The notes below the pieces were generated by a model. That model searched no databases. It worked only from the letters and a program-made list of their open reading frames with translations, and was not told the origin of the DNA. Both the position numbers and the translations under genes were made by a program. Shown piece after piece: positions 1 through 64,000 of a stretch of DNA of 64,000 bases; within the stretch, counting starts at the first letter, position 1; every line of letters begins with the position of its first letter. This DNA is from Sphingomonas panacis (lineage in GTDB: Bacteria > Pseudomonadota > Alphaproteobacteria > Sphingomonadales > Sphingomonadaceae), in NCBI RefSeq assembly GCF_001717955.1, contig NZ_CP014168.1, forward strand, positions 2,389,501 through 2,453,500. The letters are read 5' to 3'.

Positions 1-90
1 CGTTCCCACAATCGTTCCGATTCGCGCTGGTGTCAATCCCGGCGGACACGCTATGAGGGCGGGCAGCGCCAGTGCGCGGCGACAGGAGCC

Positions 91-1125
91 TTGGATCGGA
101 TGAACAAACGCGTTGGCACGATGAAGACCGGGCGCGTGACGTTGCATGACGTCGCGGCGGCCGCCGGCGTGTCGAAGTCCACTGTGTCGCGTGTTCTCGA
201 CGAACGGTTGCCGCAATCGGACGGCGAGACGGCGCTACGCGTGCGGCAAGTCGCCGCCGACATGGGCTATTTTCGCGATCTTTCCGCAGCGAGCCTAAGA
301 CGCGGCAAGACGATGGCGGTCGGGGTGATCGTACCACGCCTCACGGACACCGTCATGGCGATGCTCTACGAGGCTCTGGCAAAGGCATGCGCGCGTACCG
401 GACGGTTCGCGATCGTCGCCACCACCGACGACCGGCCTGGTGCCGATCGCGCGGCGGCGGACTCGCTCCTCCGGCGCGGCATCGATGGGCTCGTTCTGGC
501 GACCGCGCGCGACGGCGACGATTTCGCCGCCGAGCTGGTCGAACGCGATGTGTCGTTCGTGCTCGCGCTCAGGACCGACGGGAAGAGCCTGTCGTCGGTC
601 GGAGACGATAGGCTCGGGGGCTATCTCGCCGCCCGCCATCTGCTCGATCTTGGCCATCGCCGGATCGGCCTGATCGCCGGCCCCGACTATGCGTCGAGTT
701 CGCGTGGTCGCGTCGAGGGGTATCGGCAGGCTTTGCTAGAAGCGGGCGTGGCGATCGACGAGGATATCATCGTCAGTTCGACCTTCGGCATCGATGCCGG
801 CGCGGTGGCAGCGGCGCAGTTGATGGACGCAGCCAATCCGCCGTCCGCGATCTTTGCAGTCAACGACAATACGGCGATCGGTGCGCTCTCCACACTGGCG
901 CGGCGCGGCATCGTGGTCCCGGGAGATGTTTCGGTTGTCGGTTACAACGATATTCCCATCGTCAGTCACCTGCCTACGGCACTAACAACCATACGGGTTC
1001 CCTTCGACCAGATTGCGGTCGCCGCGCTCGACTTGCTCGACGGTATCGGGCGTGACGAAGACCGCCTTCGCGTGGCAACACCCACGCTTATTCCCCGCGA
1101 TTCAACAGCTCCAGTGAGAGTGTGA
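91..1125 (+). CDS. LacI/GalR-family transcriptional regulator
   Basis: This 344-residue protein has the full LacI architecture. An N-terminal helix-turn-helix (TLHDVAAAAGVSKSTVSRVL, about residues 17-36) is followed by a periplasmic-binding-protein-like sugar sensor up to the C terminus (HRRIGLIAGP, FAVNDNTAIGAL, SVVGYNDIPI). Family members bind operators as dimers or tetramers and are released or activated by a small sugar-type effector. The usual length is 330-350 residues, so it looks complete. ATGs at 103 and 121 are equally possible starts, because the HTH begins only after the third one. No sugar-catabolic gene is adjacent in the window, so its target is unknown; it may act on genes left of position 1. 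Confidence 0.93.
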   Translation: MDRMNKRVGTMKTGRVTLHDVAAAAGVSKSTVSRVLDERLPQSDGETALRVRQVAADMGYFRDLSAASLRRGKTMAVGVIVPRLTDTVMAMLYEALAKACARTGRFAIVATTDDRPGADRAAADSLLRRGIDGLVLATARDGDDFAAELVERDVSFVLALRTDGKSLSSVGDDRLGGYLAARHLLDLGHRRIGLIAGPDYASSSRGRVEGYRQALLEAGVAIDEDIIVSSTFGIDAGAVAAAQLMDAANPPSAIFAVNDNTAIGALSTLARRGIVVPGDVSVVGYNDIPIVSHLPTALTTIRVPFDQIAVAALDLLDGIGRDEDRLRVATPTLIPRDSTAPVRV

Positions 1126-1474
1126 GCGAGGCTGGATCGTCCGCCATCGACGCAGAGGCCTTCGGGATCGGCCGCTTTCAAGGTCGTTAGTCGTCGTGTT
1201 CTAAGGCTAGGATTAGACGGCTGCTGACCACATCTTGACCACGCGCGGACGACCGCGCCCTCGAGAAATGACGTTCGCACCGGCGCAAGCCAAGGTCTTG
1301 GCGTCGGCGCTCTACCGCCAGACGCGCAAAGAAACGGGAATGGCGGTTCTCAGCGGAATCTGCCATTCACGCGCTAGTCGCGGAACGGCTTGAGTTGGTC
1401 GCGAACTGCTAAAACCGGACGGTCCGTACCTTCGCCGCCGATCCACAGGCCCGACTAGCCACGCTTTGGCTGTG
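1126..1474. other. gene-poor gap between regulator and inverted repeat
   Basis: No convincing gene is visible in these 349 bases. A 41-codon ATG frame starts at 1268, and another open stretch ends in a stop near 1410. The two sit in different frames and look like eroded coding DNA, but I recognise no family. The stretch ends at the inverted repeat beginning at 1475. Confidence 0.4.
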
Positions 1475-1518
1475 TCACCAGTGTCACTTTACCTGCGCGG
1501 GTAAAGTGACACTGGTGA
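1475..1518. promoter_or_regulatory. perfect 19-bp inverted repeat, 6-nt loop, upstream of a winged-helix gene
   Basis: The arm TCACCAGTGTCACTTTACC (1475-1493) and its exact reverse complement (1500-1518) flank the loop TGCGCG. Five T residues follow at 1519-1523. The site lies 64 nt upstream of the ATG at 1582. It could be a rho-independent terminator for an upstream transcript, or an operator for the downstream DNA-binding protein. The unusually long perfect arms and the repeated half-site GTGTCA favour a protein-binding site, but the sequence alone cannot decide. Confidence 0.6.
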
Positions 1519-1581
1519 TTTTTGTTGGGTCGTATGATTTAGGGGGATTCACAGAGGAATCGCTTGTGCTAGATTCTCGCT

Positions 1582-2133
1582 ATGTTCCACCAAGCCGATC
1601 TGTTTGACCAAATCAAACACGCCCCGCAGGCAGCGGCGCCGCGACCTATCGCGCTGCCAGACCTTGTCGAGCGCGTGTCTCAGGCATCGAGACGTCCCAG
1701 ATATGTTTTCCTCATCCTTAACCTGATCGCGAAGGCCGCAGGAGAGAATGGCAGTCTCGGACCTTATGTCCGAAGCGAAGCCGACCAAGTCCCGGTACGC
1801 GACTGGCTATGCCAGGCGCTTGTACCGCTGGCCCACCGCGACTGTCGCCGAACGGCCATGATTGCAGCGGTCCGGTCGGAGCTGATGGCGAAGGCGGACG
1901 CCTCGGAAAATGCAGGCGATCTGGCTCAGCAGCAGAATGAGGAGATCGAGGCGCGCATCCTGAGATCCGGTCGGACGAATGTAAGCCGGGCGGTATCGGA
2001 CCTTGTACGCGCTGGTCTGCTGCATCGCCATTATCAGGGGTACCGGGTTGACCATCCCAATCGCGGTGCGCAGCGCGAAGCGGTCTATACGATCGCGGCG
2101 GATGTCCGCCTGGCGTTGGCGGGCGCCTGTTGA
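1582..2133 (+). CDS. hypothetical winged-helix DNA-binding protein
   Basis: This 183-residue protein is of unrecognised family. The C-terminal third (about residues 132-178) reads like a winged helix-turn-helix: an R-x-N-V-S-R-A-V-S-D-L-V-R-A-G-L-L recognition-helix pattern, then a basic wing and a hydrophobic strand (AVYTIAADV). The N-terminal two thirds are helical and polar with no membrane segment, so it should be cytoplasmic. It is preceded by the long perfect inverted repeat at 1475-1518, which would suit autoregulation. A role as a plasmid- or phage-type replication or regulatory protein is possible but not shown. Confidence 0.75.
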   Translation: MFHQADLFDQIKHAPQAAAPRPIALPDLVERVSQASRRPRYVFLILNLIAKAAGENGSLGPYVRSEADQVPVRDWLCQALVPLAHRDCRRTAMIAAVRSELMAKADASENAGDLAQQQNEEIEARILRSGRTNVSRAVSDLVRAGLLHRHYQGYRVDHPNRGAQREAVYTIAADVRLALAGAC

Positions 2134-2415
2134 AACGGAGCTATATTTGCTGCGCAGTGAATATCGCCGTATCGCCGATTCTCTTCATTTGACGACCCAC
2201 ACATGAGTAGTAACGTACTGATAAAGCAACATGAGGGATATTTCTAGGCTGGCGCACCAGCCGCGGTTTGAATGTCATTAACGCTGGTGGGTAGACCGTG
2301 GCGCGCAGTCAGCAACTCAAGCGTGATTACCGGTTCTATGCTGACCGCGGCAAAGCCAGACCAGGAGGCTGCCGACTCGCATCACCCAGCATTTCCGGAT
2401 GATGCGAGCAGAACA

Positions 2416-2946
2416 TCAGGCGTTTTCAGCAGCTTTGCGACGTGTGCGCTTGGCCGGCGCGGGTGCCGGACTCTCGTCGCTGGCGGCCGGAGCTTCGTTG
2501 GGCGTTGTTGCCCCTCCACGACCTTTTCGGCCAAGGCCGATCCGCTGCGCCATTTCACGACGGGCGAGCGAGTAGTTCTCAGAAACCATTGGGTAGTCGG
2601 AACGCAGATTGTAGCGCTCGCGGTATTGCACGTCGGTCAGACCATGCGTCGAAAGATGACGGCGCAGCGTCTTGTAGGGCTTGCCGTCGATCATCGAGAT
2701 GATGTGATCCTTCGAGGCCAGTGACTTGCGCACCGAGACGGCCGGCGTGAACTCTTCCGCGGGTGCGGCTTCACCACCCGACGCGTCCGCTGCCGATGAT
2801 CCCGAACCGAGTTCGACGATTGTGGTGTGCATCGTGCGCAGGAATGCCGGCACATCGTCGGCCGACACGCGATTGTTCTGATTGCCGAGCCACGCGATCG
2901 TCAGTTCGGTGGCGAGCTCGACGGGGTTCACGGTTTCTTCTTCCAT
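2416..2946 (-). CDS. MucR/Ros-family transcriptional regulator with altered zinc-finger ligand
   Basis: This 176-residue protein has the MucR/Ros signature: PAVSVRKSLASKDHIISMIDGKPYK, then RRHLSTHGLT, then YRERYNLRSDYPMVSENY and RREMAQRIGLGRK. The family silences many genes, including exopolysaccharide genes, through an AT-rich-DNA-binding C2H2-like finger. Here the first ligand, normally Cys in C-x2-D/C, is Ser (ISMID), while the Asp and both His (RRHLSTH) remain. Zinc-independent homologues are known in Mesorhizobium. The start at 2946 (MEEETVNPVELATELT) matches the family N terminus; an in-frame extension to 3105 is possible but not family-like. The C-terminal tail is Ala/Pro/Lys-rich. Confidence 0.92.
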   Translation of the reverse strand: MEEETVNPVELATELTIAWLGNQNNRVSADDVPAFLRTMHTTIVELGSGSSAADASGGEAAPAEEFTPAVSVRKSLASKDHIISMIDGKPYKTLRRHLSTHGLTDVQYRERYNLRSDYPMVSENYSLARREMAQRIGLGRKGRGGATTPNEAPAASDESPAPAPAKRTRRKAAENA

Positions 2947-3435
2947 ATCAATATGTCCATATGTATTTCTGCGATGTTTCGCTGCGACCAAGGGGATATC
3001 CAGTATCGGACAACTCTGCTCTGACGAAGAATCGCCATCAGTGCAAATCTTCGTTCGAAACGGGATCTTCGAATGTGGATTTGCCGTGTTGTCGCCAAAC
3101 ATCAAACGAGGATCCTTCAGATCGCATTCCGTCTTCAGGCGCCGATGGTAATGGATGAGCTTCCGCAGTTCGCTCGGCCGTCAAAGCGTTTGGCTTAAGG
3201 TGAAACTACCCCGCGCGCGCTTCGGCGTCTTCAGCCAGATACGCGGCATCCGTGACACGCACCGACTCGTACGTGACGGGAACCACCGTTCTCGATCATG
3301 ACCGGTACTCTCGCTCGTGTTGAAATACCGCCGTGCCGGGACGTAAATGCGAAGACGCCGACAATTGCCGCCCGCTGCGCAATGGGATAGCATCACTGCT
3401 GCCGAGGTTTTCGGCACGATTACCGGGGGGGATTA
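2947..3435. other. intergenic region between divergently placed genes
   Basis: These 489 bases separate the MucR-like gene (minus) from a secreted-protein gene (plus). The part next to the MucR gene is AT-richer than the surroundings (around 2940-3000), as expected for a MucR-type autoregulated promoter. No coding frame here looks real. A G-rich Shine-Dalgarno stretch (GGGGGGG) lies just before the ATG at 3436. Confidence 0.5.
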
Positions 3436-3900
3436 ATGATTAGAAAAATGTATGCGGTCGCTGTGGCGGCCGGCGCGGTTCTGTCGTCGCCAGCATTCGG
3501 GGCGACGATTCTGCCACCGGACACGATCATTAATGTGACGCCGTCCGGTGAGCTTACCAGCAAGAAGATGAAAGCGGGCGATAAGGTCGCCTTTCAGCTC
3601 GCAACGGATGTAGTCGAGGGCGGCACGGTCGTGCTTCGGCGGGGTGCGCCGGTCGTCGGCGAAATCACCTGGAAGACAGGCAAGGCGATCGGCGGGAAAT
3701 CCGCCAAGTTCGAGGTGACCTTCCTCACGGTGAGTTCTGATGGCCACGAGTGGAAGCTGAAAGGCAAGTACCGCCAGGAGGGCAAAGGCAACACCGTGGC
3801 TGCGCTGCTCGGGTCCATTCTCATCAGCGGGCACTCGGCAACGATGTCACCGGGACAGATCGTGACGGCCTTCACTGCGGAACCGATCCCGGCGCAGTAA
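3436..3900 (+). CDS. secreted hypothetical protein
   Basis: This 154-residue protein has a clear signal peptide (MIRKMYAVAVAAGAVLSSPAFGA, cleavage after about residue 23). The mature domain is beta-rich with glycines (IINVTPSGELTSKKMKAGDKVAFQLATDV; VLRRGAPVVGEITWKTG). A hydrophobic Gly/Ser segment near residues 125-135 (AALLGSILISGHSA) resembles a glycine-zipper or beta-hairpin more than a transmembrane helix. I believe related proteins occur in sphingomonads, but I know no function. It is monocistronic, with a possible terminator hairpin at 3969-4002. Confidence 0.8.
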   Translation: MIRKMYAVAVAAGAVLSSPAFGATILPPDTIINVTPSGELTSKKMKAGDKVAFQLATDVVEGGTVVLRRGAPVVGEITWKTGKAIGGKSAKFEVTFLTVSSDGHEWKLKGKYRQEGKGNTVAALLGSILISGHSATMSPGQIVTAFTAEPIPAQ

Positions 3901-3968
3901 AGGGTATCGGCGTTGCGGGTGAACGCCTCTCCCCGCATCTCGTCGATCTTCGGCTCCATGGGCCGAAC

Positions 3969-4002
3969 GGTCGGGAGGATCGCATTTGCGTTCCTCCCGA
4001 CC
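3969..4002. terminator. inverted repeat, possible bidirectional terminator
   Basis: Arms GGTCGGGAGGA (3969-3979) and TCCTCCCGACC (3992-4002) are perfectly complementary with a 12-nt loop. The repeat lies between two convergent genes. Neither side carries a convincing T-run, so termination is only suggested by position. Confidence 0.4.
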
Positions 4003-4011
4003 AGCTCTTCA

Positions 4012-4253
4012 TCAGCGGCAGATGCGCGCGCGGCGATGATGCCGCCATTCGGTGCGGCACTGCTGGCGACCATGGTTCCAGCGGCGGCGATCATTGCGGT
4101 CGTCGCGGTGATCGCGCATGTCGCCACTGCGATGATCCATGCGGTGCTCGCCGCGCGGTGCGTACGATCCGGTGTTCATCTGCGCTGATGCGGCACCTGA
4201 GACGCCAATGCCGGAACCATCAGAGCAGCGGCGACGATATGGGTGATCTTCAT
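4012..4253 (-). pseudogene. frameshifted small secreted Arg/His-rich protein
   Basis: An ATG at 4253 opens a good signal peptide (MKITHIVAAALMVPALAS) that soon stops at an in-frame TGA. The natural continuation, GAASAQMNTGSYAPRGEHR, then a D/R/H-rich stretch and a CRTEWRHHRR-type C terminus ending at 4012, is in another frame. The frame break falls about 50 nt after the ATG, around codons 17-20. The combined product (about 80 residues) resembles the small secreted RDxR/WRHHHR-rich proteins common in sphingomonads. Either the gene is dead or there is a sequence error. Confidence 0.6.
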
Positions 4254-4410
4254 TTGAGATCCTCTCGACCCGGATGGCCTGTCGAGGAGATACGAGCGGG
4301 AGGCGGCATGGTTGCTGAACAGGATCAAGCGACAATGTTCAGGCAGCACACGGTTTCCCTACGCAGCGCTCGTTTGTACTATGCTCGGGCAAGCATGGTT
4401 TTGAGGAACA

Positions 4411-4755
4411 ATGCCCGTGACTGGTTCGATCGACGGGCGCTGGCTGATCGACTTTGGCAACGATCGCCCGGCTGAGGCGTGCGGCAACGAGATTGTGCTG
4501 GGCGGTGGTGTGGTGGCGCTAGCGCGTACTGGTGTGCCGATCGGACACTATGACGTGTCGCCTGGCGAACTGACCCTTACGCTGCCTCTGCCTGCTTTAG
4601 TTGGAGAGGGGGCGTGGCAGATGATCGGACGTTTCGCGCTACCAGACGATGTCGGTACCCATGCAAATCTCGTTGGTGTGATGCAGGGCGTCCATTCGGG
4701 CGGCGACGCACTGGACCATCCTTGTATGCTTCGGCGGAGAGCGTCACAGGCTTGA
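4411..4755 (+). CDS. hypothetical protein (114 residues)
   Basis: A small soluble protein beginning MPVTGSIDGRWLIDFGND and rich in beta-strand-like segments (GNEIVLGGGVVALART; GELTLTLPLPALVGEGAWQMIGRF). It has no signal peptide or membrane segment. The opening DGxWxxxFG and central GGGVV pattern faintly recall GrlR-like regulatory folds, but I cannot support that assignment. Codon use looks coding. It precedes a DUF5818-like gene on the same strand. Confidence 0.55.
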   Translation: MPVTGSIDGRWLIDFGNDRPAEACGNEIVLGGGVVALARTGVPIGHYDVSPGELTLTLPLPALVGEGAWQMIGRFALPDDVGTHANLVGVMQGVHSGGDALDHPCMLRRRASQA

Positions 4756-4813
4756 TCGATCAACGTGCCGTGATGCCTTGCAGTTCGGCGCGATCAACCG
4801 GTATCGCGAACGG

Positions 4814-5017
4814 ATGGACCGCATCGGAAGCCGCATCGACGAGACGGGTACGCTGGTCCGCGATGGTAGCGGCTTCTATCTTCGCCGCGACCTCGGCGGC
4901 CGTTACGCGCTGGAACTGCGTCGGGTGCCGGTCGATTTCGTCGAAAAGCGCGTGCGGGTGATTGGTACGCTGGTCGCCGATAATCTCATATCGGCCGATG
5001 GAGTTGGTCCGGCTTAG
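4814..5017 (+). CDS. DUF5818-like small protein
   Basis: About 67 residues (MDRIGSRIDETGTLVRDGSGFYLRRDLGG...VRVIGTLVADN). The pattern T-G-x-L-x-R-D-G ... L-R-R-D-x-G-G-R-Y-x-L-E-L followed by V-R-V-I-G-T resembles the DUF5818 family of small beta-barrel proteins that I know from sphingomonads; the function is unknown. An in-frame TTG at 4778 would add 12 residues, but neither start has a strong Shine-Dalgarno sequence, so the start is uncertain. Confidence 0.6.
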   Translation: MDRIGSRIDETGTLVRDGSGFYLRRDLGGRYALELRRVPVDFVEKRVRVIGTLVADNLISADGVGPA

Positions 5018-5220
5018 TCTCCGGGCGTGACGCCTGCGGATTCGTGTTGCAGCACGATCCGCCAGCGGCGCCGCTTCGGCATTCTCGTCGGTTATGGGGC
5101 CGACAAACCCCGCCGCTCGAATGGCGTTAATATCGTACATCCAGCGAGTTGGCCCCGCCCAAATAGGCGCACATCTGATAGCAAGCAATCGGGTCAGAAA
5201 TCTGTTAGCGCCGTGCAGGC

Positions 5221-5226
5221 GAGGAG
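5221..5226 (+). promoter_or_regulatory. Shine-Dalgarno site that selects an ATC start codon
   Basis: GAGGAG at 5221-5226 lies 8 nt before ATC at 5235, ideal spacing. No ATG, GTG or TTG in frame is close to it. The codon after ATC is the Cys expected at position 2 of SRAP proteins, so ATC appears to be the initiation codon. Confidence 0.6.
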
Positions 5227-5234
5227 TTGTCCAC

Positions 5235-5879
5235 ATCTGCAACCTTTACACTCTTCGGACATCCGCGGCGGAGGTCGCGGCCCATTTCGGTATCGCCAAT
5301 TGCGTTGCGTCGAATGCCGGCGAAGACGTCTATCCTGGCGCCCCTGGCGTAGTTGTGCGTGAGGCCGACGGTCAGCGCATCGCGCAGTCGATGACGTGGG
5401 GTTTTCCGCTTCGGCTGAAGACGATGGCACCGACCGCCAAGCCAAAGCCGGTCAACAACATCGCCGACCTTACAAAGCCGATGTGGAAGGGTCTGGCCTT
5501 AAAGCCGAAATCGCGCTGTCTCATCCCGCTTACCGCCTTTGCCGAAGCGGAGGGACAAAAAGGCAGGAAGACGCGGACCTGGTTCTCCGTCGTCGATCAG
5601 CCGATCTTTGCCTGGGCTGGTCTGTGGCGCGACAGCGCAGAGTGGGGACCGGTCTATTCAGGCGTGATGACCGACTGCAACGAGGCAATTCGCCCCGTCC
5701 ACGACCGAATGCCGGTGCTGCTGCATGCGGGCGAATGGGACGACTGGTTGCATGGCAGCTTCGACGACGCGCTTACGTTGCAGGCGCGGTGCTTCCCGGA
5801 TCACCTGATCGCAATGGAGCGGACGAGCGAGCCGTGGTTGAAGCGCAAAGATCTGATGATCACGCCCGCATTGATCTGA
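5235..5879 (+). CDS. SOS-response-associated peptidase (SRAP/YedK/HMCES family)
   Basis: Family members form a thiazolidine DNA-protein crosslink with abasic sites in single-stranded DNA, using Cys2 exposed after Met removal. All key positions are present: Cys2 in (I)CNLYTLRT, Asn74/75 (KPVNNIAD), Glu104 in RCLIPLTAFAEAE, and His156 in RPVHDRMPVLL. With the start at 5235 the protein is 214 residues, normal for the family. The codon at the initiator position is ATC instead of ATG. Upstream in-frame starts (for example 5094) would bury the Cys and destroy function. Either translation initiates poorly at AUC, or the gene has been weakened by an ATG-to-ATC change. Confidence 0.85.
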   Translation: MCNLYTLRTSAAEVAAHFGIANCVASNAGEDVYPGAPGVVVREADGQRIAQSMTWGFPLRLKTMAPTAKPKPVNNIADLTKPMWKGLALKPKSRCLIPLTAFAEAEGQKGRKTRTWFSVVDQPIFAWAGLWRDSAEWGPVYSGVMTDCNEAIRPVHDRMPVLLHAGEWDDWLHGSFDDALTLQARCFPDHLIAMERTSEPWLKRKDLMITPALI

Positions 5880-5962
5880 TTGCATCCTGACGCGGGCTTG
5901 CGCGATGCCGCTCTTCGGGAGCAAGATGCTCCGACTAACAGCGCGCGTTCTCGGAGCAAAAA

Positions 5963-6571
5963 ATGCGGGGCGTCATAACCGGACTTGTGGTCTGCGTAGC
6001 GGCGTCGGCCGCCCAGGCAAAGGAACCTCACCGTAGTGCCGAAGCAATCAAGACCCTGGACCAGTTTGGGCATTGTGTCGCCGAACAGCGGTCAGATGCG
6101 ATCAAGTTTTTAAGCACGCTGCCTGAGAGCAAAGAGGAAAATAAACAGGCTGTTCGTATCTCTACCTCTAGTTGCCTACATGGCGGCATGCTCAAATTCA
6201 GAGCCAATTTGCTGCGTGGAACCGTAGCAGAATTGCTCTTGAAGGAAGACCAAAAGGCACTTCATCGTGCTGGAGTCAAATACACTTTTGATGCGCCATC
6301 GGGGGAGGCACTGTCCAGCGTGCCGGACAGGCAGCGTACGGTTATCGCTCTCGTGCTATTCGGACAGTGCGTGGCTCACGAGAAGCCTGAAGCGGTAAAA
6401 TTGCTATTGAACACACCCGTTGAGAGTCGGGCGGAGTTTGGGGCCTTTGCTCCACTTAAAGATGCAATGACGAAGTGCTCGACAGTGGATTTCAAGGCGG
6501 ATCGTTTTCAGATGCGCGGGTATCTCGCGGAGGGCGCTTACCGTAACGTCGTGATCCCCACGTCAGGCTGA
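5963..6571 (+). CDS. secreted hypothetical protein with internal duplication
   Basis: This 202-residue protein has a short signal peptide (MRGVITGLVVCVAASAAQA). The mature part contains two related units of about 80 residues. The first runs LDQFGHCVAEQRSDAIKFL...LRGTVAELL and the second LVLFGQCVAHEKPEAVKLLL...MRGYLAEGAYR. Each has a Cys after FGxC and a second Cys about 40 residues on (SSCL, TKCS), which suggests one disulfide per unit in the periplasm. The function is unknown. It appears monocistronic and faces a convergent minus-strand operon. Confidence 0.8.
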   Translation: MRGVITGLVVCVAASAAQAKEPHRSAEAIKTLDQFGHCVAEQRSDAIKFLSTLPESKEENKQAVRISTSSCLHGGMLKFRANLLRGTVAELLLKEDQKALHRAGVKYTFDAPSGEALSSVPDRQRTVIALVLFGQCVAHEKPEAVKLLLNTPVESRAEFGAFAPLKDAMTKCSTVDFKADRFQMRGYLAEGAYRNVVIPTSG

Positions 6572-6612
6572 AGTCTTAAGCCCCTGCATATATGATCCGA
6601 AAACGGCGAGAT

Positions 6613-6927
6613 TTACGAGCGAAACAGGCTCACCGCCCGCTTCCACTCGAACGCATCTGGCATCGGCAGATCGATCACCGTAGGTGCGTCTCTCCCGGTT
6701 CGGATTGAGACGCCGCGCCGCCCGCAGCCGGTGCATCGCAGCCGGGCCGGAACGAAGTCGAGATGCACGGGCCAACGCTTCCGATGGAACAACCACCAAA
6801 GAGCGGCGGCGTGGAACACTGCCTCTCGCCCACAGGATGGGCAATGCGCCTTGATCGTTCGGTGAAACGCTGCCGCTTCGAACAGCGTGGTAGGAACCTG
6901 GCCGCCATCGGCATCGTACCGTCCCAC
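6613..6927 (-). CDS. zinc-ribbon hypothetical protein
   Basis: This 104-residue protein has two CxxC pairs, CPSCGR and CTGCGR, separated by about 30 residues that include a Trp/His-rich helix (AALWWLFHRKRW). This is typical of a four-cysteine zinc ribbon. It starts with GTG at 6927, two bases after the stop of the preceding gene (TGA-GC-GTG). It is the last gene of a three-gene operon. Its function is unknown; a nucleic-acid-binding or structural role would be usual for such ribbons, but that is inference. Confidence 0.75.
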   Translation of the reverse strand: MGRYDADGGQVPTTLFEAAAFHRTIKAHCPSCGREAVFHAAALWWLFHRKRWPVHLDFVPARLRCTGCGRRGVSIRTGRDAPTVIDLPMPDAFEWKRAVSLFRS

Positions 6928-6929
6928 GC

Positions 6930-7394
6930 TCAGGCGACCGCGCGCAGCTTTGGCCCGCGCGCGTCCGGTGCCGCGACAAGATTGAGACCGGGCACGTCTT
7001 CCTGCCGGACGGCACGGATCGTCGCCTGCGGCCAGTTCGGGAATACCGCACGAGCCTTCGCGGAGAGCAGCGTGATCGCCGGCATATCTACCAGGTGCGT
7101 GACATCGTAGCCGCACCATAGCTCGGGTGGAATACGACCAAGGCGAAAGGTATCCGCCACAACGAGAACAGCGGCGGGGTGGATCGCTCTGTATCCGGCG
7201 ATGAAACGGGCCAAGCACACGGGGCGCTGGAGCTTCACCTTCTGATCGTATTCGTCTGCGTCATTGGCTTGGAAAACCCGCTGGCCATCGATCTCACCGA
7301 TATGAATGGTCCAACCGCCGTAAGGCAGCGTCCGCTTCTTGATGGGCCAGCGGTGCGCCAGCCAGTTCACCGTCTCGATTGCGTCCCTAGACAC
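6930..7394 (-). CDS. hypothetical protein, middle gene of a three-gene operon
   Basis: This 154-residue soluble protein starts with GTG at 7394. It is rich in Trp and in hydrophobic strands (TVNWLAHRWPIKKR; GGWTIHIGEIDGQRVF; AAVLVVADTFRLGRIPPELWCGYDV). I recognise no family motif, and it has no signal peptide. The gene begins two bases after the preceding stop (TGA-GC-GTG), the same junction used by the next gene, so the three genes are translationally coupled. Product and partner roles are unknown. Confidence 0.75.
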   Translation of the reverse strand: MSRDAIETVNWLAHRWPIKKRTLPYGGWTIHIGEIDGQRVFQANDADEYDQKVKLQRPVCLARFIAGYRAIHPAAVLVVADTFRLGRIPPELWCGYDVTHLVDMPAITLLSAKARAVFPNWPQATIRAVRQEDVPGLNLVAAPDARGPKLRAVA

Positions 7395-7396
7395 GC

Positions 7397-7610
7397 TCAG
7401 GCGTGCGCCGGAGAGGTTGTGAACAGCGCGGGCTGGTCAGCCCGATCGGCCAGCACCGCACGCGCCTGTTGAGCTGCACCGACGGCCTGCCGATAGTGGA
7501 TCGTCTTGAAGCGCTCGGCATCATCGAACCCGACCGGTGCCCAATCCTCGGACGGATAGCAGGCGTTATAGATCGCGCGCGGCCGCACGCAGTTGCAGGT
7601 CGTGCTGCAT
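7397..7610 (-). pseudogene. small hypothetical protein, probably frameshifted near its start
   Basis: The frame ending at 7397 encodes RAIYNACYPSEDWAPVGFDDAERFKTIHYRQAV and onward, and can start only at a GTG at 7588 lacking a clear ribosome site. An ATG at 7610 with a good GGAG site encodes MQHDLQLRAAAR in another frame and breaks off where RAIYNAC would follow. The likely ancestral product is about 70 residues, with a 1- or 2-base indel near 7578. If the GTG at 7588 is used instead, the gene is intact at 63 residues. It heads the operon with the two genes downstream. Confidence 0.5.
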
Positions 7611-7746
7611 TTTCAAGCTCCATTGATGTCGAGCCGCCACGGCGGCGGACGAACAGCTACGCGCATCGCCGAGCGATTCGCAAGAACATTGCGAGAACAT
7701 CGATCGTGTGCGATGCCGCTTCCGGTGAGTCGCAGGAGTTTGAAAA

Positions 7747-7983
7747 ATGGCGGATTATCAGGACGAGCAGGCAACACCCAAGCTCGCCTTCGGGCGCTGG
7801 TTGCTGACCCAGCGCGATCGTGGTGATTGGGTCGACGGCATCGCTGACGCTGCGCGTGCAGACCGCACCTTTCCAAAGAACGGCGATCCTGAAGCTGTCC
7901 GGGCGCACCTGAGAAGTCAGCAAGCCGATGGCGACGCCTTCGCGGCGATCGACGATGCGGAAGGCGACTGGATGGCGATTTGA
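7747..7983 (+). CDS. YozE SAM-like small protein
   Basis: This 78-residue protein (MADYQDEQATPKLAFGRWLLTQRDRGDWVDGIADAARADRTFP) matches the YozE_SAM_like pattern. An F-x-x-W-L-x-x-Q-x-x-R-x-D-x-I/V-G-x-L-A-x-D helix pair is followed by a conserved F-P and a short C-terminal helical motif (AFAAIDDAEGDWMA). The fold is a small helical SAM-like domain of uncertain function. A ribosome site (GGAG) precedes the ATG. The SNase-like gene starts 4 bases after its stop, so the two are co-transcribed. Confidence 0.8.
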   Translation: MADYQDEQATPKLAFGRWLLTQRDRGDWVDGIADAARADRTFPKNGDPEAVRAHLRSQQADGDAFAAIDDAEGDWMAI

Positions 7984-7987
7984 CGCG

Positions 7988-8392
7988 ATGTTGTTTCTGA
8001 TGGCGCTGTTGGCGGCCGGTCCGTTCTCCTGCACGGTCACACGCGTCCACGACGGCGACGGCCCGCTGTGGTGCTCGAATGGGATCAAGGTGCGGATTGC
8101 CGGCGTTCAAGCACCGGATTTCGAGAGCGCCGCGCCGTGTCACAGGTCCGACTCTCGCCGGGCGAACTACATCTGCAACGACGCAGCCGCCGCGCGCAGC
8201 CAGCAGATCGTGGAGCGCATCGTCCTGCACCAGACGATGACCTGTCAGCCCATGGGAACGAGCTACAGCCGCGTCGTGGCGCGCTGCACGCTCGGGGACG
8301 GCCGGTCTTTATCGTGTGCAGTGGTCACGGCCGGCGCTGCCGTGCGCTGGGATCGCTATTGGCGGCAATATCGCATGGGCGAATGCCGATGA
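7988..8392 (+). CDS. secreted staphylococcal-nuclease-like (SNase) protein
   Basis: This 134-residue protein begins with a hydrophobic segment (MLFLMALLAAGPFSC) that could be a signal or lipoprotein-type leader. A thermonuclease-like beta-barrel follows: CTVTRVHDGDGPLWCSNGIKVRIAGVQAPD, where VxDGD and RIAGxxAPD are the calcium-site and catalytic-Arg signatures. The C-terminal half holds a cysteine-rich stretch and RWDRYW. Family enzymes cleave DNA and RNA in the cell envelope or outside. The last catalytic Glu/Arg pair is not obvious, so activity is uncertain. It directly follows the YozE-like gene. Confidence 0.75.
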   Translation: MLFLMALLAAGPFSCTVTRVHDGDGPLWCSNGIKVRIAGVQAPDFESAAPCHRSDSRRANYICNDAAAARSQQIVERIVLHQTMTCQPMGTSYSRVVARCTLGDGRSLSCAVVTAGAAVRWDRYWRQYRMGECR

Positions 8393-8472
8393 TCTCCGCA
8401 CGCGCGCTGACGGGGGAACCTGTGGCGACTCATCCAATCAAGCCGTCGGCGTGCCGATGAGTCGCCTCCCTG

Positions 8473-8874
8473 TTACCGAGGGATCAGCAATGTTCGCATC
8501 TTCTCGCGCATCGTGTCTGAAAGCGATACGAAACGACGGCGTGCGTCGTCTCTGTCACTTTGACCTTTGAGGATACCACGCTTTTCCATGGTCGCCAGCG
8601 TGCGCAACGCCGTCGTTGAGGGCACACCGGAAGCGATACAGGCGCTGGTTACAGAGATTTGCGCATTGGTTTCGGCAGCGATGAACAGATCCAGCAATAT
8701 GTCCCACGCTGGGTCGTGAAAGAGATCGGCGACTTCTGAAAGAATGACACTTCGCCTTCGGCGCAAAGCGTACTTCTTGCGCGCATACGCCAGCGTCTGC
8801 GCATGTATGTTCAAATTTGATCCACGGCTGACGCTATTCCACAATTCTCCTGTAGGCTCGATTTCCATTTTCAT
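8473..8874 (-). CDS. MarR-like winged-helix regulator
   Basis: This 133-residue protein has a typical compact winged helix. The helix ILLDLFIAAETNAQISVTSACIASGVPSTTALRTL leads into the wing region MEKRGILKGQSDRDDARRRFVSLSD. The D-x-R-D-x-R-R-x-x-x-x-L-S wing is the MarR hallmark. The N-terminal 45 residues are basic and may form the dimer interface. It is monocistronic, so a target cannot be read from context. Regulators of this shape are frequent in sphingomonads. Confidence 0.8.
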   Translation of the reverse strand: MKMEIEPTGELWNSVSRGSNLNIHAQTLAYARKKYALRRRRSVILSEVADLFHDPAWDILLDLFIAAETNAQISVTSACIASGVPSTTALRTLATMEKRGILKGQSDRDDARRRFVSLSDTMREKMRTLLIPR

Positions 8875-9215
8875 TGCCCTCCCGGTGGCATGAATCTGTT
8901 GTGAGGTTCATAGGGCGCGACTCTTTGTTGTGTTGGCCATTCTAAGGCGCTAAAGTGCAGAACGTACTCATTTCTATGAGTAATTCGTCGCATAATAGAA
9001 CAATCAGCAAAATTAACGGGGGAATTGTTGCGATTCGGGACGAGTTGACTGTAGTGAAGAAGCGACACGGCGTTGTGGTCGTCGCATCTTCAATGTTGCC
9101 TGGGTGATACAGACAACGGTAGAATCTCGGGAAGCGTCTCGATCGAGCGCGTGGAGGATGGGGCGATTGGGTCGTCGCGCGCCGGATCAGACGACCAGCG
9201 GCGCGCGACGAAAGC
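8875..9215. other. intergenic region without a visible gene
   Basis: About 340 bases lie between two minus-strand genes. It is AT-richer near 8960-9040 (ATTAACGGGGGAATTGTTGC), consistent with a promoter for the MarR-like gene. I see no coding frame with natural composition and no strong inverted repeat. Confidence 0.45.
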
Positions 9216-9416
9216 TCAGCACTTCGTGAACTGGCCCTTCTTCGGACCCGACGCGATGTGGCACTTGCCTTTCGCATCTTTGGTGACGCCGCCCTGCGCG
9301 GCTGCCTTTTGCGGGCATTTCGTGAACTTGCCCTTGGCATCCTTGCACGGCGCGGCGATGGCTGGCGCAGACGACAGGGCGAGCGTGGCGATGGCAATCA
9401 TGGCGGTACGGAACAT
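9216..9416 (-). CDS. small secreted Lys/Cys protein with repeated motif
   Basis: This 66-residue protein has a signal peptide (MFRTAMIAIATLALSSAPAIAA). The mature peptide of about 44 residues contains KDAKGKFTKCP, then KDAKGKCH, then KKGQFTKC. It is thus a short Gly/Lys unit repeated around four cysteines. It is likely periplasmic and disulfide-bonded. I have seen similar small proteins in sphingomonads but know no function. Confidence 0.7.
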   Translation of the reverse strand: MFRTAMIAIATLALSSAPAIAAPCKDAKGKFTKCPQKAAAQGGVTKDAKGKCHIASGPKKGQFTKC

Positions 9417-9504
9417 GGCATTTCCTTAGCCGAACAATCCGGCGGACTAAGGCTATTCCGCCCATACGCCCGCTGCAACATGGCGCTGCTCAAACCGGGT
9501 TATG

Positions 9505-10053
9505 CTACCACGACACCGGCCTGACGGCTGTCACGGTGATCGCGCGACCACCGCCGCCCATGGGCCGCAGGGTGACGTTCACGGCGATGGGATCGCGCTC
9601 ACCTGGGTAGTAGAGATAGGCGTGTTCGCAGGTGCCATCCGCCACCCCGGTAAAATGCGCCGTGGACCTGTCGTCGGGATGGATCGACCGGCTTGGCAGC
9701 AGCGGGCCGGGTCCGGGTAGCGCATCTGTCGGAACGGCGGATAGATCGCCGGCGAACTTGGCGAACACGCGATCACTCTTCAGTACACCTCTGACTTTCC
9801 CGGCAGGAAAGTCGATTTGCTGGAACCACCATATATCCTTGGTCCGATTGCGCACATGGATCGTAAGATGCGCCCAATCGGGATGGTCGTCCGGAGTGAT
9901 CATCACGCGAATGCGCAGACCGGGGCGCAAACCGGTCCGAGCGAGACGGCTGCGGGCACGCCGGATGAGCATTCGCCGAAGAAGCGTGGGAGCCGACGCG
10001 AGCACGGCACCGATCGGGAAGCCGATGGCAAGCGGCACCAACCATTTGCTCAT
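9505..10053 (-). CDS. membrane-anchored hypothetical protein
   Basis: This 182-residue protein has one N-terminal membrane segment (WLVPLAIGFPIGAVLASAPTLL, residues 4-25), a short Arg-rich stretch (RRMLIRRARSRLARTGLRPG), then a beta-rich globular domain with Trp (DIWWFQQIDFPAG) and a C-terminal LRPMGGGGRAITVTAV strand. The start at 10053 has a G-rich ribosome site (AGGGGG) at good spacing; an extension to 10089 is possible. Topology by the positive-inside rule is ambiguous because the Arg-rich stretch follows the helix. No function is recognised. Confidence 0.65.
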   Translation of the reverse strand: MSKWLVPLAIGFPIGAVLASAPTLLRRMLIRRARSRLARTGLRPGLRIRVMITPDDHPDWAHLTIHVRNRTKDIWWFQQIDFPAGKVRGVLKSDRVFAKFAGDLSAVPTDALPGPGPLLPSRSIHPDDRSTAHFTGVADGTCEHAYLYYPGERDPIAVNVTLRPMGGGGRAITVTAVRPVSW

Positions 10054-10151
10054 CCGCGAACTGCCCCCTCTGCACCGCGCGCAAATCATAACAATCAGCG
10101 CGGGGCTGTCATCTCCTTGCAGCCGTCCGCGTTAGGCGCCAAGGCTTAGGA

Positions 10152-10349
10152 ATGCGCACGACCTTCGCCAGCACCAGCGTTCGGCTGTATCATCTTAGCG
10201 AGGACGACGCTGCGGCGCAGACGTTGTTCTATGGGACGATGAGCGAGGCTTTGTCTGTTGCGCGTCAGCAGCCTGAGGATGTGCAGGCGGGATTGTGGTT
10301 CGCGACGGAGAACGACGTGGTGGCGTTCCTTGATCTGGACGAAGGTTGA
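10152..10349 (+). CDS. hypothetical small protein (65 residues)
   Basis: A compact acidic protein (MRTTFASTSVRLYHLSEDDAAAQTLFYGTMSEALSVAR...GLWFATENDVVAFLDLDEG) with natural amino-acid composition and alternating strand and helix character. It has no signal peptide, no membrane segment and no recognised family. It stands alone on the plus strand. Confidence 0.6.
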   Translation: MRTTFASTSVRLYHLSEDDAAAQTLFYGTMSEALSVARQQPEDVQAGLWFATENDVVAFLDLDEG

Positions 10350-10414
10350 GCAGAGCGCGCCGCTGAGCAGAGTGATGAGCCGGATCGACGGGGGCATCGA
10401 CCGGCTTTGATCAC

Positions 10415-10558
10415 CTACATCCCGGAGACTCGGTCGGCTGGGCGAGTTGCGTCGGGCTGACGGGGGCATCTCGTCAGCGCCGCCTCTGAAAGGCGAATAT
10501 GGATTTCGCTCTCGCGTTTGCGGGTCTGCGCGATCTCGTAGCTGTTGTGGATCCGCAT
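10415..10558 (-). CDS. possible small protein (47 residues)
   Basis: The frame starting at ATG 10558 encodes MRIHNSYEIAQTRKRESEIHIRLSEAAL and ends in a Pro/Arg-rich tail. The amphipathic helix with alternating charge looks protein-like, but no family is recognised and the start may lie upstream at 10630. Kept as a tentative call only. Confidence 0.3.
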   Translation of the reverse strand: MRIHNSYEIAQTRKRESEIHIRLSEAALTRCPRQPDATRPADRVSGM

Positions 10559-10763
10559 GAGGGTATCCGCCTCAAAGCTCGAGAATGCCAAGCAAGTGGC
10601 GATACCGGCCGGCCGCTCGAGAGGCATCATCCCAACCGTCTGAAAGACAAACGGGACGACCTAATGACACTGTGAAACAATCGGCGCGCTGGCGTATCAC
10701 AATCGCTCAGTGCCGCAAATGTCACGTCGTACACCATGGTGGTCGGATGCCCGACAGAATGGA

Positions 10764-10797
10764 GAGCCGTGCGCATTGAAAGGTGCAAGCACGGTTC
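10764..10797 (+). ncRNA. group II intron domain V-like hairpin (intron remnant)
   Basis: These 34 bases have the domain V layout: a GAGCCGTGCGC 5' arm, a central loop containing GAAA, and an AAGCACGGTTC 3' arm. The AGC catalytic triad near the 5' end and the 34-nt length fit bacterial introns. Domain V is the catalytic core of the ribozyme. No reverse-transcriptase gene is visible upstream, so this is a remnant. The following 100 bases could contain domain VI, but I cannot place a clear bulged A or the 3' splice site. Confidence 0.55.
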
Positions 10798-10928
10798 GGG
10801 GGAGGCTGGGGCGTACTCGAAAGAGGCGTTTCGCGCCGACCCTACCGAGACCCGTAGAGCTCGCTGGAACGAAGCGGAATAGAGCGAATGGTCCCGGCAT
10901 CAATCGGGAGACCAGGGCGCGTTCCTGA

Positions 10929-11069
10929 TGCGCGGTTTGGAAGGTGAGAGCCGAGTTCAGTCTGGCGGCGCTCGCCTATAATCTCAGGCTAACCATCACC
11001 GTCATCGGCGTGCCGCGACTGATCCGGGAGATGCGGGCCCGATCCAAGCCTGCAAAGTCACCGCCGTAA
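10929..11069 (+). pseudogene. C-terminal fragment of a DDE transposase
   Basis: The fragment reads CAVWKVRAEFSLAALAYNLR and continues LTITVIGVPRLIREMRARS before a TAA. The pattern (R)xEFSLxALAYNLRRxIxIxGxxxLIxxMR is the C-terminal end of IS1182/IS4-like transposases. An in-frame TGA lies directly upstream, and nothing else of the transposase is seen. It abuts the group II intron remnant, so two mobile elements decayed together here. Confidence 0.6.
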
Positions 11070-11161
11070 AGCGCGGATGATCCTTGTGGGGCTGCTTTGG
11101 TACCGCCATCGTGGCGAGACCGAAAATGTCGCCGTCGCCCATCATATCCGACAAAACCTCG

Positions 11162-11887
11162 TCAGGATGAGGCCTGTCGTCGAGTTTCCGCACGGTCTGG
11201 ATTGAGAAGGAAGACGACATAGCCCTCGAAGCGGGGATTTGCGGCCAGGCCCGGCGGCGGTGTCCACTCGCCGCCCTCCAGAATGCCGATGCGGAAAGGA
11301 ATTTTCAGGCGGCCAAGTTTCGCGAGGTAGGTGCGATACCCCGGGATGACGTGTCGGCCTTGGTAGATCTGCAGGACCACCTCGTCCACGACGCCCGCGA
11401 GCCTCTCGAGACCTTCCGGGTCACCGTTGGCGCTCCAGTCGAGAAGGCCGGTGATACCGAGTTTGTACTGCGGCGGAAGCCGATCCCGCAGAGTCTTCAG
11501 GAACGCCGCATAGCTGGAAAGATGGCGTGTTTTTGCGTCGAAATCGACCTGGACGCCGGCGACTCGGTTTCCCGCCCGCTGCCAGCGTTCGAGCGCCGCA
11601 AGCAACTGCGCATCGATTTGCGGGGTCCAGGCCAGTGTCTCCACGCGCAGCACCATCCATACTTCCGCGTGGCTGATGCGCGGGACCGCAGGCCTTTGTG
11701 CCACCATTCGCGCGACATCGCCCCCGACGACCGCGCCCTGAAGCAGATAGATCCGGCTGGCGTGAGCGAGGGCCGGCTGGGGCCGGACGCCAGCCCAAAG
11801 CCAGAACGCATCATACCGGTTCGCATCGACCCGTGCACCGGGCATCGTCTGCGGCGGGGCCGCCGACAGCAACAGCAGCGGTAGCAC
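11162..11887 (-). CDS. exported DUF3142-domain protein
   Basis: About 241 residues. From the GTG at 11887 the product starts with a hydrophobic leader (LPLLLLSAAPP), then the DUF3142 core: YDAFWLWAGVRP, a long TIM-barrel-like region (VAGVQVDFDAKT; LGITGLLDWSAN; VDEVVLQIYQG) and RIGILEGGEWTPPPG. The family is uncharacterised and resembles a (beta-alpha)8 glycosidase-like fold. The start is uncertain: a CTG at 11902 is also in frame, and a nearby ATG is out of frame. The gene begins about 20 bases after the stop of the large exported protein at 11907-13982, so the two form an operon. Confidence 0.75.
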   Translation of the reverse strand: MLPLLLLSAAPPQTMPGARVDANRYDAFWLWAGVRPQPALAHASRIYLLQGAVVGGDVARMVAQRPAVPRISHAEVWMVLRVETLAWTPQIDAQLLAALERWQRAGNRVAGVQVDFDAKTRHLSSYAAFLKTLRDRLPPQYKLGITGLLDWSANGDPEGLERLAGVVDEVVLQIYQGRHVIPGYRTYLAKLGRLKIPFRIGILEGGEWTPPPGLAANPRFEGYVVFLLNPDRAETRRQASS

Positions 11888-11906
11888 CCGGTACCATCCC
11901 AGGCCC

Positions 11907-13982
11907 TTACCAATAATATCGCAGCTCCTGCGCCCAGGACGAATTCGGATATTCGCGTTTGAGGCGCTGGAACCAACCCTTGCGGGTTTCCGGCTCCACC
12001 CCCTTTCCGCCACAGGAATTGGTCCGCCCCGGCGCATAGCAATTGACCGCGCGGTACAGGGCATACGCCTTGTCCTCGGGCGAGGCTTTGGATGAGGCCA
12101 ACACCGCCTGATAGGCGTCCAGACGCGAATAAGGTGCGCCCGTGAACTGCGAAGGCGTACCGCCAAGGTCGTCAGCGGAAGGCTGGCTGTCGAGGAAGAA
12201 CCCGTCGAAGCCGTTCGCGCGGACGAACTCGCCGACGCAGATCATGGCCTTGGCATCGTTCGCGCTGGTGGCGAGGCGGCGCTGGGTCTCCAGCAGCGGG
12301 GGGCAGCCATAATCGCCCAGGTTTTTGCCCTTGGTGAAGAGGGCCGTGGGCAGGTGTTCAGACGACTGGATATCGTAGGAATTCGCTTCGCTCGGTGCGC
12401 TGGCGGGGATGAGGCGCACATCGTTGACAAAGTCGCGGTGCGAACCACGGGTGGCTTCCTTGTAGAGCAAGGTGAACAACGCGATGCCGAGCTCGTGGTC
12501 GGGCGCGCTTGCGGCCTGCGCCTGTTGGCGTAGCAGCGTCGCGTCGGCGACATTGACAAGTAGGATCTCGCGGATCTCGGGTGTCTGTATCGGGGAACCG
12601 GGTGCGAAGACGCGTGCGAGGGCGTGGTCGCGTTCCTCGTGCATCGCCAGGGCGAGTTCGACAACAGGCCGCTGAGCAGCGCGTTTGGCGCCGGCCAGAA
12701 GATCGATCCAGAAGCCGCGAGCGTTGCGGTCGCCCTTGGCGTCGAGCGCCATACCGCGCAGCATCTGGCGGCTGAACGCGAGATACGTGAAATCCGTCTG
12801 GTGCGAAGCGTCCGGGACGAGCGGCAAGACCTCCGCCGGCTGGGCCGCGACATAGTAATCGTGGAGGGCGAGAAGGTAGGCGAACAGCTCGGGCTTGCTG
12901 GCGAATTTCGGGCGCTGCGCCTCAAGCGCTGCGCGGGTGATGGGAGCGCAGCAGGGCTCACCGTCATACCCCTTGCTGCGCATATGCATGAGGTCGAACA
13001 CGGCGAGAAGGTTCGGATCACGTAGCGTATCCGCCGTGGCGGCGGACAGCAGCTTGGCATCGATCTCCTGTGCCAGCGTCATCGCGTCGATACCGCGCTG
13101 CGCCTCCGGCAACGCCATCAGCGCAGTATATTCCGCCTCGATCTTCGCATGGTCCTGGCCAAGCCAATAGACGCGCCGGAGCAGCCCGCGGGCGGAGAAG
13201 AAATAGTCGCCTTTGGGATAGGCCCTCATATAGCCGCGCAACGCCGTCTCCGCGTCGGTGAGGAGATTGGGCGCGATCTTCGTCCCCTCCTTGGGCGAGC
13301 CATATTCGTCATAATAATCGACTTGCGCCCGGTTCACCGCGACGCGGCCGAGCATGTAGCGCGCCGTCTCGCGCAGCCACGGATCGCGAGCAGAGCCGAG
13401 CGCGGTGAAGCGCGCGGTCGCGCCGTCATAGTCGGCCGCATAAAATGCCGCCGCGGCGTCGATATAAGTGGCAAAGGCCTTGCCGGCAGAGGATTTGATC
13501 GCGCGCGCCGTGGCGGCACTTGCGGCGTCGACTGTGCCGTTCTGCGTGCAGGTCGGCTGAAGGCCGCGCCGGGTGGCGATCAGGGTGGCGCGTTCCTGTT
13601 CAGATATCTTGAGGTTAGCGCGAAGCGCGGCTTCGAAACTTGCGGTTGCCACCACATTGCTTCGGCAGCGCGAACCTTCACCATCGGAATAAAAGGGGCT
13701 GCCGCCGTCCGCAGATGACGGCGCGAGCGAGGTGATATCGAGGAAGACCGAAGGCTTCGCCGGGATGGACGGGGGCGGTGCGCCGGGCAAATCCGCCAGC
13801 AGCAACATCAGATTGATCCGGCTGTCGTTGCGCGGGCTGATCATCGCGGTGTCGTCGCACCCACTGTGCATCGCGGCGTTGAGCTTCCAGGAAGGCGCGC
13901 AGCCGACGTCGCCGCTCGCCCATGCGGGGATCGACCAGAACGCACCCGCGCAGAACAACAAGAAAAGGGCTATTCTGGCCAT
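11907..13982 (-). CDS. large exported helical-repeat hypothetical protein
   Basis: This 691-residue protein has a clear signal peptide (MARIALFLLFCAGAFWSIPAWAS). The mature region is mostly helical, with Ala-rich TPR/SEL1-like pairs (YIDAAAAFYAADYDGATARFTALGSARDPWLRETARYMLGRVA; ALRGYMRAYPKGDYFFSARGLLRRVYWLG), and ends KREYPNSSWAQELRYYW. Such repeats usually scaffold protein contacts in the periplasm. Cysteines are present but no catalytic motif is seen. It is followed closely by the DUF3142 gene; I have seen this pairing before but know of no assigned pathway. The start at 13982 is fixed by the signal peptide. Confidence 0.75.
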   Translation of the reverse strand: MARIALFLLFCAGAFWSIPAWASGDVGCAPSWKLNAAMHSGCDDTAMISPRNDSRINLMLLLADLPGAPPPSIPAKPSVFLDITSLAPSSADGGSPFYSDGEGSRCRSNVVATASFEAALRANLKISEQERATLIATRRGLQPTCTQNGTVDAASAATARAIKSSAGKAFATYIDAAAAFYAADYDGATARFTALGSARDPWLRETARYMLGRVAVNRAQVDYYDEYGSPKEGTKIAPNLLTDAETALRGYMRAYPKGDYFFSARGLLRRVYWLGQDHAKIEAEYTALMALPEAQRGIDAMTLAQEIDAKLLSAATADTLRDPNLLAVFDLMHMRSKGYDGEPCCAPITRAALEAQRPKFASKPELFAYLLALHDYYVAAQPAEVLPLVPDASHQTDFTYLAFSRQMLRGMALDAKGDRNARGFWIDLLAGAKRAAQRPVVELALAMHEERDHALARVFAPGSPIQTPEIREILLVNVADATLLRQQAQAASAPDHELGIALFTLLYKEATRGSHRDFVNDVRLIPASAPSEANSYDIQSSEHLPTALFTKGKNLGDYGCPPLLETQRRLATSANDAKAMICVGEFVRANGFDGFFLDSQPSADDLGGTPSQFTGAPYSRLDAYQAVLASSKASPEDKAYALYRAVNCYAPGRTNSCGGKGVEPETRKGWFQRLKREYPNSSWAQELRYYW

Positions 13983-14141
13983 GAAGCAAGTCTCGTAAAT
14001 ATTTATGTGATGGCGTATTACCGACGCGTGCGGGGAATTCCGGCATTCCGATAGCCGCAAAAATTGGTTTTGTTTAGCATCTGCGGAAAGTGTCTGTCGT
14101 CCAGGGTTCGGACGACAACAGCCATGCGGCAAGCGAGATCA

Positions 14142-16118
14142 TCACGAAATCTCGGGTCCGGCACGCTCGCGGCCGAAACGCCAACTTACCCCGTCGCCGC
14201 GCACGATTCCGGCGATGGGGCGACCTACGTGGCGATCGAGCGCGGGTCGCCATGGCACCAGCGTGAATTCCCGGCTCTTCTCAACCAGCGCGAACCGGCC
14301 GCTGGCGAGATCCACGCGGCCCACCAACCGCCCCTCGATCGCCTCCCCGGCGCGCGCTTCGACGAACGGCTTGCCCAACTCCCCAGCCAGTTCATCGCCG
14401 GCACGCAGTAGCTCGCGTCGCTGGAGCATCATGATCGCGTTGGCGCGAAGCCGAATGCCATCGCCATCGATATCGGCAAGCTGCTGCTCGACCAGCCATT
14501 GTCGTCGGCCCGCCATCGCCGCCCGGACCTCGCGCCCAAAGCCAGCGTCCCAGATGGGCAGCGGGGCGTGTGACGCCAACTCGCGATCGATCCAGGTTGC
14601 CGCGTCGGCGTCTCGAAGCTGATCGAGCGGCTGCGTCGATAGGGTCTCCACGGCGACCGGCTGGTCGCGATGACGGCGCGCCTCATAGGCGGCCGCGCGA
14701 TCGATATGGTCTGTGGCGATAATCCAGCTTCCGTCGGGCTCGCGTGCGACACCAGCGCCCGCCCGCCGCATCGCCTCGAGCCGCCGTACATAGGTTTCGG
14801 CGAACGCCTGGGTCACCGACCGGTCATGTCGCAGATGCAGGTCGACCGAATACCGGCCGCCATTCGCCGCCGCCACCTCGGCGACGACCCGATCCGCGTC
14901 CCGGACCTCCAGGCTTCGCGCCGACACCCGCACGATTGCGCCCTCCGCGATCGGTGCGATGGCGTCAGCGCGCCCGATATCGACATAATGGGCATGACCA
15001 TCGACGCCATCGACCAGCAGGTAATGGCGGTCGCGGTGCTCGTCGGCGAGGCCGCGCGCGATCAGCCGACCGACGACCGGCGCCGGATCGGTTTCCCCAG
15101 CCCCGAATCGGCTCCGCCCGATCCACGGCCGCTCGAGATTCCGGGCGGTCAGTTCGCGCTGCAGGGTGCGGATGATGTCGCCACGCTCGCCAAGCGTGCG
15201 CAGCGTCGCCTCAAGATCGTCAGCGAGCCGCCAGCGGCCACTGCCGACATCCTCGACGAGACCCATGCTGGCAAGCTTCTGCAATCGGCCAGCGCGCAGC
15301 GACTGCTGGAAGGGATCGCGATCCGCCGAAGTGACCAGGTGGTCGGCGTCCATCGACCGGATCAGCCGCCGGTCGATCGCCGTCACTCGCTCCGCGCCGA
15401 TGTCGCGCCGAAGCCGCGCCTCGATTTCCTGATCGGTACGCGCCCCGAGATCGAGCGTCACCAGCTCGGCCGCGCGCTCGCGAATGCCGTGCGCGATATA
15501 CTCGCGGGCGATGATCAGATTCTGACCGGTATCATCGACGCCGCGCAGCATGATGTGGGTGTGGGGATGGGCGGTGTTGAAGTGATCGACCGCGATCCAG
15601 TCGAGACGCGTGCCGAGGTCGGCTTCCATCTGGGTCATCAGCCGGCGCACGAACGGCTTGAGGTCGGGATATTCCGCGCCATCCTCGGCGGAGACGATGA
15701 AACGGAACTGATGGCGGTCGCCGTCGCAACGCTCGAGGAACGCCTTGCCATCGGCGGTGTCGCGGTCGGCCGAGTACAACTCGCCCGGCGCGCCCTCACG
15801 GGTGACGCCGTCGCGCTGGATATAGCGCAGATGCGCACGCGCGGCGGGCATGCCCTTGCTGCCGATGCGGACCAGCCGCGTCTTCACCACCGCGCGCCGC
15901 GCGCGCATGCCGCCGAACCGGTCGCGGCTGGAAAGCAGCCGCCCCATGCTGGCGCCACGACCGATGCGGCTGCCGTCGAACCGATGGCTCCTGACCGACG
16001 CTTTCTCGGCCGAGCGGATCGCAGCGCCAACGACGCGGCCAAGGTAGCGTCGCGCGCGTTTTCCCCCTTGCTGGCGCTGCCGACCGAGCCGCGGCGTGAA
16101 GTCTTCGTCGTCGCTCAT
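14142..16118 (-). CDS. relaxase/mobilisation protein, DUF3363 (VirD2-like)
   Basis: This 658-residue protein nicks DNA at oriT to start transfer. The basic N terminus (GRQRQQGGKRARRYLGRVVGAA) is followed by the relaxase fold. About residues 95-110 read VVKTRLVRIGSKGMPAARAHLRYIQRDG. The metal-binding three-His motif HPHTHIMLRG lies near residues 183-192. The DUF3363 C-terminal half follows with RHYLLVDGVDGHAHYVDIG. The length is normal for the family. The start MSDDEDFTPRLGRQR is family-typical. It lies with traF, a lytic transglycosylase and DUF736 in the same orientation, but no T4SS or coupling-protein gene is in the window. The oriT should be near, probably upstream, but I cannot locate it. 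Confidence 0.93.
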   Translation of the reverse strand: MSDDEDFTPRLGRQRQQGGKRARRYLGRVVGAAIRSAEKASVRSHRFDGSRIGRGASMGRLLSSRDRFGGMRARRAVVKTRLVRIGSKGMPAARAHLRYIQRDGVTREGAPGELYSADRDTADGKAFLERCDGDRHQFRFIVSAEDGAEYPDLKPFVRRLMTQMEADLGTRLDWIAVDHFNTAHPHTHIMLRGVDDTGQNLIIAREYIAHGIRERAAELVTLDLGARTDQEIEARLRRDIGAERVTAIDRRLIRSMDADHLVTSADRDPFQQSLRAGRLQKLASMGLVEDVGSGRWRLADDLEATLRTLGERGDIIRTLQRELTARNLERPWIGRSRFGAGETDPAPVVGRLIARGLADEHRDRHYLLVDGVDGHAHYVDIGRADAIAPIAEGAIVRVSARSLEVRDADRVVAEVAAANGGRYSVDLHLRHDRSVTQAFAETYVRRLEAMRRAGAGVAREPDGSWIIATDHIDRAAAYEARRHRDQPVAVETLSTQPLDQLRDADAATWIDRELASHAPLPIWDAGFGREVRAAMAGRRQWLVEQQLADIDGDGIRLRANAIMMLQRRELLRAGDELAGELGKPFVEARAGEAIEGRLVGRVDLASGRFALVEKSREFTLVPWRPALDRHVGRPIAGIVRGDGVSWRFGRERAGPEIS

Positions 16119-16324
16119 CGCGGGCGGCCTTGGTCGCACATCCCGCGAATTCGCGCAAAAAACGGCGGATTTACGACGATCCTCGCGAACATGTCTCGTG
16201 GCGCTCGCGGCGTGTCTCCAAGAAAAACGATGTGCAGACAATCCTGCGGCAATGATCGCGAGACATTGCCTTTCTCTTGCTTTCGCTTTTCCGCTTCCTC
16301 CCGACCCTCTCCCTTTCCTCGGCT

Positions 16325-16371
16325 CAAAACAAAAGCCGGGACACGATGCCAATCCGGCACCGCATCCCGGC
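16325..16371 (-). terminator. rho-independent terminator
   Basis: An imperfect hairpin (GCCGGGA 16335-16341 with TCCCGGC 16365-16371, inner GATGC/GCATC pairing) is followed in the minus direction by TTTTGTTTTG. It lies about 18 bases after the stop of the gene at 16389-16757. Confidence 0.7.
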
Positions 16372-16388
16372 CCGAAATGTGCGGTTCC

Positions 16389-16757
16389 TCAGCCATCCGC
16401 GAACGCCGCCAATGCCTGCCGCCGTCGTCCGAACTCGCGCTTTCCGATCACGTCGCGTGCGTTGCCATCGCCATCGACGATCATCACCGCGACGAACCAA
16501 CGACCGTCCAACCGCCCAAAAATTCGAACCCGATCCAGCTCGATGTCCTCATCATCGCCGCTCTCGTCGGCACCGATCCAGCGCTCCTGAACCCGCGCAT
16601 CCCAGAGGAAATCGGTCTCCTCAGCCTCCAGGAATCGGTGTGCCAGAGCCTCCGCGACAGTGTGGCCGAATTCGACCTCAAGCCCCGAAACCAGCGTCGC
16701 CATCACGCGATCCGACGCCACCGAAACAGGGTGAAACACGCCCATGATCCTCTCCAT
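16389..16757 (-). CDS. hypothetical protein of the mobile module
   Basis: This 122-residue acidic protein starts MERIMGVFHPVSVASDRVMATLVSGLEVEFGHTVAEAL. A central DFLWDARVQERWIGADESGDDEDIELDRVRIFGRLDGRWFVAVMIVD follows. No signal or membrane segment is visible. Its position between relaxase and lytic transglycosylase genes suggests it belongs to the element. Function unknown. An inverted repeat lies about 105 nt upstream of the start, and a rho-independent terminator follows the gene, so it forms its own transcription unit. Confidence 0.7.
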   Translation of the reverse strand: MERIMGVFHPVSVASDRVMATLVSGLEVEFGHTVAEALAHRFLEAEETDFLWDARVQERWIGADESGDDEDIELDRVRIFGRLDGRWFVAVMIVDGDGNARDVIGKREFGRRRQALAAFADG

Positions 16758-16862
16758 CGTGTCCGTTCTCCCAAGTGAGAACAGCATCTCGGAGACGGGT
16801 GGCGGAGCGGCTGTCAGGGCCGCGTAGCGTAGCGGAGCGCCGCGAAGCGGACGTGGGGGGAA

Positions 16863-16883
16863 CCGATTTTCGCAGAAAATTGG
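16863..16883. promoter_or_regulatory. leader inverted repeat upstream of the 122-residue gene
   Basis: CCGATTTTC (16863-16871), loop GCA, GAAAATTGG (16875-16883), one mismatch, flanked by G-runs. It lies about 105 nt before the start codon at 16757. It is one of five similarly placed repeats in the mobile module. Confidence 0.45.
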
Positions 16884-16963
16884 GGGGCACCCACGGGCCT
16901 TGAGAGCCGCTTCGGCAGCCGTCATGCTGGGCCTGTCGAGACGAGCCCCTCCACCGCCCGCGA

Positions 16964-17572
16964 TCATGGCGCGACCTTCCGGACAGCGAACAGCAGGCCC
17001 GGTCCTTCGACTGGGGTCGACGGCGGTTGGTCACGATCGGCGAGCCGACCCACGACGAACAGCGACGGTTGCGGCGCAGGATGTGGTGCCGATGACCCTG
17101 GTTTCACCGCGCCGCCAACGGTGGCGAGATAGGCGACCGTTTCGCCGGGAAGCCGTCGGCGTCCCGCCGAAAAGGCGGCATAGACGCCAGGTCCTGCGTT
17201 ATAGGCGCCGAACAGACCGGGATAGCCGAAGCGGTCGTACATCAGCCGCAGGAAGCATGTGCCGGCGAGGATGTTGTCGCGCGGATCGTCGGGATTGCTA
17301 CCCAATCCAAGCCGCGCGCGCATCTCCGCCCATGTCGCGGGCAGGAGCTGCATGAGGCCGATCGCGCCGGCGCGGCTCCGGATCGGGCGACCGTTCAGCA
17401 TCGTCAGGCCGCGGCTTTCGGCGCGCATCACCCGTTCGATCCAGCGCATCGGAATACCGAACCGGGCCGATGCTTCCTCGATCATCGGTCGCCAGCGCTC
17501 CACCTCGCCGGCTCGCGCGGGGGGCGCAGCGAACAGCAAACTGGCCGCGAGCACCCGGGTCAACGCGGCCAT
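16964..17572 (-). CDS. lytic transglycosylase (SLT family) of the transfer module
   Basis: This 202-residue protein has a signal peptide (MAALTRVLAASLLFAAPPARA). The SLT domain carries the catalytic Glu in RAESRG (about residue 52), then GAIGLMQLLPATWAEM, DPRDNILAGTCFLRLMYDRFG and GAYNAGPGVY, all signature blocks. These enzymes open peptidoglycan so a conjugation apparatus can cross the envelope. It overlaps the end of traF by 13 bases, showing translational coupling. The C-terminal 35 residues are Pro-rich and unconserved. Confidence 0.92.
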   Translation of the reverse strand: MAALTRVLAASLLFAAPPARAGEVERWRPMIEEASARFGIPMRWIERVMRAESRGLTMLNGRPIRSRAGAIGLMQLLPATWAEMRARLGLGSNPDDPRDNILAGTCFLRLMYDRFGYPGLFGAYNAGPGVYAAFSAGRRRLPGETVAYLATVGGAVKPGSSAPHPAPQPSLFVVGRLADRDQPPSTPVEGPGLLFAVRKVAP

Positions 17573-18144
17573 AACAACCGCGCCTTGCCCACAACCAATC
17601 CCTCTTCGGTCACACCGAAATAGCGCCCGTCGAAGGATGCGGGACTCTGGGGCATGAGCAGGAAAAGCTGGCGTCCGCGCAGCCGCACGCAGCCGCTCCA
17701 TGCCGGCATGGGGCGCCCGCTAGCGTCGGCCACGCGGCGTTCGGCTAGCCATTGGCCGTTGACGAAGATCTCGCGGCCAAGCGCGCAGACCTCGTCGCCT
17801 GCCGCCGCCGCGACGCGCTTCACCAAGGGCACGTTGGCGGGGATGTAGCGACGCTGTGCAGCCAGCTTCCGCCAACGCTCGGGCACGCGCGCGATCACCA
17901 TATCGCCGGGATAGACCGCCGCGCCTGGGGTCACGGCGTAGAGGCCTATCGTCGCGCTGGCGCTGGCGTTCCAGACCAGGCGCGGGGTGGGCGGAAACGC
18001 CATCGTCAGCCCGAGCAGGGTGATGCCGATGCCCGTAACCGCCACGCGTCGGCCGATGATGCGGCGACGGTATTTGGCGGCGCGAAGCTGCTCGCCCCAT
18101 TCCAGCAGCGGCGTGGCCGCGCGGCGCAGGTCACGCTTCGCCAT
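17560..18144 (-). CDS. traF: TraF, S26-family signal peptidase of conjugation
   Basis: This 194-residue inner-membrane protein matures pilin or related transfer proteins in conjugative systems. One membrane segment (RVAVTGIGITLLGLTMAF, residues 33-50) precedes the catalytic Ser near residue 63 in NASASATIGLY. The general-base Lys is near 109 in PANVPLVKRV. The C-terminal SPASFDGRYFGV block is family-typical. It overlaps the HTH gene upstream by 14 bases and the lytic transglycosylase downstream by 13 bases, so the three form one operon. Confidence 0.9.
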   Translation of the reverse strand: MAKRDLRRAATPLLEWGEQLRAAKYRRRIIGRRVAVTGIGITLLGLTMAFPPTPRLVWNASASATIGLYAVTPGAAVYPGDMVIARVPERWRKLAAQRRYIPANVPLVKRVAAAAGDEVCALGREIFVNGQWLAERRVADASGRPMPAWSGCVRLRGRQLFLLMPQSPASFDGRYFGVTEEGLVVGKARLLWPR

Positions 18145-18370
18145 GATCGCCGCCTCCGACCGCTTGCGCCTTCGACCATGCGTCGAGATCGTCGATATGA
18201 TATTGGACGAAGCGGCTGTGCCGGCGGAACACCGGCCCCTTGCCGGCGCGGCGCAATCGCTTGAGCAGCCGGCTCGAGAACTTCAGATAGGCCGCCGCCT
18301 GGTCGGTGTTGAGGTAGGGGGAACCGCGTTTGGCGCGGTTCGCGCGGGAGATGTCGTCGTCGCTATCCAT
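18131..18370 (-). CDS. helix-turn-helix (excisionase/MerR-like) protein
   Basis: This 79-residue protein has the single-domain excisionase-type fold: YLNTDQAAAYLKFSSRLLKRLRRAGKGPVFRRHSRFVQYHIDDLDAW. Such proteins bind DNA and regulate transfer or excision genes of integrative elements. The start ATG at 18370 is chosen because the upstream extension is low-complexity. It overlaps traF by 14 bases. An inverted repeat (18452-18479) lies 82-109 nt upstream. Confidence 0.85.
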   Translation of the reverse strand: MDSDDDISRANRAKRGSPYLNTDQAAAYLKFSSRLLKRLRRAGKGPVFRRHSRFVQYHIDDLDAWSKAQAVGGGDHGEA

Positions 18371-18451
18371 GATGCCTGTCCGTGTCTGTGAGGGACGGCA
18401 CACTGCCGTTCCCGACACCGGGGATGGCGGGTGGGACACCGGCTGCGGAGC

Positions 18452-18479
18452 GTCGAAAATCGCTGGTCCGGTTTTCGAC
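18452..18479. promoter_or_regulatory. leader inverted repeat upstream of the HTH-traF operon
   Basis: GTCGAAAA (18452-18459) and TTTTCGAC (18472-18479) are perfect 8-bp arms with a 12-nt spacer. They lie 82-109 nt before the start at 18370, in the same relative place as the repeats of neighbouring units. Confidence 0.45.
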
Positions 18480-18536
18480 ACACCCGGTAGAGAAACGAAA
18501 ACTCCCGCGCGCGGTGGCGCGCGGGGGGGGGCGGAT

Positions 18537-18836
18537 TCAGCGTGACCAGATGAGCTTGTGCTCGCCGTCATCGCCCTGGCTGAGCGTCGCGTAGATCGGT
18601 GCCGGGAACGACGGATCGTCGAGCTTGAGGCTCAGATATTCCGCGCCGGTCTCGCGCGCCGCCCGGGTCCAGGCCGCGCCGAACTCGACGCCGTTGGCGA
18701 CGACCCGGTGGTCGGGCGACTTGTCGTGATCGCGTGCGCTGGGGCGGATGCTCGCCTTGACGCGGAGTGTGAGGGTGCGGATTTCGCCGGTGTAGATGCC
18801 GTTTTCGCCGCGGGTGAAGCTGCCGATCTGTGCCAT
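18537..18836 (-). CDS. DUF736 protein
   Basis: This 99-residue protein ([32 protein letters not shown]...[44 protein letters not shown]) is a full-length DUF736 protein. It is a small beta-rich family almost always found in alphaproteobacterial plasmids and integrative conjugative elements next to relaxase and traF. Its role is unknown. It has its own leader region with a strong inverted repeat (18931-18952). Confidence 0.93.
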
Positions 18837-18930
18837 GTGACGTCTCCTGATGCTTGTCTCGACGCCGCCCCATGCGGCCTCGATGGCAGTCGATCAGGCG
18901 ATGGACGGGCGACGCGCACCTGCTCGGGGT

Positions 18931-18952
18931 CCCCATCGCAAAAGCGATGGGG
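18931..18952. promoter_or_regulatory. leader inverted repeat upstream of DUF736
   Basis: CCCCATCGC (18931-18939), loop AAAA, GCGATGGGG (18944-18952), perfect arms. Outer GCTC/GAGC bases can extend the stem, and a preceding GGGG could compete for the CCCC arm. It lies about 95 nt before the start at 18836. Confidence 0.5.
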
Positions 18953-19201
18953 TGAGCGTAGGCCGGAGCGCCAGCGAAGGACGGCCAAAGCCGGCTTTCT
19001 TGTTTCGCGAGGAGCCCGTGAGGGCGGGGAAGAAAGTCGGCGACGCCGTTGCGCGGACAAGCCCGCACAGCGCCAGATCTGCCATGAAGAGAGGCCACCG
19101 GGGCGGACACGATCAGCATCGGAGATCACCGACAATCGCCAGATCAGCATAGCGACTTGGCGCATTGGGCATCACGCGTTTCTGGGCTATCCACAGCTCT
19201 G

Positions 19202-19681
19202 ATGAGCCATGAATCCTCCGCGCCGACCTCGCCGAACGTGCGCCCGATCTTCCGATCATCGTCGTCGAACAGAGCACGGCGACCGTGGCCGAAGCTGCCA
19301 TTGCGCTGGGCGTCGCGCCCGGCCAGGTCGCCAAGACGCTCGCGTTTCGGGTTAACGAGCAGGTCGTCCTGCTCGTGACGCGCGGCGACACGCGTCTCGA
19401 CAAATCGAAAGACCAAGGCAGCGCTTGGCGGGCGGCCACGGATGCTCGATCCCGGCGAAACGCTCGAGGTGACTGGTCATCCGGTCGGTGGTGTCTGTCC
19501 GTTCGGGCTCCCGACGGCGCTCCCGATCTATTGCGATCAAAGCCTCCAGGACTTCGCCGTGGTCTATCCTGCGGCGGGCTCGCTCAACAGTTCGGTCGCG
19601 GTATCGCCTGACCGGCTGGCGGACGTCGTCGGGGGCAAGTGGATCGATATCTGTCGCCTCCCCGAGCCGGCAATCGATTGA
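19202..19681 (+). pseudogene. YbaK/EbsC-family aminoacyl-tRNA deacylase with two frameshifts
   Basis: The intact family member is about 158 residues and removes mischarged amino acids from tRNA. Three frames are needed to read it here. MSHESS from the ATG at 19202 comes first. AERAPDLPIIVVEQSTATVAEAAIALGVAPGQVAKTLAFRV follows in frame 2. After about 19405, GRPRMLDPGETLEVTGHPVGGVCPFGLPTALPIYCD is in frame 3. The first shift is consistent with a 1-base loss near 19219. The second is consistent with one extra A in GAAAG near 19403. Both halves are otherwise well conserved (KTL, TGHPVGGVCPFG), so inactivation looks recent. A Nudix gene follows 5 bases later. Confidence 0.8.
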
Positions 19682-19686
19682 GCGCA

Positions 19687-20097
19687 ATGGGGGAAGCCGC
19701 TTCCAGAACGATCCGCATCGCTGCGGCCTTGATCGACGACGAGGCCGGTCGTCTGCTGCTCGTGAGAAAGACGGGCACGCGGTGGTTCATGCAGGCGGGT
19801 GGAAAGATCGAGGCGGGCGAGAGCGCCTTGGCCGCGCTCCGGCGCGAATTGGCCGAGGAGATCGGACTAGAGGTGTGCACACAAGATGTCCGGTACCTCG
19901 GGTGCTTTTCTGCGTCGGCGGCGAACGAACGCAATACGATTGTCGAGGCGGAGCTCTTTCATATGCGCGTGCGGGTCGCGCCGATGGCGCAGGCGGAGAT
20001 TGCGGAAGCACTGTGGGTCGGCGTTGCCGACGCTGCCGGACTGCCGCTCGCGCCGCTTACGCGCTACGTCGTCCTGCCGTTGGCGCGCACGCTGTGA
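19687..20097 (+). CDS. Nudix hydrolase
   Basis: This 136-residue protein has the full Nudix box GGKIEAGESALAALRRELAEEIGLEV (about residues 37-62), matching G-x5-E-x7-R-E-U-x-E-E-x-G-U. It hydrolyses a nucleoside diphosphate linked to another group, with Mg2+ bound by the Glu residues. The opening ASRTIRIAAALIDDEAGRLLLVRKTGTRWFMQAGG is typical of the MutT/ADP-ribose-like branch; the substrate cannot be told. The start at 19687 lies just after the YbaK pseudogene stop, which implies the two were once an operon. Confidence 0.9.
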   Translation: MGEAASRTIRIAAALIDDEAGRLLLVRKTGTRWFMQAGGKIEAGESALAALRRELAEEIGLEVCTQDVRYLGCFSASAANERNTIVEAELFHMRVRVAPMAQAEIAEALWVGVADAAGLPLAPLTRYVVLPLARTL

Positions 20098-20116
20098 CTG
20101 CCTCCGCAATCGGTCT

Positions 20117-20482
20117 TCACAGCTGGCCCGAGAGCGGCTGCAGGAAGATCCGCTCGTAGCTCTCGAAGGGCGGCTCGGCGAAGCGTTCGATGACGGCGGC
20201 GGCCTCGGGGTCGAGCGGAAGCTCGATCCGATATCGGCGATAGGCGGCGTCATTCGGGAAACCGAACAGGGCGACGGCGACGTCCGCTTCACCGTGCCGA
20301 CCCTTGCCCGGAAAGCTGATCGTCGTGTTGCTTGGGGCGGCACGTGGCACGAAGAAGCCGTAGTGGGTTCCGCCAAACCGTTCGATCAACCGAACCCATG
20401 CGCGGCCATACTCCTCGAACTCGGCGCGCTTTTGCGGATCGAGTCGATAGCGAACCTCGCAAACGATGGCCTCGGATTGCAT
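20117..20482 (-). CDS. NIPSNAP-family protein
   Basis: This 121-residue ferredoxin-like alpha/beta-barrel protein begins MQSEAIVCEVRYRLDPQKRAEFEEYGRAWVRLIERFGGTHYGFFVPR. The E-x-R-Y-x-x-x-P-x-K-x-x-x-F-E-x-Y pattern and the later F-x-x-x-A-A-Y-x-x-Y-R block are typical of NIPSNAP proteins, whose bacterial role is unclear. It is transcribed away from the terminator at 20542-20580 and converges with the Nudix gene. Confidence 0.85.
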   Translation of the reverse strand: MQSEAIVCEVRYRLDPQKRAEFEEYGRAWVRLIERFGGTHYGFFVPRAAPSNTTISFPGKGRHGEADVAVALFGFPNDAAYRRYRIELPLDPEAAAVIERFAEPPFESYERIFLQPLSGQL

Positions 20483-20541
20483 CGGCGCTGTCCCCTCGCG
20501 AAAGGCGTGCGGGAGGATAGACGGGGTAGACGGTGCAATGC

Positions 20542-20580
20542 AAAAATCCGCGTGGCCGAGCCGAGAGGGCTCGGCCACGC
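20542..20580 (-). terminator. strong rho-independent terminator after the ParB-like gene
   Basis: Arms of 13 bp (20550-20562 and 20568-20580) are perfectly complementary with a 5-nt loop. In the minus direction they are followed by GGATTTTTG. It lies about 55 nt past the stop at 20634. Confidence 0.85.
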
Positions 20581-20633
20581 GGCCGAATTACGGGGACCGA
20601 GCGACGGGCGGGATTGCTCCCGCCTGCCTATCG

Positions 20634-22412
20634 TCATGCAGCCTGCGCGAACGGCTCCGGTCCGGCGTCGGGTTCCGACTCTGAGGTCCGTGCCGCTTCG
20701 ACCTTCGCATGGGCGGCGACGGTGCCGACACCACCGCGCGTGGTGTAGGCCGAGGCTGGGAAGGCCAACCATTTCGGTACCCAGCGCGTGACCTTGGTCC
20801 GCCCGTCCGCGCCATCGAGATGGTCGCGGACGATGCGTTTCAAGGTCTTGGTCTTCTCGCCGGCATTGGCGGCGGCGACGGTCTCGCCCGCCACTTCGGC
20901 GACGATTTTCGACAGCACCGCCTTGTCGCGGATCAGTTCGATGAACGCCGTGTCGGCCTGCCACCAATCGGCCATGTCGACATCGATCTGCGTTCCCACC
21001 GCGGCGACGGCGGCGCTGCCGCTCGCCAGCGTCTCGCCGATGACGACGGTGATGATCTCCATGACGATCGCGTCGGGAAGGTCGATCAGGCGCAGAAAGA
21101 TGCCCACCACGCCATAGTCGTCGCCATTGCCGCCGGTGACGGTCGGCGCCTCGGGCGAGAAGCCGAGAAGGCCGAGCACCGCGCGGCGGCGCTCGTCGAA
21201 CACCGTCTCGCCGCGACAGGTCTCCACGCTTTCGCGGACCGCATCGTTGCGCGTCGCCTGCGGTTCGGGCGACACCCGCCACAGGTGCGAGCCGCCGATG
21301 GCGTGAGCGACCATCAGCCGCAAAGCGACGCCGGGCGCCCCAAGCAGCGCTGCGCGGACGGCGGCATGCCGGTGCAGGTCGAGATAGGTCTGCAGGGTCG
21401 ATGTGACCTCGGGACGCGCAGGTTTCGCGGGTTCGGGGCTGTCGCCGCGCGCGGCGCGGCGGGCTTCCTTGGTGGAGATATAGCCCTCGTGGAAGATGAC
21501 CTCGCCGGTCGAACGGACGTCGATATAGACGCGCCCGCCCTTACGCTTGGCGGCTTTCTCATACTCCCAACTATGAAAATGCTCCGACGGGGAAACGATC
21601 ACGACATCGCTCCAGCCTTGCGCCAGATAGGCGTCGCGCCGGGCCTCGATGGCTGCGTTCTGCGCGGTCCAGAACGCATCGGCATCGGCGAAATACCGGT
21701 CGTCGCCGAACAGATCGGCGATGGTCACACCCTTGAAGGTGTCGAGATCGAACACAGCGAAGCGGGACGGGATCGATTGCCCGCCGAACAGCCACGCCTT
21801 TAACTGGTGACCGGTCGGGACATAGCTATCGGGATCGTCGAACAGCGCCAGCCAGTTCCGCTGCTGGCTCTTGCTGGCAAGGGTCAAGTGGCGGACGGTC
21901 CCGCGGTCGATCTTCTCCGCCGCATAGAGGCTGCGGATGCGCGGCAGCAGATTGCCGAGCGCGAGCACGCGCGCGATGGTGAGGTCGGGAAGCCCGAAGG
22001 TTGCGGCGATGTCGGCGACATTGCGGCCTTCCTTGACCAGCCGGGTGAAGGTTTCCCACTGGGTGACCTCGTCGGCGTCGAGCCGGGCGAGGTTCTCGAT
22101 CATCGACGCCTCGATCGCGGCGGCGTCATCGGTTTCGGCGAGGATGCGGCAGGGTAGCGGCTCGGCCTCGGCGGCGTCGCCTTCAGCCAGCCGACGCTCT
22201 TCGGCGACGATCCGCGCGGCATGGAAGCGCCGCGCGCCCGCGACAATCTCGAAATGGCCATCCTCACCATTGGGGCGCACCAGCAGTGTCTGGATGACGC
22301 CGCGCTTGCGCACGGTTGGCAGCAGGTCGGACACGTCGGGCGCCTTTTTGCTGTAGCGCATATTGGTCTTGCTGACGGACAGCTTGTCAGGCGAGAGGAA
22401 AACGAGTGTCAT
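20634..22412 (-). CDS. ParB/RepB-like nuclease-domain protein of the mobile module
   Basis: This 592-residue protein has an N-terminal ParB/Srx-like domain (residues 1-120: LSPDKLSVSKTNMRYSKKAPDVSDLLPTVRKRGVIQTLLVRPNGEDGHFEIVAGARRFHAAR). A ParB HTH follows (NVADIAATFGLPDLTIARVLALGNLLPRI), then a long C-terminal region found in plasmid and ICE versions. The ParB CTPase box is represented by GARRFHAA. The domain set suggests segregation or regulation of the element rather than the chromosome; no partner ParA is present here. The AAGGAG ribosome site fixes the start at 22412. A leader repeat (22513-22537) precedes it and a strong terminator follows it. Confidence 0.9.
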   Translation of the reverse strand: MTLVFLSPDKLSVSKTNMRYSKKAPDVSDLLPTVRKRGVIQTLLVRPNGEDGHFEIVAGARRFHAARIVAEERRLAEGDAAEAEPLPCRILAETDDAAAIEASMIENLARLDADEVTQWETFTRLVKEGRNVADIAATFGLPDLTIARVLALGNLLPRIRSLYAAEKIDRGTVRHLTLASKSQQRNWLALFDDPDSYVPTGHQLKAWLFGGQSIPSRFAVFDLDTFKGVTIADLFGDDRYFADADAFWTAQNAAIEARRDAYLAQGWSDVVIVSPSEHFHSWEYEKAAKRKGGRVYIDVRSTGEVIFHEGYISTKEARRAARGDSPEPAKPARPEVTSTLQTYLDLHRHAAVRAALLGAPGVALRLMVAHAIGGSHLWRVSPEPQATRNDAVRESVETCRGETVFDERRRAVLGLLGFSPEAPTVTGGNGDDYGVVGIFLRLIDLPDAIVMEIITVVIGETLASGSAAVAAVGTQIDVDMADWWQADTAFIELIRDKAVLSKIVAEVAGETVAAANAGEKTKTLKRIVRDHLDGADGRTKVTRWVPKWLAFPASAYTTRGGVGTVAAHAKVEAARTSESEPDAGPEPFAQAA

Positions 22413-22512
22413 GATCAGACTCCTTGTGAGGGCCGGTCGCGTCGTTCGTGCAAAGTCTGGCGCGGCCGGTTTTCGGGATGGCGGCGAAGCGCGCCGCCCG
22501 CGCGTCAGGGAC

Positions 22513-22537
22513 CCCATCAAAGTCGTACTTTGATGGG
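22513..22537. promoter_or_regulatory. leader inverted repeat upstream of the ParB-like gene
   Basis: CCCATCAAAGT (22513-22523), loop CGT, ACTTTGATGGG (22527-22537), perfect 11-bp arms, about 101 nt before the start at 22412. It also follows the DUF2958 gene, whose stop is at 22543, so it could alternatively end that transcript, although no T-run follows. Confidence 0.5.
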
Positions 22538-22542
22538 AACCC

Positions 22543-22989
22543 TCATCCGCCGTCCGGCTCGCCGGAATGCTGCGGAAGATCGGGGTCCGTGCCGGGCGTC
22601 GATCCGCCTTGGGCGGCACGGCGGAGATGAGTTTGCGCCGACAGGATCGAACCGGCGCGACGCGCGCAGTCGGTCCAGACGGACAGGGCAAAGGTGGTTT
22701 CGAAGGTCAGGTCGCGCTCTACCCCCAACCCGAAGGGCAGCCGCACGGCGGCGATCTCGGACAGGCTGAAATAGCCGAGTTCGGGGCAGCCGAAGCCAAG
22801 GTCGGCGAGTCCGAACAGGGTGTCGTCGTCTTCCGCCAGTTCGGTCGCCAGCCATGTCGCCGCGCCTATGGGCGAGAACAATTTGACCACGGGCGGCGGA
22901 TCGAAGCGCTGGCTCGTCTTATCCCACGCGCGGCGGGAAAGGTCGTTGGCACGGAGCGCCAAACGAAGCTCGGGGGTCAAGAGGATCAT
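22543..22989 (-). CDS. DUF2958 protein
   Basis: This 148-residue protein is a typical DUF2958 member. It reads MILLTPELRLALRANDLSRRAW, then PVVKLFSPIGAATWLATELAEDDDTLFGLADLGFGCPELGYFSLSEI, then LPFGLGVERDLTFET. The family is small, soluble and uncharacterised, and is carried on conjugative elements beside ardC. Its start overlaps the ardC stop (ATGA, 22986-22989), so the two are translationally coupled. The C-terminal 20 residues are low-complexity. Confidence 0.9.
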   Translation of the reverse strand: MILLTPELRLALRANDLSRRAWDKTSQRFDPPPVVKLFSPIGAATWLATELAEDDDTLFGLADLGFGCPELGYFSLSEIAAVRLPFGLGVERDLTFETTFALSVWTDCARRAGSILSAQTHLRRAAQGGSTPGTDPDLPQHSGEPDGG

Positions 22990-23981
22990 GCCGCGATCCT
23001 TCCGTCAGCCCGCGCGGCCTGCGCCTCGGCCCCTTTACCTTGCTCGGGACAGGCTCGCCGCGCGAGCAGCCAGTCGGCGGCTTTGGTGGCGGCGCTCGCG
23101 GCGCGGAAAATGGCACGATTGTCCTCGCGCAGCACCTCAAGCCACGAACCAATATAGTCGGCATGGCGGACAGTCGGCACGATGCCGAGCGCGGCGCACA
23201 GGAAGGCGGAACCCATTTCGGCGATGAGTTCCTCGCGGGCATACTCCTTGCTGCCGAAACCGTTGGTCAGGTCGCGGCCCAGCCTCTTGGCGTGGCCCGT
23301 GGCGTGAGTCAGCTCGTGCAGGCAGGTCCGGTAATAATTGACCTGCTCGAAGAAGGCGGGCTGCGGAGGCACCTGCACGAAATCCTGCGCGGGCGCATAG
23401 AAAGCGCGCGTCCCGCCGATTCGGAAATCGACACCCGATGCCGCAATCACCGCCTCGGCGACGGGGATGACCTCGCGCTCGGGTAGGGGTGCCGGATCGG
23501 ACGCCAATCCCTCGCGAAGCCCGTCGCATTGCGCCACGTTGAAAACGGTGAAGCGCTTGAGAAACGCAATAGCCTTGGCGTCATCGCCGGTCCGGCGGGC
23601 GCGTTCCCGCTCGGCCTCGGGCGTAAAGCGGTCGGCGTAGACGACGCACTGCCCGCGCTCGCCCTTGCGGACACATCCGCCCGCTTCCTGTGCCTGTCGG
23701 AAGGTCAGCCACGATTGCGAGGGCCAGCCATGTTCAATGACGGCGCCCCACAGGATCAGGACATTGACGCCGGAATAGTTGCGCGCGGTGAGCGCGTTGC
23801 GCGGCAAGCTGGGGCCGGTCCCACCGCTCGCGCCCCAGGGCTGCACCCACGGGAGGCGTCCAGCTTCCAACTCGGTGATGATCCGCGCGGTCACCGCGTC
23901 ATAGAGGTTGACCCGGTTCCCGGCCTGATGGTCTTCGGCCGCACCCTTGCGGCGGACGCTCTGGCGGGGTGATTTCGGCAT
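22986..23981 (-). CDS. ardC: ArdC-like antirestriction protein / zincin metallopeptidase
   Basis: This 331-residue protein has an N-terminal ssDNA-binding ArdC domain (NLYDAVTARIITELEAGRLPWVQPWG; NALTARNYSGVNVLILW; SWLTFRQAQEAGGCVRKGERGQCVVY). A C-terminal zincin domain carries HELTHATGH (HExxH-x2-H-type zinc site), near residues 219-227. ArdC proteins protect incoming single-stranded DNA from host restriction during conjugation. The DUF2958 gene follows with an ATGA overlap. The start at 23981 is preferred because the upstream extension to 24146 is low-complexity. A leader repeat lies at 24093-24116. Confidence 0.92.
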   Translation of the reverse strand: MPKSPRQSVRRKGAAEDHQAGNRVNLYDAVTARIITELEAGRLPWVQPWGASGGTGPSLPRNALTARNYSGVNVLILWGAVIEHGWPSQSWLTFRQAQEAGGCVRKGERGQCVVYADRFTPEAERERARRTGDDAKAIAFLKRFTVFNVAQCDGLREGLASDPAPLPEREVIPVAEAVIAASGVDFRIGGTRAFYAPAQDFVQVPPQPAFFEQVNYYRTCLHELTHATGHAKRLGRDLTNGFGSKEYAREELIAEMGSAFLCAALGIVPTVRHADYIGSWLEVLREDNRAIFRAASAATKAADWLLARRACPEQGKGAEAQAARADGRIAA

Positions 23982-24450
23982 GGCTTCCTCCTCGCCACCC
24001 CAAAAGGCACAAAGCCTCCCCGCGAAGGCGGGGGTGGGCGGCAAAAAGCGACCAAGAGGCCCGGCTCCAGCGGCTGGCGGCACCTCCCGGGGCCCCGTCG
24101 CGCTTGGGCGACGGGGTGGATCAGAGGGCGAAACGCAGTGGAGCACCCCGAAGCGCGAGCGCAGGGGTTGCCGCCGGCCGCGCCGGGCCTAGCCGGGAGC
24201 GCCGCCCGCACCCGCCGCAACGGGAGAGGCACAGACAAAGCCGCCGCGCCGGGGCGCGGCGTCCGCGTCAGGTCGGACGATCGTCCGGCCGTATGCGCAA
24301 GCGATCGTTACCTCGGGCCGAGACTCGCGTCGCGAGGCTCGGTGGCGAGGGCCTGCCCGAACCATAGAGCGCGGTCGCGCGTCAGCGCGAGGCGCCCAAG
24401 TATACGGGTATCTGGCTGTGTAGCGTCAGGATTGCGGGAGCTGCCTTCGC
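23982..24450. other. GC-rich leader and gap upstream of ardC
   Basis: These 469 bases contain the ardC leader repeat (24093-24116) and GC-rich sequence with several short G/C runs. No credible gene is seen. An element end or attachment site may lie around here, because the gene set changes from transfer functions to the lasso locus shortly after, but I could not identify flanking direct repeats. Confidence 0.4.
24093..24116. promoter_or_regulatory. leader inverted repeat upstream of ardC
   Basis: CCCCGTCGC (24093-24101), loop GCTTGG, GCGACGGGG (24108-24116), perfect arms, about 112 nt before the start at 23981. It closely resembles the DUF736 leader repeat (CCCCATCGC/GCGATGGGG). Confidence 0.5.
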
Positions 24451-24654
24451 CTAACTGATCAGGACGCTCGGCTTTACCTCCAGCGCGTCCGCGATCTTGC
24501 CCAACACCGTGACGCTTGCCGAAACATCAGCGCGTTCGATGGCGCCAACATACCGTGTGCTCAAGCCTGCACGGTCTGCCAATTCTTCCTGGGTGAGTTT
24601 CTTCTGGTGCCGGACACGACGTAAATTCACCGCCATCGTGTCCTTGAGGTCCAT
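24451..24654 (-). CDS. XRE-family (Cro/C1-type) transcriptional regulator
   Basis: This 67-residue single-domain regulator reads MAVNLRRVRHQKKLTQEELADRAGLSTRYVGAIERADVSASVTVLGKIADALEVKPSVLI. All five helices of the HTH_3 fold are present, with T-Q-E-E-L-A-x-x-A-G-L-S-x-x-Y-V-x-x-I-E as the recognition core. MDLKDT at 24654 and MAVN at 24636 are both possible starts. It probably controls the mobile module. It is transcribed divergently from the sigma-factor gene starting 130 bases away. Confidence 0.9.
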   Translation of the reverse strand: MDLKDTMAVNLRRVRHQKKLTQEELADRAGLSTRYVGAIERADVSASVTVLGKIADALEVKPSVLIS

Positions 24655-24784
24655 TGAAGAACCATCACCGCCGTCGGCACGATCGTGCCAGGAACGATAG
24701 TTCCTATTCGTCAGAAATGCGGTATAAGCAGCGCACGCTAAAGAACCTCGCAAGGTTCGCATCCGGCTCGGATGGAGATTTGCT

Positions 24785-25321
24785 TTGGCCGGCTACAAAC
24801 CGAAACTTGACCAGCAACTGGGAAATGAAAGTTGGACCGAACGAGGTATTGAAGACCTGTTTCGTCTTCATGCCGGCTGGCTTCGCACGTTCCTGCTGCG
24901 GCGGCTGCGCGCGCAGCCGGCGGATGTGGAGGACATCGTGCAGGACACCTATCTGCGCGCGGCACGCCAGCCGGGGACGGTGATCGTCCATCCAAAGGCG
25001 TTCCTGTCGCAGACCGCGACCAACCTGTTCCGCGACGGAAAACGCCGCGAGTCGGTGCGGGCACGACATCGCGAGTCGGTCGCGCACGCCGGGGCAGGGG
25101 CGGGGTCGGCGCCGCCCGGGCTGCTGGAGCAGGAGGCCGCGCTCGAGCTCGAGCGTCTCATCGTGGCGATGCCCGATGCGTATCGAGACGTCTTCGCTTT
25201 GAGTCGGTTTCGGCATATGACGAACGCGGAGATTGCCGCGCACCTCGATATCTCGGTGAAGACGGTCGAGTGGCGAATGGGCAAGGCTCTGGCATTTTGC
25301 GCGAGCAGGCTACGAGACTAG
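24785..25321 (+). CDS. FecI-like ECF sigma factor of the lasso locus
   Basis: This 178-residue protein has sigma region 2 (about residues 20-85: DLFRLHAGWLRTFLLRRLRAQPADVEDIVQDTYLRAAR...FLSQTATNLFRDGKRRE) and region 4 (LERLIVAMPDAYRDVFALSRFRHMTNAEIAAHLDISVKTVEWRMGKAL). It matches the FecI iron-uptake-type ECF group. In this group the sigma factor is released when a TonB receptor signals through FecR. The start is a TTG at 24785 with GGAG 7 bases upstream. The fecR-like gene follows immediately, so the pair forms the signalling operon for the receptor. Confidence 0.92.
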   Translation: MAGYKPKLDQQLGNESWTERGIEDLFRLHAGWLRTFLLRRLRAQPADVEDIVQDTYLRAARQPGTVIVHPKAFLSQTATNLFRDGKRRESVRARHRESVAHAGAGAGSAPPGLLEQEAALELERLIVAMPDAYRDVFALSRFRHMTNAEIAAHLDISVKTVEWRMGKALAFCASRLRD

Positions 25322-26347
25322 GTGGCGCCGTTCATGACTGGACCCGATCAGCACGACGAAAACGCCGTCGAGGCACAAGCGGCGCAGTGGTTCGCACGCC
25401 TCAAGTCGTTGCCGGTGTCACGCGAGACCCTGCAGGCGTTCTTCGAATGGCAGCGCGACGAAACCCATGCCGAAGCCTTCGCGGCGGTCGAGCGGCTGTG
25501 GTCACGCGCCGGTGACCTTGGCGATCGCCCGGCGATCGCCGCCGTCACGCACGCCGCACTGGCACGCAAGGCGCGGCGGCGCTGGCTTGGGCTGGCCTGG
25601 CCCCCGCATCCGGCGCTCGCGGCGCTGGCGGTGGTCGTGCTCGTCCTGCTCGGCATCGGTGCGACCTATTGGGCGATGCGCCCCGGCGCGAACGACTATG
25701 CGACCGCGATCGGCCAACGCAGCGTCGTCGCGCTCGCGGATGGGTCGCAGGTAACGCTCGACACCGACACGCGGATCGTCACGCGCTTCGACACGGACGA
25801 ACGCCGCGTCGTGCTCACGCACGGCCAGGCGTATTTCACGGTCGCTCATGACACGGCGCGTCCGTTCCGAGTCGAGGCGGACGGGACGGAGGTGCTCGCC
25901 ACGGGCACGCAATTCGCGGTGCGGCGGGACGGCGTTGGCGTCGACGTGACGCTGGTCGAGGGCAGCGTGCGGGTCACGCCGCGGGCCACATCGCCGACGA
26001 CGTTGCGCCCCGGACAGCGGCTGGTGCTGCGCGGCGACACCGCGGCGGTGGTGCAGGGGGTGGATACCAAGGCAGCGACGGCGTGGCGGCAGGGACGGAT
26101 CGTGCTCGACGGCTGGACGCTGGCGCGCGCGGTGGCCGAGGTGAACCGCTATACGAGGCGGCCGGTGCGGCTCGAGGCGGACCGGTTTGCCGAGGCACGG
26201 TTCAGTGGCACGTTCGATGTCGGTGACATCGACAGCTTCGTCGCGGCGACGACGGCGCTGCTGCCGTTGACCGCCGTGCGCGGCGCGAACGGGTCGATCC
26301 GCCTGGTCGATCGGGCCACCCGAGAAAAATCCTCGCAATCGACTTAG
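25322..26347 (+). CDS. FecR-like anti-sigma factor/transducer
   Basis: This 341-residue inner-membrane protein has an N-terminal cytoplasmic DUF4880-type segment (AVEAQAAQWFARLKSLPVSRETLQAFFEWQRDETHAEAFAAVERLW) and one membrane helix (ALAALAVVVLVLLGIGATYWAM, about residues 98-119). The periplasmic FecR domain follows (RSVVALADGSQVTLDTDTRI; GQAYFTVAHDTARPFRVEADGTEVLATGTQFAVRR). A C-terminal STN-binding region comes next (LDGWTLARAVAEVNRYTRRPVRLE). It relays the receptor signal to the sigma factor. GTG at 25322 directly follows the fecI-like stop; ATG at 25334 is an alternative. Confidence 0.92.
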   Translation: MAPFMTGPDQHDENAVEAQAAQWFARLKSLPVSRETLQAFFEWQRDETHAEAFAAVERLWSRAGDLGDRPAIAAVTHAALARKARRRWLGLAWPPHPALAALAVVVLVLLGIGATYWAMRPGANDYATAIGQRSVVALADGSQVTLDTDTRIVTRFDTDERRVVLTHGQAYFTVAHDTARPFRVEADGTEVLATGTQFAVRRDGVGVDVTLVEGSVRVTPRATSPTTLRPGQRLVLRGDTAAVVQGVDTKAATAWRQGRIVLDGWTLARAVAEVNRYTRRPVRLEADRFAEARFSGTFDVGDIDSFVAATTALLPLTAVRGANGSIRLVDRATREKSSQST

Positions 26348-26382
26348 GGTCACCGCCATGCCGGCGCGTCTCTTGTCCCGAA

Positions 26383-26402
26383 GCCCCGACCTGGTTCGGG
26401 GC
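26383..26402 (+). promoter_or_regulatory. short inverted repeat before the TonB receptor gene
   Basis: GCCCCGA (26383-26389) and TCGGGGC (26396-26402) pair across a 6-nt loop, 11 nt before the ATG at 26414. It could modulate translation or end part of the fecIR transcript, although no T-run follows. Confidence 0.35.
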
Positions 26403-26413
26403 GTGGCGGAACG

Positions 26414-29400
26414 ATGGGGGCAGTGGGGATGACAGGACTTCAAGCGCGGCGGTGGAACGCGCTGCGCGGCGGATATGCGATCGGGCTGGTGCTGGCGGCA
26501 CTGCCATCGGCTGTGCAGGCGAAGCCGGCACCGGCGGTGTTCAACTTCAGGATCGCGGCGGGATCGTTGCAACACGCGCTGGTCACGTTCGCGTCGGTGA
26601 CGGGCGAGCAACTGCTGTATTCGACGGCGTTGGTCGCCGGCCGCCGGGCCCCCGAGCTGGAGGCGCGCTTGAGCGCGGACCAAGCCCTCCACCGCCTCCT
26701 AGATGGAACCGGTCTGGTGGCGCAGCGGGTCGGACCGCGCATGATCGTGCTGCGCCCGCCGAGCGCGGCCGAGCGCGGTCCGGCCGAGACCGCCGCCAAT
26801 GCGGGTGCGATGGTCATGTCGCCGAGCGGCGGCGGGATGGCGGCCGCGCAGCCCGAACAAGGCCCAAGGACCACTCCGCAGAGCGCACAGGACGATGAAC
26901 CGGCCCGCGACGACATCATCGTCACCGGCACGCATCTGCGCGGCGGCGCGGCGGGGTCGCCGCCGGTCGAGCGGCTGACCCGCGACGATCTCGACCGGCG
27001 TGGCTTCGCGACCGTCGCGCAAGCCTTGCAGGCGCTGCCGGGCAATTTCGGGGGGATGGCGAACGAGCAAAGCGCGCTCGCTTTCGCCGACACGAGCGGG
27101 AGCAATGGCGGGTTCGCGACCGGCGTCAACCTGCGTGGCCTGGGGGCGGGCGCGACGCTGGTGCTGGTCAACGGTCAGCGGCTCGGCGGGTCAGGCACCA
27201 AGGGCGCGTTCGCCGATGTCACGAGCATCCCGACCGGCGCGCTCGACCGGGTCGAGGTGCTGATGGACGGCGCATCGGCGATCTACGGGTCCGACGCGGT
27301 CGGCGGCGTGGTCAACATCCTGCTCAAGCGCCATTTCAAAGGCGCGGAAACGCGGGTGCGGTTCGGCAGCGTCACCCGCGGCGGCAAGCGCGACGTGCAG
27401 ATCGACCAGACGCTCGGCAAGCAATGGAGCACGGGCGGCGTGATGCTGTCGTATGAATATGACCAGTCGGGGCGGCTGGCGAGCGCCGACCGCGCGTTCG
27501 CGCGCTCGACCGATTCGCGCAGCCTCGGCGGAACCGATCACCGCTATGTCTACAGCCTGCCCGGCAACGTGCTCGGCATCGATCCGGCGACGGGCGCGCT
27601 CGGCGTCGCCTATGCGATCCCGTCCGGTCAGGACGGCACCGCGTTGACCCGGGCGGACTTCGTGGCGGGCAAGACCAATCTCCAGAACGCGCGAATCGAC
27701 ACCGACCTGATCCCGCGCCAAGTCCGGCACAGCCTCTACGCGACGCTCGACCAGGATGTCGGCGCCGGGGTTCATGTCACCGCCGACGCGCGCTACGCGC
27801 ACCGCGCGTTCGATGCGCGGCTGCCCGGATCGGCGGCGATCGTGCAGGTCACCGCCGCCAATCCCTATTTCGTGTCGCCGACCGGCGCGCGCTCCGACCT
27901 GATCGCCTATTCGCTCGCGCCGGAACTGGGACCGATCGACACGCACGGCTATGCCGAAGCGCTGGCGACGTCGCTCGGACTCGACGCCGATCTCGGAGCG
28001 GGCTGGAAGCTGCGCGGCTATGCGGCGTTCGCGCAGGAACGCGAGTTCAACGAATCGCGAAATCTGGTCAATACGGCGGCGCTCGCCGAAGCGACCGGCA
28101 GCATTCCCGACAACCCGGCAACGCCGTTCAGCACCGCGCGCGACGGCTTCTTCAACCCCTATGGCACGGGGCAATCCAATTCGGCGGCGATCCTCGACTT
28201 CGTCGGCGACGGCTATTCGCGCTCGCGCACGCGCAGCCAGGTGCTGACCGCGCATGTCGATGCCGATGGCTCGCTGTTTTCGGTACCCGGCGGTACGGTC
28301 AGGCTGGCGCTCGGTGGCGACGTGCGGCGCGAGACCTTCCGCCGTAGCGGCGAAAGCTTGCTGTCGACCGCGTTGCCGGTGGCGACCGCCAGTGTCGCTG
28401 CGTCGCGGCTGATCGAAGCCGGCTTTGTCGAAGCGCAGGTGCCGATCGTCGGCCCCGGCAACGCGATGCCGTTGCTCCGCCGGCTCGACGTGTCGCTGGC
28501 GGTGCGAGTCGAACAGTATGACGATTTCGGCACGACCACCAATCCCAAGGTCGGGGTAGCCTGGGTGCCGATCTCGGGGGTGACGCTGCGCTCGAGCTTC
28601 GGCACGTCGTTTCGCGCGCCCAACCTGCGCGAGTTGCGCGACCCCGAGCAATATTCGGTCACCACGCTGACGCGTGGAGGCGCGAGCGTGCCAGTGATCC
28701 AGCTGTCGGGCGGCAATCCCGGCCTCAGGCCGGAAAAGGCGCAAAGCTGGACCGCCGGATTCGATATCGATCCGGCGGCAATTCCGCATTTCCACCTCAA
28801 TGCGACGTGGTTCAGTACGGTGTTCAAACAGCGCGTGGCGACGCCGGCGAGCGCGAACTTCGCCAATGCGCTGAGCGATCCGACGCTGGCGCCGTTCGTG
28901 CAACTGGTCTCGCCGAACAGCAGCGCGGCCGATCTCGCCCGCGTGACCGGGCTGCTCGGCGACCCGGCATTCACCGGCGGCAACAGCTTCCCGCCAGCGA
29001 GCATCGCCGCGATCGTCGACACGCGCTACGTCAATACCGGCAAGGTCGAGGTGAGCGGGATCGACCTCACCGCGAGCTATACGCTTCCGATCGGCGCCAA
29101 CCAGGTCACGCTGTCGGGCAACGGCTCCTACCTGCTCCACTACCGCGAACAGGTGACGCCGACCGCGACTTCAGTCGACCGGATCAACCGGGTCGGCCAG
29201 CCGGTCGACCTGCGTGGCCGCCTGAGCGTCGGCTGGAGCCGGGGGCCGCTCAATGCGCTGCTTGGGCTGAACTATGTCGCGCCCTACCATGATCTGCTCG
29301 GCAACCCGATCCACGCCTGGAAGACGCTCGATCTGCAATTGGGATATCGCGCGCCCGAGGATAGCGGCGCGCTCGAGGGACTGGCGATCGCACTGTCCGC

Positions 29401-29521
29401 GCAGAACCTGCTCGAGCAGGCACCGCCGTTCTACGATTCGCCGGTCGGAGTGGGGTATGACGCCGCCAACGCCGATGCGCTCGGGCGTTACCTGGCGATC
29501 CAACTCACCAAGCGTTGGTAA
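26414..29521 (+). CDS. TonB-dependent receptor with N-terminal STN signalling domain
   Basis: This 1,035-residue outer-membrane transporter has, in order, a signal peptide (about residues 15-36, ending SAVQAKPA) and an STN domain (FRIAAGSLQHALVTFASVTGEQLLYSTALVAGRRAPELE...MIVLRP, about 40-115). A linker and plug follow (DDIIVTGTHLRG; ATVAQALQALPGNFGG; LVLVNGQRLGG; DRVEVLMDGASAIYGSDAVGGVVNILLK). The barrel ends in AIQLTKRW with terminal aromatic Trp. The STN domain talks to FecR. Located between fecR and the lasso isopeptidase, it is likely the importer of the lasso peptide or a related one, as in astexin-type loci. The ATG at 26429 is an alternative start. Confidence 0.93.
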   Translation: MGAVGMTGLQARRWNALRGGYAIGLVLAALPSAVQAKPAPAVFNFRIAAGSLQHALVTFASVTGEQLLYSTALVAGRRAPELEARLSADQALHRLLDGTGLVAQRVGPRMIVLRPPSAAERGPAETAANAGAMVMSPSGGGMAAAQPEQGPRTTPQSAQDDEPARDDIIVTGTHLRGGAAGSPPVERLTRDDLDRRGFATVAQALQALPGNFGGMANEQSALAFADTSGSNGGFATGVNLRGLGAGATLVLVNGQRLGGSGTKGAFADVTSIPTGALDRVEVLMDGASAIYGSDAVGGVVNILLKRHFKGAETRVRFGSVTRGGKRDVQIDQTLGKQWSTGGVMLSYEYDQSGRLASADRAFARSTDSRSLGGTDHRYVYSLPGNVLGIDPATGALGVAYAIPSGQDGTALTRADFVAGKTNLQNARIDTDLIPRQVRHSLYATLDQDVGAGVHVTADARYAHRAFDARLPGSAAIVQVTAANPYFVSPTGARSDLIAYSLAPELGPIDTHGYAEALATSLGLDADLGAGWKLRGYAAFAQEREFNESRNLVNTAALAEATGSIPDNPATPFSTARDGFFNPYGTGQSNSAAILDFVGDGYSRSRTRSQVLTAHVDADGSLFSVPGGTVRLALGGDVRRETFRRSGESLLSTALPVATASVAASRLIEAGFVEAQVPIVGPGNAMPLLRRLDVSLAVRVEQYDDFGTTTNPKVGVAWVPISGVTLRSSFGTSFRAPNLRELRDPEQYSVTTLTRGGASVPVIQLSGGNPGLRPEKAQSWTAGFDIDPAAIPHFHLNATWFSTVFKQRVATPASANFANALSDPTLAPFVQLVSPNSSAADLARVTGLLGDPAFTGGNSFPPASIAAIVDTRYVNTGKVEVSGIDLTASYTLPIGANQVTLSGNGSYLLHYREQVTPTATSVDRINRVGQPVDLRGRLSVGWSRGPLNALLGLNYVAPYHDLLGNPIHAWKTLDLQLGYRAPEDSGALEGLAIALSAQNLLEQAPPFYDSPVGVGYDAANADALGRYLAIQLTKRW

Positions 29522-29523
29522 GC

Positions 29524-31950
29524 ATGACATCGTCCTGGTTCCGCGCAGCGCTGCGGCTTGCGCTGCCGTGTCTGCTGGCGGTCGCGACGCCGCTTGGTGC
29601 GCGCCCGTACAGCGTCGACGACATGCTGATGACCGAGGCCTTCGGCAGGATCGAGACGTCGCCCGGCGGGCGTTGGCTGGTGTTCGAACGGCTGGTGCCG
29701 TTCGAGACCGCCGCGCGGTTCGATCTCGACGCGATGGATGTGCTGCGGTCGCGCTTGTATGTCGTCGACCTCGCGCATCCGGCCGAGGCGAGGCCATTGC
29801 TGGCGCCCGAGCAGCGCGCCGGCATGATCATGCTCGGCTTTTCGCCGGACGGGACGCGGCTGGCGATCGGACGGCTCGACGGACCGCGCTGGACGCTGGG
29901 CGTGGTCACACTGACGAGCGGCGCGATCCGCTGGTTCGCGGTCGCGCCGGATACTTCCGAGTTCCGGCCGACGCTCGCCTGGGTTTCCAACACGCAGGTG
30001 GTGATGCTGGCGCAAGCCGGCGACACGCCGCCCTGGGTGTTGCGGCGTGACACCGAGGACCGTGCCGAGGTTGGGCGATTGTGGGCGCAGGCGCAGGCCG
30101 GGCGGGTGCCGACCGTCACCGCGATCGGCAGCGGACGCGATAGCACGGTCACGCCGCCGGCACCGCCGGTTCGGCTGGTCCGCCTCGATGTGACGACCGG
30201 CGCGACGAGGCTGCTCGCGCAAGGCGATTTCGAAACGCTGCGGCTGTCGCCCGACCGACGTCACGTCGCGCTGACCGAGCAAGCCGAGGTCATCCCCGTC
30301 ACCACTACAGCACCGATCCGGCAGTCCGACGATCTCAGGCGGCGCAGGTTGCGCATCGTCGATCTCACCGATGGACACATCTGGTCACCGTGCGCGGCGT
30401 GCGACCTGCCGTTCGATCCGCCAGTCTGGTCGCCACGCGGTGACCGGCTGCTGTTCTTCGCCCGACACGCCGCGCAGACCTGGGCTGCTGGCCGACCTTG
30501 GGTCGCGGATCCTGGATCACGCCAGGTGACGCCGGTCGCGCTTTCGGGCGTCCGCCCCGAGGTGATCATGCGCCGCGGTGCCTATGATGCGGTCGGGCTG
30601 GGCTGGCTCGGCAAGCGGCCACTGCTGTTCGGCCGCAACGCGGCACCAGGCGCGCGCGCCGACTGGTATGCGCTCGACGCGTCGGGCGCGACCATCCTGA
30701 CGGCGAACGTCGCCGCGCCGACGGCGACGCTGGCGGCGGGTACGGCCCCGATCATGCTGGCGTCGGGCGCGGCGTGGCGGCTGGGTGCGCGCAAGGCGCG
30801 GCCGCTGCTAGCGGGAATGGATGGCGTCGCGGCATTCGCGACCGTCGCGGAGCGGCCCGGGCAGAGTGCGACGCTGCTGGGCTGGCGGCAATCCGGCGGC
30901 GGTATCGTGATCGACGGACCGAGTGGCGGCACGCGCCGGTTCGCGGCGCACGCCGACAGCGCGGTGCGGCCAGTGGCGGCCAGCGTCCGGAACGGCCTGG
31001 TCGTGAACGAGATCGAGGCCAATGGCGTCGCGCATCTCGCCATCGTGCCGAGCAGCGGGCGGACGCTAACCGTGGCGACGATCAACGCGCGGCTGGCCGG
31101 TGTGTCGGCGCGCGCGCCGGTGCCGGTCCGCCATCGGCTGCCCGACGGCAACACGGTGACGAGCTGGCTGTATTTGCCCGAGCCTGGCGCCGCGACAACG
31201 AAGCCGCCGCTGATCGTCATCCCCTATGCCGGCACGGTGTATGGCGACACGCCGCCGGCGTTGTGGAACCCGGGAGTCGGGCGCACCTACACCAATGTGC
31301 CCGCGCTGGTCGGGCACGGCTATGCGGTATTGCTGCCAAGCATGCCGGCGCTCACCGCCACCGATCATGGCTCGTTCGATGTCGCAGGCCAGGTGCTCTC
31401 GGGGGTCGATGCGGTGATCGCGCGCGGTGAGGCCGACCCGACCCGGCTCGGCCTGTGGGGGCATAGCTATGGCGGCTATACCGGCGCGACGATCGCCACC
31501 GAGACCGACCGGTTCAAGGCGATCATCGTGTCGAGCGGGATCTACGATATGACCAGCTTCCAGGGGACGTTTGCGCCGACCGCGCGGCGGTCGCCGGGCT
31601 ATGGGCTCGGGATCCTGCCCTGGGCGGGCTGGACCGAGACCGGGCAACCGGGCCTCGGCGCGACACCGTGGAGCAACCCGGCGCGCTATGTCGCGAACAG
31701 CCCGATCTATCACGCCGACCGGATCACCACGCCGCTGCTGATCATGGCCGATGACCGGGACTTCACGCCGTTGCAGCAGGGCGAGCAATTGTTCTCCGCG
31801 CTCTACCGGCAAGGCAAGGACGCCCAACTGGTCAGCTATTGGGGCGAGAATCATGTGCTGATGAGCCCGGCCAATGTCCGCGACGCTTATGCCCGCGCGT
31901 TTGCCTGGTTCGATCGCCATTTCGCAGGCGCGGGTACGCCAGGGCGCTGA
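29524..31950 (+). CDS. lasso peptide isopeptidase (S9 prolyl-oligopeptidase family, AtxE-like)
   Basis: This 808-residue exported protein has a signal peptide (MTSSWFRAALRLALPCLLAVATPLGA). A beta-propeller follows (GMIMLGFSPDGTRLAIGRLDG; LSPDRRHVALTEQ), then an alpha/beta hydrolase domain with nucleophile Ser in GLWGHSYGGYTG (about residue 645), Asp in MADDRDFTP (about 742) and His in WGENHVLMS (about 776). AtxE-type enzymes hydrolyse the macrolactam isopeptide bond of lasso peptides without needing to unthread them. The start is 2 bases after the receptor stop, so the two are one operon. Its place beside precursor, B and C genes makes the assignment stronger than homology to S9 peptidases alone. 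Confidence 0.9.
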   Translation: MTSSWFRAALRLALPCLLAVATPLGARPYSVDDMLMTEAFGRIETSPGGRWLVFERLVPFETAARFDLDAMDVLRSRLYVVDLAHPAEARPLLAPEQRAGMIMLGFSPDGTRLAIGRLDGPRWTLGVVTLTSGAIRWFAVAPDTSEFRPTLAWVSNTQVVMLAQAGDTPPWVLRRDTEDRAEVGRLWAQAQAGRVPTVTAIGSGRDSTVTPPAPPVRLVRLDVTTGATRLLAQGDFETLRLSPDRRHVALTEQAEVIPVTTTAPIRQSDDLRRRRLRIVDLTDGHIWSPCAACDLPFDPPVWSPRGDRLLFFARHAAQTWAAGRPWVADPGSRQVTPVALSGVRPEVIMRRGAYDAVGLGWLGKRPLLFGRNAAPGARADWYALDASGATILTANVAAPTATLAAGTAPIMLASGAAWRLGARKARPLLAGMDGVAAFATVAERPGQSATLLGWRQSGGGIVIDGPSGGTRRFAAHADSAVRPVAASVRNGLVVNEIEANGVAHLAIVPSSGRTLTVATINARLAGVSARAPVPVRHRLPDGNTVTSWLYLPEPGAATTKPPLIVIPYAGTVYGDTPPALWNPGVGRTYTNVPALVGHGYAVLLPSMPALTATDHGSFDVAGQVLSGVDAVIARGEADPTRLGLWGHSYGGYTGATIATETDRFKAIIVSSGIYDMTSFQGTFAPTARRSPGYGLGILPWAGWTETGQPGLGATPWSNPARYVANSPIYHADRITTPLLIMADDRDFTPLQQGEQLFSALYRQGKDAQLVSYWGENHVLMSPANVRDAYARAFAWFDRHFAGAGTPGR

Positions 31951-31952
31951 GG

Positions 31953-33758
31953 TCAGCTCGGCTCGGCCTGGATCGCGGCGAGCCGATCGCACCACGCGCG
32001 TGCCCAATGTTCCATCAGCAGTGCCACGAAGATCTCGGTATAGCTGTTGGTCTGCATCAGATGGTCGGGATCGAGCACCGCCGCCGTGCTGGCCGGATCG
32101 AGCACCTGATGCTGGACGAGCACGCCGCCGAGCAGATAGTCGCGCAGGAACGGCGTGCTGGCGGCGAGCATGCGCCCGAAAAAGGGGGTGAGGCAGCCCT
32201 TGCCGCGGCGTTCGAGCAGGATCGGCGGCAGCCGGGTCCGGTACGCCGCACGGATCATCGCGCGGTCGCGCTTGCCTTGGGTGAGGTCGAGTGCGGAGAG
32301 CGGCAGGACGTGCTCGAGCAGCGGCTGCGACATCAACGGATGCAGCACCGTCATCGTCGATGCGCACCACGATCCGCCGAACGCGGCGCGCGCCGCTGCG
32401 AGGTTGAGGATCTGCAGTTGCTTGGCGGGCGCGAGGTCGGCGGTGTCGTCGAGCCAACGTAACGGATGCGCCTCGCGCGGCATGGCGTTCGCGACGAGAT
32501 CGACACGGTACGCGGGCGTGGCGATCGGGGCGGGCGCCACACGCGCGCGTAGCGCGGTGCCGAGCACCGACCAGATCGGTCGTCCGCTCCAGGCGGCGAG
32601 ATCGGTGATCGCCGCGCACCGGGCGGACCACGAGCGACGATCACGCCAGAGATCGGCGGCGATCAAGGGACTTGCCGGCTGAAAGAACAGCGCATCGCCG
32701 CCCTGGCCGGTCAGCAAGGTATCGGCGCCGAGCGCGCGACCGCGCGCGGCGAGATCGCGGTCGTGGAAGAAGCTGATGCTGGCGACATTGGGGCGCAGCG
32801 TCACCGGCACGTCGGCCATCAGCGCGGCGTCGATCAGCCGCTGGTCCTGCAGGGTTTCGTGGAGCGGCAGATCGAGGTGTGCGGCGACGGCGCGTGCATA
32901 GACGCGTTCGTCGCCTTCGCGGTCGCTGGCATAATAATGGAACCAGCCAGCGACGGGGTGGTCCGAGCGGGCGAGGCCGGCGGCGACGATCGCCGAGTCG
33001 AGCCCACCTGAGAGTTCGGCGATCGCGACATTCGAGCAGGAACGCCAGGCGCGGACACAGGCATCGACCAGCGCGGGCAGCGGCGATGTGCCGGATACCG
33101 GCGGTGATAGCGCGGACGCGCGCGCGAAACGCGCAGGCGCCCAGTGCCGGGTCGCGTGTCGCGTCCGTCCGGCCAGTTCCAGTCGGACACCCGGCTCAAG
33201 CGTCTCCACCCCGGTGAACGGGAGCGCATCGGCAACTGAGCCTGGAAAGCGCAGCAGACCAGCGACCCTCGGCCAATCGATTGCGAGGTCGGCCGGCGCG
33301 GCCAAGGCAAGGAAGCGCTCGGGCGCGGAGGTGACGGCCCGGAGCGCACCGCAGCGCCACGAGACGCACTCGGTCATCCCGATGGGGTCGCGGAACATGT
33401 CGAGACGCGATGGGTCATCCCTGTCGATCGCGAGCGCGACATAGGCGCCCCAGCAGCGCGTCGTGAGTTGCTCGCACATGCTCGCGAAATCCCCGGCGTT
33501 AGCCGCGACGACACCTGCGGCAACGTCGCCTTGCTCGGTCGCCGCCCGATCGAACAGCGCGCCGACCACGATGGTGCGATCATCGAGCATTCGGTGCGTA
33601 CAAGCATCCCCCGAACGGGGATCGGTCATCACCGTCCAGCCGGGCTGGTCGATGAGGCAATGCCAGCCCAGATCAAGCGCGCGCTGGCGAAGCACGTGTG
33701 CGGTGCGGTCGGGGGCGGGCGTGCCGGCCGGCCAGCGCAAAGCGACGAAGCCGGTCAT
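31953..33758 (-). CDS. lasso peptide macrolactam synthetase (C protein, asparagine-synthetase-like)
   Basis: This 601-residue protein is an AsnB-like ATP-dependent enzyme that adenylates the ring-closing Asp/Glu side chain of the core and joins it to Gly1. The N-terminal glutaminase-like domain lacks a Cys at position 2 (MTGFVAL), as expected for lasso C proteins that do not use glutamine. The synthetase domain carries the PP-loop ELSGGLDSAIVAAGLA near residue 247, plus TLLTGQGGDALFF and KGCLTPFFGRML. It starts with an ATGA overlap with the B gene (33755-33758), so the two are coupled. It is convergent with the isopeptidase with only 2 bases between the stops. Confidence 0.92.
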   Translation of the reverse strand: MTGFVALRWPAGTPAPDRTAHVLRQRALDLGWHCLIDQPGWTVMTDPRSGDACTHRMLDDRTIVVGALFDRAATEQGDVAAGVVAANAGDFASMCEQLTTRCWGAYVALAIDRDDPSRLDMFRDPIGMTECVSWRCGALRAVTSAPERFLALAAPADLAIDWPRVAGLLRFPGSVADALPFTGVETLEPGVRLELAGRTRHATRHWAPARFARASALSPPVSGTSPLPALVDACVRAWRSCSNVAIAELSGGLDSAIVAAGLARSDHPVAGWFHYYASDREGDERVYARAVAAHLDLPLHETLQDQRLIDAALMADVPVTLRPNVASISFFHDRDLAARGRALGADTLLTGQGGDALFFQPASPLIAADLWRDRRSWSARCAAITDLAAWSGRPIWSVLGTALRARVAPAPIATPAYRVDLVANAMPREAHPLRWLDDTADLAPAKQLQILNLAAARAAFGGSWCASTMTVLHPLMSQPLLEHVLPLSALDLTQGKRDRAMIRAAYRTRLPPILLERRGKGCLTPFFGRMLAASTPFLRDYLLGGVLVQHQVLDPASTAAVLDPDHLMQTNSYTEIFVALLMEHWARAWCDRLAAIQAEPS

Positions 33759-34417
33759 GCGCTCGCGCGTTCGATCTGGAGGATGGTCGCGAAGCCTTCG
33801 ACCTTGCCGAGACGCTCGGCGAGCAGCAGGTCGCCGTGGGCGAGCCAACAATGCGCATGGAACGGGAACAGAGACACGCCGAAGATCCAGTCGGCTCCGA
33901 GGCCATAGGAACGCAGGAAGTGGAGCAGCAGGAGGGACCGGAACAGGCATGTAATGCGGAACGGCAGCCACAGGCACAGCCGCTCGAAACGGGCGGCCAC
34001 GTTTGCGTGGCTGGCGTGGCGGGTAGGGGCCGCGCAGCGTTGCGCGTGCGCGATCATCTGCGCCAGTGACGAGCGCCGGAACCGCCACGCGGTGCGGACC
34101 AGTGCGCGCAGGAAATGGCCCAGGTCTCGGAGACCCACGTGCGCCGGGTCCGGTCCGCAATCTTCGCGCCAAAGCCGGGTGACCGGGCGCGCGACGGCAC
34201 CGGGTGCGGGGCGATCGGCGACCAAATTCTGTTCGATCAACTGGGCGCGGATCGCCGCGCGCATGGCGTTGCCGCCGTCGTCCGCTGCGACCGGCGCATA
34301 CAGGCAGAAATACGCATCGCGGTCGACATCGAGAAAGACCAGGCCATCCGAGGCGCGGACGGCATGGACGCCGTCGGCCAGCGCGAGCTTGTCGAGAAGG
34401 TCTGAGTCTGGCGACAT
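33755..34417 (-). CDS. lasso peptide B protein: fused leader-binding (PqqD-like) and transglutaminase-like protease
   Basis: This 220-residue protein combines the two B functions that are separate in Firmicutes and Actinobacteria. Residues 1-80 form the PqqD-like leader-recognition element (LALADGVHAVRASDGLVFLDVDRDAYFCL). The rest is the cysteine protease that removes the leader: the candidate Cys is 157 in FRITCLFRSLLLLHFLRSYG, with His 189 in PFHAHCW and Asp 196 as triad members. Fusion is normal in proteobacterial loci. The ATG at 34417 is preferred over 34441, which would fall in the hairpin at 34435-34466. It lies 57 nt after the precursor stop. Confidence 0.9.
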   Translation of the reverse strand: MSPDSDLLDKLALADGVHAVRASDGLVFLDVDRDAYFCLYAPVAADDGGNAMRAAIRAQLIEQNLVADRPAPGAVARPVTRLWREDCGPDPAHVGLRDLGHFLRALVRTAWRFRRSSLAQMIAHAQRCAAPTRHASHANVAARFERLCLWLPFRITCLFRSLLLLHFLRSYGLGADWIFGVSLFPFHAHCWLAHGDLLLAERLGKVEGFATILQIERASA

Positions 34418-34434
34418 GAGGAATCCCTGACCAT

Positions 34435-34466
34435 ACGGCACCGGTTCCGAAAGGAACCGGTGCCGT
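34435..34466 (-). terminator. 14-bp perfect hairpin between lasso precursor and B gene
   Basis: ACGGCACCGGTTCC (34435-34448), loop GAAA on the plus strand, GGAACCGGTGCCGT (34453-34466). It begins 8 bases past the precursor stop codon. There is no U-run after it, so it is probably a partial attenuator or a 3'-stabilising stem. That would let the precursor mRNA outnumber the processing-enzyme mRNA, as proposed for other lasso operons. Confidence 0.7.
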
Positions 34467-34474
34467 TGCCCTCG

Positions 34475-34594
34475 TCAGTCGTAGAAGCCGACCATCAGCG
34501 ATTCCTGCTTGGCGCCGATCGGGGTGCCTTTGGTCTCGCGGCGTGCGGAGCCGAGTGCGACCAGCTTGGGCGCGGATTTTTGGTCTTTCGTCAT
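34475..34594 (-). CDS. lasso peptide precursor (39 residues, core GTPIGAKQESLMVGFYD)
   Basis: ATG at 34594 with an AAGG ribosome site encodes a 22-residue leader and a 17-residue core. The leader carries the proteobacterial pattern P-x-L-x-x-L-G-x-x-R-x-x-T-x before the cut (PKLVALGSARRETK), with the conserved Thr at the penultimate position (Thr21). The core begins with Gly and has Glu at position 9 (GTPIGAKQE), giving a 9-residue Gly1-Glu9 macrolactam. The tail SLMVGFYD has bulky Phe15/Tyr16, and possibly Met12, as steric plugs. It is too short for routine gene callers. It does not match any lasso core I can recall. The gene sits between the GntR regulator and a hairpin leading into B and C. 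Confidence 0.9.
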   Translation of the reverse strand: MTKDQKSAPKLVALGSARRETKGTPIGAKQESLMVGFYD

Positions 34595-34684
34595 GATAGA
34601 GCCTTTCCTTGCTTGCGTTTTTTTCCCACCGCGAATCGACGGTGGCGAAGACGATTGCGCGCCCGCGCCGCTGGTTATCCAAGC

Positions 34685-34699
34685 TATATCTGGGATATA
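34685..34699. promoter_or_regulatory. palindrome TATATC-TGG-GATATA upstream of the precursor
   Basis: Six-base arms with a 3-base centre lie 8 bases past the gntR stop and about 90 bases before the precursor ATG. A similar TATAT-N5-ATATA site occurs at 37053-37069. It is a candidate operator for the adjacent GntR regulator or part of the precursor promoter. Confidence 0.4.
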
Positions 34700-34706
34700 T
34701 TCACGC

Positions 34707-35297
34707 TCACGCCGTCCCTCGGCCGAACATCAGCGCGATCTCGGCGGCGGCCGCGATGCGTTGTTCGTGGAAGGCGCGGATCTGATCGTGCGCCTGGTCG
34801 AGGTTGTGCTCGAGGAGTACCCGCTGGAGCGTGATCGCTGCCGATGCGGCATCCCCGAACAGCGCGGTATCGCAGCGTCGCACGAGTTTCAGGCGGTCGT
34901 CGAGGTAGCGATGGAGGTCGGATACGATCGCCTCTCCGCCCGCGTCGACGATCCTGCGGAACACCGCCCAGATGTCGGCCGACTCTGCGCCGGGCGTGAT
35001 CCGCAGATCGCCGCGCAGCGCCCGGTTCAAGCATATCAGGTGCAGGCTGTAGAGTTCGGTGATGTCGCGCGCGTCGAGCCGCGCCAGATAATAGCCTTCC
35101 GAGCGATGCTCGGTCACCACGTCGCGCCCGACCAGACGGGACAGGATCTCGCGCAGCGGCGTCACGCTGACATGAAGCTGGCTCGCCAGATCCTTGAGGC
35201 CGATGCGGTCGCCGGGGCGATAGCGGCCATCGCCAAGCTGGTCCGACACCAGTGCATAAAGATCGTCGAAACGTGCGCGCTCCACCCGGTTCGGCAT
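34707..35297 (-). CDS. GntR-family transcriptional regulator of the lasso locus
   Basis: This 196-residue protein has an N-terminal GntR winged helix (DDLYALVSDQLGDGRYRPGDRIGLKDLASQLHVSVTPLREILSRLVGRDVVTEHRSEGYYLARL, residues 9-75). A helical FCD-like effector domain follows (ITELYSLHLICLNRAL...IVSDLHRYLDDRLKL). The effector domain is shorter than the usual 150 residues and its metal-binding His residues are not obvious. The GAAGGAG site supports the start at 35297. It lies directly upstream of the precursor on the same strand. GntR genes accompany several sphingomonad lasso loci, so a role in controlling the precursor is likely but unproven. Confidence 0.88.
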   Translation of the reverse strand: MPNRVERARFDDLYALVSDQLGDGRYRPGDRIGLKDLASQLHVSVTPLREILSRLVGRDVVTEHRSEGYYLARLDARDITELYSLHLICLNRALRGDLRITPGAESADIWAVFRRIVDAGGEAIVSDLHRYLDDRLKLVRRCDTALFGDAASAAITLQRVLLEHNLDQAHDQIRAFHEQRIAAAAEIALMFGRGTA

Positions 35298-35620
35298 CGC
35301 AAAGGCTCCTTCGCGGGCGATCCTTGTTGGGCGGTTTGCCACCTGTCGATGCACCGCGCCGGAATTGGTGCCCAGGAACACGTCCGCGCTGATCGCTTGC
35401 GCGGTAGCTGCGGGAAGACGGCGGTCGAACCGCAATCTTTCGGCGGTCTTATCGCGAATCCGATCGGCTCGCCGCACCGGACTGGCGCGGCACTGGTGAC
35501 GGTGCCGAAACGGTTTGGTGACAGGCCATGGCGGATTGTGTCTATAATCCCGGCGCTTGCCATCCGTTTTGGCGCGACGAGGGCGAGCGCTCGTGTGATT
35601 TGGCGCCCGAGGTTGCTGGC

Positions 35621-36151
35621 ATGAAGCATTCCTCCATCGAGGTCGACGCCGACGTGCGCATCCTCACGCAATCGTTGCGCGCGATCCGCAAGAAGCGCGG
35701 CATGACGGCAAGCGACATTGCGGCCGCGCTGGAAATGCCGCTGCGCACCTATCAGGAGTTCGAATCCGGCCGCGGGCCGCTGACCCACAAGCGGCTCTTC
35801 GCCTTCGCGGAAGCGACCGATTGCGATCCCTTCGCGCTGCTGCTCGGCGCGATCTTCGGGCAGGCCGACCTCGCGATCGACTGCGCGGATACGAAATTCT
35901 GCATGATTATGATGATGTATTTCGAGGATTTCGCCCGCGACCGTGGCGGCGACATCGCCTATCTCGATCCACCCAACCTCGCCGGCGGGTTTGATCGCTT
36001 GTTCAAGGATTTTGGCGCCCTGCTCGACGACCGCGAGCGGTTCTTGCAAAACTGGCTGGCCAACCGAACCGGTTCGATCGCGCTGAGCGCTCTTCGTCAG
36101 CGCATGGTCAACCGCCGCGACCGGAAGGCGGGAGAGCCGCGCAAGGAGTAG
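35621..36151 (+). CDS. XRE-type helix-turn-helix protein
   Basis: This 176-residue protein has an N-terminal HTH (LTQSLRAIRKKRGMTASDIAAALEMPLRTYQEFESGRGPLTHKRLFAFAEATDCDPFALLLG, about residues 12-72). An uncharacterised helical C-terminal domain with a Met-rich stretch (CMIMMMYFEDFARDRGGD) follows. The regulatory target is unknown. ATG 35621 is chosen because the upstream in-frame extension to 35528 is Cys/Trp-rich and unlike an XRE N terminus. It is divergent from gntR and convergent with a DUF2285 pseudogene. Confidence 0.85.
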   Translation: MKHSSIEVDADVRILTQSLRAIRKKRGMTASDIAAALEMPLRTYQEFESGRGPLTHKRLFAFAEATDCDPFALLLGAIFGQADLAIDCADTKFCMIMMMYFEDFARDRGGDIAYLDPPNLAGGFDRLFKDFGALLDDRERFLQNWLANRTGSIALSALRQRMVNRRDRKAGEPRKE

Positions 36152-36156
36152 TCACC

Positions 36157-36194
36157 CGCGATCCGCCACAATGGGCGCGATCCGCCACAATGGG
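36157..36194. repeat. perfect tandem duplication of a 19-bp unit
   Basis: The unit CGCGATCCGCCACAATGGG occurs twice head to tail (36157-36175 and 36176-36194). It fills the gap between two convergent genes. It could be a slippage product or a pair of binding sites. Confidence 0.8.
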
Positions 36195-36198
36195 TATG

Positions 36199-37000
36199 TC
36201 AACGCCGCACCAGATCGAGATAGCCACCGGCTACGAGTTCGCGCGCCTGGCCAACCAGGCGGTGCGTGCGGGTGCGCAGATAATCCGAACCGCCGGACCA
36301 GTCCCGGCTGACGAGCGCCGTGCCGAACAGGTGTTCGGCGACCGAACGATGACGTGACGTTAGCGCGAGCGCGTCAAGCACGCGTAGAATATCTGACCAC
36401 CGCCGCGCTTTCGCATTCGTCGGAAACAGGGCTACGGGCATGCGGCGGCTTCGCAAGAACGCCGCGAACCGGCGCAGGGCAAGCAACCGGATCTCCAAGC
36501 GGTCGGTGCCGCTCAGTTGATACGCCAGCCTGACCGGGCCGTCGAGGAGCGTGCCATGCGCGACGCTAAGCCGGATCGAATGCGGGCCTATTCCCAGCAG
36601 TACGTGTTCACCTCCCGAGGGTAGCAACAAATGTGTAATCGGACCCGGCGCCGCAGAAAGGTCGAACCCATCTCTGTCGCCGCGCATAGTCGGGACGGCA
36701 TCGACGACTACAACCAGCGGATCGCGGTGTGGCTGCCAGAAGACCCGGGCGCGGTCGGCCGGGCGGCCAGGGTCCTCCGCGAAACAGCAATCCCCATTGC
36801 GGATCGGGCAGGGAGGCGGAGAGGAATTCGATTCGCTGTGAACCTTGCTCGACGCGGTTCACTGCGGCTTCGCCGGCATCAATCTGATAATCGGCGCGGC
36901 GGCGCAGAATCTCCCATGCGATGCTGCCAGCGTCCCATAGACTATCAGGTGATGGCGTACCGCGGACGACAAGTGGCGGAATCGGGCGATGTGCTGCCAT
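36199..37000 (-). pseudogene. DUF2285-domain (transposase/regulator-like) protein with one frameshift
   Basis: ATG at 37000 opens a frame with the N-terminal signature of DUF6499/DUF2285 proteins (LWDAGSIAWEILRRRADYQID...PDPQWGLLF). After about 36775 the reading continues in another frame as REDPGRPADRARVFWQPHRDPLVVVVDAVP, then LLLPSGGEHVLLGIGPHSIRLSVAHG and the DUF2285 C-terminal block to 36199. One extra G in the GAG of the R-E-D codons (CGCGGAGGAC) explains the break. The full product would be about 266 residues. These proteins travel with conjugative elements, so this marks an element remnant beside the lasso locus. Confidence 0.75.
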
Positions 37001-37361
37001 GACGCGCTCCTGCTGTAACGCAGCAAGTCAGGCATTTTTGGCGCCATATGTCATATATTCCGGATATATCTGAGGTATAGGAGGCTTGATTTGCGGCGAT
37101 GCGCAACAACGGTGTCTTTCGCCCGCTGGATTGATGAACCAACTGTTCGCAAATCTTGCGTGCAACGTGCGGTTGCAGCGAAGGTGCTTCTGGTTGTTTG
37201 GTTGCGGCGCCTTATTGGAATAATAAGATAGGCTGGGCGGTCGCGTACAAAGCACCGCCTTTACTCCGGTTAGCGGCGAGGTGCCCGTGACATTACGTGC
37301 CTCGAATTGCGCCGTCCCCACGTCGAGGTCCATACGCTGGTGAGGAACTCATCCGCTCCAA
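37001..37361. other. AT-rich gap between mobile remnant and polysaccharide locus
   Basis: These 361 bases hold no convincing gene. The palindrome at 37053-37069 (ATATAT-TCCGG-ATATAT) lies 53 nt upstream of the DUF2285 start and resembles the one at 34685. A small inverted repeat, CTTATT-GGAAT-AATAAG, lies at 37211-37227. Confidence 0.5.
37053..37069. promoter_or_regulatory. palindrome ATATAT-N5-ATATAT
   Basis: ATATAT, spacer TCCGG, ATATAT. The shape matches the site at 34685-34699 near the lasso precursor (TATAT-CTGGG-ATATA). It could be a shared operator or simply two AT-rich promoters. Confidence 0.35.
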
Positions 37362-38015
37362 TCAACGCATGTTTTCCGCGTGTACAGACTGCGCTTCGTC
37401 CACCGAATCATACTGCGTCATCACGCCGTGGGACAAAACGCACCCGCTATTGCAATGCTCCCGGACGTATTGCGCATCATGCGACACGATGATGTAGCTG
37501 CGATCCGCGCGTCTGACGAAGAGTTCGTCATGGCATCGCTGTTGAAATCGAGCATCCCCAACCGCGACGACTTCATCGATAAGATAACAATCGAAATCAA
37601 CCATCATAGACAACGCAAAGGCAAGCCGCGCGCGCATGCCCGACGAATAGGTTTTCAGCGGTTCGCGGAGATAATGTCCAAGTTGAGAAAAATCTTGGAC
37701 GAAATCAATAACTTCATCGAAGTTTTTTTCGTAAATTCGGCAAATGAACCGCATATTGTCGAAGCCGGTCATCGACCCCTGGAAGGCTCCCGAAAAAGCG
37801 AGCGGCCACGAAATTCGGGTCGTCCTCGTGATCTGCCCCGAGGAGGGCCGTTCGATGCCGCTAATCAGCCGGATAAGGGTCGATTTCCCCGAACCGTTTC
37901 CTCCTAGGATGCAGATTTTTTCGCCGTCGTCGACCTTGAGGTTGATGTTCTTCAGGATATGCGCTTGGCCCGTGCGCGTGGCGTAATATTTCTCGATATT
38001 GCTTAACTGAATCAT
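37362..38015 (-). CDS. polysaccharide ABC exporter, ATP-binding subunit (KpsT/CtrD-like)
   Basis: This 217-residue ATPase drives export of a lipid-linked capsule-type polysaccharide across the inner membrane. Walker A is GGNGSGKST (about residues 37-45), the signature motif is YSSGMRARLAF and Walker B is CYLIDEVVAVGD, with the switch His in YIIVSHD. The length matches group 2 capsule KpsT (about 220) rather than the longer Wzt with a carbohydrate-binding C domain, so no terminal-sugar recognition is expected here. Its start overlaps the permease stop (ATGA, 38012-38015). Confidence 0.93.
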   Translation of the reverse strand: MIQLSNIEKYYATRTGQAHILKNINLKVDDGEKICILGGNGSGKSTLIRLISGIERPSSGQITRTTRISWPLAFSGAFQGSMTGFDNMRFICRIYEKNFDEVIDFVQDFSQLGHYLREPLKTYSSGMRARLAFALSMMVDFDCYLIDEVVAVGDARFQQRCHDELFVRRADRSYIIVSHDAQYVREHCNSGCVLSHGVMTQYDSVDEAQSVHAENMR

Positions 38016-38812
38016 TCCGGAATAAACTCTCGGCTTACCTGCCGCTCCAGCGCGAGACCCAGCAAGGTCAGAACCAGATTGCAGGCTATCAGATACTGGG
38101 CGTCGTAATGGGGCGTGAATTTGCTGCCAAAATATGCAGCCCGCACCATCTCCGTGCAGTGAACCATCGGGATCCACAGGATAAATTTCTGGAACGCTTC
38201 CGGCGTCGATTCGACCAGGAACGCCGCGCCTGACAGCGGGAACAGCAGATATGCCGCAGGGTGCCAGAGTTTCTCAACCATCTCGGAGCGTTCTGCGAGC
38301 GTTCCCAGCAGAATTGCCAGTGCCATACCGAACCAGGCGGTCAACAGCCATGCCTGCGCCAGCGATAGGATGTCTTCGGGTGGCGGCATCCATTCAATCG
38401 CCCAAAACAGCAGCGACAGGATTGTGAAAGACATGGTCGCACCCGCCGCTTCCAAGCAGGTTCTGGACAGAAAAATGTCCATGACCCGCACGTTGCGATG
38501 ATACATCAGCGATGAGTTCGGCAGTATCGAGCCGACGCACCGCATCGGCATATTGCGCCAAAGCAAGACGGTGGAATATCCGGTCAGCGCGAAAGCGGTG
38601 ATCGGTAACGACGATGAGCGGTGCAAGCCTGAGAAGCTCCACAGCGCCGTCACGCCTAGCGTGAATAACATGGGCTCGACGAACAGCCACAGAAACCCGA
38701 TATTGTGGCGACCGTAGCGAGTCATCACCTCGCGCATCATCAGCGCCCAGATGACCCGCAATTGAATCTCGGCGGATCGGGCCAGCGATCGCGGCGGCAG
38801 TGCTTGCGACAT
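38012..38812 (-). CDS. polysaccharide ABC exporter, permease (KpsM/CtrC-like)
   Basis: This 266-residue ABC-2-type permease has about six membrane segments (for example FLWLFVEPMLFTLGVTALWSF, ATMSFTILSLLFWAIEW, AWLLTAWFGMALAILLGTLA, LWHPAAYLLFPLSGAAFLV and YLIACNLVLTLLGLALE). The N-terminal cytoplasmic helix MREVMTRYGRHNIGFLW is the family signature. It pairs with the ATPase gene that overlaps its end by 4 bases. The KpsE-like gene ends 4 bases before its start, so the three form one operon. Confidence 0.92.
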   Translation of the reverse strand: MSQALPPRSLARSAEIQLRVIWALMMREVMTRYGRHNIGFLWLFVEPMLFTLGVTALWSFSGLHRSSSLPITAFALTGYSTVLLWRNMPMRCVGSILPNSSLMYHRNVRVMDIFLSRTCLEAAGATMSFTILSLLFWAIEWMPPPEDILSLAQAWLLTAWFGMALAILLGTLAERSEMVEKLWHPAAYLLFPLSGAAFLVESTPEAFQKFILWIPMVHCTEMVRAAYFGSKFTPHYDAQYLIACNLVLTLLGLALERQVSREFIPE

Positions 38813-38816
38813 GACT

Positions 38817-39926
38817 TTAGTCCTGATGTTCGCGGATGCCGGACAAGAGCATCGACAGGATTCCATACGCGATCAAGCCAAGCACGAAAGTGCCCAAGAT
38901 ACCCCGCAGTCGTCGCGGCTCGAGCGCGTTGTCCGGCTGGCTTGGTTCGACAATCCGTTCGATATAGCTTTGCTTACGCCGCGCTTCGTTGAGCGCCTCG
39001 TCAAGCGACCCCATTGCCGAGGCGAGCTGCTTGTCGGCAATCTGGCTTTCAAGGAACAGGCGTTGATATTGCGCGGTCTGGCTAGCGAGCGACCGACGCC
39101 CGCCCGCGACCAAGCTGAGCTGTTCTCTAATGGCGCGCTCGAGCGTGGCTCGCTTGACTTCCAGCGACTGAACTTGCGGGTTTTGCGGCGCCATGCTGCG
39201 CAACTGATCGAGTTCGGTCGTGGCCGTGATCAGTTCGTCTTGCAGTTTGGAGATCATCTGCGTCTGGACGGTGGCCTGCTTTTCGGGATCGACAATGCCC
39301 GATCTGTCGCGGAAGCTAGACAAGGCGATGGCTGCGCTGGAGGCGCTGCGCTTCGCGTCGTCCACTTCGGTCCTGGCAAAGCGTATCAGATCCTGGCGAC
39401 CGCGAACGTTGAGTCGGTTAACCGTCGCTTCTGCCATTTCCAGCAACTGCTCGTTGATGCGCTTCGCGTCGGCTCCGGAGAAAGCGCGTACCTTAAGTGT
39501 CGCGATCGAGGAGGTGGAATCGTGGTCGATATGGACATGATCCCCATAGAAACGATAAAGCTCCTCAAAGCTTCCGCCGCTCCCTGTGGGATTGAACCGG
39601 TCGAACATCGAAATGTAGGGCCGCTCGTACGCCTGCTGATATAGATTAGCTCGGTTCAGTATGCGCAGCGCATCTCGAGACTCCACAAACGTCTCCGCCG
39701 CATAGCTCTCTTCGCTCGAATTGGAGAAGCCGGCCGTCTTCAGAATGATGCCCAGCCCCGAGGAGGCGGGCTTGTCCGGGCTTCGAACGACGAATTTCGA
39801 CTCAGATATATAGACATCTGACGCGATAAATCCGAAGTAAATGATCGCCAGGACTGTAGGGGCTAAAACAATTAGTATGAAGGTCCGGCTAAGTCCCATT
39901 GCTCGGTCTCGGATGTTCGCAAGCAT
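38817..39926 (-). CDS. polysaccharide export inner-membrane/periplasmic protein (KpsE/BexC-like)
   Basis: This 369-residue polysaccharide co-polymerase-type protein has membrane segments at the N terminus (TFILIVLAPTVLAIIYFGFIA, about 15-35) and near the C terminus (ILGTFVLGLIAYGILSMLL). Between them lies a long periplasmic region with coiled coil (about 195-310: VDDAKRSASSAAIALSSFRD...SLEVKRATLERAIREQLSLV). KpsE homologues link the ABC exporter to the outer-membrane channel. It is the first gene of the minus-strand export operon and is divergent from the outer-membrane exporter gene at 40186. Confidence 0.92.
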   Translation of the reverse strand: MLANIRDRAMGLSRTFILIVLAPTVLAIIYFGFIASDVYISESKFVVRSPDKPASSGLGIILKTAGFSNSSEESYAAETFVESRDALRILNRANLYQQAYERPYISMFDRFNPTGSGGSFEELYRFYGDHVHIDHDSTSSIATLKVRAFSGADAKRINEQLLEMAEATVNRLNVRGRQDLIRFARTEVDDAKRSASSAAIALSSFRDRSGIVDPEKQATVQTQMISKLQDELITATTELDQLRSMAPQNPQVQSLEVKRATLERAIREQLSLVAGGRRSLASQTAQYQRLFLESQIADKQLASAMGSLDEALNEARRKQSYIERIVEPSQPDNALEPRRLRGILGTFVLGLIAYGILSMLLSGIREHQD

Positions 39927-40185
39927 TAATCATCATCTTTCAAGGTGCAGAACGGGTGGCCGACGCCATTTTCCGCAAGGTCGATTGGTCGAAATTCGCA
40001 GAATTTGCAAACGGAAAGGCTCATCGGCCCGTCTCGGCGGAGGGCGGTGGGACGCGCGCGTCGTCGCTGGCCGCGGCCCAGCGTGGCGTAAGGTCCGAAA
40101 ATACGGCGTTTTGCAGTTGCGCCTTGTTTCATGGCCGCGAAAATCGTAAACCCCGCCTGCGGAAGCGCCGGGCGCAAGGAATTTC
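39927..40185. promoter_or_regulatory. divergent promoter region of the two export operons
   Basis: These 259 bases separate the minus-strand kpsE-M-T-like operon from the plus-strand kpsD-like gene and must hold both promoters. I could not place -35/-10 boxes with confidence. AAGGAA precedes the ATG at 40186 as ribosome site. Confidence 0.5.
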
Positions 40186-41343
40186 ATGAAAATCAGTATC
40201 TTAGGTGCGGTTATGCTGAGCTCCGCTTTGACGGGCTGTACATCTCTCGGCGCGTCGGGGCCGACCTCCAAAGCTATCGCGCATGCCAGTGATGCTGCGA
40301 ATGCCAATATCAAGATCATCGATTTGACGGACGCCACGGCCCGCAAGGTCGTTGCGGCAGGCCAAGGGCGGCGCTTGTCCGACCTCGTCGGAAGCGGCCG
40401 GTCTTTTGGCAGCGTGATCGGGCCGGGTGATACGCTCGACGTTTCGATCTGGGAAGCGCCGCCTGCGGCGCTCTTTGGAACGGTATCTGCTGATCCGCGG
40501 CTGGGGTCGTCGCTTTCGACCGCGCGTACGTCGTCTATTCCGGAGCAGATCGTTGATGACGGTGGGCGGATATCGATTCCGTTCGCGGGTTCGCTTAATG
40601 TCCTCGGGCGCACCGCCGCTCAGGTTGAGCAGGATATCATCGGGCGTTTGCGCGGTAAGGCCCATCAGCCGCAGGCGATCGTTCGCATAGTGCGCAACGC
40701 ATCGGCCAATGTGACCGTTGTCGGGGAGGTTGCGGGATCGACGCGCATGCCATTAACCTCGAAAGGGGAGCGTTTGTTGGACGCATTGGCGAGTGCGGGT
40801 GGCGTCCGGCAGCCGGTCGGAAAGATGACCATCCAGGTGACCCGCGGCGACGTCGTGACGGCCATGCCGATGGATCAGATCATCCGCGATCCCGCGCAGA
40901 ATATCCGCCTGCAACCCAACGATGTCGTCACGGCGCTGTTTCAGCCATATAGTTTTACGGCGCTGGGGGCGCTGGCAAACAGTTCTGAAATCAACTTCGA
41001 AGGCACCGGACTGACGTTGGCGCAGGCGCTGGGCCGGATCGGCGGTTTGCGCGATGACCGCGCAAACGTCCGCGGCATCTTCATTTTCCGGCTTGAGGAT
41101 CCGGCGGCGGTCCTTGATCCGAGCGAACCCGCGCCGAGGACGACTCCGGACGGCAAGGTGCCGGTGATCTATCGTCTCGATCTCAGCAATCCGGCGAGCT
41201 TCTTTGTCGCGCAGGGATTTCCGATCCGCAATCACGACGTGATCTACGTATCCAACGCTCCGCTGTCCGACGTTCAGAAATTCATCAATCTCATATCGCC
41301 TGTCACGTTCTCGATCCTCGGGTTGACGAACGCAGTCCGGTGA
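40186..41343 (+). CDS. outer-membrane polysaccharide export lipoprotein (Wza/KpsD/BexD family)
   Basis: This 385-residue protein has a lipoprotein signal with lipobox LTGC (Cys18). The Poly_export domain follows (VIGPGDTLDVSIWEAPPAALFG...DDGGRISIPFAGSLNVLGRTAAQVEQDI), then SLBB-type repeats (NVTVVGEVAGSTRMPLTSKGERLLDALASAGGV; FTALGALANSSEINFEGTGLTLAQALGRIGGL). It ends in a hydrophobic helix region (FINLISPVTFSILGLTNAV) that would form the outer-membrane pore. It is the channel partner of the KpsE-like protein and the ABC exporter encoded divergently next to it. Confidence 0.93.
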   Translation: MKISILGAVMLSSALTGCTSLGASGPTSKAIAHASDAANANIKIIDLTDATARKVVAAGQGRRLSDLVGSGRSFGSVIGPGDTLDVSIWEAPPAALFGTVSADPRLGSSLSTARTSSIPEQIVDDGGRISIPFAGSLNVLGRTAAQVEQDIIGRLRGKAHQPQAIVRIVRNASANVTVVGEVAGSTRMPLTSKGERLLDALASAGGVRQPVGKMTIQVTRGDVVTAMPMDQIIRDPAQNIRLQPNDVVTALFQPYSFTALGALANSSEINFEGTGLTLAQALGRIGGLRDDRANVRGIFIFRLEDPAAVLDPSEPAPRTTPDGKVPVIYRLDLSNPASFFVAQGFPIRNHDVIYVSNAPLSDVQKFINLISPVTFSILGLTNAVR

Positions 41344-41475
41344 CGGTGATCGATCCGGGATATCGCGCTTGCAGGCTAAGCCGGCGCGTGGTGCGATAGA
41401 CCATGTGGCACAGCGCGTTCGCCGAGCCATTTCTGGCATCCTGGCCGGGTCGCCCTTGTCCGTCATGCGGTATGT

Positions 41476-43239
41476 ATGACGGCTAGGCCGCCCAAATTGT
41501 TGTCCAAGACGTTCCGTAGTGTTTTCTGGCTCGCTCTTCGTATCGATCCTGCTGCTGCGATCCGGGGGTTGGGCTGGGTCATCCGTGGCAAGCGTGTCCG
41601 GGGCTGGAATCGCCTGTGCGTTGTCGCCGCGAAAAACCCGCTCTGCTTCAGCACCTGGGCACGAGTTGCCGAGCATCGGCAGATCGAAAACTTCTGCGCG
41701 GGCGAAGTTGGCGTAGATCCTCGCTATCAGTGTGTCATCATCGACGAGAATCTCGTCAATTCGGAGGACGTTCGCGCGACTGTCGAAAGTGTGAGTCGGG
41801 CATTCGGCGACGATGTCGTGATCTGGAGCGGAACACAGATTGCTGGGACTCGGCCGTATGATCAGGAGGCCGGTCTCGCCCGTCTGATTGCGATGCTATC
41901 GGAGACCGCCGCTACTGAGTGGTTGCTGCCGATCAGGGCCGGCGATGTGCTTTCCCCCAGCACTGGCGAGATTCTACGACACGCACAGGCGCATCAGCCC
42001 GACGCGGAAATTCTCTACTGGGACGAAGACGTGCGTCGCGGTTCAGGTCGGGCGCTCCCCTGGATCAAGCCCGACTGGGATACCTTGTTGTTTCTGGCGC
42101 GCGATGTCCTCATGGGAGCATGTATCGTGAGGCTCGCGGCGGCGGCCGTCTCTAAGGATGCGCAAAGTGATGCTTCGCTGCCGGGCGCCGGGATCGCCGC
42201 GACGTTATCGGCCATCGTCGAGACACCGGGTGCGTCTACACCAGTGCACATACCGTTCATTCTGACGCATCGATCGCCGCCCTTGCCGGATCCGAACCTT
42301 ACATCAGGGCTGGACGAAATAGCGATGCATGGAGCGGGGCGGGTACGGGCGACGCAGGGCGATCGCTGGGCTTGGCGCAACGTCGTGCCGGCAGACCCTG
42401 CGGACTGGCCTGCGGTCTCGATTATCATTCCCACGCGGGATCGCCACACATTGCTTGAGATGTGCATCGATAGCGTGCGAAGGATTACATATGCCGGCGC
42501 GGTGGAAATCCTGATCGTCGATAATGATAGCACCGACGCTGCCACGCATGCGCTTTTTAAGCGCTATCGTGAAAGCGGGCTGGCGCGAGTCGTGTCGGCG
42601 CCAGGCGATTTCAATTTTTCCAGATTGAACAACCTCGCTGCGAAGGAAGCGAACGGCAGCATGCTGTGCTTGCTCAACAACGATATCGAAGCGTTGGACG
42701 GGGAATGGTTGTCGGCCATGGTGCGTCATGCCGTTCGTGAGGAGGTCGGTGCTGTCGGCGCGCAGCTTTTGTACCCGGACGGGAGCGTTCAACACGCTGG
42801 CGTCGTCATCGGTATTGGCGGCGCTGCCGGGCACTTCGGAAAAGGGGCGCGGCCCGATGACGACCACTATGGCAGTTGGATCGGTGTGACGCGATGCGTG
42901 TCGGCCGTGACCGCAGCCTGCCTCGTCGTGCGTCGCGATCTCTATATGGCGGTCGGTGGCTTTGATGAGGACAATTTTGCCGTCGCCTTCAACGATGTTG
43001 ATTTCTGCCTCCGCCTCGATCAGCACGGGTATCGAAATGTGTACGTCGCGCAAGCTCGCCTTGTGCACCACGAGTCTCAGTCGCGAGGCTTGGACGACAC
43101 GCCGCAAAAATCCGCTCGTTTTCTGCAAGAGCTCGGCGCCCTTCGCCAACGATGGAACACGGATACTTATCGCGATGCCAGGTTTAGTCCGCTGTTTTCG
43201 CGGACATCGGAGGCATGTGTGCTCGAATTCCAAGCGTGA
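41476..43239 (+). CDS. glycosyltransferase family 2 protein
   Basis: This 587-residue protein has an N-terminal region of about 300 residues with weak GT2-like features (for example ILYWDEDVRRG). A full GT2 catalytic domain follows: VSIIIPTRDRHTLLEMCIDSV, EILIVDNDSTD, SRLNNLAAKEANGSMLCLLNNDIEAL (the acidic sugar-nucleotide site) and NDVDFCLRLDQHGYRNVYV. The closest known pattern is rhamnosyl/galactofuranosyl-type GT2 enzymes, but the sugar is unknown. It overlaps the next gene by 25 bases. No membrane helices are visible, so it should be a cytoplasmic or peripheral enzyme. Confidence 0.88.
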   Translation: MTARPPKLLSKTFRSVFWLALRIDPAAAIRGLGWVIRGKRVRGWNRLCVVAAKNPLCFSTWARVAEHRQIENFCAGEVGVDPRYQCVIIDENLVNSEDVRATVESVSRAFGDDVVIWSGTQIAGTRPYDQEAGLARLIAMLSETAATEWLLPIRAGDVLSPSTGEILRHAQAHQPDAEILYWDEDVRRGSGRALPWIKPDWDTLLFLARDVLMGACIVRLAAAAVSKDAQSDASLPGAGIAATLSAIVETPGASTPVHIPFILTHRSPPLPDPNLTSGLDEIAMHGAGRVRATQGDRWAWRNVVPADPADWPAVSIIIPTRDRHTLLEMCIDSVRRITYAGAVEILIVDNDSTDAATHALFKRYRESGLARVVSAPGDFNFSRLNNLAAKEANGSMLCLLNNDIEALDGEWLSAMVRHAVREEVGAVGAQLLYPDGSVQHAGVVIGIGGAAGHFGKGARPDDDHYGSWIGVTRCVSAVTAACLVVRRDLYMAVGGFDEDNFAVAFNDVDFCLRLDQHGYRNVYVAQARLVHHESQSRGLDDTPQKSARFLQELGALRQRWNTDTYRDARFSPLFSRTSEACVLEFQA

Positions 43240-44024
43240 CCGACAGCCGGGATTCGCCGATCATCGACCTGCCGGATGTGACGCTGGTGGCGGCGACCAG
43301 TGTGGCATTGGACGCGACGTTGGCGGCAATGCGTGCGTCCAGCATCCGGATTCGGTTCGGCAGATCGTTATTGCTGAGCGACGTTCCGCCGGACACCGTG
43401 ACGGAAAATGGAATCGAGTGGCGGGAGATTGCGCCTCTGCGATCTCGCGAGGCGTATTCGCGCTTTATGCTTCGGGACTTGGCAGAGCATATTCACACCA
43501 GCCACGTGCTGTGCGTTCAATGGGACGGCTTTGTCCTTGACGCGAGCCGGTGGGAAAGTGCGTTTCTGGAATATGATTATATCGGTGCCCCGTGGCCACA
43601 TTTTTCCGATGGCCATGATGTCGGAAATGGAGGATTTTCTCTGCGGTCGAGGCGCTTGCTAGAGGCTTGTGCGACGATCGATCATGACGGGCGAATGTCG
43701 GAGGATGTCACGATATGCCGACAGGCGCGCGCTATGCTGGAAAAGCGGTATGGCATGCGGTTTGCTCCGGCGGAGGTTGCCCGGCGTTTCGCGTATGAGC
43801 GTTGTCCTGCGCACGGGGTGGAATTCGGTTTCCACGGTGTCTTCAACATGCCCGATATCCTGGGAGCGCGGCGCTTTCGGGCGCTGCTGGAGTCTCTCGA
43901 CCGCGACGTGATCGGTTTGCGCGAAGCGCGCGATCTACGGTGGTGGGCGATCCGGCATTTGGATCCGGTACTCGCTTGGAAGATGGTGTGGCAGGCGCGG
44001 AATGCGCGTCGTCGGCGGCGCTAA
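43215..44024 (+). CDS. DUF5672-family protein, putative glycosyltransferase
   Basis: This 269-residue protein has the DUF5672 layout. Strands VTLVAATSVALDATLAAMRASS and FGRSLLLSD are followed by YSRFMLRDLAEHIHTSHVLCVQWDGFVLDASRW, EYDYIGAPWPHFSDGHDVGNGGFSLRSRRLLEAC and EDVTICRQARAML. DGF and the NGGFSLRS block resemble the nucleotide-sugar and acceptor sites of GT-A enzymes. The family is found in surface-polysaccharide loci, and its substrate is unknown. It overlaps the preceding glycosyltransferase by 25 bases, indicating coupled translation. Confidence 0.85.
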   Translation: MCARIPSVTDSRDSPIIDLPDVTLVAATSVALDATLAAMRASSIRIRFGRSLLLSDVPPDTVTENGIEWREIAPLRSREAYSRFMLRDLAEHIHTSHVLCVQWDGFVLDASRWESAFLEYDYIGAPWPHFSDGHDVGNGGFSLRSRRLLEACATIDHDGRMSEDVTICRQARAMLEKRYGMRFAPAEVARRFAYERCPAHGVEFGFHGVFNMPDILGARRFRALLESLDRDVIGLREARDLRWWAIRHLDPVLAWKMVWQARNARRRRR

Positions 44025-44139
44025 GCTTTGGCGTTAGGGCTACCGCAAAGCGCCTTCCGGTGGCAGTTGAAAGTGGTGGCTATGCGTGCGAGGCGCTCAC
44101 CAGCGTGCCGGCGACGGAAGATTGGGAGCTAAGGTGTTG

Positions 44140-47100
44140 ATGGAAAAGCAACTGGAACGGGGCTATCCTTGGGCGGAGCGCGGCCGTGTTTCACACGAGA
44201 ATGTCCATCGCTATGCGCTTTGCCTCGACTACGTTGAAGGCAAGCGTGTTCTCGATCTGGCGAGCGGGGCAGGGCATGGGACGGCGTTGCTGGCGCAAAG
44301 GGCGGCATCAGTGGTCGGGGTCGATATCGATCCGCAGGTAATCCGCGCCGCGCAAAAACGCTTTCCATTGCCGAACGTCGAATTCCTAGCGGGCGACGGT
44401 CTCGATCTGTCGTTTGACAATGCCAGCTTCGACGTAGTCGTCGCGAATGAAATGATCGAATATGTCAGCGATCCCAACCGTCTCTTAAAGGAGGTCCGGC
44501 GGATCTTGCGACCGGGTGGAATCCTGCTTCTTTCGGCGTTGAACAAGCTGATCCACAATCGATACAAACCGGTCGACCATTCGTATTTGTCCGCAATGGA
44601 CATTCCGGAATTTAGTCGTTTGCTGGGTCGGCATTTCGATCATGTCGGCATGGTGGGCATGCGAATGGCGCTCGTCTCGGTCGGCTTCCGGATGGCGCAT
44701 GCACAAGACCGTGACAACCTGCCCAGTGCAGAGACCTACCTGGGCGATTTTCGGGATGCCGCAGTACCCGCAGTCGCCGCCGATGAACTTTGGCTGCACG
44801 AACCGGAATATGTGCTCGCATTGTGTTCGGACACCCCGATCGAATCCGGTCTGCCTGGCCCTAGCCTGCTCGTCTCGCGTGACGAGGATCTGTGGCGGGA
44901 GCACGAACGCGTCATGGCATGGGCATCCGGCCTGCACGATGAGGATAGGATCCTCCGCAGCGAGCTCGATCAGGCGCGTGCCGAACTACAGGCTGAGCGC
45001 GATCAGGTCCTGCGTATGCGCGAGGAGTATGCGCGACTGGACGAACGTTTCGCCGAACTGCGTCAGATTGGAGCCGCCACCGCGGACACGATCGCGACGC
45101 ATCGGGATGCTGTTGATAAGATGAGAACCGCGCATTTCACGATGTCCTCGCGGCTCTTGTCCCGTCTGACGGGGGACAGTGTGGCCGCCGACGACCAATC
45201 GATCGTCGAGGCACTGTTCGTGCTGGGCCAGACGCTGACCGAGCAGCGTTCCCGTCTTGCCGAAGCGCGACAGCGCGAGATCCGGCTGGTTGAGGCGGAA
45301 ACGGCGTTGGCATCCTTGCGGCGCGAGGTGTCCGAACAGGTTGCGCGCGCGGTAGCGCTCTCCGACGAGCTTGATCGGAAGCGCGCGGAGCATAGCGCAA
45401 TTACGTCGCAGCTGGCTTCGGTCAATCTGGAGCGTACGCAGGCCGAGGCGATGCACGCGAATGCTGCCGAGGCCGCTCGGCGCGATGCGAGCTCGTTGCG
45501 CGCGACACAAGTCGAGCTCGAGGAAGTGCGGCAACGCGGCGACGCGGCAGTTGCCGCCGCGCGACAAGACCTCACGCGTACCGTACGCGAATTGGACGAG
45601 GCGCGGGCGTTGCGGGACACTCTCCAACGTGACCTCGCCGATGCCCGCACGGAAGCGGCTACGCTGAGATCGGAGTTGGAGAAGGCTCGCACCCGACCTG
45701 CCGATGTGGTGGTGCCCGCTTCGGGAGGTCAGCAAGCTTCGACTGCGGTTCAAACCAAGGGGCGAGCCGGGTCGAGCGTCTCTGCGGCATCCGGATCGCA
45801 GCGAGAGCTTGAGCGCTTCGTCAAAGTCCATCAATCGGTGAGTGCACAACTCGCGCGCGCGTCGCGCGACGTGTCGGGCCGTATCCCAGCCGCGCGATCG
45901 CGCCCGACAAGCGCGTGGAACGTCAAGCGCTGGGCGACCAAGGTCAATCCCTATGTGGCGCCGTTCCGAACGGTGTTGTTCAACGGCGACTGGATTGCCG
46001 AGCAAGACCCCTCCGTCGGTCGCGTCTCTCTCGCCCGATATCTGCGCGATAGCCGATTATGGACACTCGATCCGCACCCCGTCTTCGCCGCCGGAGAATA
46101 TCTACAGGGCAATGCAGACGTCGCGGCGACGAAGTTCAATCCGCTGCAGCATTATCGCGAGCATGGGTGGCGTGAGGGCCGGTCTCCGCATCCGTATTTC
46201 GCAAACGATTGGTATCTCGCCCAAAATCCGGACGTGATGGCAGCTGGGTCGATCAGCCCGCTCGAACATTATTTGGAACATGGCTGGCGAGAGGGGCGCT
46301 GGCCCAATCCGCTGTTCAATCCGCGGGCCTATCTCGATCGCTACCCCGACGTTGCGGCCGCAAAAACGGAACCATTGACGCATTTTCTCGCATATGGGCG
46401 GCGGGAAGGGCGTGAGATACCGTCGGCATCTGTCAACCCGGTGTGGACTTCGCTGCTTCCGACGGCCGCCAGAAGTAAAACCTTGCTAGATTTTATTCTT
46501 CAGGACTCGCCATTGGCGATTGCGGGGGCGGACGCTAGTCCTGCGATTGAGCAAGTGCAGGGTCACGCTCCAGCATGGCCGCCAGAGCGGCTGAACGACT
46601 TCTGGCTACCCCAGCGCCTGCGCGATTTCATCATCGAAGGCTATAGTGAAGACGCCGTTCATCTGTATGTCTATCTGTGTTCGGTGATGGCAGCGTTCCA
46701 GACTGCACCGGAAGATTTCCCCGAATCCGAGCCATGCCGTCGTATCGTCGAGCGCGCAAGAAATGTATCGCGTACGCGTGCTGCTACGCTTCCGGAAATG
46801 CCCGACAGCTCGATCATTATTCCAGTTTACAACAACATCATGGACACGCTGTTGTGCATCTGTTCTGTCCTGGAGGACGACACGAGAATCAGTTACGAGA
46901 TCATCGTTGCGGACGATGGATCGAACGATGCAACCGCGCAAATTATCACCTCGTTGAGCGGGGTGGTTCGCTACGTCCGCCAGCCGCGCAATTACGGTTT
47001 CTTGGGCAATTGCAATCAGGCCGCCAAACAGGCTCGGGGGCGTCATATCGTCTTGCTCAACAACGATACGCTGGTGATGCCGCGCTGGCTCGATGCGTTG

Positions 47101-48723
47101 CTTAGGCCGTTCGATCTTTACGATAAGATCGGCTTGTCGGGATCCAAGCTGCTGAGTTGGGATGGCACTTTGCAGGAGGCAGGCGGCATTTACTGGAAGG
47201 ATGGCTCGGCCTGGAATTTCGGGCGCGGCGCCGATGCTCGTGCGCCGGAATTTTGTTACCTGAAGGATGTCGATTACGTCTCCGGCGCGGCGATTGCGGT
47301 GCCCGCCGCCATCTGGCGGGAGATGCACGGCTTCGATGAAATCTATGCTCCCGCCTATTGCGAGGATTCCGATCTGGCTTTTCGTTTACGCGCGGCTGGA
47401 TATCGGACGGTCTTAAACCCGCACTCGGAAGTGTTGCACCACGAAGGCCGGAGCCATGGGCGCGACCTGACCTCGGGGGTCAAGGCTTATCAGGTCAGGA
47501 ACCAACAGATTTTCTTAGAGCGTTGGAAGGAGACGCTGGAGCGAGATCATTACCCTAACGCCGAAAATGTCTTGCGGGCGCGGGATCGGTCCGGCCGGAA
47601 GCGGCATGTTCTCGTGATCGATCACTACGTACCGCAATGGGATCAGGATGCCGGATCGCGATCCACGTTCATGTGCATCGAGGCTTTCCTCACGCTTGGG
47701 TATGCGGTGACATTCTGGCCAGATAATCTCTGGCGAGATCCGCATTATACGCTCAAGCTGCAAGAACTCGGCGTCGAAGTTATCTATGGCTGGAACTACC
47801 TCGACGGGTTCGGCGACTTTATCGAGAGCCGCAGCGATCTATATGATGCGGCGTTCGTCAACCGGCCTCATGTCGCTGAAAAATATCTCACCGATCTGAG
47901 GAAGCGCTCGAAGCAGACCCGGATCCTGTTTTACGGTCATGACTTACATTTTAAGCGCATGATGGCGGCCAAAGCGGCGGGCGAACCGGTTTCGGACGCG
48001 GATATCGCCAGTATGCGGCATATGGAATTCGAGGTTTGCCGCAAGGCGGATGTTGTGATGTATCCGGATCCTGAGGAGGTCCACTTCATGGAGGAGCAAA
48101 TCGGCGGAAGGAGGGTCTTCGCCGCTCTTCCAGTTTTCGCGTTCGATCGGCATATGTTCGCGCGCGGGGCCAGGATGCTGGAGACAATTCGCTCGAAGGC
48201 TGGCCAGCGCCTTCTGTTCGTCGGCGGGTTCAATCATGCGCCCAACCGCGACGGCATCCAATGGTTCATGGAGTCCGTTTTCCCGGAACTCCAGCGGAAG
48301 CTCGATCATGTGCACTTGACAATCGCTGGCTCCAAGCCGCCAGAATCGATCACCAGCCTGGCCAGCAATGACATCGAAGTCGTCGGCTTCGTCTCCGACG
48401 ACCGTCTTGCCGAGTTGTACGACGAGGCGTCCGTGATTGTTGCGCCGCTGCGATATGGTGCTGGCGTCAAGGGCAAGGTTATTGAGGCGATGGCAATGGG
48501 CGTTCCGCTTGTAACCACGCCAACGGGAGCGCAGGGACTCGCGAATCCCGATGAGCTGATGTTTGTCGCCAGCGATGCCGCCGATCTTGCCGAGGCGATA
48601 CAGCGCGCGTTGGGCGATCGGGACGAGGCGTGGCTGCGCGCGAGCCGCGCACTTGAACGCGTGAATCAGCAGTATTCCGCGGAGGTTCTCGAGCGCATAT
48701 TCCGGGATCTTATCGAGCGGTGA
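44140..48723 (+). CDS. giant fusion: SAM methyltransferase, coiled coil, repeats, GT2 and GT4 domains
   Basis: This 1,527-residue protein has, in order, a class I SAM methyltransferase (about residues 1-240: VLDLASGAGHGTALLAQRA, VVGVDIDP, FDVVVANEMIEYV), a long coiled coil (about 265-565, interrupted near 330-375), three or four repeats of about 45 residues (about 600-765), a GT2 domain (about 885-1115: SIIIPVYNN, IIVADDGSND, VLLNNDTLV, YCEDSDLAFRL), and a GT4-like domain (about 1150-1527: LLFVGGFNHAPNRDGIQWF, VVGFVSDDRL, IVAPLRYGAGVKGKVIEAMAMGVPLVTT). The repeats follow the pattern Y-L-x-x-N-P-D-V-x-A-A-x-x-x-x-P-L-x-H-Y-x-x-H-G-W-R-E-G-R-x-P. The methyltransferase plus coiled coil recalls WbdD, the capping and chain-length ruler of ABC-exported O antigens. 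GTG at 44134 is a near alternative start. Confidence 0.88.
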   Translation: MEKQLERGYPWAERGRVSHENVHRYALCLDYVEGKRVLDLASGAGHGTALLAQRAASVVGVDIDPQVIRAAQKRFPLPNVEFLAGDGLDLSFDNASFDVVVANEMIEYVSDPNRLLKEVRRILRPGGILLLSALNKLIHNRYKPVDHSYLSAMDIPEFSRLLGRHFDHVGMVGMRMALVSVGFRMAHAQDRDNLPSAETYLGDFRDAAVPAVAADELWLHEPEYVLALCSDTPIESGLPGPSLLVSRDEDLWREHERVMAWASGLHDEDRILRSELDQARAELQAERDQVLRMREEYARLDERFAELRQIGAATADTIATHRDAVDKMRTAHFTMSSRLLSRLTGDSVAADDQSIVEALFVLGQTLTEQRSRLAEARQREIRLVEAETALASLRREVSEQVARAVALSDELDRKRAEHSAITSQLASVNLERTQAEAMHANAAEAARRDASSLRATQVELEEVRQRGDAAVAAARQDLTRTVRELDEARALRDTLQRDLADARTEAATLRSELEKARTRPADVVVPASGGQQASTAVQTKGRAGSSVSAASGSQRELERFVKVHQSVSAQLARASRDVSGRIPAARSRPTSAWNVKRWATKVNPYVAPFRTVLFNGDWIAEQDPSVGRVSLARYLRDSRLWTLDPHPVFAAGEYLQGNADVAATKFNPLQHYREHGWREGRSPHPYFANDWYLAQNPDVMAAGSISPLEHYLEHGWREGRWPNPLFNPRAYLDRYPDVAAAKTEPLTHFLAYGRREGREIPSASVNPVWTSLLPTAARSKTLLDFILQDSPLAIAGADASPAIEQVQGHAPAWPPERLNDFWLPQRLRDFIIEGYSEDAVHLYVYLCSVMAAFQTAPEDFPESEPCRRIVERARNVSRTRAATLPEMPDSSIIIPVYNNIMDTLLCICSVLEDDTRISYEIIVADDGSNDATAQIITSLSGVVRYVRQPRNYGFLGNCNQAAKQARGRHIVLLNNDTLVMPRWLDALLRPFDLYDKIGLSGSKLLSWDGTLQEAGGIYWKDGSAWNFGRGADARAPEFCYLKDVDYVSGAAIAVPAAIWREMHGFDEIYAPAYCEDSDLAFRLRAAGYRTVLNPHSEVLHHEGRSHGRDLTSGVKAYQVRNQQIFLERWKETLERDHYPNAENVLRARDRSGRKRHVLVIDHYVPQWDQDAGSRSTFMCIEAFLTLGYAVTFWPDNLWRDPHYTLKLQELGVEVIYGWNYLDGFGDFIESRSDLYDAAFVNRPHVAEKYLTDLRKRSKQTRILFYGHDLHFKRMMAAKAAGEPVSDADIASMRHMEFEVCRKADVVMYPDPEEVHFMEEQIGGRRVFAALPVFAFDRHMFARGARMLETIRSKAGQRLLFVGGFNHAPNRDGIQWFMESVFPELQRKLDHVHLTIAGSKPPESITSLASNDIEVVGFVSDDRLAELYDEASVIVAPLRYGAGVKGKVIEAMAMGVPLVTTPTGAQGLANPDELMFVASDAADLAEAIQRALGDRDEAWLRASRALERVNQQYSAEVLERIFRDLIER

Positions 48724-48913
48724 TGCGGCGAAGATGCTTTTTTACGCGGAAAGCTACGGCCGTAAGCAACGGCTATTATCCCCGGTCGGTGCCGCGTACT
48801 CGCACGAAGATGTGGCGCCTAAATACATGGGTGGAGCGCTTGTGGTCCATCCGGGGGCATGGCAGGTTCGCTGATGCGTTCGCTGCACATATATTTTGGT
48901 AAGGTATTGCGCG

Positions 48914-50362
48914 ATGACTTGCGAATTTGAGACCGATTTCCGGAAATATTATGAGATACAGTTGGTCTCTGTTGACGAAAAGCGCATCGTGGACGCCGCT
49001 ACGCGGTTCGACACTCCCTTTCTGAGGCCAGCTTTGGAAAGCGTATTTGCGTTAGATGCTTTTGCGTATCAGAATTTGAGGAAATACGCTTTTGATCTCA
49101 TCGAGTCGGGTAGCTTTTCTGCAGTAAATCCGATGACCGGTAAATCGTGTCCGGTGTCCAATACGTTCACATTCGACGATTTTCTCACAATTTTCTTCTT
49201 CGTGGATGCGGAGAATTCTTTCGCCCTCGTTGCTGGCGATCTTTCACAGGGTTTTCCGATCACGAACCTCATTCTTTTCGAAAAGAGGCTGATATTTTCG
49301 CTGAATCCGACTTTCTGGGCGTTGAAATCGCGTCATTTTGACATTCTGAAAGAAAATGGCATCTCAAAAATTGCGCCGGTCTCCGAGCCGAGGCAGATCT
49401 GTCTCGTGGCGGGTGACCCTAACTTTGCGCATCATGCGTGGAATGAACTTTCGGCGTTGGAGAAAATTGTAGAATTGGGACTCGACCGCCGCGTCACGCT
49501 GTACGCATTCCACGAAGCGCTTGGTCCGATCAACGAAATCTTGGGTGCGAATTTCAATATTGCCGGAAAGCTCGCCAAATGGCAAACCAATCAATTGCAC
49601 GGCGGTGGGCGTCTGACGTTTGCCGCAGGTGGCACGCTCATCACTCGCAACGTGGTCGATAAGATCTGTACGTTCGCGCGCACGCAGATCGACCCGCCTT
49701 TGGCCGACCTGCTCGGTGATCTTTCCCGTCGTCGTGGCCGTGCGCTCTGGGTGAGTGTTCGAACAAGAAACCGGACGATGACCAACCAGACGGAGGTTCT
49801 GGCGGCCGTCATTTGCGCATACTTACGCGACCGACCTGATCGAGTGGTGATTATGGACGGCCACTCGCTGCCCTATGACCATGATCGTGACCCGGACTTC
49901 CTGCGAGAAGCGAATGCCGCCGTCGTCGCGGATGATCATCTCACCATCGAAAGCGTGGTTGCTGCCGTTCGTGAGACGCTTCCAGATGCTAATATCGTGA
50001 CACGCTGCGGCGACAAGGTGCATGAGAGTATCCTAATCGCGCAGGACGTCGGATTCTATTTCTGCCATCATGGTACCGTCCAGCACAAGGTGGGCTGGTT
50101 CGCCAGCGTGCCCGGGGTGGTGCATTGCAATCGTAAGGTTCTCGAATCCCGGCCTGCCCAGTGGGTCGTAGATAAATCCGAAGTGGCCATCATGCCAACG
50201 TATGTGCCGGATGAAACAATCGGTGTGTTCGAAGATTTTAGTTATGACGACGAGATCCAAAGAAATCTCAATGTTGAGAATTATTTCGTACAAGATCTGC
50301 AGAAGTTTGTTTCGTTTTTCCTAGAAAGCTTGGTCGAGAATGAGATTTTGTACCAGATTTGA
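48914..50362 (+). CDS. hypothetical polysaccharide-locus protein, GT61-like features
   Basis: This 482-residue cytoplasmic protein has no membrane segments. The second half has Rossmann-like strands (RVVIMDGHSL; NAAVVADDHLTIESVVAAVRE; GFYFCHHGTVQHKVGWFASVPGVVHCNRK). The last block resembles the acceptor/nucleotide region of GT61/DUF563 enzymes, but I cannot confirm the family. The DNA is AT-richer than its neighbours, a hint of recent transfer. ATG 48914 has an AAGG site; the frame extends upstream to 48896. It is translationally coupled to the next gene (stop TGA overlaps ATG at 50362). Confidence 0.7.
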   Translation: MTCEFETDFRKYYEIQLVSVDEKRIVDAATRFDTPFLRPALESVFALDAFAYQNLRKYAFDLIESGSFSAVNPMTGKSCPVSNTFTFDDFLTIFFFVDAENSFALVAGDLSQGFPITNLILFEKRLIFSLNPTFWALKSRHFDILKENGISKIAPVSEPRQICLVAGDPNFAHHAWNELSALEKIVELGLDRRVTLYAFHEALGPINEILGANFNIAGKLAKWQTNQLHGGGRLTFAAGGTLITRNVVDKICTFARTQIDPPLADLLGDLSRRRGRALWVSVRTRNRTMTNQTEVLAAVICAYLRDRPDRVVIMDGHSLPYDHDRDPDFLREANAAVVADDHLTIESVVAAVRETLPDANIVTRCGDKVHESILIAQDVGFYFCHHGTVQHKVGWFASVPGVVHCNRKVLESRPAQWVVDKSEVAIMPTYVPDETIGVFEDFSYDDEIQRNLNVENYFVQDLQKFVSFFLESLVENEILYQI

Positions 50363-51888
50363 TGGGCAGGCAGATGAGCCGGCCTTCTGACGTAATGACT
50401 CGATATGCGTGGCACGGCTTGCTGCCGGTCGCCGTAATTGCGCTCGGTATCGGGGTATCGGCCATTGGGGCCGGGGCAGGGCAGAACGCTTCCGCGCCGT
50501 CGGCAGAAACGGTTGATCTCCACGCCGCGGCTGCGTTCGGAATTTCGGCGGCCAATACGGCTGAAGCAAATACTCGTGGATTCGACGCGTTTTTCGCATC
50601 GCCCCGGCCATCGGTGGTCCATTTGAGTGCTGGCACCTACAATTTGTCCTGTCGGACCTATACTGCGGCCAGCGCGGTTTCGATCCTCGGGGCGGGCGCC
50701 GCGAATACAATCCTCAGGCTTCCGCGCGGTTGCTCGTTCTCCACGCCGTTCATGGCTTGGGATGGAAAGGCGGATGTTCGCGTGTCGGGGTTGACCATTG
50801 ATTTGAACGACCCGGTCTATCCAGCTCTGCAGCCTGTGCTCAAATTCACGGCGTATGACGCCGACGCCGCACGCCTGAGTGTGGACCATATCGCGATACT
50901 GAACGGGAATAGTCCCTCGCTGCAAATTACTGTTGGCGCCACCGCCGGACATAAATATGACGGGGTGGTCATCAGCGATAACTATCTGCAAATGAGACCT
51001 GCTACCACGACAAACCAGTGTATCGCGCTAACCACGGTCAACGGAACGGGATATATTCCGGCAGCGCAGGTGATTGGCAACGTCTGCAAGGGTAGTGGCA
51101 TTCAGATCGATGGGGCTGACACTCGCGTCTCCGAAAACGACGTTAGCGGATTTTCGTTCGGAACCGCAATTTACGCGCAGCAGAACGTTGGATTGCCCGT
51201 TGCCGCCGCGAGTTGGGCCAATTCGGTGGTGACGATATCCCACAGGCCGTCTGTACGTTTCTTCGTCGTGGGTCAGAAGATCGGTGTGCAGGGTGCTGTA
51301 CCTACTGGATACAACGGCGTGTTTACGGTCATCGGGGTGACATCTGCGAGCGTTTCCTACGCGGTCAAAAGCGACCCCGGCCCTTGGAAGAAAGGGGGCT
51401 ATGTCATTTCGGCCCCGTCGAACTGCGGATGTCTTATTTCCGGCAATATCCTGCATGATACGGGGAATGGTGTCGATGTAAATAATGCAGTGCATGCTGG
51501 TCTGGAGAATAGTTGTGTAAATTCCATTGTGAAAAACAATAATGCCTACGATCTTGGTGGGTCGGGATTCTCGAATTTTGCTTCCGATGTGAAATACGTC
51601 GGAAATGTCGCTACAAACACGGGTTTCGAAGGCGGCGCTTCTGCGGGCGAAGAGGCGGATAAAGCCGCGTTTGCAATCTTCGACGCCGGAATCGGCGTGG
51701 ACTGGTACGCATCTCACAATGTGACGATGCAGGGCAACCGCGCACGCGACGGCGGAACGGGTAAGGTCAAATACGGCTATTTCGAGGAGCCCTGGCATAT
51801 ATTCGCAACAGACAGGCGAGAGAACGATTTTCGCGGTCATGTGCATGATGAGGTCGTGCGGCAAGCGGGAGTTGCGATGACCGAATGA
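50362..51888 (+). CDS. exported right-handed beta-helix protein
   Basis: This 508-residue protein has an N-terminal membrane/signal segment (HGLLPVAVIALGIGVSAIGAGAG, about residues 18-40). The mature part shows parallel beta-helix features: VVHLSAGTYNLSCRTYTAASAVSILGAGAANTILRL, then repeated short strands with Asn ladders (VVISDNYLQM; VIGNVCKGSGIQIDGADTRVSENDVSGF; LISGNILHDTGNGVDV; ALENS-like turns; VKYVGNVATNT). Such folds occur in polysaccharide lyases, epimerases and tailspikes. It may trim or modify the polymer in the periplasm, but no catalytic set can be named. It overlaps the preceding stop by one base (TGATG). Confidence 0.75.
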   Translation: MGRQMSRPSDVMTRYAWHGLLPVAVIALGIGVSAIGAGAGQNASAPSAETVDLHAAAAFGISAANTAEANTRGFDAFFASPRPSVVHLSAGTYNLSCRTYTAASAVSILGAGAANTILRLPRGCSFSTPFMAWDGKADVRVSGLTIDLNDPVYPALQPVLKFTAYDADAARLSVDHIAILNGNSPSLQITVGATAGHKYDGVVISDNYLQMRPATTTNQCIALTTVNGTGYIPAAQVIGNVCKGSGIQIDGADTRVSENDVSGFSFGTAIYAQQNVGLPVAAASWANSVVTISHRPSVRFFVVGQKIGVQGAVPTGYNGVFTVIGVTSASVSYAVKSDPGPWKKGGYVISAPSNCGCLISGNILHDTGNGVDVNNAVHAGLENSCVNSIVKNNNAYDLGGSGFSNFASDVKYVGNVATNTGFEGGASAGEEADKAAFAIFDAGIGVDWYASHNVTMQGNRARDGGTGKVKYGYFEEPWHIFATDRRENDFRGHVHDEVVRQAGVAMTE

Positions 51889-52021
51889 ATGGTCGTGACC
51901 GAGCGACAAAGCGGCGACGTGGGCCTATGTGGATGGAATTCGGACTTCGTCGTTGCCGAGGCACGCAACGCGTATTATGCGCCGGCTGATTGATAAACTT
52001 TGCTGAATTTTGGAGATCACC

Positions 52022-52903
52022 TTGCGTAAGGGTATAATATTGGCGGGGGGCTCCGGTACACGGCTCTACCCATTGACGCGCGGTGTGTCGAAGCAGCTCA
52101 TGCCGGTTTATGATAAGCCGATGATCTATTATCCGCTGTCCACGCTGATGAGCGCGGGCATCCGCGAGGTGATGATCATCACCACTCCGCACGACCAGTT
52201 GGCATTCAAGGCATTGCTCGGCAATGGCAGCGATCTCGGTATGATTTTGGAATATGCCGTGCAGCCCGAGCCCGCAGGTCTGGCGCAGGCGTATCACATC
52301 GGCGCGGATTTCGTTGGCGACAAGCCGTCTGCGCTTGTGCTGGGCGACAACATTTTTTACGGGCATGGCCTGCCCGGCCTGCTCGCACGGGCCTCCGCCC
52401 GTGATGACGGGGCCACCGTGTTCGGCTATTATGTGAAGGATGCCACTGCATATGGCGTGGTGTCGTTCGATGCGGATGGTCGTGCGGAGACGATCGAGGA
52501 AAAGCCGACGGTTCCCAAGTCGAACTATGCGGTTACGGGCCTCTATTTCTACGATGGCAGGGCGGTCGAATTGGCCCGCGACCTCAAGCCTTCGCCGCGC
52601 GGCGAACTCGAAATTACCGATCTGAACCGGCTGTATCTCGAACAGGGCAATCTTTCCGTCGAGATCATGGGGCGCGGCTACGCGTGGCTCGACACCGGAA
52701 CGCATGGATCGCTGCTTGATGCGGCGCTGTACGTCCGCATCACCGAGGAACGGCAGGGGCTCAAGATCGCCTGCCCTGAGGAAATCGCCTGGCGGCAGGG
52801 CTTCATCGATGATGCGCATCTGGAGCGGATCGCGGGCCCGCTGCGCAAGAGCGGCTATGGTCAATATCTGCTCGATCTGCTCGAAGGAAAAATCCTCGCA
52901 TGA
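52022..52903 (+). CDS. rmlA: glucose-1-phosphate thymidylyltransferase
   Basis: This 293-residue enzyme makes dTDP-glucose from dTTP and glucose-1-phosphate, the first step to dTDP-L-rhamnose. Signatures are [70 protein letters not shown] and [15 protein letters not shown]. The start is a TTG at 52022 with GGAG 6 bases upstream; a TTG at 52010 is also in frame but overlaps that site. The rmlC start overlaps its stop by 4 bases (ATGA). Confidence 0.97.
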
Positions 52904-53445
52904 ACTTTCTTGAAACCGCAATTCCAGGCCCGATCATCATCGAGCCCGCCGTGTTCGGGGACGACCGCGGCTTTTTCATGGAAAGCTGGAACGCGGCCAA
53001 GTTCCGCGATGGCGGGCTCGACCTGACCTTTGTGCAGGATAATCACAGCCGCTCGGCCAGGGGGGTGCTGCGGGGCCTGCACTTCCAGAACCCCAATCCG
53101 CAAGGCAAGCTGGTACGCGTCACCGCCGGCGCTGTCTGGGACGTGGCGGTCGATATCCGTCGCTCGTCGCCGCACTTCGGGAAATGGGTTGGCATCGAGC
53201 TGTCGGCGGCTAACAAGCGGATGTTTTGGGTGCCGCCTGGTTTTGCGCATGGCTTCTTGACGCTCGAGGAAGGGACCGATTTCCTCTACAAATGCACCGA
53301 ATTGTACGATCCGGCGAGCGAGCATGCGCTGCTGTGGAACGATCCAGCGCTTGGTATCGACTGGCCGATCGACGGCATCGAGCCGAAGTTGTCGGGCAAG
53401 GACGCGATCGGCAAGCCGCTCACCGAGATCGAGGCCTTCGCGTGA
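52900..53445 (+). CDS. rmlC: dTDP-4-dehydrorhamnose 3,5-epimerase
   Basis: This 181-residue cupin enzyme is the third step of dTDP-L-rhamnose synthesis. Landmarks are [18 protein letters not shown], the catalytic-His block [24 protein letters not shown], the catalytic Asp/Tyr region [24 protein letters not shown] and the C-terminal DPALGIDWP. The full length is as expected. It overlaps rmlA by 4 bases, and the rmlD ATG overlaps its stop (TGATG), so rmlA-rmlC-rmlD is one tightly coupled operon. Confidence 0.97.
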
Positions 53446-54302
53446 TGAAAGCACTGATTGTCGGCAGCAGGGGCCAACTCGGTCGTGGCCTCGCCGCCAG
53501 CGCGCCTGAGGGCATGGAGATCGTCGGCCATGACATCGACACGCTCGACATCACCGATGCCGCCAGCGTCCGTGCCGTCGTGGCCACGGAGAAGCCTGAC
53601 CTGATTCTCAACGCCGCCGCCTATACCGCGGTCGATAAAGCCGAATCCGAGGAGGATGCGGCCTATGCGGTCAATGCGACGGCGGTCGGTCTGCTTGCCG
53701 AAGCGGCCCGCGCAAACAATGCGCGGTTCGTCCATGTCTCGACCGATTTCGTGTTCGATGGCAGCGCGGGTACGCCGTATGCGCCCGATGCGGAAACGAA
53801 CCCGCTTGGTGCCTATGGCCGTACCAAGCTGGCCGGAGAGCATATGGCAGGCGAAGACGCGCTGATCGTGCGCACGGCGTGGGTCTATGCGCCGACGGGA
53901 GGGAATTTCGTGCGCACGATGCTGCGGCTGATGGGTGAACGGCCCGAGGTGCGCGTCGTCGCCGACCAAATCGGCACGCCAACTTGGGCACCCGGCCTCG
54001 CTGCGGCGCTCTGGAAGATGGCGGGCGCCGGTATCACCGGTTTTCATCATTATACCGACGCCGGTGTAGCCAGTTGGTACGATTTCGCGGTCGCGATCCA
54101 GGAGGAGGCGCTCGCCGCAGGCTTGCTCAATGCTGCGGTGCCGGTCATTCCGATCGCCACGGCCGATTTCCGGACGCCTGCCAAGCGGCCTGGCTATTCG
54201 GTGCTGGACAAGGCCTCGACCTTCGCGGCGCTCGGCGGCCCTACACCGCATTGGCGCAGCAACCTGCGCGTGATGATTGCGAGAATACGGGCGGAGGGCT
54301 GA
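53445..54302 (+). CDS. rmlD: dTDP-4-dehydrorhamnose reductase
   Basis: This 285-residue SDR-family enzyme reduces the 4-keto sugar to dTDP-L-rhamnose with NAD(P)H. The nucleotide motif is VGSRGQLG near the start, and the catalytic set is STDFVFDG with YGRTKLAGE. The C-terminal RPGYSVLDKASTFAALGG block is typical. The start ATG at 53445 overlaps the rmlC stop. It converges with rmlB, with 24 bases between. Confidence 0.97.
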   Translation: MKALIVGSRGQLGRGLAASAPEGMEIVGHDIDTLDITDAASVRAVVATEKPDLILNAAAYTAVDKAESEEDAAYAVNATAVGLLAEAARANNARFVHVSTDFVFDGSAGTPYAPDAETNPLGAYGRTKLAGEHMAGEDALIVRTAWVYAPTGGNFVRTMLRLMGERPEVRVVADQIGTPTWAPGLAAALWKMAGAGITGFHHYTDAGVASWYDFAVAIQEEALAAGLLNAAVPVIPIATADFRTPAKRPGYSVLDKASTFAALGGPTPHWRSNLRVMIARIRAEG

Positions 54303-54310
54303 CCCCCCCC

Positions 54311-54324
54311 CGCCCCGTGGGGCG
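54311..54324. terminator. short GC hairpin between convergent rmlD and rmlB
   Basis: CGCCCC-GT-GGGGCG occupies most of the 24-base gap. There is no T-run on either side, so it is at best a weak bidirectional terminator or transcription roadblock. Confidence 0.35.
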
Positions 54325-54326
54325 CC

Positions 54327-55385
54327 TTACTCTGCCGCAGTTTCCAACCTGCCGAGCCGCTCTCCCGAATAGCCCTTGCGCAACGGCGCCCACCACCCTT
54401 CGTTGTCGAGATACCACCGCACCGTCTTGGCGATGCCGGTCTCGAATGATTCCTGCGCGCGCCAACCAATCTGGGTTTCCGTCTTGGTCGCGTCGATCGC
54501 GTAACGGTGGTCGTGGCCGGGACGGTCCGTGACGAATTCGATGAGATCGCTATGTGAAAAACCTTTGGGCGCCATCTCGTCCATAAGCCGACAAATGCGT
54601 TCAACCACCTGCAAATTGGTGCGCTCATTGCGACCGCCGATATTGTACTTCTCGCCGAACTGCCCCTTCTCCAGCACCATAACCAATGCGCGGGCATGGT
54701 CCTCGACATACAGCCAGTCGCGAATATTCGACCCGTCACCGTAGACCGGCAGACGTTTGCCCGCCATCGCGTTGAGGATGATGAGCGGGATGAGCTTTTC
54801 CGGGAAATGGTAAGGCCCATAATTGTTCGAACAGTTCGAGATCACGCATGGCAGCCCATAGGTGCGCACCCAGGCACGAACCAGATGGTCCGACGCGGCC
54901 TTCGACGCGGAATAGGGAGAAGATGGATCGTATGGGGTTTCCTCGGTAAATAGGCCGTCGGGGCCGAGCGAACCATATACTTCGTCGGTCGAAATGTGCA
55001 GCATCCGCAGCGCATCGGCGCGGTCGGCCGGCAAACGATCACGATACGCGCGAACCGCTTCGAGAAGGGTCGCGGTGCCCATGATGTTGGTCTCGAGGAA
55101 GATGCTCGAACCGGTGATCGATCGATCCACGTGGCTCTCGGCCGCTAGATGCATAATTGCGTCGGGCTGGTGCTTCTCCAGCGCGGAATCCATCGCCGAG
55201 CGGTCCCGGATGTCTGCGCGTTCGAACACATAGCGGTCGGAACCGGCGATCGGATCAAGCGACGCAAGGCTGGCGGCGTAAGTAAGCGCGTCCAGGTTTA
55301 CGACCGAATGGCCGAGATCCTCCACCAGATGCCGACACACCGCCGAGCCGATGAAACCCGCGCCGCCCGTTACCAATACCCGCAT
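54327..55385 (-). CDS. rmlB: dTDP-glucose 4,6-dehydratase
   Basis: This 352-residue extended SDR enzyme converts dTDP-glucose to dTDP-4-keto-6-deoxyglucose. Motifs are the N-terminal [41 protein letters not shown] with the catalytic DE pair, [15 protein letters not shown], and [20 protein letters not shown]. It completes the four-gene rhamnose set. It is unusual here only in being encoded on the opposite strand to rmlACD, so a separate promoter is expected in the 152-base gap to the right. Confidence 0.97.
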
Positions 55386-55537
55386 AAATCTCGATCTCGC
55401 TTACCAAAAGTCGAGAAGCCGGTAGCAAACTTCGGCGGTCATGCACAAACGCAAAGCGTGACGGGGTGATCGGAAGCAGTGGCAAATGTTTCGCCTTCGT
55501 CGCGCCGAAAACTATGTCGCCCCATTCACGTGACAGG

Positions 55538-56434
55538 CTATTTGCGCAACTCTAGAAGCAGTACGCCACCGATATCCTCGCTCACAAAGGCGTAACGGGC
55601 CGATGCCATATAGCGGATATGCGCTTCTCGGAATCCGATCGCGCGGGCGCGCGCCAGCACATTCCAGCCCGGTATCTCGAACACGAGCGCGCCGAGCTCA
55701 TGGTCGACTGGATTATCGTGATATTCGGGCGGCATGAGGTGGATAACCTGATTCGCCTCCAGCCGCGCGCGGACGATCGAATCGTCTTGCGTATATAGAA
55801 ACGGCACGGTTCCGATATGGTAGCCCCCAGGTTTAAGTATGCGGTGTATTTCGCGTAAGGCGCCGTCTAGCGACGGCACATGTTCAAGAACTTCGTTGGT
55901 CGTGACGATATCGAATGTCGCGTCCGGCAGATTGAGCGCCTGTAAATCCATGATTGGGATGGGGTAGAGGCTGGCGGCCGTGTTCGGATTCTCGGTGTAT
56001 TCCGATCCGATGAAGCGCGAAAATCGCCCGCGCAGACGCAACGCCAACGACGTCACAGCTTCCGGTGCGTAAATGACCGGCTCCTTCGTTCCTGCCTCCA
56101 CCAGAAGCGATTCGATTGCCGCCATCACTGCGCGCGCGCGCGATGTCAGTCCGCCATACATAAGGCCGTCGCGAAGATTCGGCGGTGCGCTTAGCATGCC
56201 TGCTCGAATTTTTGCTCCCGTGAGCGGTTCGCGAGCTCCGTATCGGCGAATACGCGCGGTCAAGGCATCGAGGAAATGGCGATCCTGCAGGCGGGGGTGT
56301 TCGGCGAGGAAATCGAGGAACGAGGCGCGATCAGCAAATCGCCTATCAAGCTCGACCGCGTATCGACCGCGCCAGCCGCGCCTTACCGCGTGCAAAAACA
56401 GGCGCATCGGCTGCCCCATTCGAAATCCTTTCAT
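55538..56434 (-). CDS. class I SAM-dependent methyltransferase
   Basis: This 298-residue protein has a basic N-terminal helix region of about 100 residues, then a Methyltransf_11-type domain. The motifs are SRFIGSEYTENPN, IPIMDLQALNLPDATFDIVTTNEVLEHVPSLDGALREIHRILKPGGYHIGTVPFLY and a C-terminal ARARAIGFREAHIRYMASARYAFV. The D-I-V-T-T-N-E-V-L-E-H-V motif resembles sugar methyltransferases of surface polymers. The canonical Gly-rich motif I is weak. The acceptor could be a rhamnose residue, given the adjacent rmlB, but that is inference. Confidence 0.85.
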   Translation of the reverse strand: MKGFRMGQPMRLFLHAVRRGWRGRYAVELDRRFADRASFLDFLAEHPRLQDRHFLDALTARIRRYGAREPLTGAKIRAGMLSAPPNLRDGLMYGGLTSRARAVMAAIESLLVEAGTKEPVIYAPEAVTSLALRLRGRFSRFIGSEYTENPNTAASLYPIPIMDLQALNLPDATFDIVTTNEVLEHVPSLDGALREIHRILKPGGYHIGTVPFLYTQDDSIVRARLEANQVIHLMPPEYHDNPVDHELGALVFEIPGWNVLARARAIGFREAHIRYMASARYAFVSEDIGGVLLLELRK

Positions 56435-56875
56435 TTCGTTGGCGACACAGCCTGTTCGCCCTTGTGCATTTCAGTAGCTGAACGAAGGACGGCCCGTAGG
56501 CAAGCCGGAAGCTGTGATTTCGAAGGACTCTGCGCAGGAGTGTCGCGCGGTGCTCGCTTTGCTGATCCCGCGTGAGCGACAGGCGCAAAGGATCGAAAAA
56601 TCAAAGGATTGACTGCTCCTCCCACTCTCAAAGGCGGCTGTATAGTGCGAGCGTGAGCCATCGACATCGCACGGTTTCATGCTACCGTCACACCATAATC
56701 GAATATCGCGCGTTTTCGATGGACGTGTCGTTGCGGGTTCAGGCCGCGCATGGATGTTGATGTTAAAGGATGTTCGGAAGTGAAACGAACATGACATCAT
56801 CAATAAGTGACTGCCGATTTTGCTGCGATGTTTTTGCGATTTGACGTTGTCGTGTGTTGTGTTTGTCTTGTTTAA
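56435..56875. other. AT-richer divergent intergenic region
   Basis: These 441 bases lie between the methyltransferase (minus) and the acyltransferase (plus). The right half (about 56690-56870) is distinctly AT-rich and should hold the acyltransferase promoter. I see no gene and no strong hairpin. Confidence 0.45.
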
Positions 56876-57679
56876 GTGGATTCTGCTGTGAAAATTCATT
56901 CCCGACTAGAAGATTTCATAACGCGCTTTGAATATTCGACATTCGATCCGGGCGAGATTGAAGCCGATTCTGGACGTTTTTTTTCTGTCGATAGGGCGGA
57001 TGCCGAGACGCTTGGAATCTTCGTTCGTCAGGGTGATGTCATGCCGAGAATCATGGTTACGGATGCATCGAAACCGGTTGGGGTTGTGAATATTCAGGCG
57101 AGATTTGAAAACAATACAGTTTTCTTCGATAACGACGAAAGTAATGGGCAGTTTTTTGCGCATATAAATATCCACGGCGAAGATACATGTTGTATATTTA
57201 ATGAAGCTGGAAAGAACTATTTCTCAATTGAGATATTAAACTTGAGAAGTCATAGGCAAAACGTCTTTGTTGGGAAAGACGCTTCTGCAGTCGGTGTATC
57301 CATCGAAATGGAGGGCGAGGATTCGGTATGTGTTATTGGGGAAGATGCTTTGATCTCGTCGGGCGTGTGGCTACGCAATCACGATATGCATAGCCTGATC
57401 GATTTGAGTAGCGGGCAGATTACCAATCCTCCGCCCGGGGATATCTTAATAGAACGGCATGTTTGGCTGGGGCAGGATGTCCTGGCAGTCGGGGGGCAGC
57501 ATATCGGATTCGGTTCAATCATTGGTGCCAGATCATTTCTGAAACGGGAAATCCCACCCAAGTCGGTGGCAGTCGGTTCGCCTGCAAAGGTTGTTAAGAG
57601 CAACGTGTCTTGGGGGCGCCAAAGTAGTTCGGTCTCGGCGGCTGAACTTGACCTAATTTCTGCCCTTTCATCGCAATAG
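56876..57679 (+). CDS. hexapeptide-repeat acyltransferase (LbH family)
   Basis: This 267-residue protein's C-terminal half carries the left-handed beta-helix of acetyltransferases. GEDALISSGVWLRNHDMHSLIDLSSGQ is followed by the CoA-site block DILIERHVWLGQDVLAVGGQHIGFGSIIGARSFLKREIPPKSVAVGSPAKVVKSN. His in RNHDMH is a plausible catalytic base. The N-terminal half has irregular repeats (VNIQARFENNTVFFDNDES; IHGEDTCCIFNEAGKNYFSIEILNLRS). It probably acetylates a sugar of the polymer. The start is GTG at 56876, with an alternative GTG at 56888. The DNA is AT-richer than its neighbours. Confidence 0.82.
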   Translation: MDSAVKIHSRLEDFITRFEYSTFDPGEIEADSGRFFSVDRADAETLGIFVRQGDVMPRIMVTDASKPVGVVNIQARFENNTVFFDNDESNGQFFAHINIHGEDTCCIFNEAGKNYFSIEILNLRSHRQNVFVGKDASAVGVSIEMEGEDSVCVIGEDALISSGVWLRNHDMHSLIDLSSGQITNPPPGDILIERHVWLGQDVLAVGGQHIGFGSIIGARSFLKREIPPKSVAVGSPAKVVKSNVSWGRQSSSVSAAELDLISALSSQ

Positions 57680-57889
57680 ATGTAGGCTGAATGGAAATAT
57701 TCGTTGACGAAAAGGTGCCGACTGAAACGCGGACGGTACAGAGAAATGCTCGATACCCTTGCCGGTCTCTGGCCTGATCATGTAGCTCCCATCAACCGGA
57801 TCGGCCGGGCAGAGCGGCAGCCCTCGTTTCCTGAATTGATGGCGCCATCGATAAATCTGGGCACCCCATCAAGTATAGTATGGCGCCGA

Positions 57890-58530
57890 TAACGGTGTGG
57901 GGAGAGCGTGGCGCCCCCTTCTGCAGATCTGAAGGGGGCGTGTCCGGCTCTCATGGCCGGAAAGCACGGTCCCTGGGCACAGTTACCACATGGTCGCTCG
58001 TCGTTCGGAAAATCAGGCGGTCGATGTTGTAGGCGCGGTGGGCGAGCGTGATCTTCGTCTCGGCGCGTGTGAACGGTGCTCCCGTCGCACGTCTCCCTTG
58101 ACGTGTAGACCATGCGGCCAATCCCATCATTGCCGAGCACGACAGTCTTCATGCGATCATAGAGGATCTCGCTAGGCACTTCGATGCCTATATCCGCGAA
58201 CGGTTGGATGAAGGCTGTCACAGCGCCACACCGCTGTTTGGAGAGTTGGGCAAACAGGGTTGCGACGGCGATGTGCGTAGCTTCCGGCGCTGAATCAAGT
58301 TTCGGCTGCGTGGCGACATTCGACCGAACGCCTGTCGCCTCGCGGAAGATGAGCCTGGAATGGACGCCGCCGATCTCGCTAGGCGCTTCGACGTGGTGCT
58401 CGTCGAGCGCGACGTTGACGCGCTCGACCCCTGGCTGGCTAGGCCGCAAGTTGCAGTCTGGCCTCGTTCGCCCGGTGTCTGCCCCGGGACCGCGGCCAAA
58501 TTTGCCGCCTATCGTAACATAAGGACTGAT
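57890..58530 (-). mobile_element. degenerate insertion-sequence remnants (IS21 istA-like fragment)
   Basis: No intact gene lies between the acyltransferase and the secreted protein at 58632. On the minus strand, 58170-58102 reads EILYDRMKTVVLGNDGIGR, the conserved x-E-I-L-Y-D-R-M-K-T-x-V-x-G motif of IS21-type IstA transposases. Nearby, in another frame, about 58070-57960, ITLAHRAYNIDRLIF resembles the C-terminal end of a second transposase type. Frameshifts and stops break all frames. The inverted pair GGCGCCCCCTTC / GAAGGGGGCG near 57911-57940 could be part of an element end or terminator. Confidence 0.5.
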
Positions 58531-58631
58531 TGTCGGTTGCTAGGCCGGTGAGGTATCGCTCAATTGCGCCATTGCTTACCGACATGTTCGGCGGGCGATC
58601 GACCGTTCTCGCCACGCTTTAGGAAACAGGC

Positions 58632-59939
58632 ATGTTTTCACGCAAATTACTCTTGATGATTCTGGCTCTGTATCCGGCGACGGCCATTGGCAAGCGGCAT
58701 GTCGAAAGCCGTCAACCGCTAACTGCGGACGGAGCTCGTCGCCCTCTTAACAAGCCAAAGATACTTTCTGAAAGTGGGGGGGCTCTGCCAAGTTCCCAAA
58801 TTGGCCGAACGGGCCCGGTATCGGTGCGCATGCAGGTCGGCGATTCCGGCCTGTTCGGGCATCCTGGAAACCCACTGTTCCAAGTTTATGGTACGCAGGC
58901 CGATCCCGCCGCCTATTCTAACCGCGTAAGCCTGGCTCAACTCGCACGTTTCGTGCAATCTTCAAATGGAGATAATAAATCCTTCATTGGAGGAAATACT
59001 TTATACGTCGAATCGAGGGACAGGGATGATGTGACTCCCAACAGCAAAGGGGTTCTTTATCCGATTTACGTAACTATAAGTCCGAGAATTCGTAGAAATA
59101 ATGTCCCGTATGACGACGCAAATGGCGTATCTGTTATGAATATCACGGGAATTAAGGGTGCAGGCGGCACAGATGCTTTTTACCTTGGACATAATTCGTT
59201 AGCATTTGGGAGCAAAAGCGACGGATCTCAAGAATGGCTTACCGGAATGACGCTGGATGCCAATTTAGGATTGGGAATTCAGCTAACCGGAAAGATAGAT
59301 ACATTTGCGATCGATCTCGGAAACGCCAATATCATCTCTAAGAAGGCGGTTCGGCTTGGTAACGAGCAGGGCATATACAGCCGCGCTAACGGCGGTGACG
59401 AAGATGTCATGATCGAAAAACTAAATTCTCAAAATGTTATCGAGATTGGAAGAAACGATCGGGTCTATCCTGTGGTAATATATGCCGGTCAGAAGCCAGT
59501 AGCAACAATCTCTAAAGAAGGCTTATCACTTGATGGCAATGCTTCATTGTCGTTTGGGTCGAGAATCGCCCTCTTGAATGACGGTAAAGCGAAAGCTGTC
59601 CAGATCGGAACTCGCGATGAACCGATTGGAAAGGGGTATATAGCGTCGCCGGTATTTTCGGTTCGCACTATAACAGCAGGGGCGGTTCTAACTCTGCGGC
59701 CGAGCGATTGGATGGTCGTCATACGGAAGTTGATCGGATCTGGCACGACCATAATACTCCCTGTCGTAGATGCCGGCTCGACGATAGTCGTGAAAGATGG
59801 TCGCGGCGATGCGACGAAAAACCCGATCACGATAGTTCCGCAATCCGGAACTATCGACGGCTCAAAATTTTACAAGATATCGCGTGATCATGGTTGGGCA
59901 AACCTCACGTATGACGGTACTGAATGGTTGGTGCACTGA
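58632..59939 (+). CDS. secreted phage-tail-fibre-like protein
   Basis: This 435-residue protein has a signal peptide (MFSRKLLLMILALYPATAIG). The central part resembles repetitive tail-fibre or tailspike stalks (GNTLYVESRDRDDVTPNSKG; LGNANIISKKAVRLGNEQGIYSRANGG; LSLDGNASLSFGSRI). The C terminus (ILPVVDAGSTIVVKDGRGDATKNPITIVPQSGTIDGS...WANLTYDGTEWLVH) matches the end domain found in many phage tail fibres. No other phage gene is near. In this context it may bind or modify the cell's own polysaccharide. It is AT-richer than most of the window, which suggests transfer. Confidence 0.65.
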   Translation: MFSRKLLLMILALYPATAIGKRHVESRQPLTADGARRPLNKPKILSESGGALPSSQIGRTGPVSVRMQVGDSGLFGHPGNPLFQVYGTQADPAAYSNRVSLAQLARFVQSSNGDNKSFIGGNTLYVESRDRDDVTPNSKGVLYPIYVTISPRIRRNNVPYDDANGVSVMNITGIKGAGGTDAFYLGHNSLAFGSKSDGSQEWLTGMTLDANLGLGIQLTGKIDTFAIDLGNANIISKKAVRLGNEQGIYSRANGGDEDVMIEKLNSQNVIEIGRNDRVYPVVIYAGQKPVATISKEGLSLDGNASLSFGSRIALLNDGKAKAVQIGTRDEPIGKGYIASPVFSVRTITAGAVLTLRPSDWMVVIRKLIGSGTTIILPVVDAGSTIVVKDGRGDATKNPITIVPQSGTIDGSKFYKISRDHGWANLTYDGTEWLVH

Positions 59940-60482
59940 TCGCAGATGGTGTGCCTGTAATATATCGACCGGAAGGAGCCTCTGGTTCAGTGCTGGCGTT
60001 CTTAAGGGCGGTGTATTGGGAGGTATCCGCATCAATCTGCCTCGTCCTGCTTAGGCGACCTCGCCAATCTCACGTCCAAGGTCGCGGACGCCGCGGCTTT
60101 GGTCTTCAGACCCTTGACGTGGAGACGCGTGGAGGGGGGGGCTGACGCCGACTCGCCACGGCTGTTACTCGGGCGCCAGGAGCGGTAATCCTTGGCGGAG
60201 GAGTGCGGCGCGCGCGGCATAGGGCGAGGCGGCTAAAATGTTTTGACATATAAAAAATATTGGCTTTACGGTATTGACCGAACCGGTTGATCGGTTTCGA
60301 ATGAGGCTGGGTATGTGACGATTCTGACAACCAGCAGCTTTTCGAATAAGGACAAAATATCATCGGCCTGACTCGGAGTAAATCAGGCGATAGTTGCTTG
60401 GTTGGTGGTTTGCGCGCTGGGTTTCTGCCCAAAAAAGACAGGTCTGTGACGTTGGATTTTAAAAATTTGCTTCGGCGCTGCG
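59940..60482. other. gap without a recognised gene
   Basis: These 543 bases carry only short frames of unnatural composition. The left half is GC-rich and may be eroded coding DNA. The right half (60235-60330) is AT-rich with TTGACA at 60243-60248, a possible -35 element for the following glycosyltransferase gene, but no clear -10 box is seen. Confidence 0.4.
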
Positions 60483-61658
60483 ATGTTAGATATCGACCTT
60501 GCGCGCATTCAACGCGCTTCTTTGCGCTGGCGGTCTGAGGTGGCCGTGAGCGGGCAGATACAGATTTCGGTGATTGGCCACCCCTTCGTTTCGATCGGAA
60601 TGGGGGAGCAATTGCGTTCTTTCATCCGTGCTGCGGAATGCGCGCAAATCGACTGTGAGGTGGTGGATGTTTATCAATGGGCACCCCGAACCGACCCTGC
60701 TCATCAAGAAATCGTCGAGGGTAAGGAATCCTCGATTCCGACGCGGAAAATCTGCGTCTACCATCTTAACGGCGATGAGGTGGAGCCGTGCGTCGCGGCG
60801 CTTGAGGCGCGAGGCTTCGATTTCGCGTCGCATCTCAACTTTGTCATGCCTGCGTGGGAACTTCCAAACTACCCCGAAGAGTGGGCGGAAAAGCTACGGA
60901 GGTTCGATGGCTGCTGGGCAATATCGGAATTCGTCAACACCTCTCTGTCGAATGCCGGATTGTCGAGCCGTTTCGTCGGACAGTCTGCGGAGGTGAAGAA
61001 GCGCAGTTTTCTACCGCGCCGACATTTTCGTATACGGGAGTCCGCCTTTGCGATTCTCCATTTTTTCGACACCAGTTCTTACGTCGCCCGCAAAAATCCG
61101 GCAGCCGCTATTGAGGCTTTTCGTCGATTACGGGCAAATCGACCCTTCGAGGACGTTCAACTGATCCTGAAGGTGAAGGGCAACACGGCGACGCCCGAAT
61201 TCATCCAAAGTCTGGCTGTGCAGTCGCAGGATGTCGTCATCATCGACGAGCACCTGACGACGTTTCGCGTACAGAGTCTAATCCGCTGCTCCGACGCATT
61301 CTTGTCGCTGCACCGGTCGGAAGGCTTCGGCCGGGGGCTTGCAGAAGCTATGTCGCTGGGCGTGCTCGCGGTGGGAACCAATTGGTCGGGCAATCTAGAC
61401 TTCATGAGTGCAAACAATTCGTTGCCAGTCGACTACGATCTGGTTCCGGTCAAAGCGGGCGAATATCCCTTTGGTGCTGGAAACCACTGGGCGGAAGCCG
61501 ATCCGAATGACGCGGCAAGACAGTTGCAGAAGGTGATCGATTCTCCGGGAGATTTACGGCTCCTGACCGAGCGCGCATCCCGGGACCTTCTGTCTCGGAG
61601 CGGCGATCGGGCCGTTGGCCTGCGCATTCTTCAGGCATTGCAAGGGCAAGGGGCGTAA
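60483..61658 (+). CDS. glycosyltransferase (GT4/GT-B fold)
   Basis: This 391-residue protein's N-terminal domain contains IQISVIGHPFVSIGMGEQLRSFIRAAECAQIDCEVVDVYQW and the partner-binding loop ICVYHLNGDEVEP. The C-terminal GT4 domain has FAILHFFDTSSYVARKNPAAAIEAFRRL, VQLILKVKGN, VVIIDEHLTTFRVQSLIRCSDAFLSLHRSEGFGRGLAEAMSLGVLAVGTNWSG (the E-x7-E nucleotide-sugar site) and YPFGAGNHWAEAD. It is a retaining enzyme by family; the sugar is unknown. GTG near 60546 (VSGQIQ) may be the true start. The next gene starts 6 bases after its stop. Confidence 0.87.
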   Translation: MLDIDLARIQRASLRWRSEVAVSGQIQISVIGHPFVSIGMGEQLRSFIRAAECAQIDCEVVDVYQWAPRTDPAHQEIVEGKESSIPTRKICVYHLNGDEVEPCVAALEARGFDFASHLNFVMPAWELPNYPEEWAEKLRRFDGCWAISEFVNTSLSNAGLSSRFVGQSAEVKKRSFLPRRHFRIRESAFAILHFFDTSSYVARKNPAAAIEAFRRLRANRPFEDVQLILKVKGNTATPEFIQSLAVQSQDVVIIDEHLTTFRVQSLIRCSDAFLSLHRSEGFGRGLAEAMSLGVLAVGTNWSGNLDFMSANNSLPVDYDLVPVKAGEYPFGAGNHWAEADPNDAARQLQKVIDSPGDLRLLTERASRDLLSRSGDRAVGLRILQALQGQGA

Positions 61659-61664
61659 TTCCGC

Positions 61665-62078
61665 ATGAGTGTGATCGACACTGCCATAGCGCCCGGTCTG
61701 TTTGATTTGCCGCCGCATCTTGTTACGTCGGGGACCATTTATCACGACGCCTGGTGTACCCCATACTTGTGCATCCACTTTCCAGATCTGATTGGCCGCG
61801 TGCGCGTCACCGTCGAGTTTTGGAACCCTGCGATGATTGATCGCAACCCGAACGAGGTCGTTATTCGGCTCGATCATCGCGCGATCGCGGTGTTTCCGGA
61901 CCTGATGCCCGAGCAAATCCAGGGCGTGCAGCGCGATGTGGACGTGGGAGCAGAAGGCGGACTCGTCTTGTCGATTCGTTCGGCCGGACGTTGCCCACAG
62001 TTGGCTCATGATATCCGTCCACTGGCCTTGGTCATCCGCAACCTGACGCTAGAGCCAATGCAGGGTTTAATTGGATAG
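61665..62078 (+). CDS. hypothetical protein, possible carbohydrate-binding domain
   Basis: This 137-residue protein is rich in beta strands (HLVTSGTIYHDAWCTPYLCIHF; RVRVTVEFWNPAMIDRNPNEVVIRLDHRAIAVF; VDVGAEGGLVLSIRSAG; DIRPLALVIRNLTLEPM). The pattern resembles the small jelly-roll domains appended to glycosyltransferases in polysaccharide loci, but I know no named family. It lies 6 bases after one glycosyltransferase gene and 69 bases before the next, so it is likely co-transcribed. Confidence 0.65.
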   Translation: MSVIDTAIAPGLFDLPPHLVTSGTIYHDAWCTPYLCIHFPDLIGRVRVTVEFWNPAMIDRNPNEVVIRLDHRAIAVFPDLMPEQIQGVQRDVDVGAEGGLVLSIRSAGRCPQLAHDIRPLALVIRNLTLEPMQGLIG

Positions 62079-62147
62079 GTATCCGACGCGAATCGTAACT
62101 CTGGCCGACCAGTCGGTCAGCTATTTATTTGAATAGAAGAGATCGTC

Positions 62148-64000
62148 ATGATTGAAGCCTTGCACGGAGCTCGGTGTATTCTCAACGCTGGGGTGGTTAA
62201 TCGTGAGTTTCTGGTAAGCATCGTGGGCGCGGATATTTTCTATCCGGAAGAGTTTCTTGATGTTTTTGGTTCGCTGAGCAAGCTAGAACAGTCGATCACT
62301 CTCCCGATTTTTGACAGTCAATATTATCGTGACCAAAGCGATATTGGCGATGTTCGCGCGCTCGACCATTTCTTGGCTTTCGGAATCGAGATGTGGCGGG
62401 ATCCTCATCCGCTGATAGATTTACGCTATATGCGCAGTACTCGGAGTGATATATTTCAACCGGTTCCCTCGATTGAAGATATGCTCGGCGTCATCACCGA
62501 TAATGCCATCGATCCTTCCCCATTTTTCTCATTGGAGGATTATCGATTTGTGGTGTCCGACGTAAAAGTATACGGGTCGCTCCTCATCCATTTTCTGAAT
62601 GTCGCTGCGGAAAGCGACATATCTCCTCTCGCGCTGTTCGATCCTGTATATTACCGCGCTCAGGGTTTGGACGTGCCATCGAACGGGCGGGATGCCCTCC
62701 TGCATTTCATCCGTGTCGGCGACCAGAACCGGGTTTCCCCAAGCGCTGCGTTCGACTCGCTCGCGTATGAGGCGCGCTACGGCGACGTTATGCGCGCGGC
62801 CCTTCCGCCGCTGGAGCATTACTTGCGGATCGGCCGGTTCGAGGGGCGCAAGATCTTCCATCATGCGAAATTCGGCCGCACGGAACTGCATGCGCGCGCG
62901 ACGCAGGATTGGACTTTCAAACCCGATCCGGCGATCTGGGAAAGCGATACGCAGAGACTTCGCGCCAAGTTGGTAGCGTCGCAAGCGGCGCAGCGCGAAC
63001 AAGCGCTTATCGTTCCGATAAGCGTCGATTCTGCCTCATCGGCGACGGCGATAGCCTTCCCGGTGCACGGTGCGCCGTTGATCGACGTCATCATTCCGTT
63101 TTACAACGAGACGGAAACGACCCGGCGCTGCTTGGGAGCGCTGCACAAGGGCATGGGGGACCTGGCGATCCACCCTATCCTGATGGACGATGGATCGACT
63201 GAGGATACGGCGATCTTGAGCGCCGTGCCGGGCGTCACCATGATCCGCAACGAACAGAATCTTCACTACCTCGCGTCGTGCAATAGAGCATTCAGTGCGT
63301 CGAGTGCGCCGTTCGTGCTCCTGCTGAACAATGATGCCTTCGTGCTGCCGGGCGCCCTTCAAGCGCTACTCGACGAGTTGCGCTCCGCTCCCGAAATCGC
63401 GGCGGCCGGCCCCAAGATCGTCTATCCGTCCGGCCACCTTCAGGAGGCTGGCTGCGCGCTGTTGCCCGACGCGACCACGGTGATGGTTGGCCTAGGCAGC
63501 AATCCGGATTTGCCACGCTACAATTATGCTCGGGATGTCGGGCATATTTCGGCCGCATGCCTGCTTCTCAAGCGCGACATGATCGGAAACGATCTCTACG
63601 ATGAGCGGTTTCGGCCTGCATACTGTGAGGACGCGGACCTGTCGCTCCGGTTGCGGTTTAGTGGCAAGCGCATAAGATATGTTCCGCAGGCAACCTGTGT
63701 TCATGAGTTGTCCGTATCGACGGGTAAGCACAGCAAGGTGGGGCGAGTACGACAAGTCGTCATCAACCAACATAAGTTGTTTGATAAATGGAGCGAGCAG
63801 CTGGAGCAGGATGGCGAGGTATCGACCTTCTGTTTCTATCTCCCGCAATTTCATCCGACTGCGGAAAACGATCTTTGGTGGGGCAAGGGCTTCACCGAAT
63901 GGACCAATGTGGCGAAAGCATTGCCCTCCTTCGAAGGGCATTATCAACCACATCTTCCCTCGGACCATGGCTATTATGACCTGCGCTGCGGCGACGTGAT
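62148..64000 (+). CDS. glycosyltransferase family 2 protein with WbsX-like C terminus (partial, runs off the window)
   Basis: An open frame runs from the ATG at 62148 through the window end (617 complete codons). Residues 1-260 contain repeats of the same type as in the giant fusion protein ([13 protein letters not shown]...[31 protein letters not shown]). A GT2 domain follows (about 305-530: [60 protein letters not shown]). At the window end a WbsX-type domain starts ([33 protein letters not shown]). WbsX domains occur in rhamnan and O-antigen loci. The C-terminal part is outside the window. Confidence 0.88.

Follow-up and report, generated by a model that had tools for sequence, protein, structure and literature searches.

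Organisation of the gene cluster

The window, by which we mean the whole 64-kb stretch of Sphingomonas panacis DNA analysed, holds a cluster in which a GntR-family regulator and genes A, B and C follow one another on the minus strand and converge with a plus-strand series encoding FecI, FecR, a TonB receptor and an S9 peptidase, E. Gene A (34475..34594, minus strand) encodes a lasso peptide precursor with a 22-residue leader, MTKDQKSAPKLVALGSARRETK, and a 17-residue core, GTPIGAKQESLMVGFYD, for which a Gly1-Glu9 macrolactam is predicted. Its reading frame of 39 codons opens with ATG at 34594 and runs down to a TGA ending at 34475, and AGGAAAGG lies a few bases 5' of the start codon. The initial annotation had proposed a 39-codon gene here between a GntR regulator and a lasso B gene; the frame agrees to the base, on the minus strand, and both neighbours are recognised by models (Pfam GntR, 4.8e-11; NF033537 for B, 58.5 bits, cut-off 33). 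The longest frame of the regulator spans 34707..35477 (minus strand), an ATG near 35297 being the likelier start.

Downstream of A on the same strand, B occupies 33755..34417 and C, which encodes an asparagine-synthetase-like macrolactam synthetase, occupies 31953..33758, its start overlapping the stop of B (ATGA). On the plus strand lie genes for a FecI-like ECF sigma factor (24785..25321), a FecR-like anti-sigma factor (25322..26347), a TonB-dependent receptor with an STN signalling domain (26414..29521) and E, an S9 peptidase with a beta-propeller that is presumed to be an isopeptidase (29515..31950, starting at TTG 29515 or ATG 29524). The stops of E and C are two bases apart, and by eye the N-terminus of E resembles a signal peptide. 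An HTH_3 regulator (35528..36151, plus strand) and a RovC_DNA-bd-domain protein (36199..36687, minus strand) are encoded beyond the GntR gene.

An S9 peptidase, a TonB receptor and a FecI/FecR pair beside A-B-C mark the cluster as one of the isopeptidase type. The plan of such clusters, as given in the accessible part of PMC9266682, comprises a GntR gene before A, a TonB receptor and a sigma/anti-sigma pair; all are found here, and no exporter gene, ABC transporters included, was seen among the neighbouring genes scanned. The initial annotation had included neither the peptidase, the receptor and FecI/FecR nor the three further lasso clusters and the divergence of the branch described below.

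The precursor and its predicted ring

The leader of A carries P9-x-L11, G15 and a Thr at -2 (Thr(-2)-Lys(-1)), in keeping with the penultimate Thr and P-x-L...G spacing noted at the outset, and the core starts with Gly1 and has Glu at position 9. The gene product combines the leader, Thr(-2), small first residue and Asp/Glu at 7-9 of a lasso precursor. Residue 8 is Gln, which rules out an eight-residue ring in the window core and leaves Glu9 as the only fitting ring acid there. Leaders with a penultimate Ile or Val, reported for some Sphingomonadales in the part of PMC10368454 at hand, are likewise ruled out as the type of A, the residue being Thr. We computed a mass of 1793.8658 Da for the cyclised, dehydrated core ([M+2H]2+ 897.9402), in agreement with the earlier hand-summed values of about 1793.87 Da and 897.9, and a precise prediction for the window peptide (an ion at 897.94) is thus available.

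Against the benenodin precursor model NF033522, A scores 17.3 bits and falls short of the cut-off of 33; the A-family proteins of Sphingomonas sp. NFR15 and Sphingomonas sp. AP4-R1 are named 'hypothetical protein'. The 64-kb window gave one match to a lasso-like pattern, drawn up post hoc with the A gene already known, and its 150 Markov shuffles together gave one more (0.0067 per 64 kb). This count and the conservation of the gene rule out a chance ORF, and the best reading of the sequence is that A is a true lasso precursor whose product would bear a nine-residue Gly1-Glu9 ring.

Directly 3' of A, between A and B, lies a stem-loop, ACGGCACCGGTTCC-TTTC-GGAACCGGTGCCGT (34435..34466, minus strand; -28.7 kcal/mol). 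The 50 bases 3' of A in the window fold with a z of -6.7 relative to shuffles, and the equivalent bases fell below the shuffle mean in 15/15 loci (z -1.6 to -6.9). Thirteen of the 14 other loci have a strong single hairpin (<= -22 kcal/mol), the exception being L034. Such a hairpin is not new, since in the accessible text of PMC7549694 hairpin removal already figures among the ways of expressing astexin-1. On the 5' side, a palindrome, TATATC-CCA-GATATA (34685..34699, minus strand), sits about 100 bases before A as a candidate operator, and that GntR binds it would be a guess; the perfect six-base palindrome recurs in L028 and L033 and is imperfect or not seen in the other loci. The 5' dyad before A showed no clear folding excess over shuffles in most of the 15 loci (z -0.5 to -4.3), and no Rfam family matched at gathering score between 34300 and 35600.

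Conservation of the cluster in Sphingomonas and in sister loci

Within the genus, the A protein was found in 5/295 Sphingomonas genomes at E 0.001 and the C protein in 5/201 at 1e-60, the window's own genome included in each count. The core GTPIGAKQESLMVGFYD is identical in the window and in the public genome of Sphingomonas populi 3-7 (L005) and is thus not confined to one species; Sphingomonas sp. NFR15 encodes GTPIGARQESLMVGFYD, and two further close genomes encode GTPIGARQESLMVGYYD and GTPIGARQETLMVGYYD. The initial statement that no known lasso peptide has this core holds for the open-access literature searched, in which the core strings were absent save for one unrelated match in an antibody paper, and in which 'lasso peptide' and 'Sphingomonas populi' co-occur only within a reference list. 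A protein search returned six A-family proteins, the window's own among them, and added the variants P0002 and P0004-P0006. Variation in the core across this set is confined to position 7 (K/R), position 15 (F/Y) and position 10, where two of the database proteins have A or P instead of S/T; the other 14 positions are invariant. Pairwise comparison of the five close loci gives at least 15/17 shared core residues in eight of ten pairs, and the changes between these loci, in leader and core, are synonymous as well as conservative.

A class-wide sample returned C at 1e-55 in 1/385 genomes, the window's own alone, and E at 1e-45 in 2/367, the window's own and G905; within G905's family, E matched in G905 only, of two genomes. 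In the plasmid collection two Polymorphobacter records matched C (1e-30) and E (1e-40), and no others did. The family survey found C at 1e-60 in 8/397 genomes, one of which (G576) carries two copies, and gave, besides the window and NFR15, seven sister loci (L028-L034), which the tool's grouping assigns to other genera.

Each of the seven sister loci has a precursor-like ORF between GntR and B. These ORFs were chosen by eye for a Thr(-2), which also fixes the start of the predicted cores: GQVMGNTNEPLIGGLFYPA, GGPLGETDEAVIGLRFYA, ASVVGDQDEPILGGRYDG, ASVAGTRVESNMISLYS, ASFVGDLAEGVIRYQQP, SILPFGVEEFSGAPLYRPAV and AIVTAGQQEEFLPILSYQ. The cores of the lineage start with Gly, Ala or Ser. Glu stands at position 9 in 12/12 loci, or 8/8 lineages when the five close loci are counted once, with most flanking residues changed, which supports the Gly1-Glu9 ring first proposed from the window sequence. 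Residue 8 is acidic in L029, L030 and L033, where an eight-residue ring is possible. None of the seven sister precursors exceeds any NCBIfam cut-off, and the eight lineage precursors, the window's among them, are thus named by no NCBIfam model at its cut-off. L032 lies on a Polymorphobacter megasporae plasmid whose gene list, self-declared incomplete, omits the precursor.

E is present in all 12 lineage loci and lies head-on to C in 11; in L034 the receptor and E lie upstream of C and point in the same direction. At 1e-5 the HTH_3 gene was found in 12/12 lineage loci and the RovC-like gene in 10/12, and neither turned up in the three canonical clusters of this genome (0/3). The RovC-like gene of L033 stands at the far, FecI end of the cluster, a position that hints at a functional tie to it.

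The B and C enzymes

B combines an N-terminal leader-recognition-like region with a transglutaminase-like Cys protease, the putative leader peptidase, as expected of a lasso B protein. On the frame 33755-34441 it matches Transglut_core3 (3.2e-17) as well as the lasso B2 model given above. Pfam returned no RRE domain match in B; an alignment suggests that its N-terminus is like that of canonical B proteins. At the triad positions, which we take to correspond to those of McjB, Cys and His are conserved in 15/15 aligned rows. Nine lineage rows (the window and eight more) have Glu at the third, acidic position; the remaining three (L032-L034) have Asp there, as do the three canonical rows.

C, read as the macrolactam synthetase, has an Asn_synthase domain and scores below the cut-offs of both lasso/macrolactam cyclase models that it matched. 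In a tree of C, a single group holds all 12 lineage rows (96/86), with 19 canonical lasso C rows next to it (84/88); by descent the synthetase is thus lasso-C-like. The genome's own asnB matches C only at E 0.16 and lies far from it in the tree. Rows of 420 residues or fewer were dropped (L083, L086), L074, L079, L080 and L081 contributed none, and the 19 canonical rows count one gene twice (L013, L075). The alignment of C from the relative L015 changes frame around residues 166-172 (near 10113-10118), owing to a frameshift or an assembly error.

The S9 peptidase falls outside the AtxE2-type clade

E scores 84.6 bits against the AtxE2-type model NF033523, far from its cut-off of 400, and the trees place it outside the canonical AtxE2-type clade, so we do not assign it to the AtxE2 family. 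In the larger tree, 24 canonical isopeptidases group together (support 92) and lineage E groups with other S9 peptidases (100); eight close homologues interleave with lineage E, which is accordingly not one group (5 changes). A reduced tree with those eight left out again recovers the canonical group (14 rows, 100) and lineage E with other S9 peptidases (100), and here lineage E forms one group (98). The canonical loci comprise 22 of the 31 places over the AtxE2-type cut-off, plus L011 and L012. Of 270 E homologues found, 120 were listed, and the larger tree used 12 of these; it dropped L013 (the same gene as L075), L095 (a fragment) and L100 (overlong) and had no row from L096, L035, L037, L038 or L042; the reduced tree covers 10/12 lineage loci and 14/24 canonical rows. 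The peptidases from Caulobacter, Phenylobacterium, Novosphingobium and Steroidobacteraceae (among P0019-P0126), the kind to which the eight interleaved homologues belong, may themselves be lasso-linked.

An AU test rejected a topology that unites canonical and lineage E to the exclusion of 15 other S9 rows (p 9.2e-10), and did so again when P0098, P0110 and P0122, of Steroidobacteraceae type, were counted with the lasso enzymes (p 5.9e-8). Both p-values are optimistic because the groups were defined with the first tree already known and the trees contain long branches. A grouping of canonical with window-type E apart from five general S9 peptidases receives a support of just 73, so that descent of both from one old lasso peptidase, since divided in two, is possible. 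The 15 other rows include L107 and L108 of G905, in which a TonB receptor and an S9 peptidase related to those of the cluster form pairs. The small genes behind the L108 peptidase were read as an antitoxin-toxin pair, and its neighbourhood gave no match to the window's B or C at 1e-3; the contig of L107 is too short for its gene context to be judged.

The active-site Ser and His are conserved in all 57 aligned E rows, in a gappy region. The acid is Asp in 12/12 lineage rows, 12/12 homologues and 4/4 of the genome's own S9 rows, whereas it is Glu in 22/24 canonical rows, the exceptions being L075 with Ser and L078 with Gly. Both Glu and Asp are reported for isopeptidases in the part of PMC9266682 available, so Asp alone is no argument against such an activity. 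A structural model of E built with 56 sequences (pLDDT 90.7, pTM 0.90) has a propeller and a hydrolase domain. The top Foldseek match was 8wt1, an S9 carboxypeptidase, and SpI-IsoP (5jrk), a lasso isopeptidase, ranked 41st, the nearest solved structures being S9 carboxy- and acylaminoacyl peptidases; by sequence, AtxE2 (5txc) came third among 12 matches. A second structural comparison named no lasso isopeptidase among the 50 matches listed, which is no evidence against kinship. The modelled fold fits an isopeptidase without singling one out. Given the 84.6 bits and the closer likeness to general S9 peptidases, it is from gene position that E is presumed to be an isopeptidase.

Comparison with canonical and published lasso systems

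This genome has four isopeptidase-type lasso clusters, the window's and three canonical ones: L011 (C1:4284000-4302000), L012 (C2:291000-309000, on a 319-kb second contig) and L013 (C1:4087000-4105000). The three share the overall plan of the window cluster, and in 3/3 the isopeptidase faces C. Unlike in the window, their precursors pass the benenodin model (42.7, 49.5 and 49.2 bits; cut-off 33) and their peptidases the AtxE2-type model (807, 730 and 730 bits; cut-off 400). Their predicted cores, GGANSGDDSFLQRQPNGIGLEDD, GNDGNDIDMAHQRLQGGLSDD and GMGAPFSDTGDGRQLQPGLTDD, end in DD, whereas the window core does not, and their C proteins are just 25-28% identical to that of the window.

Like the astexin/AtxE2, benenodin/BenE and sphingopyxin/SpI-IsoP clusters, the window cluster has A-B-C, a GntR gene before A, an S9-fold peptidase, a TonB receptor, FecI/FecR, a Thr(-2) leader and no neighbouring ABC exporter. 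It departs from them in a precursor and an E that lie below the model cut-offs, in an active-site Asp where canonical enzymes have Glu (22/24), in the extra HTH and RovC-like genes and in Glu9 throughout. Scores below the cut-offs for precursor and peptidase may explain why annotation has overlooked the branch. In Sphingomonas BPH, too, a lasso operon, that of sphingocin, is accompanied by divergent genes for an isopeptidase and a TonB receptor according to the consulted part of PMC11006600, but the sphingocin core, GPGFINNDGVGGKLPFAGLSDD, ends in DD and the peptidase is described there as AtxE2-like. Metanodin, in the sections of PMC12670498 seen, resembles the window peptide in its A-B-C genes, inversely oriented peptidase gene and nine-residue ring, and differs in its Asn at position 1 and Steroidobacterales origin; the same sections give three clusters of its ABC group (group I) with an inverted peptidase gene and state that antiSMASH missed the metanodin precursor. 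If the metanodin peptidase belongs to the S9 branch of E, that branch is less new. The best reading of these sequence comparisons is that the window cluster is part of a lineage sister to the AtxE2/benenodin-type clusters and diverged from them, and it is this lineage and its peptidase, rather than the precursor itself, that are of greater interest.

Proposed function and alternatives

Taken as a whole, the locus is best explained by a lasso peptide that is made by A-B-C, re-imported through the receptor and opened by E, in a diverged sister lineage, a reading to which we give a probability of roughly 0.87. It builds on what is observed, namely the genes and their order, their conservation, the fixed Glu9 and the positions in the trees; from these we infer the product and its threading, export, uptake, cleavage and regulation. 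B would bind the leader and cut after Thr(-2)-Lys(-1), and C would activate Glu9 with ATP and close the Gly1-Glu9 amide around the eight-residue tail SLMVGFYD, with F15/Y16 as likely steric plugs. The exported peptide would be re-imported via the cluster's TonB receptor, the STN domain of which would signal occupancy through FecR to FecI. E, probably periplasmic, would then open the isopeptide bond, which would allow recycling of the peptide along with any cargo. Expression would be set by GntR, perhaps also by the HTH and RovC-like proteins, and the hairpin 3' of A may keep A mRNA above the level of B-C mRNA.

The isopeptidase may have been recruited separately in the window lineage, perhaps from a TonB-receptor-linked peptide-uptake pair. 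It is possible, with the odds somewhat against it, that the lineage is a second isopeptidase-type one whose linearising enzyme comes from a different S9 branch, the cycle of 'make, re-import, open' having been assembled twice around related synthetases. The same gene partners, a fixed Glu9, a core near-frozen among the close species and a peptidase of another S9 branch would then mean that the cycle itself is selected. The biological function of isopeptidase-type lasso clusters is termed enigmatic, and their peptides' role an open question, in the part of PMC9266682 consulted. To this the lineage adds an enzyme question, whether a non-AtxE2 S9 peptidase can open a threaded ring.

A lasso peptide could also be made while E, as an exo- or acylaminoacyl-type S9 peptidase, degrades other TonB-imported peptides or trims a linear tail. 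The grouping of E with other S9 peptidases instead of AtxE2-type enzymes, the S9 carboxy- and acylaminoacyl peptidases as closest solved structures and the related receptor-peptidase pair of L108, with antitoxin-toxin-like small genes behind it and no B or C match, all speak for such a role. We nevertheless hold it to be unlikely, since E accompanies the cluster in 12/12 loci and faces C in 11/12 (not in L034), as the isopeptidase does in 3/3 canonical clusters here. The peptide might instead be a narrow-spectrum antibacterial against kin bearing the same TonB receptor, with E conferring immunity by linearisation. Antibacterial lasso peptides do enter cells through TonB receptors, and in the portion of PMC9266682 at hand astexin-1 is reported as the single isopeptidase-type peptide with narrow activity; however, the other known ones are described there as lacking antimicrobial activity, and the core is nearly frozen between species, unlike in an arms race, which makes this role improbable. 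That A is a decayed or untranslated ORF in a cluster that no longer makes a lasso peptide would fit the C of L015, split between two frames, but the window cluster genes are open and the substitutions in A among the five close loci are both synonymous and conservative, and we regard decay as very improbable.

Flanking genes

Polysaccharide-export-like genes (KpsM/KpsE-like and an SLBB export protein) and large glycosyltransferases adjoin the lasso cluster at 37362-48723. The nearest ABC genes (37362-38866) were considered as a lasso exporter and rejected, their best match being polysaccharide export, below cut-offs. On the other side, 22986-24146 encodes an ArdC-like antirestriction protein (ArdcN and MPTase-PolyVal), which may point to mobile DNA next to the cluster.
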